Assembly: GCA_903813345.2 (NCBI GenBank)
Contig: CAIIXF020000005.1
Span: forward strand, 2,854,001 to 2,918,000
Direction of reading: 5' to 3'
From: Owenia fusiformis
Taxonomy: Eukaryota > Annelida > Polychaeta > Sabellida > Oweniidae
Length of the DNA stretch: 64,000 nt
The notes beneath the pieces were generated by a model. It saw only the letters and a list, made by a program, of their open reading frames with translations. It made no database searches and was not told the origin of the DNA. Positions within the stretch are counted from its first letter, which is position 1. Each line of letters opens with the position of its first letter. A program made the translations under genes and the position numbers. Below, one piece after another: positions 1 through 64,000 of the stretch.

Positions 1-99
1 CGCAAACTGCATCATGGGAAATATTTTGTCCTTATAAGGAAAGATTTTCGCGTCTCCTCTTTTGAAGAGGGAACAACGATTTCGAGAATTAAAACAAAG

Positions 100-540
100 G
101 CCAAATACTTAGATATTTACTTTTGACCTTGATATGACCTTGATTCATAAACACTGACCTTGACCTCAGGTCACCTAATCAATAAATACCTAGATACTGA
201 CCGTTGGCCTAGGAATGACATTGACCTCAGGTCACCTTACCCTTGGTTACCAAGGGTCACAGCACGTCCAAAGGAATGACATTTACCTCGGGCTACCTAA
301 TAATGGATGAACAACGGTCATTACAGCCCCCAAATGCATTAAAACGCCAAATACCAAGATATTGATCTATGACCTTTGGATGACCTTGACCAATAAAGTT
401 GACTTTGACCTCAGGTCACTTAATTATGTCAAGGGTCACAGCACAGACCAGGGGTCTTAAAAAGACAAATTCCTAGATATTGACCTTTGACCTTGAGATG
501 ATCCTAACCTCTGACCTTTCATGACCACCGACCCAATTAG
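100..540. repeat. Degenerate repeat rich in TGACCT/AGGTCA half-sites
   Basis: The stretch repeats a theme of 'ccaaatac(c/t)tagatatt', then several 'tgacctt' words, then 'tgacctcaggtcac', at irregular spacing (roughly 60-240 bp). The block TGACCT-C-AGGTCA is exact at 161-174, 222-235 and 406-419, with a decayed version near 280. No coding potential is seen; the short ORF from 562 looks like chance. Confidence 0.6.
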
Positions 541-1243
541 AATGATGACAACGTATACAAGATGAAACTGTCTTGGTGCAGATGTCTGGACAGACAGACC
601 ATTGTGCTTTATAGTAAGAAGATTATGTTGAGAATGTCTCAGTTGTTAAAAAAAACAATTTCATTCTGGATAGTCAGTTTGTATTATGATGAGAAAACGC
701 ACGTAACATTACATCGTGTTCAGAATTCAGTAGGCTATGACAATAACAAATCATTTTTATTTCGAAATTGTACGTTAGATTTCAGTAAAAAATTACGATA
801 GATTTCCGTAGAAACGATTGGTTTGTTAATGGTAGGCTAGGAACCTAAGGCGGGACAATTAAATCGTGAGGAGACAGTCATGCCCAATTTGTTTGCTTGC
901 CAAACGTTGAAAGGAATATAATCGGTAAAAAACGTTGCCTACGATTGACATTCAAAATCGAATTATCAATATTTTAAGGCTACAAATATGGTCGGTATTT
1001 TACATGATATGGTCGGTCTTTTACACATTTTCTCCAAACCCTTTTGATAATCTTCCCAGACTCTCATCGCGTTGCAGTATTAGTATAGGTGTTTCAAATC
1101 GTGAGAAATGCCTCTGCATCTATCATTTGTGAAAATGACGCACTTGGCCCAATCGATTTACTGTATCTCCTCTTTGGTCTCTTTGGTTGTATTGAACTAT
1201 AAGGCATTGACTCTAAAGTATACTAAATAAAATATAGCATAAA
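541..1243. other. Intergenic, nothing recognised
   Basis: AT-rich sequence with only short, compositionally random ORFs. No repeat arm, RNA gene or domain is recognisable. Confidence 0.5.
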
Positions 1244-2509
1244 CACGGTGTTATAGCATGACGGTTACGTCAAGGCAATTTGCAAAATTTTGCGGTAACG
1301 ATAACAAAAAATGGCGGATGGGAAAGGCAGCATGTCCTCTTTCTCATCTGTAGGCAATATTCACAGATAAGATTTCCTTTTAAACTAGTTCCATTCGGTG
1401 ACGTATATATGGATGATTATAAAGACTGGGTCAAATCTGACAGGTGGTCTACAGAATATAAGCTGTAAACCTACCGACTGAGATATCCAAGTTCATAATT
1501 TTTGGTCCATTCTCGTGTTTTCTCAGTACATGTGCCTCAGAGCCACTCAAAATATTATCTGTAAGTAAACTGTGTATAACAAGGCATAAAATGACAAATC
1601 CAGAACAAGAACGTGATGTATATCGTAAATAATAAGGTTTCGAACGCAATGTCGTTAGACGACTACGTATGACTTCTATCGAATTCTATGGACGGTAACG
1701 TATTGTATTTAGTTGTACATACGATATTTAGCGGACGGTTACGTGCCTGTACATCTGTCAAGTCAAGGTTGCTAGATCTGATAGCCTCTTTCCATGTTAT
1801 TGTTATAATAGGTAAGAAATGGAATATTAAATTGCCTATATTTGTTTTCAGGACTCGCAAGAGACGCTCTTGTTTCAGCCTCTATAGGGCAAGGAAAAAA
1901 CTGTCGCTTGCTTTATTTATGAAACCAATGAAAGTGTAAAATATAGCAATGAAGAGGCAAAAGAAAATTAATGATCAAGTACTGATGAAGATGACAAAAT
2001 TAATAACATTGAATCGGGGTTTCATATTTGAATCAGGTTCGCGTAATCGTCCATCAATTTTTTACGTTACCGCAAATTCAAAATACATTATTATGGCTTA
2101 AGTAGAACATATTAGGTGGTTTCCAATGCTCAATTGGCTTTGTATGATCGTATGTAGGTTACATCTATATACCCCAAGGTTTTTAGGCAATGTAGACCAT
2201 GCCCTAAGAACAAAAATAAACAAATTACTAAATTTTTGAATTTCAAACTCACCAATTTTTCTCTTATTTCATGTTATCCCCGGGCATCAAATTGCAAAGA
2301 CTACGTTCAAAATATATACATTACTGAATGCATCACCGAATGCGAAGCTTACATAAATCGTTCATCCTTTCATTGATACACAGTAGTAGAAAATAATGCA
2401 CCAACCTTAGTTTCTCTTCCATCGCGGTCATTTTATTGGATAAATCAGTGAACGTAGCCGTCCAACCTCGTTTTCAGAGGTGGCGTAACCGTCATGCTAT
2501 AACACCGTG
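1244..2509. mobile_element. DNA transposon relic with 26-bp perfect TIRs
   Basis: The sequence starting CACGGTGTTATAGCATGACG at 1244-1269 is repeated as its exact reverse complement at 2484-2509 (26 of 26 bases). The element is flanked on both sides by ATAAA, a possible 5-bp target-site duplication. Subterminal inverted similarity (the word ttgcggtaacg and surroundings) extends inward imperfectly. The 1.27-kb body holds only ORFs under 90 codons on both strands and no transposase is recognisable, so this is a non-autonomous or decayed copy. The superfamily cannot be named from sequence alone. Confidence 0.8.
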
Positions 2510-2698
2510 ATAAAGGGCCACAATGCGTATAAAAGGCTGTGGTGTTTACTTGTATGTCATTGTCTTTGTACTCATGCTATATTTAAAGTATGACAGGATT
2601 CTTTATTCCTTATTTCAAAAATGCCCATGCTATTTTATAATCTCTCTTCCATTCAGATTGCAATAGTCCATTTGTCATTTTCTGAACGTATAAATACT

Positions 2699-2998
2699 TA
2701 AAAGTATGATGTTTTTCTTTGTAAATACTATCATTAGGGATTATTGGAGTGATTTAGCTGGGTTGCCAAAAAATAACTTTGGGGAAAATTTTTGTATCTA
2801 TTACCATGGTAACATACCAGGTATATGGTGGTATCCAAACGCTAAGTCAATAGTCAACGCCATGTTAAGCGATTGCAGCCCTTCCTAATCAGTCTATATC
2901 ATTTTTCCCCAAACAAACTTTTTGGGCAACCCAGTTAAATCACTTCAGAAAACCCTTATTATCATAAATCGACCATAAAACATCGTACTTTTAACAAT
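2699..2998. mobile_element. Palindromic MITE, about 300 bp
   Basis: Left arm (taaaagtatgatgttttt..., 2699 onward) and right arm (ending ...catcgtacttttaa near 2996) are imperfect reverse complements over about 90 bp each. Both arms contain the theme 'ctgggttgcc(a/c)aaaaa'. The short ORF at 2706-2888 lies inside the element and is not a gene. Confidence 0.75.
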
Positions 2999-3062
2999 TT
3001 CTAGGTTCACTATTGGATGTATAGGGGTGACAAATGGACTACAACTGCTTCGTTTTCGATAG

Positions 3063-3182
3063 ATGAACGACCTATTCGGTCCTTGCTTTGTAATTACCGT
3101 CGGCCTGTGCTTTCAACTCGTGCTGAATATCAACGGGACAGCATCTTTTCCATTCAATCGAGGTTGGACCATGCAGCCGGAG
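3063..3182 (+). CDS. Possible first exon encoding a signal peptide (doubtful)
   Basis: The ATG at 3063 opens 40 codons beginning MNDLFGPCFVITVGLCFQLV, which looks like a cleavable signal peptide. The reading ends at a good donor, GAG|GTAAGC at 3182/3183, in phase 0. A second GGTAAGCC lies 14 bp downstream. No partner exon on the plus strand was found, and the next confident plus-strand gene (15.5 kb) has its own signal peptide. A competing 123-codon frame (3017-3388) overlaps. The product is unknown; this is a weak call from signal peptide plus donor only. Confidence 0.25.
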
Positions 3183-3996
3183 GTAAGCCATCCGAAGGTA
3201 AGCCATACAACCAAATTTTGCCGATTCACTCTGACGGAGAATGCCGAGCCTCTCTTTTTGACCAATTAGAGACGTCCTCTTCACATTCGTGGTACCCTCG
3301 GCCTACTTCGTTTGCAAAGAAAGGCTTCGATATCAATATAGTGAATGGCGAAAAATATTACAATCATTCTTTATTCCTAAACTCGTAAACGTTCGCGAGT
3401 CCATAAAAAGGGGCTGGACCGGAGAGACGATTTGTTCGAAAGACTATGCGGATGGTAAAAATATATAAAATACTAAGATGGCTTTCTACATTCAGGTACC
3501 GCTCCCAAAGAAAATTCCCAGAGGAAATATCCTGCTACTCAGGGTATAATATGACAAATTACTTCCTTTTGACATTCCTAAGGCTTTAAGCATTCTGATA
3601 CTCATATAGCATCTTTCTGTTTCACCTGAAACATCTCAGGGCTTAGAAGAAATGAGATGGCATGGTTTATCATGATGAGGCAAAAGTTGTTTAAGTTGGT
3701 TTAAGTTGATTTTATGTAACATTTTACGACTGGAATAAACTTAAGCTTAAGTTAAAAGCATCAATAGAGATACTTGAAACTGGCACTCGCTTTCAAAAAG
3801 TGAAAAATTTCAAAATATATCTTGCCTACCGGGGCTTGCTTCGAGACCACATACTTTAATCAAAGACGCAAAAAATGAAATGTTTAATCGGTATTTAGAC
3901 TATTCTTTAAAAGGTTAAAATAGAAAAACGATCTATTGAAATGCAGGATGTTGCACCATTTGGATTTGTGGATACCCTGTACATCTTATATTGTGT
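3183..3996. other. Intergenic, nothing recognised
   Basis: AT-rich sequence without a recognisable ORF, repeat arm or RNA gene. The last 600 bp of the 123-codon frame above ends at 3388 and shows no domain. Confidence 0.5.
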
Positions 3997-5110
3997 TTTT
4001 CAAAACAGAAGAAACATGTATAAACAGTAAGGCATGTAAATCCGATTCCCTCTGGTAGCATTAGCATTGGTCTCGTATAAGTCGACATACAATTAATTAG
4101 AGAATTTTCGTTATAAGTTGTTTCAAAAACGTATACGTATACTTATAGTTTAAAGGGTCTTGTCGAACTAAAATAAATTCAAATTGATTTTCATAATCTG
4201 TACCAAGTGGGGCATAACTATTCCCGATATAGTCAAGCTCCATCATCAACTAGGGACTGCGAATACAATGTCCTTTGCTAGTGTCAATTATGAACACGAT
4301 AAACTAAACGCTAGTTGACGGGTCCTTGTAGTGTACGATAAACAAGACCCTTAAAAGTGAATCACTACACGAACTAGTCGATCATTTCAAAGTTCTCATG
4401 AAATTATAAGGTCAATTTTTAAGTTTTTACGTATAAAAGGGCCTTTATACGCAGATTATAAACTTACAGAGTTGGATCTCCGCATAGTATATGTGTGGAC
4501 CTACTGACCAGAATGGCTTATTACAATTAATCGGCTGAATAGGCATAGTATCCAATCAAACAGCTCGACTCATTCATTAGCTGAACTAATTCTCCCTTCG
4601 TTATTTCTACAAGGTGATTCAAAACGATCATCTACAAAAAATATATTTGAGAGTAGATAAATCTGTAAAACCCGTGTGCTATATCAGCCTATTTGATTCT
4701 AGAAAACACATATGACACAACTAAGCATGCTTTACATCAAGGGGGTACGGATGGTATGCCATTGGCCCTTTTTATTACCGTCGTAGGAGATATTTCCCGA
4801 CGAATTAGGAAATTATGAAACACCTGTTTATTGGGTTTATAAGTATAAGTATACGTATAAGTTTTAACGAAAATTCTCTAATATTTGAAACCCAACTATT
4901 ATTCAAACTTATGATCGGACATAAGTATGATGTGTTCTTCAATGTAATATTTATAAAGTAACATCATACTTATGACTGATCATAAGTTCGAATGATATTT
5001 ATATTTCAAATATTAATTGTATGACATGTATGAGACCAATATTAATGCTACCAGAGGGAATCTGACCTGCAAGCCTTACTTTTTATACATGTTTTTTTCT
5101 GTTTTGAAAA
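3997..5110. mobile_element. Inverted-repeat DNA element, 1.1 kb, interrupted by a second element
   Basis: Left arm 3997-~4160 starts ttttcaaaacag and includes 'ttccctctggtagcatta'. The right arm is its reverse complement, ending ctgttttgaaaa at 5110. The arms also share 'tagagaattttcgtta' and the 'gtatacgtatacttata' stretch. The right arm is split by the nested element at about 4881-5013, so the arms match only once that insert is removed. There is no transposase ORF. It is a non-autonomous element. Confidence 0.75.
4881..5013. mobile_element. Nested 133-bp palindromic MITE
   Basis: Begins atatttgaaa and ends tttcaaatat. Its arms share 'aacttatgatc' and 'cataagtatgatg' in inverted orientation around a short loop near 4945. 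It interrupts the right arm of the surrounding element between 'ctcta' and 'taattg', where the left arm (reverse complemented) reads uninterrupted. Confidence 0.7.
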
Positions 5111-6020
5111 ATTCGATATGTGTTGTTTACTTCTTGGTTTTTCAAATATATCTACAAATATTTCATTATGGTTTTATCTTTACATCGTAACTTCGATCAC
5201 CGTCATCACTTTTCGAATGAGTTACCTTAAAATATCAAGACGACATGCTATTCTCATACTTATAGAACTCAATGTAACTGTCCTTGACTATTTATTAAGC
5301 AGTAAAAAATAATTTGCTTCATGGGTTACAAAATGTTTCTACTTTCCTGGTGAATGTCGAGTCTCGAATCATACGAATGTAATTTTAGGCGACCTGTCTG
5401 CATGGGATGCATACGTTTTGTTGTTTAATTGGTTTAGTTTGCATATCTTATTTTTCATAGACATACCTCAAAATGAGTTTCTTTCCTTGCTTGTAATACA
5501 TACATGTTGTTGGATCGCAAGAGTACAAACGCTGCTTCACTAATCTGAATCTTCGAAGCTGAATAATAGAATATAATGATGGTTAACAACACTTGGATAA
5601 TTAATAGAATATTTTATTTCAATTAATTGTCCGTAATTAGGGGTTAAACAGACTGTTTTCGGAACAAAGTCAGAAATAACCGCCCTATTATTTACCTGGA
5701 ACGCCCAAAAACGAATCCGTTTTAAACTGCCATACCAAGAAACATGTCTAAAGATGTTAGATCAATCTTAAACAATTACAGACAACATTTTATGACCGAT
5801 TAAAAGGATGCCCACAAAACTAATTGATTAAACACTAGAATACCAAGAAATATTCCTAAGCCAAGATTTTGGAACGAAAAAGTCAAAACTGCAGATTTAA
5901 AATATTACTGGAAATTTTGTCCAACGATTCGCTTGGAGTGGAAAAATGTAGACAAAATTGTTTTGGGCGCTCACCTACCCGCAAACTTATCACAATATAA
6001 AGAATTTACGGTACCTTTAC
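5111..6020. other. Downstream flank of the cyclase-like gene; last exon not found
   Basis: The expected minus-strand exon(s) encoding the end of the cyclase domain should lie here or further left. I saw no convincing match to the usual C-terminal segment. AT-rich, with short ORFs only. Confidence 0.4.
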
Positions 6021-9000
6021 CCGTGGACTCCATGAGGGACGCAGTTGTGACGGTATCTCCAAACAAACAATAGCGAGGCATCTTGAAGCCTACCACTCCA
6101 GCAACACATGCCCCTGAATTTATAAAATTGTGAACTTCAACAGGAATTCAAAATGAAAAATCGCCACATTTATTGAGCGGTAGGCTAATCGCAAAGGCAC
6201 ACAGCACTATTTTCTTAATACGATCAGCACTCGATTACGCAGGGTTTCGGTAACAAAATGTCGGAACATCGAAGGTACGATTTTTCTTTTTTCCTTATTT
6301 CACACGTTGTAGGCAGAATTCCCACAACATTTTTATCACAAACGTGTATCAGTATCATATGTTTAAAGGTCGAGTGATATTAACACATTTGAACATGTTG
6401 AACAACTAATATACATACTTTTGGCTTGGTTGAATGGCTATGACTCCCAAGTTCTGATTTGTCTCATCAAGAAGATAATTGAGCGAAAGGGATTATGTCA
6501 ATCGGAGTTTAAAATTTTTGTGCAAAATTTCTTCTTGAATCGAAAAAATTCATTTTAGTTCGATTAATTTACGATAGGTGGCAAAAGGTCTAAAGGTAGA
6601 TCACGTCACGCAAAACAACGAATCATATGACACGAAAACAATGAATCATACGCCAGATGGCGTAGTGAAAGGAGGTCAATTTCACGACGGTTGAAGATTA
6701 CAGTAGAGTTTCCCATAGGTGGCCATTATAACATTTTACCCTGTATCTTATTAACGACTAGTATCCAAGCCTAGTGCAACATACCACTGTGTTCGGGAGA
6801 GACTCGTCTAGCCTGCTATAACAATCTTATAATTGGTTGTCCACCGAATTTTTGAGATAAATAAACTTGAAGACACTAACCCCCTCTATCGTCAGATTTC
6901 TCAGAGAATTATGGTAAAATCACCGAGGTCAAAATCACTCCGCCGCCAGCTTAAAATGAGATTTCCCACTGAACTTTGACATGTTTTCAGATAAATCAGG
7001 ACCTACCTTATAAATATTTAGTCCCAATTCACTTCCCAAACGCCAGATGGCGCTCCAATGGGGTAGGAAAGGAGAAAAAATGACTTTTTATACAGAAAAC
7101 CAAATCACTAATCACTCAGGACTATATCCGACAAACGAAAACCGTTTAGCTCAGCTTCAATTTTGCTCTCGCAGTCGAACGAAACCGAAACTTCTTTCGT
7201 GAATGGATGTTGACCCTTTGAAACGCCCATGGACTTGGAGACTGGATTTTATCTATCCCACATCATTTGAGACTGAATGCTCTATCTTGTATGAGTACTT
7301 GTATCTACAACAGTTTTTGAGGTTATGAGTATTGGCTATCAATTGGCTATCAATTTTTAATTTTTTTTTTCTTCAACATGTATTGTAATGACTTTAGTAT
7401 GAATGAAATGTCCCTTGGTCTTCTGGTCTTGGATTGTGATATTCATTCTTGAATGGTGGGGGGAAAGGGGGTATTAGACATTGTTTCTTTTCACGTTAGA
7501 TCATGGTTTTGGGCTATATGGGTTTTGTTTTTCTTGACTGGTATGCACTTAGAGTTTGCTTTTTCTTGCTAAGTTCCATTACAACTTTTGGTCCTTTCCC
7601 TTTGGCACTAGTGCTTATATATTTAGGTTAGTTATTTTTGTCAGGCTCCGGTATTTTGACAAAATTAAGTTCAGGTCATAGCCACTCCTCGGGGCAGGTT
7701 TGAGGCACCAACGATTTATTTTGGGGGTTATCTAAGGAATTATTCCCGAATTCCGGCTACTGCGCCTTTAAGGAAATGCACTTATTTGCGAACAAATAGT
7801 TCAGAAGACAACAGAATCGTCGATTTAATTTCTCACTTAAGTTACAGAAACGGTATTTCGAAAAACAGTTAAGACCTAACTGATCCTGATATGTTCAATG
7901 GTTCATTATGACAAATCAATTTCCATACATAAAAATCCATACGTGCCTGAATGAAAACCACTCCGTAGTACAAGATGTCTGTCCACCATATGCGGCACTA
8001 CTATGTTAGCAACGGAGTCGACGAGGGTAAGCGCCATTGTAGCAATCTCCGTTACGTGGTTTACCGCATTGAGCTCTGGAACTCCAGATGCCACCATAAA
8101 TGATGCATCCCCTGAAAGTATACATACAGTTGTGACAAAATTGTCATGTATCTATATCACTCCAGTCAGTTTTATTAGTTCCACATATCATTTACATGAC
8201 CAGGAAAACAATGGGCATGGTGAGAACAAATGACCTTAAACACGCTGAAATCGTTATTTCAGCCATCTGAAATTGTTCGGAAATGTCAACGAACAGAATT
8301 TTTTGAATTTTTCAGAAAATATGCCCAATTTATTGCTTTAAATGATAAGGGCTTTGAAAAATTGTCTGAAACAAAAATGGCGGTGATAAAAAGGAAAATA
8401 GATCGCTTTTCAAATCAGATGTTTTCCTTTTTCTATTTCTAGGAATGTTTCATAGATCCGTAGCTCAAAAATACCGTATAGTACAGTACTGTGGCGAAAT
8501 TAACTGATTTAATGATTGAAGCAAAAACTACGACGAAAAAGCGACATATATAATACTTCAACTTTCTAATTACGATAACAGTTTTTTTTCTGAGTGAATT
8601 CGCCTAGCTGCCGCCTAAGAGTATGGGTTATTTTCATGAGAATATATATATTGAAGGACGGTTGAAGATTTAGCAAATAATCATTCATTGTGTATATTAA
8701 CAAACAGATCTGTACGTTGACGCATCAACTGTATGTTGACAATGACAATGGAATTCATGAGATGTAATATAAAGAACTCAGTATTTACTTCAAAACATCA
8801 CACAAGAGGAGGGGGAAACCCTAAAGCTCAGAGATGACCTCAGGATCACCCCTCTTGTTTTTTTTGCAATGATGAAACAGATTCGAATGAGTGCTTCATT
8901 TATGTCATGTCACTCACCTATAGTGTCAACCTTATAAACATCATACATTTCCATCTTTGCGTCCAATGTCTGGTGTAGCTTATTCAGCATAACTATCACC

Positions 9001-11919
9001 TGGTGGGCTGTACTATGAGCTGCGATATCTTTGAAACCAACAATACTACCAAAGTAAATCGTGCAATGGTCGAAACTTTCAGGCTTGATCGGCTGGTGAT
9101 TTTTCAATCTATCAGCGACTGTTCTTGGCAGCATTCGATACAACATAAAGTCGGTTACTCTTCTCTCTGCGCTCAGGTCTTCTGTTTTCTCTTTTAAAAC
9201 TGAGGCGACGTTTTGAATGTCGACTGTCATTTTGTGAATCAATAATAAAACAGTCGGGCATAGAATGCAAATTCCGATGAGGATGAGGACATTGACGACT
9301 ATTGTAGTGATAGAGTCTTTCGCTTCCTTTTCTAATGTTACAACTATCTCGTGCGCAAGATCATCTTGAATGATCCCGAGATAATTGATTAACTTAGTCA
9401 TATTTTGGAACCAGTATGTTCCCATCTGTACACGCGGTCCAGTAATATTGCTTAAAGTTATGTCTTTTCTCATGGATGCTATTTCAATTGCAGCTGTCGT
9501 TTTCATAAATTGCTGCTCAAATCGAGAGGCAACGAGGGGATAATATTCTGTGCACGTTTTAAAATATGTTGCGGCCATCTCTTTCTTTTTCACGTATGAA
9601 AGAAGTCGTTCCTTGTCAAATCCACCTAAAAACGAAAATATTATTAGCTCAGTACAAGCTATCATGTACGAATTAACCAGAAATCTCTAATTCAGAATTT
9701 AGGATATTGACCCAAAAACCTGACACTTTCACAGCTTCCAACTTACAGTTCAGATGTAATATAATTATATTTTGATAGGTTGAAAAGAAAAAATTTTAGG
9801 ACGAAAATTCGAAAATGGCCACCTTAAAACCTACACCAATAATGCCCAAAATACAGAGTAACCTTTCTTCGGCCGTTTTTGGATTTTCAATCATAGAATC
9901 TAATACACGAACATGAATATGAAATATTTTCTTCAGGTTTCAAGCAAAAAATGTGTCGCTATGATTCTATGGAATGTTTTTGTCCTTACAAAAATGAAAT
10001 GAACCCGATTTTAGGATCCATTTGTCCCTTTCCTACATCATATATGCAATTATTTCCGAATTTTATTTGTGAATGCTACATCAACATTTTATTTCAGGAA
10101 CTATTATTAATAACAGATAATGAAGCAGTCGTGACGCTATGTTATTCTAGTTTCAAATTACTTTTGTTAATTACTAATTAAAATCCACTGCTGTAGTTCA
10201 ACGGTACAGCGTGTAGCCGTGTACCTGCACTAGATCTTGGGTTCAATCACGGTTCGGGCAAGATTAATTTGCTGGTTGCGTAAAAAACTCCAGGATGTTT
10301 GACTGAGTGGGCAATAACTCTGTGGTGTGTAGTTGTACGCCTATGCAGTATGAGTGCACATAAGGAAATAAAGAGCTCCTTGAAAGAACGTTTTCTGGGT
10401 TTGTCTTCCAGGATTACTTGTGTAAATTACTTGCACTCGTAAAAATTGTTACTTGGATTTCCGTATATTGAGAAATTGTACTACTCATTTTAAGTCAAAA
10501 ATTACTTAAATAATCTTGAACTACTGAATAATTTTTAAGTAATTTTTAAGTAATTCGTTTATGGTGAATTTACTAATGCACGGAGAGAAATTGAAATACT
10601 TACTGTAGTAATTGTAATACTAATTTACATAATTAAGCAATTAAATAACTCAAAATGACAATATAAGTTAAACCTGAGTAAAATGAAGTAAAACTAAGTA
10701 TTTAACTTTAAGTAATTTTTATACTTGGGAAAAAATTGGGAAATACTCAAGTAATTCATTTTTAAGAGTGTGGATGTAAATAAAATGCAATACAAGAATA
10801 CAACATCATGTGAGACCAGTACCCACGGTACTATTCATATTTTGTATACAGGACAAAAAACCTTCAAGGAATATCCTAACCATTGCTTATGGTTTCTTTC
10901 AATATTAAAATAATTACACCGCTATGTATGAACATGTAATTCAGATTAAGTCATTTGCCTGTTGAATTCCATTTTAAAAGTGGAATTTCAAAACTTAATT
11001 TTTCAAAACTCTACACGATAAAAATTGCATATTAGGTAGTTACAGTTGTTGTTAAATGGCCATGGCGTTAAAAGACAGAATAATTATCGTGGGGATTTAT
11101 TTGTGGTGATGATTATAAAATTATAGTATAGACAAAAATTTTATAAAACGACTGCATGGTCAGAGCAATAGTAAAACTATAATATTCACCAGCTGCAAAA
11201 TAAGAAGATCCTAAAGCCCTCTCCACTCCAGTTTGTTCTTTGCTTAACACTAACATGTGGTAGGCAACCAGCGTTTTCCAAATCGGTGCGTCCTTTGTCG
11301 CGTTTACACTTATCCCGACCCACTTCAGCAATTCGTCGATGATATTCGAATAAAATGCGATGGTATCTGTAATGGTAACATTCTTGTCGATTGCCACTCG
11401 TGCCCTGAAGCTTTGAATATAGGACTGCAGAGCTTCGACATTTTTAAAGTGATCCGTTGAAGATGACGATAGCCAGGACTGTCCCCTTAAATGATGATCC
11501 AAACCCGCATCGGTTTCACGATATGTTGACATCAGTCGTTCACTCAGAGAAGTACTTTTGTTAGAGCTCAGGAAGAAAACCGAAATCCCTCGCTCAAGTT
11601 GTAACAGATGGACGACTTGACCAGTTTCTGTTGAGAACACGACATTACCACGAACGCTATCTTTGTTAGCTTTATCATTAAATCCATCAAGCATAATGAC
11701 AAACGTTTGTGAGGCCAATACAATGATAGGCAGGACTACCAGAAGCATCATCCGTACGACTTGTATCGTTCTTCCCCTCTTGGTAATGGGATCACTTGGA
11801 ACCCCGCAACACATCGTCTCACTCAGTCTTATACTGGATCGTCTACTTCCAGAGGTTGCTTTAGCACCATCTTGAAATATCTTGGTCATAGGAACAATTT
11901 GTCGTGCGTTTCTATTCAT
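6021..11919 (-). CDS. NIT-domain receptor guanylate-cyclase-like protein, probably catalytically dead (3' end missing)
   Basis: Four minus-strand exons join in frame: 11190-11919, 8918-9625, 7947-8111 and 6021-6113, all ending in phase 1 (566 residues so far). Order: cytoplasmic N-terminus; TM1 about 55-77; extracellular NIT (nitrate/nitrite-sensing type) domain with [12 protein letters not shown], to about 340; TM2 about 349-373; a HNOBA-like linker ([11 protein letters not shown]); then a class III cyclase domain. The family makes cGMP from GTP at the plasma membrane; NIT-type cyclases occur in marine invertebrates. Here the first metal Asp is Ser437 (YFGSIVGF, normally SDIVGF). The transition-state Asn and Arg of NTASRMES are Thr557 and Leu561 (TTASLMES). 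The second metal Asp481 and guanine-selecting Cys550 remain, and the usual Glu of VETIGD is Asp. No stop or frameshift is seen, so a pseudoenzyme is more likely than a dead gene. The intron after 7947 appears to be GC-AG. The terminal exon was not located. Confidence 0.88.
10188..10392 (+). mobile_element. tRNA-derived SINE
   Basis: Lies in the first intron of the cyclase-like gene. A pol III A box, TAGTTCAACGG (10194-10204), and B box, GGTTCAATCAC (10240-10250), stand at tRNA-like spacing. The flanks do not fold into an acceptor stem, so it is not a working tRNA gene. A tRNA-unrelated body follows to about 10390. The family is not identified. Confidence 0.7.
10434..10770. mobile_element. AT-rich MITE in intron 1 of the cyclase-like gene
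   Basis: The left end, cactcgtaaaaattgttact, and the reverse complement of the right end, cactcttaaaaatgaattac, are near matches. Between them lies AT-rich sequence repeating 'aagtaatttt' and 'tacttaa' words in both orientations. No ORF. Confidence 0.6.
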
Positions 11920-12252
11920 ATTAACACCTCACTCATAGAGCTACGCAAACTTGTTATTAATGCTCACTGGTAGGAGAACGTCATTTATATAATTTACAAT
12001 AATATTATGTAATTACTTTTGTAATCTTATATCACTTATTGAGTAATACATCTCTCAGCAGTGGCATCCGATGGGGAAGAGTCACCTAGCAAGGAATGAC
12101 GACAAATTCGTATCGATAACAAATTCACACATTCGGTCAATCAGAACACAGTATTTCGAATAATCTATATTCTTGGAATTATAACCAAACATTATTTTTA
12201 GATTCCGTGAATTAATTACCCCCGTCAATTTCATAAAATATCGTTTAAGTTC

Positions 12253-12720
12253 TCACATTGAAATGTCTTTATGGCTTGAACATGTCAGGGTTTTATGGTG
12301 GTGTTCAGAGTAAAATGACCAATCTTCTTCTTTAATATGATATTTATCTGATAAAGTGTGTTTTGGTGCTGGATATTCTGCAATAGCTTCCAGCAATATT
12401 TTACAAAATTCTCTAGATGTGCATTTTAAAAAGTTGACTTCTGTATCGCTCTTTATAACCTTTGTATTCTCTAGAGATACATGGTCATTTATACTTCCAT
12501 TCGGTACTCTTAACCAACCTGATGGTATGACCTGAATAAGGCCAAACCATTTTAGCATATAATTGTGTTAAAGTCCACTTTGCATTTTGACCAGATTCCA
12601 TGATTTAACTCTACCTCTCAGCATAACATCCTTGATTCTTATCATTAAATTTCTTCTGATGACAATGTTCTCATTATTCCAAATTATTTCATTGTCAAAT
12701 AGTCAGGGTTGACCTAGTTG
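12253..12720 (-). pseudogene. Decayed LINE ORF2 fragment (L1/Tx1-like)
   Basis: A 101-codon minus-strand frame begins MLKWFGLIQVIPSGW, and upstream in a broken frame reads 'IIWNNENIVIRR'. Both resemble the region after the reverse-transcriptase domain of L1/Tx1-type ORF2; the intact LINE at 57.6-60.3 kb has IIWNNENVTL at the matching point. Stop codons interrupt the reading, so it is a dead fragment. No tail or target-site duplication was identified. Confidence 0.55.
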
Positions 12721-13862
12721 TGACAATTTAACCCTAGCAAAAAGGTTCCTTGCAAAAATAATCATTCTAAGAAGAATCTAAGCACACGACCCAATGAATT
12801 GGATGATTTTATCCACTATAATGTCTTGCATCTTACATGTACGTTGTATTCGCGAATGCCGTTAGTAGGTTAATTTGAATTTCGCACACCCTGACTGAAA
12901 ACCGAATTTTTGGCGATCGCACCCCTGACTAAAAGCTGACTACGCCTCTGTACGTCGTTGATGATGCAGCTAAATGGATGTTTAACATACCACTTGGCAC
13001 TTTAATTCATTATCACTATTATTATTATCACAGAGTGATTATAACCATGGGCTTTCAAGAGAAAATTACTAAATTACTACTTGATTGTCCCCTTTAAAGG
13101 CACATGCGTGTAATAATAGCAGCAGTAATTTCCATCTAATTTTTAAAAAATATTCTTATTTTATATCAGTTATAATATTGATCCTTCTATGATGACGATC
13201 AGATGGTTATTTACGAATTTAAATTTCCATTATCTTGCTTATCATTATTTACGAAAATTGATCGGTTGGAAAATGTTGGGATTCTCACATTTCCTTTGAT
13301 CATTTTTTCCCCTGTTGCCTAAGAGTGTTGATTATTTTATGAGATTATGTGTCTCTATACTACTCTATTTAGGACGGGTGGAGATTAATGAATATTAAAG
13401 TATTTATTGTAATTTAAAAAGTCAGAAATGTGCGTTGTCCCTGTAATTGTAATTCATGATATATACGTCATATTAAACAATGTGATGATTTCATTTTTGA
13501 AAATTCATTAAGGTTTTTATGAGTAACAAGTGATTGTTGTGGTGGTGGTTAATTTGTGCCCATTGGGGGTTAGCTTCCAGCCCAATTTCCCACCCAGTGT
13601 CTTGGAATAAAATATGTTGAAGACTAGCACTTCCACGGAGTCTGCTTCCAGCCTGTTTGATTATTTGGCGTCTGTACCTTACGTTTTGTTAGTTACATTG
13701 ATAGATATAGATCTAGTGATCTATACTAGCTTATTGAATATGACTTTTTTAAATCCCGTTTATGATATATCTGGAAAGTTTCAATAGTTCAATCAAATTG
13801 AAGTAATTCTGTAATTGTTCTGTTTCAATTTTAAATGCATCTGACCCCTGTCTGTAAGTGTT
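12721..13862. other. Intergenic AT-rich, nothing recognised
   Basis: No ORF above 60 codons and no recognisable repeat arm. The part nearest 13863 may be decayed 5' sequence of the LINE fragment that follows. Confidence 0.4.
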
Positions 13863-14387
13863 ATGAAAAATACGTTGTCTGCATTAGGGTTAACTTTAAA
13901 TTTAGTAAGTTCAATGGGACAACGTACATTCGAGTTGACAACTTACACTTATGATTTCTTAAATTATAGCCAAAATGTTCCAACATTTTCCAACCGAACA
14001 ATTATATGGGTAGATCGACTACGAAAAAAATCGAGCACTGATATACCCCTTTCGTGTAGAAGGGCATTTGCTTCAGTCAGATGCGGTGTGGCCCCGTTAC
14101 GTATAGAGACTGGGCGCTTTGAAAGACTGCCAGAACTGGAAAGACTATGTATTTTATGTGACACTGGCTCAGTGGAAAATGAAAAACATTTTATGTTAGA
14201 TTGTGCTTTTTATAATGACTTAAGGTCAGACTTGTTCAGAAAAATTGTATATCAAATGCCTGCATTTTTACATATGGACAGAGATTTGAAATTTTTTAAC
14301 TTAATGAGCAATATTAGTATCTACCTATATGTTGCAAAGGCCTGTGGCCAAATGCTGAAACTTCGAGAAAATTTTCTATATAAATGA
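13863..14387 (+). mobile_element. 3' end of a non-LTR retrotransposon (C-terminus of ORF2)
   Basis: The 174-codon frame carries the C-terminal signature of many animal LINE ORF2 proteins: RCGVAPLRIETGRF, then CILC, then ENEKHFMLDCAFYNDLR, a CxxC...H...C zinc-binding-like module. It lacks reverse transcriptase and endonuclease, so the copy is severely 5'-truncated. About 90 bp after the stop lies an AATA/AAATA-rich tail (14476-14509), typical of a LINE 3' end. The ATG at 13863 is probably fortuitous. Not a host gene. The clade (CR1/Jockey/I-like) cannot be set from this fragment. Confidence 0.75.
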
Positions 14388-14509
14388 TTTACATGTATTT
14401 ATAGTGTCCTATAGGTCGTTGTCGGCCTGGGGTGTTTTAATTGTATTTTATATATTTTATAACTCATGACACTTTAATAAAATAAATAAATAAATAATAA
14501 ATAAATAAA

Positions 14510-15515
14510 CTGTTCGAAAATCTTTTAACGTTATTAGAAAGTTAAATGTCTTCCTAAACGAATACACAAAAAATCAAACATGAAATCCTTAATGCATTCC
14601 TCAGATTATTTTTTTAAAACCTATATCAAACCTACGTCATTGTCTTTGCTTCAAATCTGTTGCTTCAAATCTGGCAAATTTTGCCGCGCTATATTGTGAT
14701 TCGGATGCTTCACATTCCGGATCCATTGTATTGTGTGAATAAGCGATCACTGATCTGAAAAAATCAGTTTTTTCTAATGCAATGAATGATAGATGGCAGT
14801 TTGCGACAAAAAGTCCTGAAACCATGGGAATCAGGCTGTGGGAATAAAGTTTCGTTTCTGTTTCCTTGCATTATTCCTTAAATAAGTACGTGCTTTACTG
14901 ACAACTTGGCGTGGCTGAGAATCTTCCAATGTTTTGAAAGAAAAAGCTTGTTCATTTCGCATGTTTTGGAAGAAAAAGCTTTTTCATTTCCCATCTTTTG
15001 AAAGAAAAATGATAATTTCAATGAATTTTTTAATGAATCTTGTCATGTAATTTACTAATTTTAACGAGAAAATCATGTTTAGAGAGAAATGTTGAACTTA
15101 AACCTTTAAGAATTTTCATTGCGAAATGTACTTATGGGTACGTTCAAAGGTTGGTTATATGACATAAACATTTGTCACAATTCTTTGAAGTGGGTATACC
15201 TTGCCCAGTGAAGATCAATCATCATTTTCTCATTTGTTAAAATTGAGAACGACCGTACTAAAGTCTACTTTTATTTTTAACGCGCATCATGTTTGACCTT
15301 GCTCTGAAATAGATCACTCATGATGGTCTGTCACTTAATTGTTGTAAACCGAAACATTGATCGCGCTTTCAAGTGGCCCCTTTATCAAGGTTGGGGAATA
15401 TGTACTCCTCATAAGTGGACTCTAGAAATGGTTGTATAATTGCTAAACAGTAAAAGTATCGCCTGGACGTTGAACTAGAGACTAGCTATCAGTAGTGTCA
15501 TTAGAATCTATCGAG
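14510..15515. other. Intergenic flank upstream of the phosphodiesterase gene
   Basis: Holds a short imperfect direct repeat (three copies of 'gttttg(a/g)aagaaaaag', 14930-15010) and otherwise nothing recognisable. The promoter and 5' UTR of the next gene must lie here, but I see no clear TATA box. Confidence 0.45.
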
Positions 15516-17185
15516 ATGGGATTCATGCGAGGGGTTATTTTTCTGGTTCTTGTAACATTTCAAAACCTGGACCCTACTGATGCTGTTGCAATATTGACAC
15601 CTCCGAGGTTCGATCATGGTATTGCCGGCTTAGATACAGATCGCCCCCTGATCGTGGCGCACAGAGGCAGTTCGGGGATGCTTCCAGAGCACACTGTGGC
15701 TGCATACGAGCTGGCGGTTAGACAAGGCGCCGACGTACTTGAATGTGACATGTGTCTTACCAAAGACCTTAGGATAGTATGTCTACACGAAAGCTGGATC
15801 AAATCTGCAACTGATGTTGAGAGTAAACCAGAGTTTGCAAATAGGAAGGTAACGAAGATTCACTAAAGCCTCAGTCATATTTGTTCGGTGATCGATACTA
15901 ACAGAAAATCTACATATATTTTATGCTGCATTTTTTCTCTTGACTTTAAAGTTACGGCCGCCGTGCGCGTATACAGTTGCCGTAGATCAAATCTGACTAA
16001 GGCATTAAATCTTATCGTCATAGTTACGTACGACTTGATTTATTTACTACTCGTTAGGGTTAATTTAAAGGAAAAATGAATGGAAAGAGTAGCTACCGCT
16101 AAAATGGGTGACAAGCGATTGTAATCGGTGGTGCCATTATGATTTAAAAGGTGTTAATATGACACATGATATTGAAGTTCATGTGTAATCTCAATTGAAT
16201 AATTGCGCAACCTCTCAATGGACTTCTCAGCATTCCTAGTTGGAATCAATGACGCCATTGCTCCGTTAACAATCAGAAAATAAGTATTCATGGTTTAAAC
16301 AATTTTTAATCTCCTTTATTGCAGACAACGAGATTGGTTGGCCTGACACATGTAGTTGATAACTGGTTCTCCGTTGACTTTACATTGAACGAACTGAAAA
16401 CGCTTAGAAAGAAGCAACAACGTTCATACCGGGACAAAAATTTTGACTTGCAATTTCCAATACCAACACTGCAGGAAATGATAGACGTCAGCAAAAACGC
16501 ATCCAGGGTGATCGCCATCCATGTAGAAACCAAAGATCCAGATTGGGTTAACAGTTTAGATATTGTTGAGAATGCGAATACAACATTTGAGGACCTCTTA
16601 GTTGACGAGTTGGAAAGGAATGGATATACTGAAAAAAATTCCCCCGTGTTTCTACAATCTTTTAGTTTAGACAGTATAGAATATTTGGCCAACAGAACTA
16701 AAGTCCCACTCGTGCTCCTGTTAGCAGCCTTTAATGCTACGGATGGGGAGCTGAGGGAATGGTCCACGTATATGTACGGTATAGGGCCCTCCAAATCCCT
16801 AATAGTGTATGGGAAAGACCCTTTAGGTGGCAGCAAACAGCCGATAGGTGGAGTAAGTAACTTGGTGGCCCGAGCGCATGCGCATGGACTGAAGGTACAC
16901 ACGTATACACTCAGAAACGAAGATCGTTTCTTGTTATGGGATTATGGTCAAGATCCGTATCAAGAATACGAGAAACTCCTTTCAGTTGGTATAGATGGCA
17001 TGTTTACCGATTTTCCATTAACTATGAAACGATATCTTGATGGAGTTTATAATAAAACGGCACCCCAACCAACGACCACGTGCCCACCAACCTCCGGAGG
17101 TCAAACATTGAACTCTCATATATCATATATGTATTATTATATAACATATGCTGCCATGGTTGCTTCATACGTTAACACTTCATAA
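15516..17185 (+). CDS. Secreted or GPI-anchored glycerophosphodiester phosphodiesterase
   Basis: Two exons, 15516-15848 and 16325-17185, join in phase 0 (AAG|GTAACG, TTGCAG|) to give 397 residues. GlpQ/GDPD enzymes hydrolyse glycerophosphodiesters to glycerol-3-phosphate and an alcohol on a TIM barrel. The N-terminus (MGFMRGVIFLVLVTF) is a signal peptide. The signature follows: AHRGSSGMLPEHTVAAYELA, the metal pair in VLECDM, and CLHES, the second catalytic His. Exon 2 has IAIHVETK, supplying the conserved later Glu, and ends GIDGMFTDFP, the usual last strand. A proline/threonine stretch and a hydrophobic tail (YMYYYITYAAMVASYV) suggest a GPI-anchor signal. The first ATG was chosen over an upstream GTG in the same frame. 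All key residues are intact. Convergent with the sulfotransferase gene. Confidence 0.92.
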
Positions 17186-17474
17186 CTTGTACTCATCATT
17201 ATTCAGCTTGAAATATTACCCTAAATACTAATGGATCGTATCAATAATTTCTCTAATTGTTTACCTAAGTTGCGTAAACTAGGCATGTTGGACTGTTGTC
17301 ACCTAACTTACAATCAGGATGTTTTACACTTTAAAAAACAATTATCAAATATAAATGCTAAATTGATACAAAATGATGCCGTCATTTTGTATTAACCCTT
17401 GTATTGTTTATCTCCCACGTTTATTAATCTTAAGATAATGACACTTTACAGGTCTGATATCTCAAAATGTTTCT
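17186..17474. other. Shared 3' flank of two convergent genes
   Basis: 289 bp between the two stop codons, AT-rich. It must hold both 3' UTR ends. No canonical polyadenylation pair stands out. Confidence 0.5.
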
Positions 17475-18707
17475 TTAACGAGAATACACGTTAACTGCAA
17501 AATTAGATGGGAGTTGTGTTTTGACATGCAATGTATAATCTAATCGTTCCAAATGGGGTTTAATTTCGACATAGTTAGATATCTTCTTGCTTAATGACAT
17601 TGGGTTTTGCTTCAGCAACCATGTGAATAGATGTCTTCTTTCTTCTCTGTATCCAAGCATTTTAAACACACCATTCATCGTTTTGCTATTATCAACAACC
17701 AAATCTTCATAGCTAACAAGAATGTAATCGTTGCCCCGAATATACCGATTTCTCCTCAGTAATTTCATTAACTTAAGCCAGAGAATTCTCTCTGTAAGTA
17801 TAAAGTGCTCGAATTGATTTAATCTGAGTTTGTGCGAGATTGTGTTTTGTATATCTGTAGACCACCAGAGTCTGGTTTCGGCCGCTATCTGCCAGCTGAC
17901 GTACTGTTCTAACAAGTTCTTCCTGTAGAGTAATATTAACTTTGGCCTCTTCAGTTTTCTTAGAAAAGATTCCATGGTGATGTTAAATTTGATCATCTGA
18001 CTTAAATGCACTTTGAATCCTGTTGAAATCATGCTTGATAAACCAGCATTAGTACCAAACCTTGTTTTTGTGGCACTGGTGGAGCCAGGGAAATCTGTTC
18101 GGGAATTTGTTCTAGGTTCAGTAGTACTGGCAAAACCTATGATGTCTCCAACATAGTTCAATAGCTGTGACCTGGATGATTTATTGGATAGATTGAACTG
18201 GCTGAGTATTGGTTGCATGATGAGTTCATTGTAACACGTCACCAGTGGGTGCTGGTTGAGATATGAATCCATCAAGTTTGAACCACAACGAGGCTGTGTT
18301 ACAACTATGAAATGCTGTTTAACTTTATTGTAATTCGCCTCGATGTGAGTTTTCCGATAATTATCCCGATAGGTCGAAGACTGGTTATTTATTTGTGCAC
18401 CAGTTCGATCTTTGAAATCGTTAACTATGCTATTTGTTTTCTTATAGCCATAATTAAACCTGTTGCCAATCGTCGTATCACGTTCAAATACATGTATGTG
18501 TAGACCAGATTTGTTTTGACGGTCAATCGCCTCATTTCCTTCCCCATACGGACGTAACTCACCATAATGGAATCGACGTCCATCTATCAATGCGAAAACC
18601 GAGCTTGTATCAACATCGAACCTTACTATAGCAACTATGGTAATGATCACACATGTCACACATATACTTGTAAATGCGAGGTACTCCAATCTTGATCTCA
18701 TCTTCAT
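17475..18707 (-). CDS. Type II membrane sulfotransferase (Stf0/NodH-like)
   Basis: A single-exon frame of 410 residues from the ATG at 18707 (MKMRSRLEYLAF). The same frame stays open upstream to 18842, but the later Met puts a membrane anchor (about 11-28, CVTCVIITIVAIV) right at the N-terminus, as in Golgi sulfotransferases. A stem region of about 100 residues has several N-glycosylation sequons. The 5'-phosphosulfate loop is VVTQPRCGSNLMDSYLNQHP (about 135-154). The 3'-phosphate motif is LILLYRKNLLEQYVSWQIA (about 257-275), with the conserved Arg and Ser. PAPS is the expected donor; the acceptor (probably a glycan) cannot be told. The YRKNLLEQYVSW form resembles bacterial Stf0/NodH-type enzymes and their animal relatives. 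No frameshift; appears functional. Confidence 0.85.
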   Translation of the reverse strand: MKMRSRLEYLAFTSICVTCVIITIVAIVRFDVDTSSVFALIDGRRFHYGELRPYGEGNEAIDRQNKSGLHIHVFERDTTIGNRFNYGYKKTNSIVNDFKDRTGAQINNQSSTYRDNYRKTHIEANYNKVKQHFIVVTQPRCGSNLMDSYLNQHPLVTCYNELIMQPILSQFNLSNKSSRSQLLNYVGDIIGFASTTEPRTNSRTDFPGSTSATKTRFGTNAGLSSMISTGFKVHLSQMIKFNITMESFLRKLKRPKLILLYRKNLLEQYVSWQIAAETRLWWSTDIQNTISHKLRLNQFEHFILTERILWLKLMKLLRRNRYIRGNDYILVSYEDLVVDNSKTMNGVFKMLGYREERRHLFTWLLKQNPMSLSKKISNYVEIKPHLERLDYTLHVKTQLPSNFAVNVYSR

Positions 18708-19854
18708 TCGCTTGCCTACTAGTGTAACATGTGATTCCAATAAAGTTACAGGATGCTTGAATGTACATGTAATGCAGTGTATGTTTAAATGAATTAAATG
18801 ATTCAAACAGCAAATACATCTTTTAATCCACATTAGCCACATATATAAGCCTTAGATATATACTTACTGTGATCATAGCGACGAACATATTTAGGAGGTG
18901 TCCGTTATTGAAATGTTTAAGATTATAGGGGTTGGCAATTTGCAATGCAAGAAAGTCTACGCTAAAATTCCACAATGATCCAAGACTTGGATAATATCGT
19001 TATTAATATTACTGCTATGCTTCTCATTAATATTAACCATCAACCTACACAAATAAATCGAAATGAATTTGGGGTAGTTAACCTTTGAAATGATGCACAC
19101 ACAACGTGTGTAAACGAAGTCTGAAAATCATCAATCTTTGACATTTTTTCAAAATCATCGACATACAGACAAATACAGTCCTGTAAGAGGCATACAGACA
19201 GGTAACATCAAAATATACTTTAATATGTTGCCTAAACCAATAATTGCATCACAGTATTAGTTTGAATGGCTTTATTTATCCCTATGATATATCAAAACAC
19301 TCTTGGCATTGACTGCTGAATCTCAGAGTGTAATCGTGTTATCCGACCTCTTTTTGATGAATCCCCTATAATACTCTTCAGCTCTCTTTGTTTCGAAGGG
19401 CAACACGGAGCGTTTGGAAGTACGTCAGAATTGGACGTACATGTGACCGGGTATTGTTCACGTTAAAGATACAGACCCCTTTATTCACCAATAGTGAAGG
19501 TTAGGGGTCTGAAAGGGGCGGAGGGGAGCAAGGACCTGAATAAGAACTATTAAAAGTAGAACACCTTACATTTTCACCCATCCAAGTACTGGGGTAGCTC
19601 GCAGCTATCATAATTCGGCTGCAAACAACTTTAGTCATTAGATATGTTAGCTGTGACTATGCATATTGACATGCCCGTGTTGGGATATACATTACTTTTT
19701 ACACATTCCCTTACAAACTTTTTACTTTATCCTCCAATTGCATGTGTTCATATCTTCACAGCCACATGTTATGAAAAATAAGTTAAACATTAATTATCAG
19801 AGACCTAATTGGTTAATATATTCCAGCCTTGTTTTTATAGGATACCTATTATTA
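18708..19854. other. Upstream region of the sulfotransferase gene
   Basis: A possible 5' UTR splice acceptor (acactag on the minus strand) lies just before the ATG at 18707. Beyond that only AT-rich sequence and short ORFs are seen. Confidence 0.4.
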
Positions 19855-19856
19855 AT

Positions 19857-20172
19857 GCTTCCTAGTTAACTCGTACCCAAGACAACTCGTACCCAAGACA
19901 ACTTGTACCCAAGACAACTCGTATCCAAGTCAACTGGTACCCAAGACAACTCGAACCCACGTTTATTTTCTGTATTATGGGTGCATATAAGAAAACAAAT
20001 TGAGTCTGTGTCAAAATGTTTAATGTTATAATGTGCCTCAATATTTTTTCTGAATTTAGAAGACATTTTTTCTCAATGGATTAAGCAAAGCATTTTGTTT
20101 TAACTTGGATTACCTTTGAAGTGCTTTGAAGGGCTTGTTCTCACCTTTTTTTGTAATACATATATAAATGAA
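19857..20172. mobile_element. Left half of a dispersed element with 'gtacccaagacaact' tandem units
   Basis: Starts cttcctagttaact, then about five 16-bp units close to 'cgtacccaagacaact', then about 230 bp of unique body ('attatgggtgcatat', 'tagaagacattttttctcaa'). The same order occurs at 35376-35705. Here the body runs straight into the 64-bp minisatellite and no right end is found. Confidence 0.7.
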
Positions 20173-20174
20173 TA

Positions 20175-23100
20175 TAAGTAAGATCAGGAGTAAATCTCCA
20201 TGAATAGAATATTAAGACGCGTCGTGTAATTATTGTATTGAGTAAGAGGAGTAAAAATCCAAGAGTAGAATAATTAAAGGTGTGATATGAACATTGTATT
20301 GAGTAGAAGAAGGAGTAAATCTCCATGAGTAGAATATTTAGATGCGTGATGTAAACATTGTATTGAGTAAGAGAAGGAGTAAATCTCTCCACGAGTGTGA
20401 TATAAACATTGTATTGAGTAAGAGAAGGAGTAAATATCCAAGAGTAGAATATTAAGGCGCGTGATGTAAACATTGTATTGAGTAAGAGAAGGAGTAAATC
20501 TCTCCATGAGCGTGATATAAACATCGTATTGAGTAAGAGAAGGAGTAAATATCCAAGAGTAGAATATTTAGGCGCATGATGTAAACATTGTATTGAGTAA
20601 GAGAAGGAGTAAATATCCAAGAGTAGAATATTTAGGCGCGTGATGTAAACATTGTATTGAGTAAGAGAAGGAGTAAATCTCCATGAGTAGAATATTTAGA
20701 TGCGTGATGTAAACATTGTATTGAGTAAGAGAAGGAGTAAATCTCTCCACGAGTGTGATATAAACATTGTATTGAGTAAGAGAAGGAGTAAATATCCAAG
20801 AGTAGAATATTAAGGCGCGTGATATAAACATTGTATTGAGTAAGAGAAGGAGTAAATCTCTCCACGAGTGTGATATAAACATCGTATTGAGTAAGAGAAG
20901 GAGTAAATATCCAAGAGTAGAATATTTAGGCGCATGATGTAAACATTGTATTGAGTAAGAGAAGGAGTAAATATCCAAGAGTAGAATATTTAGGCGCGTG
21001 ATGTAAACAGTGTATTGAGTAAGAGAATGAGTAAATCTCCATGAGTAGAATATTTAGATGCGTGATGTAAACATTGTATTGAGTAAGAGAAGGAGTAAAT
21101 CTCTCCACGAGTGTGATATAAACATTGTATTGAGTAAGAGAAGGAGTAAATCTCCATGAGTAAAATATTTAGACGCGTTATATAAACATTGTATTGAGTA
21201 AGAGAAGGAGTAAATCTCTCCATGAGCGTGATATAAACATCGTATTGAGTAAGAGAGGGAGTAAATATCCAAGAGTAGAATATTTAGGCGCATGATGTAA
21301 ACATTGTATTGAGTAAGAGAAGGAGTAAATATCCATGAGTAGAATATTTAGATGCGTGATGTAAACATTGTATTGAGTAAGAGAAGGCATAAATCTCTCC
21401 ACGAGTGTGATATAAACATTGTATTGAGTAAGAGAAGGAGTAAATATCCAAGAGTAGAATATTAAGGCGCGTGATGTAAACATTGTATTGAGTAAGAGAA
21501 GGAGTAAATCTCTCCATGAGCGTGATATAAACATCGTATTGAGTAAGAGAGGGAGTAAATATCCAAGAGTAGAATATTTAGGCGCATGATGTAAACATTG
21601 TATTGAGTAAGAGAAGGAGTAAATATCCAAGAGTAGAATATTTAGGCGCGTGATGTAAACATTGTATTGAGTAAGAGAAGGAATAAATCTCTCCATGAGC
21701 GTGATATAAACATTGTATTGAGTAAGATAAGGAGTAAATATCCAAGAGTAGAATATTTAGGCGCGTGATGTAAACATTGTATTGAGTAAGAGAAGGAGTA
21801 AATATCCAAGAGTAGAACATTTGGGCGCTTGATGTAAACATTGTATTGAGTAAGAGAAGGAGTAAATATCCAAGAGTAGAACATTTAGGCGCGTGATGTA
21901 AACATTGTATTGAGTAAGAGAAGGAGTAAATCTCCATGAGTAAAATATTTAGACGCGTTATATAAACATTGTATTGAGTAAGAGAAGGAGTAAATCTCCA
22001 TGAATAGAATATTTAGACGTATGATGTAAACATTGTATAGAGTAAGAGAATGAGTAAATCTTCATGAATAGAATATTTAGACTTGTAATTTAAACATTGT
22101 ATTGAGTAAGAGCAGGAGTAAATCTCCATGAATAGAATATTTAGACGCGTGATGTAAACATTGTATAGAGTAAGAGAATGAGTAAATCTTCATGAATATA
22201 ATATTTAGACTTGTAATTTAAACATTGTATTGAGTAAGAGAAGGAGTAAATATCCAAGAATAGAATATTTAGACACGTGATGTAAACATTGTATTGAGTA
22301 AGAGGAGTAAATATCCAAGAATAGAATATTTAGGCGTATGATGTAAACATTGTATTGAGTAAGAGACGGAGTAAATATCCATGAATAGAATATTTAGACG
22401 TGTGATGTAAACATTGTATAGAGTAAGAGAATGAGTAAATCTTCATGAATAGAATATTTAGACTTGTAATTTAAACATTGTATTGAGTAAGAGAAGGAAT
22501 AAATCTCTCCATGAGCGTGATATAAACATTGTATTGAGTAAGAGAATGAGTAAATCTCCATGAATAGAATATTCAGACTTGTAATTTAAACATTGTATTG
22601 AGTAAGAGAAGGAGTAAATATCCAAGAATAGAATATTTAGACGTGTGATGTGAACATTGTATTGAGTAATAGAAGGAATAAATCTCTCCATGAGCGTGAT
22701 ATAAACATTGTATTGAGTAAGAGAATGAGTAAATCTCCATGAATAGAATATTTAGACGTATGATGTAAACATTGTATAGAGTAAGAGAATGAGAATATCT
22801 CCATGAATAGAATATTTAGACGTGTGATGTGAACATTGTATAGCGTAAGAGAATAAGTAAATCTTCATGAATAGAATATCTAGACTTGTAATTTAAACAT
22901 TGTATTGAGTAAGAGAAGGAGTAAATCTCCATGAATAGAATATTTAGACGTATAATGTAAACATTGTATAGAGTAAGAGAATGAGTAAATCTTCATGAAT
23001 AGAATATTAAGATTTGTAATTTAAACATTGTATTGAGTAAGAGAAGGAGTAAATCTCCATGAATAGAATATTTAGACGCGTGATGTAAACATTGTATAGA

Positions 23101-26095
23101 GTAAAAAAACGAGTAAATCTTCATGAATAGAATATTTAGACTTGTAATTTAAACATTGTATTGAGTAAGAGAAGGAGTAAATCTCCATGAATAGAATATT
23201 TAGATGCGTGATGTAAACATTGTATAGAGTAAGAGAACGAGTAAATCTTCATGAATAGAATATTTAGTCTTGTAATTTAAACATTGTATTGAGTAAGAGA
23301 AGGAGTAAATATCCAAGAATATAATATTTAGACGTGTGATGTAAACATTGTATAGAGTAAGAGAATGAGTAAATCTTCATGAATAGAATATTTAGACTTG
23401 TAATTTAAACATTGTATGGAGTAAGAGAAGGAGTAAATCTCCATGAATAGAATATTTAGACGCGTGATGTAAACATTGTATAGAGTAAGAGAACGAGTAA
23501 ATCTTCATGAATATAATATTTAGACTTGTAATTTAAACATTGTATTGAGTAAGAGAAGGAGTAAATATCCAAGAATAGAATATTTAGACGTGTGATGTGA
23601 ACATTGCATTGAGTAGGAGAACGAGTAAATCTTCATGAATAGAATATTTAGACTTGTAATTTAAACATTGTATTGAGTAAGAGAAGGAGTAAATATCCAA
23701 GAATAGAATATTTAGACACGTGATGTAAACATTGTATTGAGTAAGAGGAGTAAATATCCAAGAATAGAATATTTAGACGTGTGATGTGAACATTGTATTG
23801 AGTAAGAGAAGGAATAAATCTCTCCATGAGCGTGATATAAACATTGTATTGAGTAAGAGAATGAGTAAATCTCCATGAATAGAATATTTAGACGTATGAT
23901 GTAAACATTGTATAGAGTAAGAGAATGAGAATATCTCCATGAATAGAATATTTAGACGTGTGATGTGAACATTGTATAGCGTAAGAGAATGAGTAAATCT
24001 TCATGAATAGAATATCTAGACTTGTAATTTAAACATTGTATTGAGTAAGAGAAGGAGTAAATCTCCATGAATAGAATATTTAGACGTATAATGTAAACAT
24101 TGTATAGAGTAAGAGATTGAGTAAATCTTCATGAATAGAATATTAAGATTTGTAATTTAAACATTGTATTGAGTAAGAGAAGGAGTAAATCTCCATGAAT
24201 AGAATATTTAGACGCGTGATGTAAACATTGTATAGAGTAAAAAAACGAGTAAATCTTCATGAATAGAATATTTAGACTTGTAATTTAAACATTGTATTGA
24301 GTAAGAGAAGGAGTAAATCTCCATGAATAGAATATTTAGACGCGTGATGTAAACATTGTATAGAGTAAGAGAACGAGTAAATCTTCATGAATAGAATATT
24401 TAGTCTTGTAATTTAAACATTGTATTGAGTAAGAGAAGGAGTAAATATCCAAGAATATAATATTTAGACGTGTGATGTAAACATTGTATAGAGTAAGAGA
24501 ATGAGTAAATCTTCATGAATAGAATATTTAGACTTGTAATTTAAACATTGTATGGAGTAAGAGAAGGAGTAAATCTCCATGAATAGAATATTTAGACGCG
24601 TGATGTAAACATTGTATAGAGTAAGAGAACGAGTAAATCTTCATGAATATAATATTTAGACTTGTAATTTAAACATTGTATTGAGTAAGAGAAGGAGTAA
24701 ATATCCAAGAATAGAATATTTAGACGTGTGATGTGAACATTGCATTGAGTAGGAGAACGAGTAAATCTTCATGAATAGAATATTTAGACTTGTAATTTAA
24801 ACATTGTATTGAGTAAGAGAAGGAGTAAATATCCAAGAATAGAATATTTAGACACGTGATGTAAACATTGTATTGAGTAAGAGGAGTAAATATCCAAGAG
24901 TAGAATATTTAGGCGTGTGATGTAAACATTGTATTGAGTAAGAGACGGAGTAAATATCCATGAATAGAATATTTAGACGCGTGATGTAAACATTGTATAG
25001 AGTAAGAGAACGAGTAAATCTTCATGAATAGAATATTTAGACTTGTAATTTAAACATTGTATTGAGTAAGAGAAGGAGTAAATATCCAAGAATAGAATAT
25101 TTAGACGTGTGATGTGAACATTGTATTGAGTAAGAGAAGGAATAAATCTCTCCATGAGCGTGATATAAACATTGTATTGAGTAAGAGAATGAGTAAATCT
25201 CCATGAATAGAATATTTAGACGTATGATGTAAACATTGTATAGAGAAGAGAATGAGTAAATCTCCATGAATAGTATATTTAGACGTGTGATGTGAACATT
25301 GTATAGAGTAAGAGAAGGAATAAATCTTCATGAATAGAATATTTAGACTTGTAATTTAAACATTGTATTGAGTAAGAGAAGGAGTAAATCTCCATGAATA
25401 GAATATTTAGACGTATAATGTAAACATTGTATAGAGTAAGAGAATGAGTAAATCTTCATGAATAGAATATTTAGATTTGTAATTTAAACATTGTATTGAG
25501 TAAGAGAAGAAGTAAATCTCCATGAATAGAATATTTAGACGTATGATGTAAACATTGTATAGAGTAAGAGAATGAGTAAATCTTCATGAATAGAATATTT
25601 AGATTTGTAATTTAAACATTGTATTGAGTAAGAGAAGGAGTAAATCTCCATGAATAGAATATTTAGACGCGTGATGTAAACATTGTATAGAGTAAAAAAA
25701 CGAGTAAATCTTCATGAATAGAATATTTAGACTTGTAATTTAAACATTGTATTGAGTAAGAGCAGGAGTAAATCTCCATGAATAGAATATTTAGACGCGT
25801 GATGTAAACATTGTATAGAGTAAAAAAACGAGTAAATCTTCATGAATAGAATATTTAGACTTGTAATTTAAACATTGTATTGAGTAAGAGAAGGAGTAAT
25901 TATCCAAGAATAGAATATTTAGACACGTGATGTAAACATTGTATTGAGTAAGAGGAGTGAATATCCAAGAGTAGAATAATATTTAGGCGCATGATGTAAA
26001 CATTGTATTGAGTAAGAGATTGAGTAAATATCCATGAATAGAATAATATTTAGACACGTGATATAAATATTATTGAGCAAGAGAAGAAGTAAATT
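20175..26095. repeat. 64-bp minisatellite, about 5.9 kb, with higher-order structure
   Basis: Roughly 90-100 head-to-tail units built on 'cattgtattgagtaagagaa', 'ggagtaaat' and 'agaatatttaga'. Unit length is 64 bp, with a shorter 51-bp variant (tctctccatgag type). From 20.27 to 21.2 kb the units form a 358-bp higher-order repeat (four 64-bp plus two 51-bp), seen as identical frames starting at 20274, 20632 and 20990. All minus-strand ORFs in this span are by-products of the repeat. Confidence 0.95.
22624..24895. repeat. Two tandem 1,136-bp blocks within the minisatellite
   Basis: Diagnostic variants recur at one offset: 'tagcgtaagag' at 22841 and 23977, and 'tttagacacg' at 23711 and 24847, both 1,136 bp apart. 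The intervening variant order is the same, so about 18 units were duplicated as a single block. Confidence 0.8.
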
Positions 26096-26488
26096 ACAGA
26101 GTGAAAGAATGCGCGAAACAATTGACAGACGAAAAATAAATGGCATGGATATAGTTTCGGTCTAAGACCTAATTAAATTGACACTCCACTAATTGACACT
26201 TTGTATATTCAAGAGTTTGATGGAATACATCAAGGTGGTATTCTGATTTATCAAAACCGCTATGTTACATTTCCAAAATCAATTAAATCAACAATATACA
26301 GTAGTATAACGACCTATTACTATTACTATTTAAACTGAGCATTTATTGTCATAGGTATGACTTAAATGACAGTTCAGTTGGCTTGCTTCATAAAAACAAG
26401 ACCCTGCGAAGGTCAAACGACCATTTATAACAAAATATCATATTCTGAAGTATCAAGCCTTGAAAGTTAAAGTAAGGCAAGTATTAAA
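26096..26488. other. Flank between minisatellite and signal-peptide exon
   Basis: AT-rich. It may contain the promoter and 5' UTR of the putative lectin-sushi gene. No clear core element seen. Confidence 0.4.
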
Positions 26489-26663
26489 ATGAGTATCTGG
26501 ATGTTTTGCGCAGTTATACTATTACAGACACGGGAGCAAGGTTTTGTTCACGGTGATAGGTGTGGAAATGCCGACTGCCGCACCCTATCTCAGATGACAG
26601 TAAATGGGGTTACGCTGCTATATTGTCCAGAAGTGATTCTGGGGGTGAACTGTGATGAGCGAG
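26489..26663 (+). CDS. Signal-peptide exon, candidate first exon of the lectin-sushi gene
   Basis: The ATG at 26489 opens MSIWMFCAVILLQTREQGFV, which looks like a signal peptide. A short Cys-containing segment follows (DRCGNADCRTL, YCPE, VNCDER) up to a donor, CGAG|GTACGG at 26663/26664, in phase 1. The lectin and sushi exons downstream are on the same strand, and the sushi exon accepts phase 1. A direct join to the 41725 exon is out of phase, so at least one exon between is needed if the lectin exon belongs here. The link to the downstream gene is inference; the exon itself is supported by signal peptide, cysteines and donor. Confidence 0.5.
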
Positions 26664-26804
26664 GTACGGTACAACAACTAAATATCATTATATCTTTTTA
26701 TAAGTAATCGGCGTTTTATCAACCCCTAATTGAAGATTTGACTTCAATATTTAGTTAATTTTCCACATTTGTATATTGTTATATACATGGTTGTTATAAC
26801 GTAT

Positions 26805-29800
26805 TAGTGGGCTGTATAGCAAGGTTGGTCGGGGTCGGGAGCTGGGGATAATTTTATTGCTTAAATATAACCATATCATCATCTTACATTAGAATCCACT
26901 CAGTCTAACATCAATTTCTGGTGCGAAAGTTGTCATTTTTGAGTTTTACCCCCCTTGACGACAAATTCTTGGGGGTACTATGACAAATGCTTATAACTAA
27001 AGAAGTATTTATTTGATCATCTTCATTTTTGGCATGGGTAATAAACAGGTATGTAAAAGTAAAATTTGAAAAATTTATACGAATCGGGTGATTAACCCAT
27101 TCTACAGATAATAATTCAGGTATTTTCAAGGGTCAATTTCAACATTTTCTGAATGTCGCCATGAAGTTAAAATAACATTGTGACCCAATGACATATTTAT
27201 TGAATGTTGTTAGGCTTTAGAAAATAATTTGACTATATAAGCTAAAATAATATCATAAGAATTGAACTACAGGGTGATCACTAAGTTCTGGGAATTTATC
27301 TGTCATTTCATTATTTTTCAACCAATTTACTTGAAATTTTCAAGGTAAATGGGGAATGTAATTTTGGGTTGGATAAAACAGTCTCATAGTCACCTGATGT
27401 CACAATGGATAATTATTGTTACCATAGCAACATGACGAATGGCGTAGCGGGTCAAGTAAAATAAAAATGAATTCAAATTTTGCTTGATCCAAAACTATGG
27501 TTAATAAATGCCTATTTGGTGGACATATTTCTGTGATTTTTTATATTTTTCAAATACATCTAACTTTAGTTTCTAAAGTAGCATCTTTATTGTTATATAA
27601 GAGTGTACTTTGCTCTATTTTCGTACCATTCATCAGCATCTCAAAGTCACAATCATGACCAAAAATAGCGGGAAGTTATCTTCCATTATGACTTTGCTCC
27701 TTCCCATTACTCCAGCTGCCAATAGAACTCTTGAAGAATTAGGGTTCACACAAGTTATTACTGCCCCGTATTCATCAGACAATATTCACCAGATGAAGCA
27801 CTATTAGGCTTCACTACATTTTGGGTGCTAAAGAGCATTATATGAGAGGTCATAAGTTTGATTCCGATAAGGGACTGAATTCAACGGCTTGAGCAAATCT
27901 TCAAGGGATACCAAAGGGAGGACTGGAACACATCTTTATGGACTAAGTTTGTCAACAACGCATGTGCGTCCAGGCTAATGGAAACAACCATAAATGAAAT
28001 GATCCTCTCAGCAATGAATAATACTTCTGAATAAATGACTTCAAGAGTACTGTTCTGCCTCCAGTACAAGTAGTTTGAAGCAAACATCTAGGCAAGATGA
28101 ATATGTTTTGGTAGGAAATTTTCAAATTAACATCAGTCAAAATTTGCTGACCCGCGAACCACTTTTACTTATTTTGTAATTACAATAAAATAAATTGTAG
28201 ATGTAATATGTATATGAAACATTGCTTGTCAATTCAGAATTATACAATGCACACTTGCTGAAAATTTCCTCCCCCTCCCCATTTTTGAACATAAAGGTCT
28301 ATACCTGAAACTTCCTCAAATAGCTATATTTCAGAAACTATTACAGCCTACATTCCAAAATTTCTCATGGTGATTAAACACATCATACTCTGCATAATAG
28401 ACATATAATTGAGATTTATCCATTCTATAGCTAATAATTAAGGTATTTTCAAGGTTCAATTTCAGCATTTTCTGAATGTCGCCATGAAGTAAAAATTACA
28501 TGACCCAATGACATATTTATTAAATGTTTTTAGGCTTTAGAAAATAATTTGACTATATAAGCTAAGATAATAATGTAAGAATTGTACAATATTGATAATT
28601 CTTCATCTCCATCCAGGGATAAATACCCCCCCTCCCATTTGCGAAAATAACGGTTTTTACCTGAAACGTTCTCAAATAGCTATATTTCAGAAACTATTAC
28701 AGCCTCCATTCCAAAGTTTCTCATGTTGATTATACACATCCTACTCTACATATTATACATATAATTGAAGTCTTAACACTTTTTTGAGGGTGTAGCTAAT
28801 AGAGAATAGTATATTTATTAGACATCTTAGAAATCAAAATATATGTTTTAGAAGGTTGTGACAACACTACAAGAGAGATATTTTGGATTGTCATAATTTT
28901 TGAGAATATTAAGAAAACATATTTATATTGTGCAATAATCACCTATTTTTATTTGACATAATTTAAATATATTATCCAGCTAGTTTTAATGATTTCAGTA
29001 TATGCATTTAATCCTGAGGTGCACTTAGGTTTTCAAGATATCCATGAAGTAATCGTTTCTTTTTTGTTTGTAATTTAGTTTCTGAGCATTAAACTATACA
29101 CATTAAATCTGTATGCTTTAGGATATACATAATCAATACCGATGACTAAACATTCAATTGACAACATTCAGTCAATATGCTTGACAACATTCAATAATGA
29201 TTAATTATTATAATATTGAATGACCAATATGTTTTTGAATAATTTCACCAATACACTTTGCTTGAGTATTCACTTCATCATTTGCTTCAAGCAGTTGAAC
29301 ATTGTTATCAACATTACCTGAAAAGATTTCATCTGTGAAATTGTTGACCTCATTATCTGGCCAAATGGATATACCTTCTCCAGCAGAAAATGGATGGATC
29401 CTAAAAAATGGCGAACTTGATATACAATGGGCTGAAAATCCAAATGCCATTCTTCCACAAGAGTTGGTAGACATTTATAACGAAGAATCAGATGACGAAA
29501 TTGATGATGATATGTCAGATAATGAGGTCAACAATTTCATAGATGAAATTTTTTCAGGTGATGTTGATAACTAACATTGTTCAACTGCTTAGCAAATTTT
29601 GAAGTGAATACTCAAGCAAAGTGTATTGATGAAGTTTATTCAAAAAGATATTGGTCGAACATATTAATCATTATTGAATGTTGTCAAGCATATTGACTGA
29701 ATGTTGTCAATTGAATGTTTAGTCATCGGTATTGATTATGTATATCCTAAAGCATACAGATTTAATGATTATAGTGTGAAGCTTAGAAACTTACAAACAA

Positions 29801-31823
29801 AAAAAAATAAAAAAATGATTACTTCATGGATATCAAACCTAAATGCATCTCAGGATTAAATGCATATACTGAAATCATTACGAAATATCTCTCTTGTAGT
29901 GTTGTGACAACCTTCTAAAACATATATTTTGATTTCTAAGCTGTCTGATAAATATACTATTATTATTAGCGACACCCTCAAAAAGTGTTAAGACTTCAAT
30001 TATATGTATAATATGCAGAGTATGATGTGTATAATCAACATGAGAGATTTTTGAATGGAGGCTGTAATAGTTTCTGAAATATAGCCATTTGAGAACATTT
30101 CAAGTAAAAACCTTTATTTTCGCAAATTAGGGGGGGGGGGGGGTTATCCCTGAATGGCGATGAAGAATTATCAATATCATACAATTCTTATGTTATTATC
30201 TTAGCTTATATAGTCAAATTATTTTCTAAAGCCTAAAAACATTTAATAAATATGTCATTGGGTCATGTAATTTCTACTTCATGGCGACATTTAGAAAATG
30301 CTGAAACTGAACCTTGAAATTTTGAAGTGAATACTCAAGCAAAGTGTATTGATGAAGTTTATTCAAAAAGATATTGGTCGAACATATTAATCATTATTGA
30401 ATGTTGTCAAGCATATTGACTGAATGTTGTCAATTGAATGTTTAGTCATCGGTATTGATTATGTATATCCTAAAGCATACAGATTTAATGATTATAGTGT
30501 GAAGCTTAGAAACTTACAAACAAAAAAAAAATAAAAAAATGATTACTTCATGGATATCAAACCTAAATGCATCTCAGGATTAAATGCATATACTGAAATC
30601 ATTAACACTAGCTGGATAATATATTTCAATTATGTCAAATGAAAATAGGTGATTATTGCATAATAGAAATATGTTTTTGAAATATTCTCAAAAATGATGA
30701 CAATCCAAAATATCTCTCTTGTAGTGTTGTGACAACCTTCTAAAACATATATTTTGATTTCTAAGCTGTCTGATAAATATACTATTATTATTAGCGACAC
30801 CCTCAAAAAGTGTTAAGACTTCAATTATATGTATAATATGCAGAGTATGATGTGTATAATCAACATGAGAGATTTTTGAATGGAGGCTGTAATAGTTTCT
30901 GAAATATAGCCATTTGAGAACATTTCAAGTAAAAACCTTTATTTTCGCAAACTAGGGGGGGGGGTTATCCCTGAATGGCGATGAAGAATTATCAATATCA
31001 TACAATTCTTATGTTATTATCTTAGCTTATATAGTCAAATTATTTTCTAAAGCCTAAAAACATTTAATAAATATGTCATTGGGTCATGTAATTTCTACTT
31101 CATGGCGACATTTAGAAAATGCTGAAACTGAACCTTGAAAATACCTTAATTATTAGCTATAGAATGGACAAATCTCAATTATATGTCTATTATGCAGAGT
31201 ATGATGTGTATAATCACCATAAGAAATTTTGGAATGTAGGCTGTAATAGTTTCTGAAATATAGCTATTTGAGGAAGTTTCAGGTATAGACCTTTATATTT
31301 GAAAATGGGGAGGGGGAGGGTTTATTTGAGCCTGGATGGCGATGAAGAATTATGAATATGGTACAATTCTTATGTTATTATTTAAGTTTATATAGTCAAA
31401 TTATTTTCTAAAGCCTAAAAACATTCAATAAATATGTCATTGGGTCACAATGTTATTTTTACTTCATGGCGACATTCAGAAAATGTTGAAATTGACCCTT
31501 GAAAATACCTGAATTATTATCTGTAGAATGGGTTAATCACCCGATTCGTATAAATTTTTCAAATTTTACTTTTACATACCTGTTTATTACCCATGCCAAA
31601 AATGAAGATGATCAAATAAATACTTCTTTAGTTATAAGCATTTGTCATAGTACCCGCAAGAATTTGTCGTCAAGGGGGGTAAAACTCAAAAATGACAACT
31701 TTCGCACCAGAAATTGATGTTAGACTGAGTGGATTCTAATGTAGGATGATGATATGGTTATATTTAAGCAATAAAATTATCCCCAGCTCCCGACACCGAC
31801 CAACCTTGCTATACAGCCCACTA
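26805..31823. mobile_element. 5.0-kb snap-back palindromic DNA element
   Basis: Ends are TAGTGGGCTGTATAGCAAGG and its reverse complement. Nearly the whole element is two inverted arms of about 2.4 kb around a centre at 29.4 kb; for example 'ctgaatgtcgccatgaag' (left) mirrors 'cttcatggcgacattcag' (right). The left arm has a non-mirrored insert of about 0.97 kb (27270-28240) beginning CAGGGTGATCACTAAG. The right arm has an internal direct duplication at offset 723 bp (from 29601 and 30324). The only conserved coding is the C-terminal ORF piece at the centre. It lies in the 26664-41724 interval of the putative lectin-sushi gene. Non-autonomous; superfamily not assigned. Confidence 0.85.
29302..29574 (+). 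pseudogene. C-terminal fragment of a transposon-borne ORF
   Basis: The open frame has no ATG at its start and contains ENGWILKNGELDIQW followed by an acidic tail (ESDDEIDDDMSDNEVN). The 'GW..(4-5)..L.I.W' module is common near the C-terminus of a protein repeated in many invertebrate genomes (with an upstream 'EEADT' block and often a CXC motif). The acidic tail is encoded again, inverted, by the left arm on the minus strand (about 29208-29350), so the palindrome was made from the 3' end of this gene. Not a host gene. Confidence 0.55.
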
Positions 31824-32584
31824 TATCTTTACAATTACAATACAAGTCTGTGTAAAGTATAAAGATACGTTATGGACACTCTGTATGCTTAATTGAATCC
31901 CCGGTGATCGGTATATTGGATCTATGTATCCCAAGTTATTATAAGATATACTAGATCATACCCAATATATGTAAAAGTTAAATCAAGATATAATACTTTA
32001 GTGATATAATTAAAAAGTAAAAAAAAATATTAATCAAAGCGAGAATCAGATATAGCGAGCGGGCAAAACAAAAATTTGTTTCAATTTTCGAATACTTATG
32101 GCTCATGTCATTCCTTGTCATGTCTATTTTCTTAAAATCACAAAAGAGCATACTTTACAACAATGTATTATTTTTCACCCATTTTGCACTTCAAATCATT
32201 AATAACTTCACCAATTTATTGTTTAGCTTAGTTTATTTATTTATAGTGGTCAGTCTTACAATTCATCTATAAAATATAAAAAAAGTGATTATAATTTTAC
32301 CCAGCCCACCCTGGGCTTATTAACCACTGTTAACAATAGGAAATACAAAATGAATACACGTAAATCAATATCACAGGTTGTAAATGAATTGCCTTCTCCG
32401 CACAAAAGCCATCTTAATATTGTGAATCTTTTGGGAGATATTGTACTTGATATTGTCAGGTATAGATTGTCAGGTCAAGTATACAGTCATGCTGCTATTT
32501 GGCCCAAATAAGGCTAAAATCACTTGAGAAGTGCTCAAAATGGTGAAAAACTGCATGATTTTGAAAGCATTTTTGGCCACCCTA
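31824..32584. other. Flank between two large palindromes
   Basis: Contains a stretch (about 32040-32180, 'tcattccttgtcatgtctattttct') also found in diverged form at 60540-60660, so a low-copy dispersed repeat. Nothing coding. Confidence 0.45.
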
Positions 32585-32814
32585 ATACTCGGGGTGGAAA
32601 CTTTTCTAAGAGGCTCCGTTAAGGAAAAAATGACTTTATGAGCTGGATGGAATTTCTGTGTATTTTTTATTCTATTAGGGTGTCCTGCATAAAGGATTTC
32701 GCCTGCGAAGCATATAACTCTTGCGAACATATCTAAATACTGGTCCGAAGAAGACATACCTTGAATTTTTTAGAAAAATTGGCTAAAAATGGAAACTACA
32801 AGAAGTCAAAATGT

Positions 32815-34440
32815 TCAACTCAAACAAAGTTGTAGCTATTTTTTATCAATATTTTGTGTTATGTAAGGTTTCTCAGATGTTTCAAGACCTTCATTAGTAT
32901 ACTTGTGTCTAGAAATGTGACATTTAAGGACAAAATTTGGCATTTTTAACCATTTTCGCTTTCAGCATTAACATATAGTTCCTTATATCTCGAGTTTAAT
33001 GCAGACTGGTTGTTGCATTTTTGATTAAATCTGTGCTTGTACATAGTTCTTCCATTTAAGGTATAGAAAATGTATAATGGACAACCAATGTTTGTATGAG
33101 AGCTTTCAGATCTCCCCTACCCCATTTATTATGGAAAATTACCGAAAAATATGAAAAAAATAAATAACTTGAAATTATAAACTTTAACAAAGTTGTAGCT
33201 ATTCTATGTCAATATTATGTGTTATTTAATGTTTTTAAGATATTTCAGAACCTATAGCGGTATACAAGTGGCTAGAAATGAGACATTTAAGGACAAAACT
33301 TGGCATTTTTTTTATCATTTTCGCTTTCAGCAGTAATATATAGTTCCTCATATCTTGAGTTTTATGCTGTCTGATTGTTGCATTTTCAATCAAATCTGTT
33401 CTTGTGCATGTCTTATTCCATTTAAGGTATAGAAAATGTATAGTAGACAAACAATGTTCATATTAGTGCTTTCAGATCTCCCCTACCCCATCAATTATGG
33501 AAAATAAACGAGAAATATGAAAAAATAAAATAACTTGAAATTATAGACTTTCATAAAGTTGTAGCTATTCTATTATCAATATTATGTGTTATTTAATATT
33601 TTTAAGATTTTTCAGAACTTTTATTGGTATTCAAGTGGCTAGAAATGAGACATTTAAGGGCAAAACTTGGCATTTTTTAATCAATGCTGCTTTCAGCAGT
33701 AACATATAGATCCTCATATGTTGAGTTTTGTGCTGACTGGTTGATAAATTTTGGATTAAATCTGTTCTTGTACATGTTTTATTCCATTTAAGGTACTGAA
33801 AATGTATAGTAGACAAACAATGTTCATATTAGAGCTTTCAGTTCTCCCTACCCCATTTATTAGGGAAGATGACTGGAAAATATAAAAAATAACTTCAAAC
33901 TACCAGTATAAACTTTAACAAAGATGTAACTATTCTTTATGTGTTATTGATTGCTATAATTAATGTTTCAGGACCTTCATTAGTATTCTAGTGTAGAGAA
34001 ATTAGACATTTAAGAACAAAATTTGGCATTTTTCATCATTTCCACTGTTAGCAATAACATATAGTTGACCTTATATCTTGAGTTTTATGCTGATTGGTTG
34101 ATGGATTCTTGATCAAATCTGTTCTTTTGCCTGCCTACTTTGATTTAAGGTATTTAAAAATGTATATTGGAAAGCCTGTCATTATATTAGAGCTTACATA
34201 TCTCCCCTACCCCATTTATTTTGAAAAAATAACCAGAAATATAAAAACCAAACAATTTCAAAGTATAGACTTTAACAAAGTTGTCGCTATTCTAGATCAA
34301 TACTATGTATTATTTGATATTTTTCAGATGTGTCAGGAACTTCATGAGTATACAAGTCTAAAAATTAGACATTTAAAGTTGAGTTGCAAATGGGGCGGGT
34401 ATTCCCTATCTTTGTCCATTGGGCTTTTCTGGTTATGATA
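32815..34440. repeat. Left array of about five 360-bp units
   Basis: The marker 'gacatttaaggacaaaa' and its variants recur near 32921, 33281, 33649, 34004 and 34366, with spacings of 355-368 bp. Each unit also contains 'tttaacaaagttgtagctat' and 'ctcccctaccccattta'. Confidence 0.85.
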
Positions 34441-34797
34441 TGTTGCAAACTGCTCATGAATCTATGCAATGTATAGTACAATACTTGGAATATATTAAAA
34501 AATAATGGGGTATAGTACTGTGATAATTATAACCAGTGATCAAGCCATATTGGTTGAATTCCCTCATATCAAATGCAATGTTGTCAAAGGCTTTGTGATT
34601 TCCATATTACACCTAAGGGTGGTGTAATTAGGAAGTTCATGATGGATATTGGGCTTGGGGATATTTTGGTAAATGTAAACATTGTGAAATGAAGAACAGC
34701 CAACAAGATGATTTTGGAAAGGATTACAAAATGGTAAAGCTGTCTTTGGTTTGTGAAGCAATGTTACTGTATCTCTAAAATGGGATGAATTTCACTT

Positions 34798-35010
34798 ATG
34801 GCAGAGCTGCTATTGAACTTTGCAAAACTGATAGTTGCAACTTATCTATCAAATACTGATCATGAAGAAGTTGACACTCTCCTTATGGCCCATGTCTATT
34901 ACAGTGCTGCAGACAAGACAAAGAAGTTCAATGTTGAGAGAATTTGTATTCAGTCTGATGATACAGAATGTTGCTTGCAAAGAAGGATGAGAGTTAAAAA
35001 GAGCTCTTAA
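34798..35010 (+). pseudogene. Decayed transposon ORF fragment (EEADT-type)
   Basis: The frame contains HEEVDTLLMAHVYYSAAD followed by ERICIQSDDTE. This resembles the 'EEADTRLLLHA ... SDDTDV' block that precedes the GW module in the same family of repeat-borne proteins seen at 29.4 kb. Stops before and after show decay, and flanking sequence from about 34540 to 35330 looks like further broken parts. The ORF is interrupted downstream by the insertion at 35376. Confidence 0.5.
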
Positions 35011-35375
35011 AGTTTCTTATGTCCTTCAAGGTAGCATTCTAAATTACTATATGAATCTCAAAGTGCAATACCTATTTGAAGATATATCAAAGATGGGTGT
35101 CTTGTACCAGTACTCACAAACAAACCTTCGTAGCAACACAAGAAACATATGTCCTTGGCAATTCGCAAATGTAAAATGGCAAAAGGCAGCGAAAATTGCT
35201 ATACAAAGTTTCTAGTCAAGGGTGTATTGCTACTTGTCCATGTGGCAATAAACAACATAGTGCACATCGTTGGACAATATTTAAGGATGAGTTTCTCAGA
35301 ACTATAAAAATTATTTAGAGATCTTACATATCTGAATAGCTTGTGGTGTCATGAGCAACTTAGACCTTTAAAATG

Positions 35376-36372
35376 CTTCCTAGTCAACTGGTACCCAAGA
35401 CAAGCCGTACCCAAGACAAGTCGTACCCAAGATAACTGGTACCCAAGACAACTCGTACCCAAGTTATTTCCAGTATTATGGGTGCATATTAGGAAAACAA
35501 ATTGAGTTTGTATAATTATGTTTTCATGTTATAATGTGACTCAAATAAGCCTCAATATTTTTTGGAATTTAGAAGACATTTTTTCTCAATGGATTAAGTA
35601 AAGCATTTTGATTTAACTTGAATCACCTTTTTACTAATAAAACAAGTGCTTGAAGTGCTTGTTCACAACATTTTTTGTCAAACATATATATAAATAAATA
35701 TAATTACAACAGTGACTTTTCTACAAATGAATCAAACTAATTTGAGCATTTTGAGAAAGTTTAAAGGAAGTTTAATCTGTTAATTTTTTTCCAATTAGAA
35801 CTAAATTGGATTATGCACATGCATACTAAGTGTAATAATATATCATGTATGAATAAGTACCAAAATAATATTCGATATTAATATTATACTATATTATTAC
35901 TTGTATACTATTATTATATTATTCAAAATATTTTATTGCTAAATTTCATGAATATGACTTCTGATAATATGAAATCCTAGACAAATAGATTATCTGTTTA
36001 ATAAGAAATTAGGCCCAAGATTTGATGAATCAATACATTTATAATAATACCATCTTCCAAGATGAATTAAATCTGACACTTGTTCCAAACACTCATAAAC
36101 ATACAATATTTAAAAAAATGATTATGAATGTGTGGAATAAACATATATCTCTTCACTCGAACATCCAATATAAAATAATAGTCAAAATAAATTGACACTC
36201 AAAGCTCAAAATGTTACAAAATTATATCAATTTCTTCTGAAAATTCTTCAAACTTCTGAACAGTATGTTACAGTTATAATATGTATATCTTTACACATTC
36301 CCAGTCCAACACTTGATTCAAAACAAAATATATGCTTGGGTACGACTTGTCTTGGGTACCAGTTGACCAGTT
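35376..36372. mobile_element. 1-kb insertion with 12-bp target duplication
   Basis: Flanked by identical 12-mers ACCTTTAAAATG at 35364-35375 and 36373-36384. It begins cttcctagtcaactggtacc with several 'gtacccaagacaa' units and ends with one inverted unit (cttgtcttgggtaccagttg). The left third matches 19857-20172. No ORF of interest. It sits inside the central coding relic of the 6.2-kb palindrome. Because 'atgcttcctagt' is shared by both copies, the real boundary may be a few bases off. Confidence 0.7.
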
Positions 36373-36719
36373 ACCTTTAAAATGACTTAAATGCAGCTCT
36401 AACATAGAACCAGGGAGATTTGAAAAATCAGGCTGTTGCTGGATTAAGTTCGAGAGTTGTGAACAATCATGTCTATACAAAGACATGTCCTTTGATTCAT
36501 ATAAGAGTAAACTGTGAAATTACAAAATTATTTCGCACTATGCTATTTTTGAGTAATCTTTTAAAAATATAGTAGTGTAGTAATTTTATCTCTAATATGT
36601 ATAATTGTGTTTAAAACACATTTTCCATTCTTTGAAGATAACAAGACACATAATTGAATATATATGATCTAAAGTATGTCAACTAATCACCATTCAACTA
36701 AAAATATAAACAACTATTG

Positions 36720-38560
36720 CTGAAAGTGAAACATTGGTCATTTTGCCCATTTATGTGTCATTTTTTGATTTTAATGTGCTAATAAATATGCTAAACTTTT
36801 GAAAAGTTTAAGAATATTATCATGCAATAATAACATTTGTGTTGGTTTTCTCATTTAATGGTGGAGGGCAGATCTTAGACCTCTAATAAAAACATTCGTT
36901 GTCTTACATACATTTTCTTTAAGTTAAACAGAGAAGACAGATTCAATAAAAAACATATATGAATCTATCATCAAAGAATTATAATTGTGGAAAATTATAT
37001 GCTACTGCTAAATGCAGAATGCTAAAAATGCCAAATTTTAGACACATGTAATCAAATGAAGGTAACATTAATCAATACATAGTACTGATAGAGAATAGCT
37101 ACAATTTTGTTAAAGTTGATGATTTGAAATTACTTTTTCATTTACATAAATGGGGCAGGGGAGACATGAAAGCTATAATATCAACATTGGTTGTCCCATA
37201 TACATTTTCTATATCCTAAATGGAAGAAGACATGTACAAGAACAGATTTGACCAAGAATGCACCAACCAGTCAGCATAAAACTCAAGATATATGGACCTA
37301 TACTATATACGTTATTGCTGAAAGCAAAAATGAAAAAAAAAGTTTTGTCCTTAAATATCTCATTTCTAGGCATTAGAATACTAATGAGGGTCCTGAAACA
37401 TCAGAAAAAGATTAAATAATACATAGTATTGACATAGAATAGGTACAACTTTGTAAAAGTTCATAATTTTAAGTTATTTTTCTTTTTATTAATATTTCTG
37501 GTCATTTTTCCTAATAAATGGGGTAGGGGAGACCTGAAAGCTCTACTATGAACATTGGTCATCCACTATACATTTTGTATATCTTAAATGAAAGAAGACA
37601 TCTACAAGAACAAATTTGACTAAGAATGCACCAACCAGTCAGCATTAAACTCAAGATATAAGGACCTATATGGTATTGCTGAAAGCGAAAATGGTAAAAA
37701 AGCCATGTTTTGTCCTTAAATGTCTCATTTCTAGGCACTAGTTTACCAATAAAGGTTCTGAAATATCTTAAAAACATTAAATAACACATAATATTGATAT
37801 AGAATAGCTACAACTTTATTAAAGTTTATAGTTTCAAGTTATTTTATATTTTCATATTTTTCTTTAATTTTTCATGATAAATGGGGTAGGGGAGATCTGA
37901 AAGCTCTAATATGACCATTGGTGGTCCACTATACATTTTCTATACCTTAAATGGAAGAAGACATCTACAAAAACAGATTTTATTACAATTGCAACAACCA
38001 GTAAGCATAAAACTCAATATATGAGGAACTATATGTTACTGCTGAAAGCTAAAATGATTTTAAAAAATGCCAAGTTTTGTCCTTAAATGTCTCATTTCTA
38101 GGCACTAGTATACCAATAAAGGTTCTGAAATATCTGAAAAACATTAAATAATACATAATATTGATATAGAATAGCTACAACATTGTTAAAGTTTATAAAT
38201 TCAAGTTATTTTATATTTTCATATGTTTCAGTAATTTTTCATAATAAATGGGGTAGGGGAGATCTGAAAGCTCTAATATGACCATTGGTGGTCCAATATA
38301 CATTTTTTGTATCTTAAATGGAAGAAAACATGTACAAGCACAGATTTAATCAAAATTGCAACAACCAGTCAACATTAAACTCAAGATATAAGGAACTATA
38401 TGTTACTGCTGAAAGCGAAAATGATCAAAAATGCCAAATTTTGTCCTTAATTATCTTATTTCTAGACACTAGTACACTAATGAAGGTCCTTAAACATCTG
38501 AAAAACATTAAATAATACATAGTGTTAATATTAAATAGCTAGAGTTTTGTTTGAGTTAAA
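36720..38560. repeat. Right array, the same 360-bp units inverted
   Basis: The reverse-complement marker 'ttttgtccttaaatgtctc' and its variants recur near 37030, 37339, 37701, 38070 and 38432. 'aaatggggtaggggaga' marks each unit, in mirror image of the left array. Confidence 0.85.
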
Positions 38561-38790
38561 CATTTTGACTTTTTGTTGTTTTCCATTTTTAGCCAATTTT
38601 TTCTAAAAAAGTCAAGGTATGTCTTCCTCGGACCAATATTTAGATATGTTCGCAAGAGTTATATGCTTCGCAGGCGAAATCCCTTATGCAGGAAACCCTA
38701 ATAGAATGAAAAATACAGAGAAACTCCATCCAGCTCACAAAGTCATTTCTTGCACAATTCTCACACCTTCCACCCCGAGTATAACCCTTC

Positions 38791-39949
38791 GAACGTAGCC
38801 AGGGACATTTTTAAGTGGCTTATGGGCAAAATTTTGAAATGTGAATCCCCCTGGAGATTTAAAAAAATAAGTTTGTCACCCCCTATAGATCAGATTCTGC
38901 CTTTAATTTTGGAGTTTTATAATATTTGCATTGATTCTGTTAATTTGCAAGATTTAAAATAGGAATCGAAACCATGGACTTCAAGGCGTATAGCGTCAAA
39001 AATCATATTTATCTTGCTCTGTTTTAAAAATCTACAATCATTTCCCTTTAATTTGGCACAAAAGCCCTGTATACAAAAACTGGCTCGAAATAGCAACCTT
39101 CAACATTTCTCACCATACAGTTTTACCCCTGTCCTCTCATCCTTCATTCATCGCATAGAGACAAGAGTGTTACATCAGTATGACTAGAACGTCAACGGGA
39201 CCATTATGGTCTTTGATTGTATCAATCCGTCAATTATCTGGGTTGTAGTTGATTGCGTACGTCATTTTGTCCATTAGTTTAACTTAAACATATATAACTA
39301 TCGGAATCAAGAAATAGACACCGGTATCTCGAAGTCACAAGCAGCATTACTGAATAAAATGTTCATTAGCAATATTTGCATTATATAATATAGCTCGTGT
39401 TTGATTGGAAGTAAAGATTTGAAGAAATGATAATACTGTTAAATAAGTACCATGATTTAATAACTTAATGGCGTTAGATTGACATCGATTGACACGAGAT
39501 ACGATCTAAGTGCATCTTGGTAAAAGTAAAAGTGACAGTGGAGCGGATCATTCCATTTATATTGAATCCTTCATTAAATTTACCCGATATTCATTTCATG
39601 GTTGTGAGGTATGGAATTTTTTCTGCATCTTTATTCGATTTTCACACTTTTGCATTTCATTACAACCATTCGATATTCCACTCTATTAAAATGATTCGAA
39701 ACACGTAATAAATTTGTTTGTTTTTGCACATTTATATTTGATTTATGTACCTATATATGCGGTAAATGCACTTGTATATGCGGTTTATGTTATTCAGTGT
39801 TTGGTAAAATATCACATATTTAAGTCCATGTAAACACACGAACAAAGACAGTTGACACATATATTTAGAACACGCATCAAATACAAATACACTTTAGAAC
39901 CAAACAATGTTCATTTACCGAACAAGCATAGAGTACAAAATAGCACGGA
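38791..39949. other. Intergenic or intronic, nothing recognised
   Basis: AT-rich; one word cluster ('ccccctatagatcagattctgcctttaat' type, about 38880) recurs near 60865, pointing to a small dispersed repeat. No exon was recognised. Confidence 0.4.
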
Positions 39950-40390
39950 CATATAGTGACTTACCCCACATAATTAATGACATGTTTCGCATAAAATGAT
40001 GTGGGGTAAGTCACGTGACTTACCCCACATAAATGACACATGCTGCATGTAGCATAAAACCATTCGGTAAATCACGTGACCAGTGAAGTAGAAATTTCAA
40101 AATGGATGAAACTAGCGAGGAAAAAGAATTTGAATACGATTCATATTCACAATTCAGAGAGGAAATTGAGAAGTTATTAGATCATTACAACAGGCATGAG
40201 GCTACATAACTTAGCGATCCTTTCTTAATAGAAGATACGTTTTTTGATTGGAGAATCACACCAGAGCTCTTTGAATATATAGATGGCGCAAGTCACATGA
40301 CTTACCCCACATCAAAACAGTGAACAATGGTTTATATAAAATCATTCGGTAAGTCACGTGACTTACCCCACAAATGAATATGTTTAGCAC
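39950..40390. promoter_or_regulatory. Cluster of CACGTG-centred palindromes
   Basis: A perfect 32-bp palindrome at 39999-40030 has the core GTCACGTGAC flanked by ATGTGGGGTAA and its reverse complement. Related copies stand near 39955 (half), 40065 (one mutated half), 40290 (CACATG core) and 40355-40373 (full core). Every full copy keeps GTCACGTGAC or one change from it. This is the sequence bound by TFEB/MITF-type bHLH-zip factors (CLEAR box), but it could equally be part of a palindromic repeat. Confidence 0.5.
40102..40209 (+). CDS. Small acidic ORF of unknown nature
   Basis: 35 codons, starting MDETSEEKEFEYDSYSQFRE, lie between two of the CACGTG palindromes. After the TAA the same frame continues for 37 codons (SDPFLIEDTFFDWRI...), so it may be a broken longer ORF. 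Not recognised. Confidence 0.2.
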   Translation: MDETSEEKEFEYDSYSQFREEIEKLLDHYNRHEAT

Positions 40391-41118
40391 AAATGAATAT
40401 ATTTACCCAATACGAATGGTACTTGGCATCGCACATATTTAAAATACTTATCAAATTTATATTTGATCGGGTCGAATACGCTTTTGAAGCATCTTACATA
40501 TTTGTTGTGTAAGACAGTCAATTATATGTGGGATAGTAGGTACCATTTGTTGTAACTGGTTTTGTTTATGTTCGGATTAACTTACTCCGTGGGGTAAAAA
40601 CCGAAGATATTAATGTTACGAATATTGATGCAATAAATACACTATAGTGAGGGATAGATCGAATGTGATGTTAAGTTTTTCATATGTGAAGACATATTAA
40701 TATTTTAGCTAGAAAAATCGAAACAATCGAATATCAGGCATTGTGTGTAAGGATTGACGAATATAGATCAAACTTTCCAAAACCATAGGATGTTTGATGA
40801 TTATATTGCCCAGTCCTTCAGAACGATTTTTTGTTTTTAGCTTATATTTGCACGGATCAATAATGGGCCCCAATAATTGACTATGGACACAGTTCCAAGC
40901 CCATCCGTAGTCAGTTTAATAAGTTTTTTCTTGTGTCTCGATCATATATAGATATAATGCTATCTTTTTTAATATTTTTCTGAAAGATTGCAAATAAGAT
41001 TATTATTATTATACATTGTAATATTATCAAACATAGTCAATTAGCTATACACTTTTCAGAAAAGCCATTTTCGGGATAAAACATAAATTAAGTTAACATG
41101 TTAATTTTATGAATAAAG

Positions 41119-41385
41119 ATGTTAAGCTATATGCGAATAGGCTATGCAAAAATAAATGTTATTAATCAATTAATTTTAGTACAGTACTTCATAACAAAAG
41201 AGAATCAATATGAATGGGAAGATGATATATGCCCAACACTGGATAACGACTTGAGGTACGCCATCGATAGCGAAGATGGGGAGAGGTACAACCATATGCG
41301 ACAGGTATCAACGTTAGTATTGCATTCCATAATTCAGATATTAGAAAATGAATTACCGTATGAATGTCATCATGATAAACCATGA
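41119..41385 (+). CDS. Unrecognised 88-codon ORF, possibly an exon
   Basis: The later half is compositionally protein-like (YEWEDDICPTLDNDLRYAID, then SEDGERYNHMRQ). There is no signal peptide, Cys pattern or known domain, and it does not resemble the missing first half of the lectin domain downstream. It may pair with the acidic ORF at 40102. Doubtful. Confidence 0.2.
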   Translation: MLSYMRIGYAKINVINQLILVQYFITKENQYEWEDDICPTLDNDLRYAIDSEDGERYNHMRQVSTLVLHSIIQILENELPYECHHDKP

Positions 41386-41724
41386 CATCTCATTACTTCT
41401 CAGCCCTGAGATGTTTCAGTTGAAACAGAGAGATGCTATGAGTATCAGGATGTAAATATATACAAATCCAGGTTACGTGTTCCAAGTCACTTGAAAACAG
41501 TTAATTCTGATCTTGGGGATATTTGTTTATAATTGCACCTGGTCATTTTCGTGTCTAATTTCTAATTTTAGTTTTTGAGGAGAATCCAGGAGATCATTTT
41601 CGAGGTATTACTTTTATTCACAAGATGTCGTATTCAAGTAACATCTTCTTATGTTTCTTATATGATCTCATAAAGATTGCCTTATCTAGCAGCCTCCTAG
41701 TATCATTAATGTTCTCACTTGTAG

Positions 41725-41933
41725 TGATCAAAATGCCTGGATTGGACTTAGAAAGACCAATCCAAACACGTGGGCGAATAGTGTATGGATAGATGGAACA
41801 GCTTATAGTACGACGTGGAATAGATGGAAAGATGGGAGTGAAACGACCGAACACAACTGCCTTGAAATAAACGGCAACGACGTATGGCACGCTCACGATT
41901 GTACTAATGAAAAGCATATTCTTTGCCAGAAAG
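41725..41933 (+). CDS. C-type lectin domain, C-terminal half exon
   Basis: After the acceptor CTTGTAG| the frame reads DQNAWIGLRKTNPNTWAN, then VWIDGTAYSTTWNRWKDG, then NCLEINGNDVWHAHDCTNEK and ILCQK. These are the WIGL core, the W.DG block, and three of the conserved cysteines (NC, DC, LC) of a C-type lectin-like domain. The usual Ca2+-site motifs are not clean (no EPN/QPD; the WND position reads WHAHDC), so sugar binding is uncertain. The exon probably ends at AAAG|GTGATA (41933) in phase 1, matching the sushi exon at 46000. If read on, it stops at 41948-41950. It needs a phase-2 exon upstream with the first half of the domain, not found in the window. Confidence 0.8.
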
Positions 41934-41948
41934 GTGATATTTGCAGAT

Positions 41949-42683
41949 AAAGGATAGGTATCGATATGGAGAACTGAATTCAACAATGTTTTTCTCTTAA
42001 ATCAATCATTGAAAACATTCTGTAAAAAACACGGTATTTTATGTAATGTTGACTGATTGACAACAATTTAATGCGAAAATTATTTAGAAATATTTTATAT
42101 AACTGTTTTTGTTAACATTTTTTGTTTTTTTAGTGCAATTGTTTTTGCTCCTTTCTAGCAATTCTTGAGGATGAAATAAAATGTATTTCCGAACCTTGTT
42201 GGAACAAAATAGCATATACAACATGTTTTTGGATCTTCAATATTATAGTTATACAAAGGAATTTTTGGTTGATTTTAAAAAAGTATTCAAAAAAATTAAA
42301 ACAAAATCCCCCAAAGTATATAAAAATCAAGATAAATCTTTTATTTCATTAACAAGATACTTTTTTAAAATCAACCAAAATTTCTTTTGTTCAATTACAA
42401 TATTGAGAGACCTAAAAAACATGTTGTGTTTATGTCGTTTTGTTCCAATGAGGTTCGGAAAGATGTTTCATTTCACTCTGGAAACATGATACCAAGAACA
42501 AAACAAGTGTTTGATGTGTTTTCTAAAACAATATAGATGAGAGTATATTTATTTTTTCAAATAATATTGTTACCATTCAAAAGATGACCATTAAATTGAC
42601 GATGTGTACATTTTTTAGATTTTTTTGACTGGTTTAAGAGAAACGTGTGTTCAAAAAGTTTTCCATATCGATACCACTCCTTT
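41949..42683. mobile_element. MITE family copy A (735 bp)
   Basis: Ends AAAGGATAGGTATCGATATG at the left, and the reverse complement of AAAGGAGTGGTATCGATATG at the right. Subterminal 'tctcttaaa(t/c)caat' and internal inverted 'ttggttgattttaaaa' blocks recur in all copies. It starts 15 bp after the lectin exon donor. Non-coding. Copies B (44076), C (50326) and D (63494) share the same ends. Confidence 0.85.
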
Positions 42684-43240
42684 CCAAATAGTAATAACTT
42701 ATTTTAATGGTAACTATAGGATCTGGTATGCTGGCACTGAAGTACATTAGTCGCCTTGACAACAATTTTAGATTTTTTGGGCTCATCTTACTCATATTCT
42801 TCATCGAGTCTATTTTCTAAAATTCCCAAAGTGTATACTTTATTGAAGGAAAATTAAATTCGATTCGTTTACGAATATGGTTACTACATATATTATTGTG
42901 TAGTATAGTATTAAAACTTCACAAAATAACACTTGATGGATTTATGGGAGATATTATATTTGAGATTGAAAGGAAAACATTGAATGTAGTTCAACTGTTC
43001 ATGTTGCTTGTATTTTTGTCACTCTCTATAGATCTAAATTATGATAAAGTACGACAGTTCACTTCTCCTCAACCATGAGATGCAATGCTATTATGGGTTA
43101 GATCTGACGATATCCCAGATTTGAGGTATTTTGTGATATTCTATCCTAACTTATATTTCCTCTTATTAGGGTCATAAAACCTGTGAAGAATATATCACAT
43201 ACGCCTGATCGTTCAATAAGTAAAGCTAATATTTATTTCT
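42684..43240. other. Intronic spacer, nothing recognised
   Basis: AT-rich, short ORFs only, lying between MITE copy A and the fold-back element. Confidence 0.45.
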
Positions 43241-44053
43241 AACCCTCCTATCACACCAAACTAGTTCTTACCCGTTCTTGCCAGTCCTACGAAAACGTCG
43301 TAAAACGGGCTCAATCTGGCTGTGGTCGGGAAATGTGTCTGAGATAATTAGCTTCTTCGTTCTTAAACAGTCTTCAATACGTCCATCTCGTTCGCAGTTC
43401 GTTCAGGTCGCACCACGTCGGTGTGCAACGTCGTATAACGCGTCCCTTAGTCTAGAAGGTCAACATGACCTGATTACAGAACGGTATGGTCGCCATCGAA
43501 TTTTGAATCGATTCAAAATTCTAAAATCACATTCCCGTCTGGGAACGTTCATAAAGTTCGTAAATAGACCTTAGAAAGTTGCAGCTACGTTCATTCCGTT
43601 CGCACACAGTTTAAAACCAGTTTTAAAGAACGCAGTCGCAACTTGTTTGGTGTGATAGCTATATTTTTTGCCAACTCGTTCATAAGCAGTGTTAAATACG
43701 TTCTTCATCAGTTTAAACCCGTTTGCAATTAGTTCTACCTCGTTCTCAACACGTCCTCAGACAGTTCAACTCGTTGTTAAAACGTCCCTAGTAGGATTGA
43801 AGTACGACGGCTCCGTTCGTAGTACGTCCAGCTCGTCGTTAGTACGTTGTCACTCGTTCTAATTGTAGAACGTGACGACCACGAGAAAATTTTGAGCATT
43901 GTCTAAGTTCTAGAGGACCTACCCGTTCGAGTACGCTCGATGAAGTTTGTAAATAGATCCCAAACGGTTCTTAGTAGGTCCAGTCCGTTCGTACACAGTT
44001 GAAGCCCGTTTTCGAGAACGTAGTGAGAACTAGTTTGGTGTGATAGTAGGGTT
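43241..44053. mobile_element. Fold-back element rich in CGTTC/ACGTC words
   Basis: A 28-bp TIR starting AACCCTCCTATCACACCAAA (43241-43268) is matched at 44026-44053 with one difference, flanked by T and A. The body is made largely of short words (cgttc, acgtc, gttctta, cagttca) in both orientations, and GC content is higher than in the surroundings. A partial third copy of the end (ttgtttggtgtgatag) lies near 43640. The 98-codon ORF inside is not a gene. Confidence 0.75.
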
Positions 44054-44075
44054 ACAGAATAAAGGCTTTAGAACA

Positions 44076-45847
44076 AAAGGAGTGGTATCGATATTGAGAA
44101 CTTTTTGAACACACGTTTCTCTTAAACCAGTAATAAAAAAATCTAGAAATTTAACACATCGTCCATTGAATGGTCATCTTTTGAATGGTAATAATATAGT
44201 TTGAAAAATATATATATACTTTCATCTACAGGGTGTCCAATAAATAAGGTGAAAGATATTGTAACTTTTTTAATATTGCACCAATCTTGATCAAATTTTC
44301 AGAGTTTTTAGCCCAAACCTATTTACCTTTATTCTGTGAATTTAAAGCGTCTTCTACTTGATTGGCCAGAGTTGTGGTTGCTATGGCAACCTAAACAACA
44401 AAAAGGCGGGGCAAGTTTGTTTACGTCACAACTTTCCAAAACATATTTATTCTTTCTGATAGCTTTATTCATACTCCCAGGTCTATTACTACCACACATA
44501 CAATATAAAAACAGTCCTAGAGTCCCATTGTTATGAAAATAAGCTATTCAACATAATATAATGTCCATCTCTAGCTATACACTTCTTATGCCTATTCACC
44601 CACTCTCTAAACACACTTTCAAACCTAGTCTTGCCCATTTCCTGAAGTCTTGCTAAGACATGTTATCTGAGTTCACACATAGCTATGCTCACCAGTGAAA
44701 CTATTAGGGCACTGGGGCTACCCCTATTTGCACACCCTCCATATTCCCCAGACCTTGCACTCAATGACTTTTACTTATATGCAGACCTCAAGCGTGACTT
44801 GAGAGGAAATAAATTTGGAAGCACTGATGAACTCAGATCACACGTCTTAGCAAGACTTCAGGAAATTGGCAAGAATGGGTTTGAAAGTGTGTTTAGAGAG
44901 TGGGTGAATAGGCATAAGTGTATAGCTAGAGATGGAATGTTGAATAGCTTATTTTCATAACAATGGGACTTTAGGACTGTTTTTATATTGTATGTGTGGT
45001 AGTAATAGACCTGGGAGTATGAATAAAGCTATCAGAAAGAATAAATATATTTTGGAAAGATGTGACACAAAGAAACTTGCCCCGCCTTTTTGTTGTTTCG
45101 GTTGCTATAGCAACCATAACTCTGGCCAATCAAATAGGAGACGATTTACATTCACAGGATACAGGTAAAAAGATTTGGGCTACAAACTCTGAAAATTTTA
45201 TCAAGATTGGTGCAATATTAAGAAAGTTACAATATCTTTCACCTTATTTATTGCACACCCTGTATATTGTTTTAGAAAACATATCAAACACTTTTTTTTG
45301 TTCTTGGTATCACGTTTCCAGAGTGAAATGAAACATCTTTCCGAACCTCATTGGAACAAAACGACATAAAGATAACATGTTTAGGTCTCTCAATATTGGA
45401 ATTGTACAAAGGAAATTTTGGTTGATTTAAAAAAAAGTATCTTGTTAATGAAATAAAAGGTTTATCTTGATTTTTATCTATTTTGGGGGGGATTTTGTTT
45501 TAATTTTTTGAATACTTTTTTAAAATCAACCAAAAAATCCTTTGTATTACTATAATATTGAGAGGTCTAAAAACATGTTGTATATGCTATTTTGTTCCAA
45601 CAAGGTTCGGAAAGTCATTTTATTTCATTCTCAAGAATTGGTAGAAAGGAGCAAATCAATTGCACTAAAAAACAAAAAATGTTAACAAAAACAGTTATAT
45701 AAAATATTTCTAAATAATGTTCTCATTAAATTGTTGTCAATCAGTCAACATTACATAAAATACCGTGTTTTTACAGAATGTTTTCAATGATTGGTTTAAG
45801 AGAAAAACATTGTTGAATTCAGTTCTCCATATCGATACCACTCCTTT
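44076..45847. mobile_element. MITE family copy B, inverted, interrupted by a mariner-like element
   Basis: In opposite orientation to copy A, with ends AAAGGAGTGGTATCGATATT on the left and the reverse complement of AAAGGAGTGGTATCGATATG on the right. Removing the insert at 44229-45262 leaves about 740 bp that follow copy A throughout. Confidence 0.85.
44229..45262. mobile_element. Mariner/Tc1-type snap-back palindrome inserted at TA
   Basis: Begins CAGGGTGTCCAATAAATAAG and ends with its imperfect reverse complement (CTTATTTATTGCACACCCTG), flanked by TA on each side (44227-44228 and 45263-45264). The arms are about 440 bp each. The right arm encodes, on the plus strand, the C-terminal part of a mariner-like transposase (frame 44685-44960: HPPYSPDLALNDFYLYADLK, then FREWVNRHKCIARDGMLNS). 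The left arm encodes the last third of the same protein on the minus strand. The catalytic N-terminal parts are absent, so it is non-autonomous. Confidence 0.85.
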
Positions 45848-45999
45848 GTTATACTTATTTTAAGGCCTAAACTGCATCATCACTTTCCCCAAGACTAGAA
45901 GCTAAGTATGCCAGACATTACATTTTACTTGTATTAAGGAAATCATTCCACTAACATTGCCTCGTTGTTATATGTTGTACTTTACAAATATGTTTTCAG

Positions 46000-48900
46000 T
46001 TTACAAATGTGACGACCCATTCCCTCACGATGACAACGCCGTCATAACTGACCTAAGTGTCGATGAATACTATCCTAGTGTCAAATATCGTTGCAATTCT
46101 GGGTTCTTCATAGGAGCTAATACGAACATTGGAGAAGAAATCATACAGTGTAGAAATTCTGTTTGGGGCAAGCACACTCAGTGTGAAAGTCCCCCTTGTA
46201 CTAGTCCACCAATCGATGATTTTAGTACTGTTTCCTTTAGCCCGGCATCTTTAGTAGTTGGTACAATTACGTGTAAACTTGGGTATTCAATTGGTGGAGG
46301 AATGAATGAAGATTTCAGTGAAGCAATGGAATGTATCTCTGGGGGTGTTTGGAATGCGAGCCACATTCTCTGCGCAAGAAGATCATGCGGACCTCCAGTA
46401 TCATACTTTGGTGCCTCGGTGACATACTTGGAAACACTATACACGGATTCAGCTGAATATAAATGCAGTTATGGGTATAAAACGTCCGACGGCGTGGACT
46501 CATACACGATTGAATGCTTACCCAATGCAACATGGAGCGACAGACCTAAATGTGAACCTGAGGAATGTGGGCCTACGCCACGATATGAAAATGCAAAAAT
46601 TATCTCCCACACAGGAACACACTTAAATGATACCGTCGAGTTTGAATGTAACCCCGGATTTGAGATGGATGCTACAACTGGTGAAACCAAGGGTGATATA
46701 TTATGCCAGGCATCTGGCACTTGGAGTGAACTTCTCGGTGTTTGCCAGCGCAAGAACTGCGGAGATCCTCCCCATGACAGCCATGCTGTAACAATAATGA
46801 CAAGTGGTACATATTTTGAGGATTATGCCAACTATACTTGTTCACGTGGTTATAGAATAGGTCAAAACAGCACTGGCACGATACACTGTCAGGAGGATGG
46901 GTTATGGGCCAAGCATGCTCCGTGTTTGCCTGTAACATGTTCTGATCCTCCCACAGACCAATATGCGACAATAACGAGGAATGGACTAAGCTATAATGAT
47001 ACAATATTGTATACATGCCACACTGGTTACTACATAGATGGACATATAAGGGCATCCAATGAAACACTAACGTGTTCTGAATATGGTCAGTGGGTTCCGA
47101 TACATGCCCCATGTAACCCAGTGTCTTGCGGGAATCCTATAGATGATCCTCATGCAAAGGAAGTCGGGGATGGTTCCCTTTATAATGACACAATGAGATA
47201 TGATTGTGATATTGGATATGTACTTCCTGATCATACCAGTATGAACAGTCGAAATGTTAGTTGTCATAGTAACGGTCAATGGAGTCCGATACATGCCCAA
47301 TGTGAATTGTTGTCTTGTGGAACTCCTATAGATGATCCACACGCAAAGGAAGTTGTGAATGGTTCCCTTTATAATGACACCATGATATATCATTGTGATA
47401 TCGGATATGTACTTTCTGACCATACCAATATGAACAGACGAAATGTTCGTTGCAATAGTAACGGTCAATGGAGTCCGATACATGCCCAATGTGAACTCTT
47501 GTCTTGTGGAAATCCTATAGATGATCCACACGCGAAAGAAGTTGGAGATGGTTCCCTTTATAACGACACAATGAGATATGATTGTGATATTGGATATGTA
47601 CTTCCTGATTATACCAATATGAACAGTCGAAATGTTAGTTGTCATAGTAACGGTCAATGGAGTCCGATACATGCCCAATGTGAACTGTTGTCTTGTGGAA
47701 ATCCTATAGATGATCCACACGCAAAGGAAGTTGTAAATGGTTCCCTTTATAATGACACCATGATATATCATTGTGACATTGGATATGTACTTCCTGATCA
47801 CACCAATATGAACAGTCGAAATGTTCGTTGCCATAGTAACGGTCAATGGAGTCCGATACATGCCCAATGTGAACTGTTGTCTTGTGGAAATCCTATAGAT
47901 GACCCACACGCAAATGAAGTTGCAAATGGTTCCCTTTATAATGACACAATGAGATATGATTGTGACATCGGATATGTACTTCCTGATCATACCAGTATGA
48001 ACAGTCGAAATGTTAGTTGTCATAGTAACGGTCAATGGAGTCCGAAACATGCCCAATGTGAACTGTTGTCTTGTGGAAATCCTATAGATGACCCACACGC
48101 AAATGAAGTTGCAAATGGTTCCCTTTATAATGACACAATGAGATATGATTGTGACATCGGATATGTACTTCCTGATCATACCAGTATGAACAGTCGAAAT
48201 GTTAGTTGTCATAGTAACGGTCAATGGAGTCCGAAACATGCCCAATGTGAATTGTTGTCTTGTGGAACTCCTATAGATGATCCCTACGCTGTAGGAGTAG
48301 TCAATGGTGTTCTCTACAATGACACGGTGGCATATGATTGTCATATTGGATATGTACTGTCAGACTTACCCCATATGAACAGCAGGAGAGTAAGTTGTCT
48401 TGGTGATGGAACGTGGGAACGTCATGAATTATGTACACCTATTGATTGTGGACCTCCAATGATTGATAGTAACGCATACGTTAACTTATCGGGAATATTG
48501 TATAATAATACTGTACGATATGATTGTCGTACTGGCTATAGGCTTGGATCATCATTCCCCAATGCAACAACCTACGTTGAGTTGAGTTGTCTCTCAAATG
48601 GATCATGGAGTTACCACATTCCGTGTACTCGAGTAGCATGTGGACAGAGGCCAGAAGATCGCCACGCTAATGTTACTGCTTCTACGTATATCGATAGTTT
48701 AAATAGTGTTGACAATCAAAATTCACAAAGCCTGGTGTCCAATCAAGACCTGTTTAATGATACTTTAACTTACTCTTGTAATTTGGGATATCTTATAAAT
48801 GGTACAAATGAAACAGAAAAAACTATATCCTGTACTGAGACTGGTAACTGGACTAAGCACAATGCTTGTGTTAGACGCTCCTGTGGCCCATCACCGACTG

Positions 48901-49937
48901 ACGAGAACGCCATTGTGTTTTTTACTGATATTCCTTATTTATATGGAACAATGGCGGTTTATCAATGCAATCAAGGTTACTGGATAAATGGTTCAACAAC
49001 TTACAATATAACGTGTCAAGCTGATGGAAGGTGGGGACATCTGGTTCCTTGTTCCATCATTCCTTGTGGAAATCCGCCTTTTGACAACTTTGCCAACATA
49101 ACGCTAGGTAGAACCATCTTGGATAATATCAGCGCGGGCAACAATACAAACACAATTCAGAATAGGCCATTCGTGTACAACGACACCTTGGTGTACTCCT
49201 GTGTACACGGATATACTATACAATATAGTAACGCATCAACTGCAACGATAACTTGCGGAGATGGAGGCCAATGGAGTGAACACCATCCTTGTGTGAAGGC
49301 AAATACGTCCTCTTTTGGTTGTTCTTGTGGCACTCCTGATGTAGATCCAAATGCCATCCAAAGCCAAGTAAAGACCAACTACAAGTGTATGGACGTCGTT
49401 ATATTCAAATGCAAGGATGGCTATCACGTTTCTGGCCGTAGTGAGGACATAATCGAAGAGCATTTACAGTGTTCGCCGAATGCCACTTGGTCATCGCGAT
49501 CATATTGTATAAGTATGTTATTTATAATTTGGTTGTGTATTTTAATCATTCACTGAATTTCATCACAGTTTACAAATCATATCATAATACTGTAGATGTA
49601 CATTTCTAAAAATACCCTACCACTGATGAGGTCTTGGTGGGTTATAATTGTGCAAAAGTTTTAACACTGAAGTAAACACAATCTCATGTACATAATTGCA
49701 CTTATTTACTGCCTTGCCCTTCCAGGTGTGAAATCCAAGTCCTGGGTCCGAGCAAAGAGAGTTGAATACGAACCCGAGGAGGCAAGAGGAGCGGCATTAA
49801 TGGGCTCAGTAGGACTTATCGCCATCATTGCTATGCTTGTTGTCGTCATATTATCAGACATTGAGAGGTTTCATTCGCAAATAAAACTTATGTTACAAAA
49901 CTTGTCGATTGGCCATAGATTCCGGAGAATGAGATGA
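46000..49937 (+). CDS. Multi-sushi (CCP) type I membrane protein, 18 sushi domains
   Basis: A single 3.5-kb exon (46000-49512) encodes 18 consecutive sushi domains, each with four cysteines and the W between the last two. A second exon (49726-49937, junction A|GT in phase 1) adds a juxtamembrane stretch (EYEPEEARGAALMGSVGLIA), one transmembrane helix and a short basic tail ending RFRRMR. Sushi proteins act in complement regulation, adhesion and recognition at the cell surface; the partner here is unknown. Domains 7-12 (47127-48260) are 63-residue repeats in tandem. The first exon base follows TTTTCAG and completes a phase-1 codon, so the start lies upstream; the lectin exon (41725) fits, giving a selectin-like lectin-sushi-TM order. 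N-glycosylation sequons abound. AATAAA stands just after the stop (about 49942). Well-supported exons; the upstream join is inference. Confidence 0.9.
47127..48260 (+). repeat. Six tandem 189-bp sushi-coding repeats
   Basis: Units start at 47127, 47316, 47505, 47694, 47883 and 48072. Units 5 and 6 differ at one of 189 bases. Units 1-4 alternate between two versions (KEVGDG and KEVVNG), showing growth by a 378-bp pair. A seventh, more diverged unit starts at 48261. Confidence 0.93.
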
Positions 49938-50325
49938 ATATGAATAAAGTTAGAATTTGCGCATTCCCTAAGTTGAAATGTAATATAAAGTATTATAATC
50001 ATACATTCTAAATAAATTGTAACTTTTGATATATAATCGACTATCTTTCATTGATACTCCTTTTTGAATGTGTTGCATTATAACGACATCTTTCAATTGG
50101 AATAAAAACACTGACACTTTTAATATTTTCTTGCCAGGTCAGAAGATGACAAGAGTAGCAGTTGCAATTTAAGCTCTGGTAGAACCGGGAAGGGGGAGAG
50201 AGATTTCCCAAAGATGAGCATTGGTCTTGGCACGTTCGATGACCAATGTTATAATCAGGCCTCATTTGCCATTGAAATTTATCTCAGAATGTTTTGTTTT
50301 ATGAGTATTGTCTATAAAGGATTGG
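49938..50325 (+). other. 3' flank of sushi gene with a possible alternative last exon
   Basis: Polyadenylation signals AATAAA occur at about 49942 and 50009. A good acceptor (ttttcttgccag|) at 50137 is followed by an open frame reading SEDDKSSSCNLSSGRTGKGE and onward, like a cytoplasmic tail. It stays open into MITE copy C, to a stop at 50424-50426. No donor in the TM exon was found to feed it. Confidence 0.35.
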
Positions 50326-51000
50326 TATCGATATGGCGAACTGAATTCTACATTGTTTTTCTTTTAAACCAATTATTGAAAACATTCTGTAAAAACACGG
50401 TCATTTATGTAATGGTCACTGATTGACAACAAAATAAATATTTTTTATAACTGTTTTTGTTAACATTTTTTGATTTTTAGTGCAATTGTCTTTTGTTCCG
50501 TTCTACCAATTCTTGAGAATGAAATAAAATATCTTTCTGAACATTGTTGGAACAAATAGCATATACAACATTTTTAGACCTCTCAATATTATACTCATAC
50601 AACGAAAAATTTGGTTGATTTAACAAAAAGTATTCAAAAAATAAAACAAAAACCTCCAAAAATAGATAAAAACTAAAGTAAACCTATAATTTCATTTACA
50701 AGAAACTTTCCTTTGTACAACTACAATATTGAGAGACCGAAACACATTGTGTTTATGTTGTTTTGTTCCATGGGGTTCGGATAGATGTTTCATTTCATTC
50801 CGAACATATGATACCGAGAACAAAAGAAGTGTCTGGTGTGTTTTGTAAAACAATATAGAGAAAAGTATCTATATTTTTATCAAATTAAATTGTTACCATT
50901 CAAGAGACGATCATTGGATTGACGATGTGTAAAATTTTAAGAATTTTTTGATGACTGGTTTAAGAGAAACATGTGTTCGCCATATCGAAGCCAATCCTTT
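50326..51000. mobile_element. MITE family copy C (675 bp)
   Basis: Starts AAAGGATTGGTATCGATATG and ends ccatatcgaagccaatcctt. It follows copy A in internal order ('ttaacattttttg', 'ttggttgattta', 'agaccga', 'ttcattcc') with small deletions. Confidence 0.85.
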
Positions 51001-51354
51001 GGATCGAGTACAGTAACTTATATAGTATTACCAAGGTTGCAACCGTAGTTTTGAATTGATGATGTTGATCTGATAGTAAACTGAAATTGACTGATTGGGT
51101 AGAGGGCCCTGAACTGTTACATTTGCATTTACTGAATGAAATAGGATATTGTCAACAATGTAATATACATGTAGTTTGTGTTCAAGTAAAAAGGTTCAAA
51201 GGCATAATTAAACGTGATGTAAAAAGTGTCCTATCAAACTGCATGCCTACATTCTTTCAAACTGCGTGCCTTTTGATACAAGCGACGTGCCTTATATTTG
51301 CAACCCAGTGCGTGCAGCATAACATCAAGTTTGTCCATAGAGCATCCCTTAAGG
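51001..51354. other. Spacer, nothing recognised
   Basis: A 115-codon ORF (51087-51434) covers this stretch and runs into the next element. It has no recognisable domain and is probably chance. Confidence 0.4.
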
Positions 51355-52776
51355 TACGTTCACACCAACAGCGCTTTGATGGCGCTTTAAAGCGGCTTGT
51401 AAAGCGGCACCAAAGCGTAACAAAGCTTGATTAAAGCGTCGGGGTCGTAATAGGTCGTAGATAAGCTCGGGAGTAAAGCGGGATATTCGGCAAGAGCGCT
51501 AAAATTTTTTAACTGTTTAAGTGTTCGCACCAACGGCGCTTTGATGGCGCTTTAAAGCAGCTTGTAAAGCGGCACCAAAGCGTAACAAAGCTTGTTTAAA
51601 GTGTCGGGGTCGTAATAGGTCGTAGAAAAGTTCGGAGTAAAGCGGGATATTCGGCAAGAGCGCCAAAAAATTTTAAACTGTTTAAACATTTTGGGCGTTC
51701 TGTTACGAATTGATTAAAGCGCCGAGAGCGTATCAAAGCTTAAAAAACCGTAACAAAGCTCAGCAAAGCTTGACCCAAAGCGTAGGAAAGCTTAACAGAG
51801 CTTGGTTCAAAGCGTGGACCCCAGTCTCTTCATGGTCTGTAACCACTTTACACGCTTCGTTAAGATGTCTCAGGATTTGTTACGATCTGGCATGAAGATC
51901 TGACACGAGGTCAGACGCTTTCATCAATATCTGACACTCTTTGTTATGCTTTCATGAAGGACTCTCAAGCTTTCCAACAAATTGAGACGCTTACATCAAG
52001 AATTGAAACGCTTTGTTATGCTTTGTTACGCTTGACAAGCTTTCTCATGCTCTCTCACGCTATTTCACGCCGTGCGTCAAACGTCATGTCTTATTCAGAT
52101 AGGTCATGCTCTGGTCCATCTGGAATTTATGGATCTTGTTGTTCTGCCATCATGTTCTCGAGTCAAAGATGCAATGGTTTTATGGATCTACTGCATCTTT
52201 ATATAGTCATTGGATCAAAAGCGGCATGCAATCGGCGATCTCGACATTTTCCAATGCGTGACAGAGCTTAACAGAGCGTAACAATGCACAACAGAGCTTG
52301 GCAATCGTATCAGAGCCTGATTTAAAGCGTCATAATCGCATCCAAGCGTAATAATGCTTATCAAAGCGTGATTTCAAGCGTAACAAAGCCTGATCAAAGC
52401 GGGATCAAAGCGTGAGGAACCTATTAGAGCTCTGTTAAGCTTTCCTACGCTTTGGATCAAGCTTTTCTGAGCTTTGTTACGGTTTGTTGGGCTTTGATAC
52501 GCTCTCGGTGCTTTAATCAATTCGTAACAGAGCGCCCAAATTTTTTAAAAAGTTTCAAATTTTTTGGCGCTCTTGCCGAATATCCCGCTTTACTCTGAGC
52601 TTTTTACGACCTATTACGACCCCGACGCTTTAATCAAGCTTTGTTACGCTTTGGTGCCGCTTTACAAGCCGCTTTAAAGCGCCATCAAAGCGCCGTTGGT
52701 ATGAAGAAAAATGACAAAAATGACGGCGCTTTGCTCGCCGATTTAAAGCGTGGCATTCGCCGTTGGTGTGAACGTA
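51355..52776. mobile_element. Fold-back element made of AAAGCG-like words
   Basis: TACGTTCACACCAAC (51355-51369) recurs as its exact reverse complement at 52762-52776. The arms (about 150-200 bp) match in inverted orientation through 'aaagcggcttgtaaagcggc', 'aataggtcgta' and 'gatattcggcaagagcgc'. The left arm is itself duplicated in direct orientation about 165 bp on. The whole interior is a mosaic of 'aaagcgt', 'aacaaagctt' and 'gcttt' words. No true ORF. Confidence 0.85.
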
Positions 52777-54567
52777 GCTATAGCACAAAGAGAGAAGTCA
52801 CAATGCTTCAAACACAACAGCATATTGGCCTTGTAACGATGAAAGTCCTGGAGGAGACGCTTGGGAGGGGTTGGCCCCAGTGCTGATATCCCTGATGTGA
52901 TGGATACAGATACAGAAGTTTCACTATTTATACCCCTTAGGCTTCTTTTATGAGGGGGGTACTGTGATGAATATGAATAATTTCTTTTAAAGTTTGATCA
53001 TAATTGGTCAAATGGTTGCCATGGCAACACAGTTCAAGTGGGAAAAACTATAAATATTTCGGATAAATCTATTTGTTCTTAAAAAAGTTTCAAATGACTG
53101 CTTATGTTGAAATTTTTCAGTAAGATAATAAAAGGTGGATCAATATTATTGACGATTTTATTGATGTGTTGTGGGTTGCATTTATTTGGGTCACCCTGAA
53201 TTACGATTAATAACAAAAATAGTTGAAAAACAAGGGTTGTTCAAAATGTTTTGCACAAATATATCTACCTAATTATGAGAATAACGAACGTTGTTCAAAG
53301 ATGGTAGGTATGTGCCCCAATCTCATTTCCTTACACTCTCAAGGTTTCATGCATATACGTCTATACTACTTACCATTTTACGGTTGTTCTAGTACTGAAC
53401 AAAGGGCGATGGCGCTATGGTCCATGTCATTTTGTAAAAGGACAATTCGTCATAAAGTTCTCATGATATCTCTCATTTTAACAACATATTCAAGATAACA
53501 TTTTGATGTGTTTGATGATGATTTATGTTTGATGATTTATGAGAGTTTATTATGTATGTAAACAAGGCTAATTACGCTCAATCTCTCAATTATTTCCTTT
53601 TGACCCGGGTGCCTTGATTTCCGGTTACTATGGCAACCATTACTTATCTAATATTTCTGTTATGCCAAATATTTTTTTTATGGATTAATGAAGTATTCAT
53701 TGAAAATTTCATTAGATTATATTGAAAAATAAAAAAATTAAAGAGATATTATGAGAACTTTATGATATACCCTCGCATAAAGACCAATATTCCCGGCCAA
53801 TATTACTAAACATGCTTTTACTTACATAAACTTTCACTGACTTAGATTTAAATCTAGTATTGTTCTCGTGGCAAAAGGGAATCTTGCATCTATATATATA
53901 TATTGCCAAGGAATGACCGTAAACATACTCTTCAAACACCTTGAACAAATCCCCTATTTAAGTTCATGACGTTCATGAAATAATGGAGAATATGGCTTGA
54001 AATAATTAGTTAAAGTAGCAAACATTGGTAGAATACATGATAAAGAATGGGGAAACAGTATTACACAAGTTATATTCATCCATGCAACATATACATCATA
54101 AAGGTCTACAAGTTAAGATGGCCTGAGATAAACATGGAACGTTCGGTTATTTATACATTTTGACGTTCGCATTAATGTAGTAGCTACATCGCGCCCTCTC
54201 TTGGCGACCTTGACTTGTGAAATTTCGGCAACATTACCAACATTTCCTGATAAATAATCTAAAAACAGGTAATAATAGGCTTTGAATATGTATCGTATTA
54301 AAGTAAAAAATATGTTGAGTGAATATTTGTTCGGTTGGACCAATAATGGTGTGGACCATTCGCCACCTTTGTGTAGTTTTTATGATTGCATTTGAAACAA
54401 ATGAATTTGAAGAATCGAATAAATCCAGATTGTATGGGCAGTCTGTAAACTGTTCCAAAGGCAAGTAGTTGAACCTGAAAACTAGGAAATCTATGGACTA
54501 TTGTGCAATAACATATAGAAAAATATATTCATATTGCACACGAGACATTTGTATATTTCAGATTGTT
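52777..54567. other. Non-coding; scattered repeat pieces
   Basis: 'ggttgccatggcaac' near 53020 and 'tactatggcaacca' near 53630 resemble subterminal parts of the mariner-like element (44.4 and 45.1 kb), so decayed relatives may be present. No gene is supported; the ORFs of 60-91 codons lack domains. Confidence 0.4.
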
Positions 54568-54974
54568 TAGAGTCCATTTCACCCATGATTTCACTGTTTT
54601 ATTGTGTCAGTAGAACCCCCAAAATAAGAAATCGGGAGACCATTGTGCAATAATATATGGAAAAGTATATTCATATTGTACATGAATGACATTTGTATAT
54701 TTCAGATTTTTTGTTTTTTTGTGCAATAAGCCTGTGCCCTCTGGTAATTTGAAGAATTTCAGCCATGTTAATCTTATTGAAAATAACATGGCAGAGACGC
54801 ATCCAAATATAAGAGGTCACACACTTTATAAGCCAAACTAGAAGCAATCCAAGATATACAAATGTCATTCATGTACAATAGGAATATATTTTTCCATATA
54901 TTATTGCATAATGATATTTTGATTTCTTATTTTTTAGGTTTTACTGACGCAATTAAACAGTGAAATGGACTCTA
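54568..54974. mobile_element. Palindromic MITE, about 400 bp
   Basis: 'tagagtccatttcac' at 54568 mirrors 'gtgaaatggactcta' ending at 54974. The arms continue inward through 'ataagaaatc', 'caataatatatggaaaa' and 'tgaatgacatttgtatat' in inverted orientation. The loop contains 'aataacatggcagagacgca'. Confidence 0.8.
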
Positions 54975-55074
54975 GTGTATAGTGCCCTCTTGTAATTTAA
55001 GGTCTATCCGATATTGAAACAGTTTAAATCGAAACATTTATACATTTCCTTACTTTTGTATATTTTAGTTTGTT

Positions 55075-55195
55075 TTATAGTTTAGCTATCATATCCGTGG
55101 CCTCTTATATTTTGATGCTTCTCTGCCATGTCATTTTCGAAAAAATTAACATTGCTGAAACTCCCTAAATTACAAAAGGCCACAGCTTTGCTGCA
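55075..55195. repeat. Inverted copy of the MITE loop
   Basis: The reverse complement reads 'catggcagagaagcatcaaa' and 'ataagaggcca' in the same order as the loop of the MITE at 54740-54830, so it is a second, partial copy in the opposite orientation. Confidence 0.65.
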
Positions 55196-57010
55196 TGTTA
55201 TACATAACCCTGCTATTTCAATAACGCCGTCCAAGTATTGCAAAAACGTAATGAAAAATCCATGGACCCGGAAATAAAAAGTGATTGCGTTTTGTGGACG
55301 CAGTGCAAGCCATACTCATACAATCAACTTTGGATGAATGATTTGATAAAGATCTTACCTTCAGTCTCTTTATTTGGTCAGAATCCAATAAATAATTGAA
55401 GAAAATTCTATTTCTAAAAGAAATAAAATTTTCTTTCGAAATTTCCTTCCCGGAAGTTGATTTCTGATCGAAATAGTACGAGGCATGTGATAGGACAAAA
55501 ATTTATACAATACTCGATTTCCGAGCAGTAATCAGTATGAGTCCTACGATTGGCCGGTAGCTTAAGACCTGATTCAAACCATTTTCAATTGGTCAAGTGT
55601 GATCACGTGATCATTATTTGAGACTGCATATGCGCAAGAAACTGAACTAAAAAGTTGAACCTCGCGCAGATTGCCCCTAAACTAAACATGCTAAAGCAAA
55701 ATCAATAGCAAATTGTTTCGAAATTCGCAAGGAAAAGGTGTTTTAAATGGGAGAATATAAGTTATGATGGTATCTGTATCATTCAATGACATACTAGACT
55801 TGCAAGAACGCTGATTCAGACCGATAAATAGCAAAAGCAGTGGTACAAAATTTCATCAATTTATTTCATCCAGTGTAAAAACGTGACTTTTGAATTCCCG
55901 GGAACATTTTTTCAAGGGACGCAGTTTTTTGAAGGGAGACGCATTTTTTGAAAATCATTACGTCCAAGGGTCGCAATTTTGGACAAGCCTACTGAAAACA
56001 CTGATAACCAGTGATTGCGCTAGGCCTAAGTAATTTTATAGTATTTTTAGAGTGCTTTATACCCAGGTCACTTCAAAAAATGGGGTACAAATAATTTTTT
56101 GGGGTACTTTTTGAAAATCGCTGCAGCGGGCTCTTGTGATAAAAACATTTGTTTTATGCACTCATGCAGAATTGCAAGTCATTCCTGTTTACCTTCCTCT
56201 GGGGCCTCCACAAAGTCCCTGTAACTTACCTTCCCTGGCCAACAGGTACCACCCATGGAATCTCCCTCTCCAAAACACCCCAATATTGTTTCATGTCTCA
56301 ATTTTAGATTACTTGTGAGACTTAACTGTAGCTCAAATTCTAATATCACGAAAAAAAATCAATTGTCATGAACATCTGCACAGCCTTCGCGATGTGCCAC
56401 GCCCACCCTGAAGTGTGGTGATGTGGAACGGTACTTACTATTATCAATTTTTGACGCAAGTCTGACACAAATAACCTGTCTCAATAAATTCCTGAGTATT
56501 TTAGGATTCTTTTTATGTTATGACTTTTTCTCTACCCAACGCACTGTCTATTCCAATAGACTGCCATGGGAGTTTAAGGATTTATCCGAAAGATCTATTT
56601 GAACTAGAAGAGCTTGACTCTTTAGACTTGCTAGATCTACCCCAAACTCAAGTCGAACTCAGCAACATGCTTTTTCCAGGTAACGCAGTTCACACGGGTC
56701 ATTCTTGGAGTATACAGTACATTATTACATCAGTATATTTATATGAAACGTTTTCTCACATTTAACATATGTGGCAATTATATTTTCCCATAGGATCTCT
56801 TTATTCATATATTGTTCCTTGTTTACAAACAACTCAGTCACTTATTGGACAGTCCCCACATCTTCACCTCAACTATTGTTACCTATACTTTTAAGTAAGA
56901 AGAATCGATCTATGTTATCAATAACCACAATAAGAGGGGGGTTAACCCCAGAGTTCAAAGATGATGCACTCTTCTAATGTAAACCTGTATTGAGATAACC
57001 CACGTCTCTG
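55196..57010. other. Intergenic, no supported gene
   Basis: Two ORFs (56136-56318, 56520-56765) sit in sequence slightly richer in GC. The second (FELEELDSLDLLDLPQTQVE) ends near a donor-like CCAG|GTAACG, but no partner exon or domain is recognised. Either could be an exon of an unrecognised gene. Confidence 0.35.
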
Positions 57011-57041
57011 ATTGGTCAAAATCGACAAACAAAAATGGCGG
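57011..57041 (+). promoter_or_regulatory. Candidate promoter of ATP5MK: CCAAT box and YY1-like site
   Basis: An inverted CCAAT box (ATTGG, 57011-57015) lies about 17 bp before AAAAATGGCGG (57031-57041). This matches the YY1/initiator-type site frequent at the start of housekeeping and mitochondrial genes. The gene's ATG follows at 57381 after a likely 5' UTR acceptor (GGTTTCAG, 57373). No TATA box is evident. Confidence 0.4.
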
Positions 57042-57380
57042 ATTCAAAATTTTCTTATAAAGCTTCAAATATTATTATGTTAATTTCTGGCGTGTTAACC
57101 GATATCATAGCTTGTTATTTCACATCAAGATAAAGCAAGATGTAAGGAATTTGCTTAAATCGATTAAAAAATCACAACGATGCAATATATTAAAAAACTA
57201 ACTGGTGAGAATTTGCGCAAACAAAGGTGGTACACAAGAGACGTAATATGTCAGTCATCGCTTAAGCTTTAGGGCTTTCCCTCCTTTTAATCACAATTGT
57301 TTCAGAGCTTTCGAAAGTTTCACAAAGGTGTTATGTATTTATAATTTATATTTATCCTCTCTTTTGGTTTCAGTTGAATC

Positions 57381-60300
57381 ATGGGAGGTGGCATAGATGA
57401 ATCTGCATATAAATTTACTGGAATACAGTATCACTTCAATTCCTGGACCACTAGAGGCAGAGCTAATGTAGGTTTGATTAATATATATCATATACAAGTA
57501 CAATGCAACTTATCAGCTGTTTTTATTGCTTATACAGTTTATATTTTTTATTTTAGTCCAACACAGCAATACAATTTCTCAAGAAACATTGCACAAAAAG
57601 TATGCATATGTTTTTTTTTTTTTTTTTTATAAAATCAAACTTTATTAATAAACATATTTTACATTACATGCATACAATTAGATAAAATACAAAAAATACA
57701 ATTATAGAAATTTCAAGTTACATTACATCTTTCTGATCATTATCTCAGTATCATAAATTGCTTTTACATTACAAGCTGTATTGACCCTTTTTTTAAAATC
57801 ATGTATAGATTTTTTAATTACCAATGTTTTAAGTAAATCTTCTTTTTTAACAATTGCATTTCCAATTTTTTGATCATTTGTAACATTTACATCATTCCAA
57901 ATTGATTTAATACAGTCACAATTGATAAAGAAGTGGTCAATGTCATCTTTTACATGTGCGTTACAAAAGTTACAGATGTCAGAGTTTTCTATGTTACATT
58001 TCTTCAAATAAATATTTTGAGGGTAAATACCATGTAAAATTTTCCATTGAATTACCAAAAGGGTAGTATCGGTTGTACATTCAAAAAACTGAGACCAGAC
58101 TTTATCGTTTAGAATCTCACCATTAAATTTTATGTCACACTTTCTCTCTAAAACAATTTTTGTTCTCACAATTCTTGTGTTTAAAAGATGGCTCTCAATG
58201 CCTTTAAAAAATAATTTTGTACAAGGTGTTTTCATTTCATATTTGATAAGGAGATCTTGTGTTAAACATGCTTTAAGCGCATTATATTGAAGAATTGTTT
58301 GGCCATTTCTCCCTATTTTCTGGACAATGTTATCATATGCTAACATTTCCCTATCCTGGACAACATCTGAAATATATGTAATGCCCTTTTCAATCCAGTT
58401 TTCAAAAAATAATGGAGAATTATTGAGAGTTACATTTTCATTGTTCCAAATAATGCACTCATTTTTAAAATCATTGTGTTTTAACCATACATGTAATACA
58501 TTTTTATAAAAATTACTCAAGTTATGCAAACCTTTAATTCTATCAAAATCTAGGTTTGAATTAAAAATACTGAGTCCATTACCCATTTTTCCATACATGT
58601 ACATGGGTAAGCCTCTCCAGTGACCATTGCCTCTTTCTTGCATTTTTTTAACCCATTGTGTTGTATAAGCTATTTGTAAATCTTTAGCATTTATCATTTT
58701 TAACCCTCCATATTTATATTCTTGTACCATTACATCCCTTTTCACTTTGTCAGGAATCTTTTTCAATTCATCCTCTTTAAATCTGCCTTTTGCCCAAATA
58801 AATTTAAACATCATTGTGTTAATTCTATTCAAAAGTTTGTCAGGTAGAATGAAGGCTTGCATGAGATAGGAGAATTGTGATAAAAGTAAAGATTTCACTA
58901 TAACAACCTTTCCCATAATTGTTAAGTACCTTCCAGACCACGATTTCATAATGTTTTCACATTTTACAAATTTTGACTCAAAATTCAAGTCATTATCAAT
59001 AACATTAGTTGAGGTACTAAACGTTACACCTAACAGCTTTATACAGTTATGAGGCATTATTTTCCATTGCACATCTCCATGTTTTTCTCTCCTATTTTTC
59101 CATTTTCCTAACCACATTGCCTCTGTTTTCTTTGTGTTGATTTTAAGGCTTGATAAACCATAAAATGTGTTAAAAATTTCAAGTACATTATTAAAAGACT
59201 TAATGTCATGCACAAAAACAGTTGTGTCATCTGCATATTGTAAAACTTTGGTTTCATCATGATTTCCAGGGGCTTTGATACCTTTAACCTCACTGGATTG
59301 TCTTATTTTACAAGATAAAAGCTCACATGCTATTAGGTAAATCATCGGAGATAAGGGGCAGCCCTGCCGAATGCCACGCCCTAATTTGATGTCACCTATA
59401 AGCCAGCCATTGTTAAAAATATGATTATGTCCATTTGTATTAATGACCTCAATCCATTTCATAAATTGGGGACCAAATCCAAAATATTCTAAAGAGTATA
59501 ACATGAACTCCTTTGAGATTGAATCAAAACATTTTTCGTAATCAATTGCAAGCATAATGCCCTGTAAGTTATTTGAATCTATATATACCATTAAGTCATC
59601 AATACCTCTTAAAATAGTAGCTGCACTACGTTTCTTTATAAATCCTGACTGGTCTTCATGTACTATTTCAGATATAACCAATCTCAATCTGTTAGCTAAC
59701 ACTTTGGCCAGTATTTTGTAGTCTACATTTGTTAATGTTAAAGGGCGCCAGTTTTTAAGGTCATCCCTAGGTAAATCTTTTTTTGGAATTAAAACCATCA
59801 ATCCAGTTTTTTGAGAACATGATAATTCACCTTTTAAAAACCCCTCATTCAGTGAATCTACAACTAAATTGCCAATCTTATTAAAAAATACTTTATAGAA
59901 AGCAGCTGTAATACCATCCAGTCCAGGGCTGGCTTCATTTTTCATATTTTTTAATGCTGCTTTACATTCCTGGTGTGTTACAAGACCTTCACAAATTAAT
60001 CTATTTTCATCATTAAGTTTCGGAATATTTACATCATGTAAAAAATCATCAAGATTTGCTTTCCTAAATACAATTTTCTTTTCATATAATGCATTATAAA
60101 ACCTGTTTATTTCTTCTACAATCTGGTTCTGGTTACTTACATTTTGACCATTAATTTTCAATGAATTTATGTTCTTTTTATTTCCCCTAGCTTTCTCTAA
60201 TTGCAAAAAGTATTTGGTACTTTTTTCTCCTTGTTCATACCACTGTACCTTGGACCTTATCTGAGCCCCTTTAGCTTCAACTGTTGACAAAATTTCAAAT

Positions 60301-61065
60301 AACAATTTGCATTCATTTTTCAAAAAGTATGCATATGTATTAAAATAGTGTTTCATGAAGTTTGTGTGACATAGTACATGGCAGGGCTCTGTCAGGAGAG
60401 AGACATTACAATGATTCTCTTATTCTGATACCTTCAGTCTCGTGAAACAGCCATGAAAATTGTATGAATTTTATCTTTCGTTTACCTAAAGAAAGAATCG
60501 GGTCTAGCGAGCTGATCAACAAAAAAATTGTTTTGATTTCATAATGTTTTTGTCTTATATCATTCCTTGTCAAGTCTTTTTTACGATTGTTACAATTTCA
60601 GAATCTTTTTGCTTCATATTATTCCTTGTTGTGTCTATTTTCTAAAGTGCAAACTTTATTTCAGGAAAACTGAAGATATTTACAATAATGTACTATTTTT
60701 CTATAATTTTGCTTTACCATTTTTATTGTTTTGGAGAATTTAAAACATTTTACCCCCATTTTTACACTTTGAATCCTTTATAAGATATCAAGGATCTTTT
60801 GAGATATATTGTATTGAGTTTGTAAGGAATATATTGGTAGATAATTGCACATGTTGCTTGCATACACCCCCTATAGATCTGATTCTGCCTTTAATCATCA
60901 ACATGAAGCATTTAGCAAATATTGCCCTGTCTTCTATCATTGCATTCCTTTTATTTGCAGTGTGTGCTGGCTACCCTAGGTGGAATTGCTGCTATCACAT
61001 TCATTATGAAGGCACGTGGACGCAGCAAGGCAAAGGCAGCAGAAGCCGCTGCAGCCAAAAAATAA
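57381..61065 (+). CDS. ATP5MK: ATP synthase membrane subunit DAPIT (USMG5)
   Basis: Two coding exons, 57381-57467 and 60961-61065 (AAT|GTAGGT; TTTGCAG|), join in phase 0 to a 63-residue protein; vertebrate DAPIT has 58. Exon 1 has the family hallmark YKFTGIQYHFNSWTTRGRAN. Exon 2 starts CVLATLGGIAAITFIMK, the single transmembrane helix, followed by a basic, Ala/Lys-rich tail. The protein sits in the inner mitochondrial membrane with the Fo part of ATP synthase and supports dimer/oligomer assembly. A splice acceptor 7 bp before the ATG shows a non-coding 5' exon. The 3.5-kb intron is mostly a LINE inserted on the opposite strand; both splice sites are intact, so the gene should still work. Confidence 0.93.
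57611..60320 (-). mobile_element. L1/Tx1-like LINE, 5'-truncated, with open ORF2
   Basis: Bounded by an 18-base target duplication (caaaaagtatgcatatgt, 57594-57611 and 60321-60338; one T is shared with the tail). It ends in an A tail (T run 57611-57628 on the plus strand). The minus-strand frame (to 57723) is open for 865 codons inside the element. It covers the thumb-side start (QIRSKVQWYEQGEKSTKYFL), all reverse-transcriptase blocks with catalytic Asp in AIDYEKCFDSI, RQGCPLSPM and QYADDTTVF, and a C-terminal CNFCNAHVKDDIDHFFINC zinc-like module. Endonuclease and ORF1 are missing. The Met at 60356 and next 11 codons are host sequence including the duplication, so there is no native start. 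The wording WRPLTLTNVDYKILAKVLAN favours the L1/Tx1 group. Confidence 0.93.
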
Positions 61066-61529
61066 CATGAAAACAACTTAGGAAATTTTCAGTGTAAATT
61101 ATTGGAATTTTATACAGAGACTGTTTGTGGTGATGTTAGATAAAGTGTTTTATTTGGGAGTGCGTGCACTACAATTTTATTTCATATACAAGAATAATAG
61201 GACATTGAAATAGATGCATGACTTTGCAACAGGGATTCTGACTTACATATGGATTACATAAACTGTCATTCATCTTTGGAACAATAATGAATATTTTCAA
61301 TTTAATGTAGAAAACATCATTTTAGCAACTTGATTCTGTTGTATAAACCTCAGCTTGGATGCCATCTTTAACACCAACAGTATACATGAATATAAATGTT
61401 ATACCAAAATATTTTAAATATCTTGTTCTTTCTAATTCTATAAGCATGATACTAACAGTGAAATCAATGTTTTTAACTGATACATTTGTAAAAAGCTTTT
61501 TGATATTGCTGTTTCAAAAGCATGATATA
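61066..61529 (+). other. 3' UTR and flank of ATP5MK
   Basis: No canonical signal is obvious right after the stop. The sequence is AT-rich and non-coding up to the satellite. Confidence 0.5.
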
Positions 61530-62570
61530 CCAATTCCATTTTAATGTGATATACCAATCCCATTTCTACCAGGTATGTGGTATATCAACCCCATTTCTAT
61601 GTGATATACCACTTCCATTTCTATGTGATATACCAATCCCATTTCTATGTGATACATCAACCCCATTTCTATGTGAAATACCACTTCCATTTCTATGTGA
61701 TATACCAATCTCATTTCAATGTGATATACCACTTCCATTTCTATGTGATATACCAATTCCATTTCAATGTGATATACCACTTCCATTTCTATGTGATATA
61801 CCAACCCCATTTCTATGTGATATACCAGTACCATTTCTATGTGAAATACCACTTCCTTTTCTATGTGATATACCAATCCCATTTCTATGTGATATACCAC
61901 TTCCATTTCAATGTGATATACCACTTCCATTTCTATGTGATATACCAACTCCATTTCTATGTGATATACCAATACCATTTCTATGTGAAATACCACTTCC
62001 TTTTCTATGTGATATACCAATCCCATTTCTATGTGATATACCACTTCCATTTCAATGTGATATACCACTTCCATTTATATGTGATATACCATTCCCATTT
62101 CTATGTGATATACCACTTCCATTTCTATGTGATATACCAATCCCATTTCTATGTGATATACCACTTCCATTTCTATGTGATATACCAATCCCATTTCTAT
62201 GTGATATACCACTTCTATTTATATGTGATACACCAATCCCATTTCTATGTGATATACCACTTCCATTTCTATGTGATATACCAATCCCATTTGTATGTGA
62301 TATACCACTTCCATTTCTATGTGATGTACCAATCCAATTTCTATGTGACATACCACTTCCATTTTTATGTGACATACCAATCCCATTTCTATGTGATATA
62401 CCACTTCCATTTCAATGTGATATACCACTTCCATTTATATGTGATACACCAATCCCATTTCTATATGATATACCACTTCCATTTCTATGTGATATACCAA
62501 TCCCATTTCTATGTGATATACCACTTCCATTTCTATGTGATATGCCACTTCCATTTCTATTTTTTTTGAT
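61530..62570. repeat. 24-bp satellite, about 43 units, open in several frames
   Basis: Unit 'ccattt', 'ctatgtgatatacca' and 'a/ct(t/c)' in 24 bases. Two versions (ccaatcc and ccacttc) mostly alternate, giving a 48-bp dimer. A 144-bp block (six units) is repeated at 61841 and 61985. Because 24 is a multiple of three and the unit lacks stops, long frames exist on both strands (for example an eight-residue CDIPLPFL repeat on plus). No start context or flanking exon supports translation. Confidence 0.93.
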
Positions 62571-63493
62571 ATATCAATCCATCTGGTCTAGCCTATACTA
62601 CCAGATGTTTAGAGAAATGGACAATATCTCATTTCCACAATTGCAAATGTCATTGCTACTTCTTTATTTCTTTATGGAAAGCATATAAATTATGATCTAT
62701 TTTAAACAATGACACAACTGGCTGGTTTAAATTATCTTGCCTGACTTAAAGGAAGAAACAAAAAGGTCGATCTGAAAATGCATTGAACTCCAAAATTAAA
62801 AATACTGTAGCGTTTTACATCTTTATAAAATTGATCATTAGGTAAAGTTTACTTTATTCAGAATATACTAGTACATCTAAAATGTTATCCATTATTTCGA
62901 ATATAACTGCCCCTGATACGTTTTGAACCTGATTGTGAAGTGTACACACCTCTGACGTGTGCAATAATCATCGTAGATAAAGAGTAATTGCGTCATCTCA
63001 CATTTAGCAATATTTTAAATTACATGCTGTTGACATTTCTGTTTGTATTGACTATTGAATATTTTTTATCAATGGTAAAATCATTTTTATTTTACATTTA
63101 AAGATGTCGCCCTGTTAAAGTAAACTGTGTAACGGATTTTATGCACCGACATATAATAATGGTATTATATTTCTGTGTTTTTGTCACTAATCATAGTTTT
63201 ATGGCCTTTGCTTTTTTGTTGGCTTCCAGACGTTTGGCGTGTTAAGTGACGTTGACAACAGCGTATCTAACATTTGTATGTACTTTTGTGAAATATGACA
63301 AGCAACGACCCTCTATTTTTTTGATGTCATTCTCGATGTTAATGAGAATCTTCTTGATTGCATAGTCAAGTGTACATAATATTCGATGCAAATTTTGACT
63401 TTCTGATTTTGAGTGATTTTGCTTAAAAACATACGTAGATATAAGAAACGTAAGGTACAGTGTAACACCGTGACATACTCAAGAAAATCCAGG
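62571..63493. other. Intergenic, nothing recognised
   Basis: AT-rich, no ORF above 60 codons apart from a minus-strand frame that runs into MITE copy D. Confidence 0.45.
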
Positions 63494-64000
63494 AAAGGAT
63501 TGGTATCGATATGGTGAACTGAATTCAACATTTTTTTTATTTTAAACCAATTATTGAAAATTATTCATATATATGGTATAATTTCTATAACTGTAATTGT
63601 TAACATTTTTTGTGTTTTAGTGCAATTGTTTTTGTTCCTTTCTACCAATTCTTGAGAATGAAATGAAACATCTTTGGGACAAAATGTTGTAACACAGGAA
63701 AATTTGGTTTATTTAACAAAAAGTATTCAAAAAATTATAAATCAAAAGCCTCAAAAATGAATTAAATTAAAGTTGACCGTTTATTTCATTAACAAGATAC
63801 ATGTACTTTTTCAATGAACCATTGAGAGACCTAAACGTTGTGTATATGTCATTTGTTCCAATGAGGTTGAGCTAGATGTTTAATTTCATTCCGATCATAT
63901 GATACCAAGAACAAAAGAAGTGTCTGATTTGTTTTCTAAAATAATATAGAGAAAAGTATTTATATTTTTATCAAATTAAATTTTTACCATTCAAAAGATG
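63494..64000. mobile_element. MITE family copy D, cut by the window end
   Basis: Starts AAAGGATTGGTATCGATATG and follows copies A and C through 'ttaacattttttgtg', 'accaattcttgagaatgaaa' and 'gaacaaaagaagtgtctgat' up to the last base. The right end lies outside the window. Confidence 0.85.

Follow-up and report, generated by a model that had tools for sequence, protein, structure and literature searches.

The window, a 64,000-nucleotide stretch of Owenia fusiformis DNA, carries on its minus strand a gene of six exons whose joined frame is open and encodes a protein of 635 amino acids. The protein comprises a putative transmembrane (TM) stretch, a NIT domain, a second putative TM stretch, a linker and a cyclase domain (TM–NIT–TM–linker–cyclase). 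The parts of the gene, in the order in which they are read, are as follows.

11190-11919, minus strand: exon 1, with the N-terminus, the first TM stretch and the first half of the NIT domain, including the arginine motifs LQLERG and GVERALG (open frame, GT donor, Pfam NIT match and alignment with NasR 4AKK).
8918-9625, minus strand: exon 2, with the second half of the NIT domain, the second TM stretch, the linker and the start of the cyclase domain.
7947-8111, minus strand: exon 3, with GDASFMV, in which the second metal Asp is kept and is followed by one inserted residue; the splice donor is GC.
6015-6113, minus strand: exon 4, in which the base Cys is kept, the catalytic Asn is Thr and the catalytic Arg is Leu.
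5467-5558, minus strand: exon 5, SKIQISEAAFVLL...RKETHFE, with Glu at the position of the triphosphate Lys.
1-5466, minus strand: part of the last intron (about 13.5 kb).
C5:2845986-2845873, minus strand, about 8 kb past position 1 and outside the window: exon 6 with the stop, GSNLKTWWLISKEG...QQVKD.

The preliminary description had placed the gene at 6021-9625. That interval does contain the residues to which it drew attention, but as a gene it covers exons 2-4 only, and exons 1, 5 and 6 complete the 635-residue frame. Exon 6 was located through homology between the two paralogues L001 and L002, and then past the window edge. Exon 4 most likely ends at 6015, since this end restores the canonical length of the ESTGKA..KI stretch. 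Exon 2 carries YFGSIVGFK, where the first metal-binding Asp (Asp1) is replaced by Ser, and YKVDTIG, where the base Glu is replaced by Asp; the motif VDTIGDAS spans the junction of exons 2 and 3. All junctions are GT-AG except for the GC donor of exon 3 (window position 7947). L001 has GT at this donor, but L002 has the same GC, which makes a genuine splice site by far the likeliest interpretation. A frame or splice artefact at exon 3 was considered and rejected on the same ground.

Alternative exons were sought in two ways. With five canonical queries on both strands, C5:2845000-2868000 yielded no alternative cyclase exon restoring the canonical residues; the single extra match in this region (E about 0.6) contains a stop and corresponds to something other than the cyclase domain. 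A restoring exon was also absent among the listed genome-wide matches of the window protein (69 of 175 candidates scored), and the listed matches in its own region are the six exons themselves.

Pfam finds the NIT domain (PF08376; 121.7 bits against a cut-off of 24.9, E 8.5e-35) and, at the C-terminus, a class III cyclase domain (Guanylate_cyc, PF00211; 172.1 bits against a cut-off of 21.9) that covers positions 2-182 of 183. A weak HNOBA match over the linker (residues 377-417, 22.9 bits) falls just below its cut-off of 23.4, and one more sub-threshold match was taken for chance. Two hydrophobic stretches, read by eye, lie at the expected places around the NIT domain. No kinase domain was found in the window protein with Pfam at E 0.001. 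Given the open frame and a NIT match of this strength, the receptor part is preserved, as had been proposed.

A search of solved structures at E up to 10 yields a single relative of the NIT domain, NasR (4AKK; E 1.8e-7 with a profile of seven of the 12 NIT domains in the genome), with which the motifs LQxERG and GxERALG align. NasR is a bacterial nitrate regulatory protein, a soluble RNA-binding antiterminator, whereas the window protein is a predicted membrane receptor. The window protein, L001 and L002 all retain the two NIT arginines, which we take to be the ones implicated in ligand binding. In the accessible text of PMC7400543, a pair of conserved arginines at the NIT interface is described as the presumed binding site of the ligand.

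Compared with the other NIT cyclases and with NPR1, the cyclase domain of the window protein has Ser for Asp1, Thr for Asn and Leu for Arg. These three replacements had been reported in the preliminary description and are present on the minus strand, together with departures that it did not list: the triphosphate Lys is Glu, GFT has become GFK, the base Glu is Asp, and one residue is inserted beside the second Asp, where it could alter the fold. The metal-binding Asp pair is incomplete (the first is Ser, the second is kept), and in the catalytic half Asn, Arg and the triphosphate Lys read Thr, Leu and Glu. Adenylyl cyclase serves here as the model for the roles of Asp1 and of the triphosphate Lys. 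The second Asp and the base-selecting Cys do remain, as described earlier, and both are also retained in L001 and L002, while the base Glu is retained in two of the three copies.

Pfam recognizes 12 NIT loci in the genome (15 candidates scored). L001 (contig position C5:38.3 Mb) and L002 (C1:25.04 Mb) are 69% and 86% identical to the window protein over their full length, and the three genes group in one clade with support of 100/100, whether the tree is built from the linker plus cyclase part (16 rows) or from full-length sequences (12 rows); both trees have long branches elsewhere. In the order window protein, L001 and L002, the replacements are S/T/S at Asp1, T/R/T at Asn and L/I/F at Arg; the triphosphate Lys is Glu in the window protein and L002 and is kept in L001. 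The C-terminal tail is shorter in L002. Because Asp1, Asn and Arg are missing throughout one shared clade, the loss most simply predates the duplications, and a single loss in the common ancestor of the three copies would be the simplest account.

We then read these changes against known nucleotide contacts. In the homology model quoted in the available portion of PMC3955944, each GTP touches both monomers; nucleotide contacts, whether direct or by way of another residue, are assigned to Glu, Cys, Thr, the second Asp, Asn and Arg, the Thr being counted as a ribose contact. The numbering of the NPR1 chain in our alignment fits the numbering in that portion. Of the 11 natriuretic receptor contacts to GTP and Mg given there, the window protein keeps seven and changes four (Thr, Glu, Asn and Arg), and it keeps all seven of the cyclase-domain residues reported there to abolish activity when mutated to Ala. 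With these residues in place GTP binding may survive; judged from its sequence, the nucleotide pocket is damaged, not erased. The changes are not confined to catalytic residues, as 10 of 46 other invariant columns are altered too. Catalytic sites show a marginal excess of changes in the window gene (p 0.016-0.098 across cut-offs), a weaker one in L002 (p 0.078-0.335) and none in L001 (p 0.27-0.72).

A pocket in this state could belong to a receptor that signals on its own as a non-catalytic homodimer, in which ligand would rearrange a dead cyclase dimer acting as a docking, scaffold or nucleotide-binding module, for example on a channel, with no active partner. The cyclase fold is conserved here without the full chemistry, the base Cys and the second Asp are found in all three copies, and the 7 of 11 contacts kept in the window protein (on the list in the available portion of PMC3955944) make some nucleotide binding possible. 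According to the text available from PMC4595086, NPR-A with the equivalent Asp mutation keeps an effect on TRPC3/C6 channels. In this lineage, however, the link to a channel is conjecture, and on balance we consider the homodimer rather unlikely. The retained residues could also mean that the proteins still work as cyclases, at a very low level or through an unusual chemistry: the second Asp and the base Cys are present in all three, the base Glu in two of the three, and the window protein keeps 7 of 7 Ala-sensitive residues (those in the same portion of PMC3955944). Set against this are the loss of Asn and Arg from the catalytic half and of Asp1 from the metal half, and the loss of the Thr that the model counts as a ribose contact, and residual catalysis is improbable.

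To place the clade among the cyclases of the genome, we read both half-sites in 44 cyclase domains among the matches listed, 12 of them at NIT loci and 32 elsewhere. For the latter, exons were paired by contig, order and proximity and only Asp1, Asn and Arg were scored; L017 and L018 are provisionally counted here. Among the matches listed, 25 of the 44 domains retain all three residues, seven have lost only Asp1, six have lost Asn and Arg but kept Asp1, and three have lost only Arg. The remaining three of the 44, which have lost all of Asp1, Asn and Arg, are the window gene, L001 and L002. The six domains without Asn and Arg look like halves of the adenylyl cyclase C1 or soluble cyclase alpha type; these labels, like the C2 label used below, are provisional. 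All 13 asymmetric domains keep either Asp1 or Asn plus Arg, and among the matches listed this rule is broken only by the window clade. Since the loss is shared with two paralogues and is otherwise absent among the 44 listed domains, it is more than chance.

These counts also bear on whether the window protein might be the complementing half of an obligate heterodimer, like DAF-11/ODR-1, the alpha and beta chains of soluble guanylyl cyclase or the C1 and C2 domains of adenylyl cyclase. Asymmetric loss is common in this genome (seven domains without Asp1 only and six without Asn and Arg only, of the 44 listed), and DAF-11/ODR-1 is a known receptor case (PMC5225109, in the text available). Such halves, however, keep Asp1 or else Asn and Arg, and the three proteins here keep neither, which makes a complementing role quite improbable.

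The substitutes themselves partly resemble those of non-catalytic halves. Ser at Asp1 in the window gene and L002 matches three adenylyl C2-type domains of the same genome, and Thr at Asn in the same two genes matches four of the six C1-type or sGC-alpha-type domains; L001 instead has Thr at Asp1 and Arg at Asn. Among the matches listed, 2 of 34 metal-Asp exons were left unpaired (L026 and L046), both with Asp, as were 17 of 49 Asn/Arg exons, all 17 with Asn kept; two of these have a replaced Arg, with Ala in L091 and with Lys in L072. Guanylyl-type exons in which Asn is kept and Arg replaced were seen at L089 (contig position C2:32.68 Mb; Met), L055 (C1:13.05 Mb; Thr) and L091 (C1:50.51 Mb; Ala).

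Six of the other nine NIT loci are canonical at Asp1, Asn and Arg; Asn and Arg are kept in eight of the nine and Asp1 in seven. Gene models for these loci were homology-guided, the motifs themselves being read directly by tblastn; L003 and L005 have no resolved last exon, with Lys unread in both, and the L005 model contains a gap. Only Asp1 is lost, with Asn, Arg and Lys kept, in L007 (Asp1 is Asn; C1:25006000-25010300) and L009 (Asp1 is Arg; C7:22836000-22840500), and each of these two might serve as the complementing half of a heterodimer. The distance between L007 and the dead paralogue L002 is about 24 kb. In L010/L011 (C3:22535600-22550000) the half-site loss is of the reverse type, with Asp1 and Asn kept and Leu in place of Arg. 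At the receptor end, the second NIT arginine is lost in five of the other nine loci (L006, L008, L009, L010 and L012), each of which keeps at least six of the seven scored cyclase residues. These five possibly have a changed ligand, as a mirror image of the dead clade.

Selection on the three copies was estimated as dN/dS by the Nei-Gojobori method, with 95% bounds from 500 codon bootstraps; values are given in the order window-L002, window-L001 and L002-L001. The cyclase domain gave 0.13 (0.08-0.21), 0.21 (0.13-0.32) and 0.22 (0.14-0.34), the NIT ectodomain 0.16 (0.10-0.25), 0.34 (0.24-0.47) and 0.39 (0.27-0.55), and TM2 plus linker 0.16 (0.05-0.42), 0.22 (0.10-0.44) and 0.38 (0.20-0.76). The YN00 and maximum-likelihood estimators gave 0.13-0.24 for the cyclase part, YN00 returning no estimate in 2 of 15 comparisons. 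The cyclase domain of the three copies, like the linker and the NIT domain, is under purifying selection, and this is no looser than that on the receptor part. A comparison of this kind between the two parts had been proposed in the preliminary description, and it comes out at 0.13–0.22 for the cyclase (upper bounds ≤0.34) and 0.16–0.39 for the receptor. If the loss is ancestral, the differences between the three copies arose after it.

Constraint on the dead domain may nevertheless be somewhat relaxed, with dN/dS up to about twice that of the comparison pairs L010/L012 and L003/L005 (cyclase 0.10 each), of which L010/L012 is an imperfect active control in that L010 itself lacks Arg. Pairs with L006, mostly saturated, and L004/L009, saturated or nearly so (cyclase 0.12 at dS 2.3), were left out. 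Of the 51 cyclase columns that are invariant in the other nine NIT cyclases, 36 stay unchanged in all three copies, where a column was counted only if filled in at least seven of the nine. A recently dead gene on its way to becoming a pseudogene is very improbable, and a pseudogene was rejected on the open frames and dN/dS: drift at several invariant positions, the differing replacements that the copies carry where residues were lost and the shorter C-terminal tail of L002 would fit such a gene, but the three frames are open, the splice sites are kept with a shared GC donor, and dN/dS is below 1 in the NIT, TM2-linker and cyclase parts (upper bounds 0.21-0.76).

Key catalytic residues are gone and the domain is conserved by selection, and on sequence grounds pseudoenzyme status is well supported. 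The earlier suggestion of a receptor pseudoenzyme gains from the purifying selection on the cyclase domain across three copies that share the loss; such a protein may act as a dimer partner, a decoy or a non-catalytic signaller. As far as alignment can tell, the composite GTP site has lost residues from its metal half and its catalytic half alike in all three copies: Asp1 is missing from the former, where the adjoining Thr is Lys, and Asn and Arg are missing from the latter, as is Lys in two of the copies. Our preferred reading is that the window gene is one of three conserved NIT receptor pseudocyclases and most likely acts as a ligand-dependent inhibitory dimer partner, to which we assign a probability of about 0.5. 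That it is a conserved non-catalytic receptor is very probable; inhibition through heterodimers, the role that we infer, is tentative and falls somewhat short of an even chance. Several results weigh against the preferred reading: the contacts and Ala-sensitive residues that are retained, the spread of changes to non-catalytic columns, the Lys kept in L001, the higher dN/dS than in the comparison pairs, and the residue inserted beside the second Asp.

In this inhibitory role, the protein would sit in the membrane as a dimer, its NIT domain would sense a ligand (nitrate, nitrite or an NO product), and the helical linker would relay the signal to a cyclase domain unable to make cGMP. The two chains of a class III dimer share each GTP site: one contributes the metal Asps, and its partner supplies Asn, Arg and Lys. 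Pairing with an active NIT cyclase would leave the first site without Asp1 and the second without Asn and Arg. With neither site expected to work, cGMP output would be damped, which would make the protein a dominant-negative or titrating partner. Because the losses lie in both half-sites, even an active partner should be unable to complete either GTP site, and from a mixed dimer with two broken sites inhibition would be expected rather than complementation. There is experimental precedent for such an effect: in the accessible part of PMC4595086, a single Asp-to-Ala change in its cyclase domain turns Drosophila Gyc76C into a dominant negative, likely because the dimers that it forms are dead, and a similar NPR mutation is likewise dominant negative. 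Separately, NIT-GC1 of the annelid Platynereis is reported to be required for NO feedback to photoreceptors (PMC10584369, from the text available).

The wider proposal, that the clade is a natural family of ligand-gated dominant-negative receptors in which both half-sites are nulled and any heterodimer with an active receptor would be dead, is possible but doubtful. If it were true, nitrate or NO products could turn cGMP off through one set of receptors and on through another. The NIT cyclase family, asymmetric cyclase pairs and engineered dominant negatives are known already. In the limited literature searched, we found no report of naturally occurring receptor cyclases that form a clade and retain the domain while being damaged in both half-sites.

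The closest known systems differ from the window clade in informative ways. The animal NIT receptor cyclases (placozoan NIT-GCs, Platynereis NIT-GC1 and NIT-GC2) have a NIT domain between two TM stretches and a C-terminal class III cyclase (PMC7400543, accessible text), a layout predicted for the window protein too, but the window clade is without Asp1, Asn and Arg; no dead members are described in that accessible text. In C. elegans, DAF-11/ODR-1 is an obligate heterodimeric receptor cyclase with a single site built from two different chains (PMC5225109, in the part available); its chains complement each other, whereas the window clade has neither half-site complete. The engineered dominant negatives (Gyc76C D945A and the similar NPR mutant; PMC4595086, accessible part) likewise place a dead cyclase on an intact receptor, but theirs is one laboratory change, and those of the window clade are natural, multiple and common to three genes. 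Among solved structures, the closest cyclase domain is that of NPR1 (9bcv and others), which aligns over the whole domain (E 9.1e-47), interrupted by a single-residue insertion and a single-residue gap. The window protein differs from NPR1 in having a NIT domain rather than a peptide-binding ectodomain, and in its lost active-site residues.

Receptor guanylyl cyclases are usually regarded as enzymes, and their best-known non-enzymatic relative in vertebrates, the NPR-C clearance receptor, has no cyclase domain. A whole cyclase domain, kept by selection with both half-sites damaged, would show that the domain has a job apart from catalysis. Canonical NIT cyclases in the same genome would allow a direct test of natural dominant-negative cGMP control and of NO/nitrate sensing.

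Several other features were seen in the window.

16310-17185, plus strand: exon of glycerophosphodiester phosphodiesterase type, which adjoins the next feature.
17475-18851, minus strand: open frame of sulfotransferase type.
20280-26094: tandem array of a 64-bp unit, nearly 6 kb long.
45906-49556, plus strand: long open frame of Sushi repeats (11 stretches matched by Pfam), inside which a 189-bp tandem array with 90% matches lies at 47085-48358.
57723-60419, minus strand: open frame of 898 codons with reverse transcriptase and zf-RVT domains, probably a LINE-type retroelement.
61523-62560: 24-bp tandem array of about 43 copies, with frames open on both strands.
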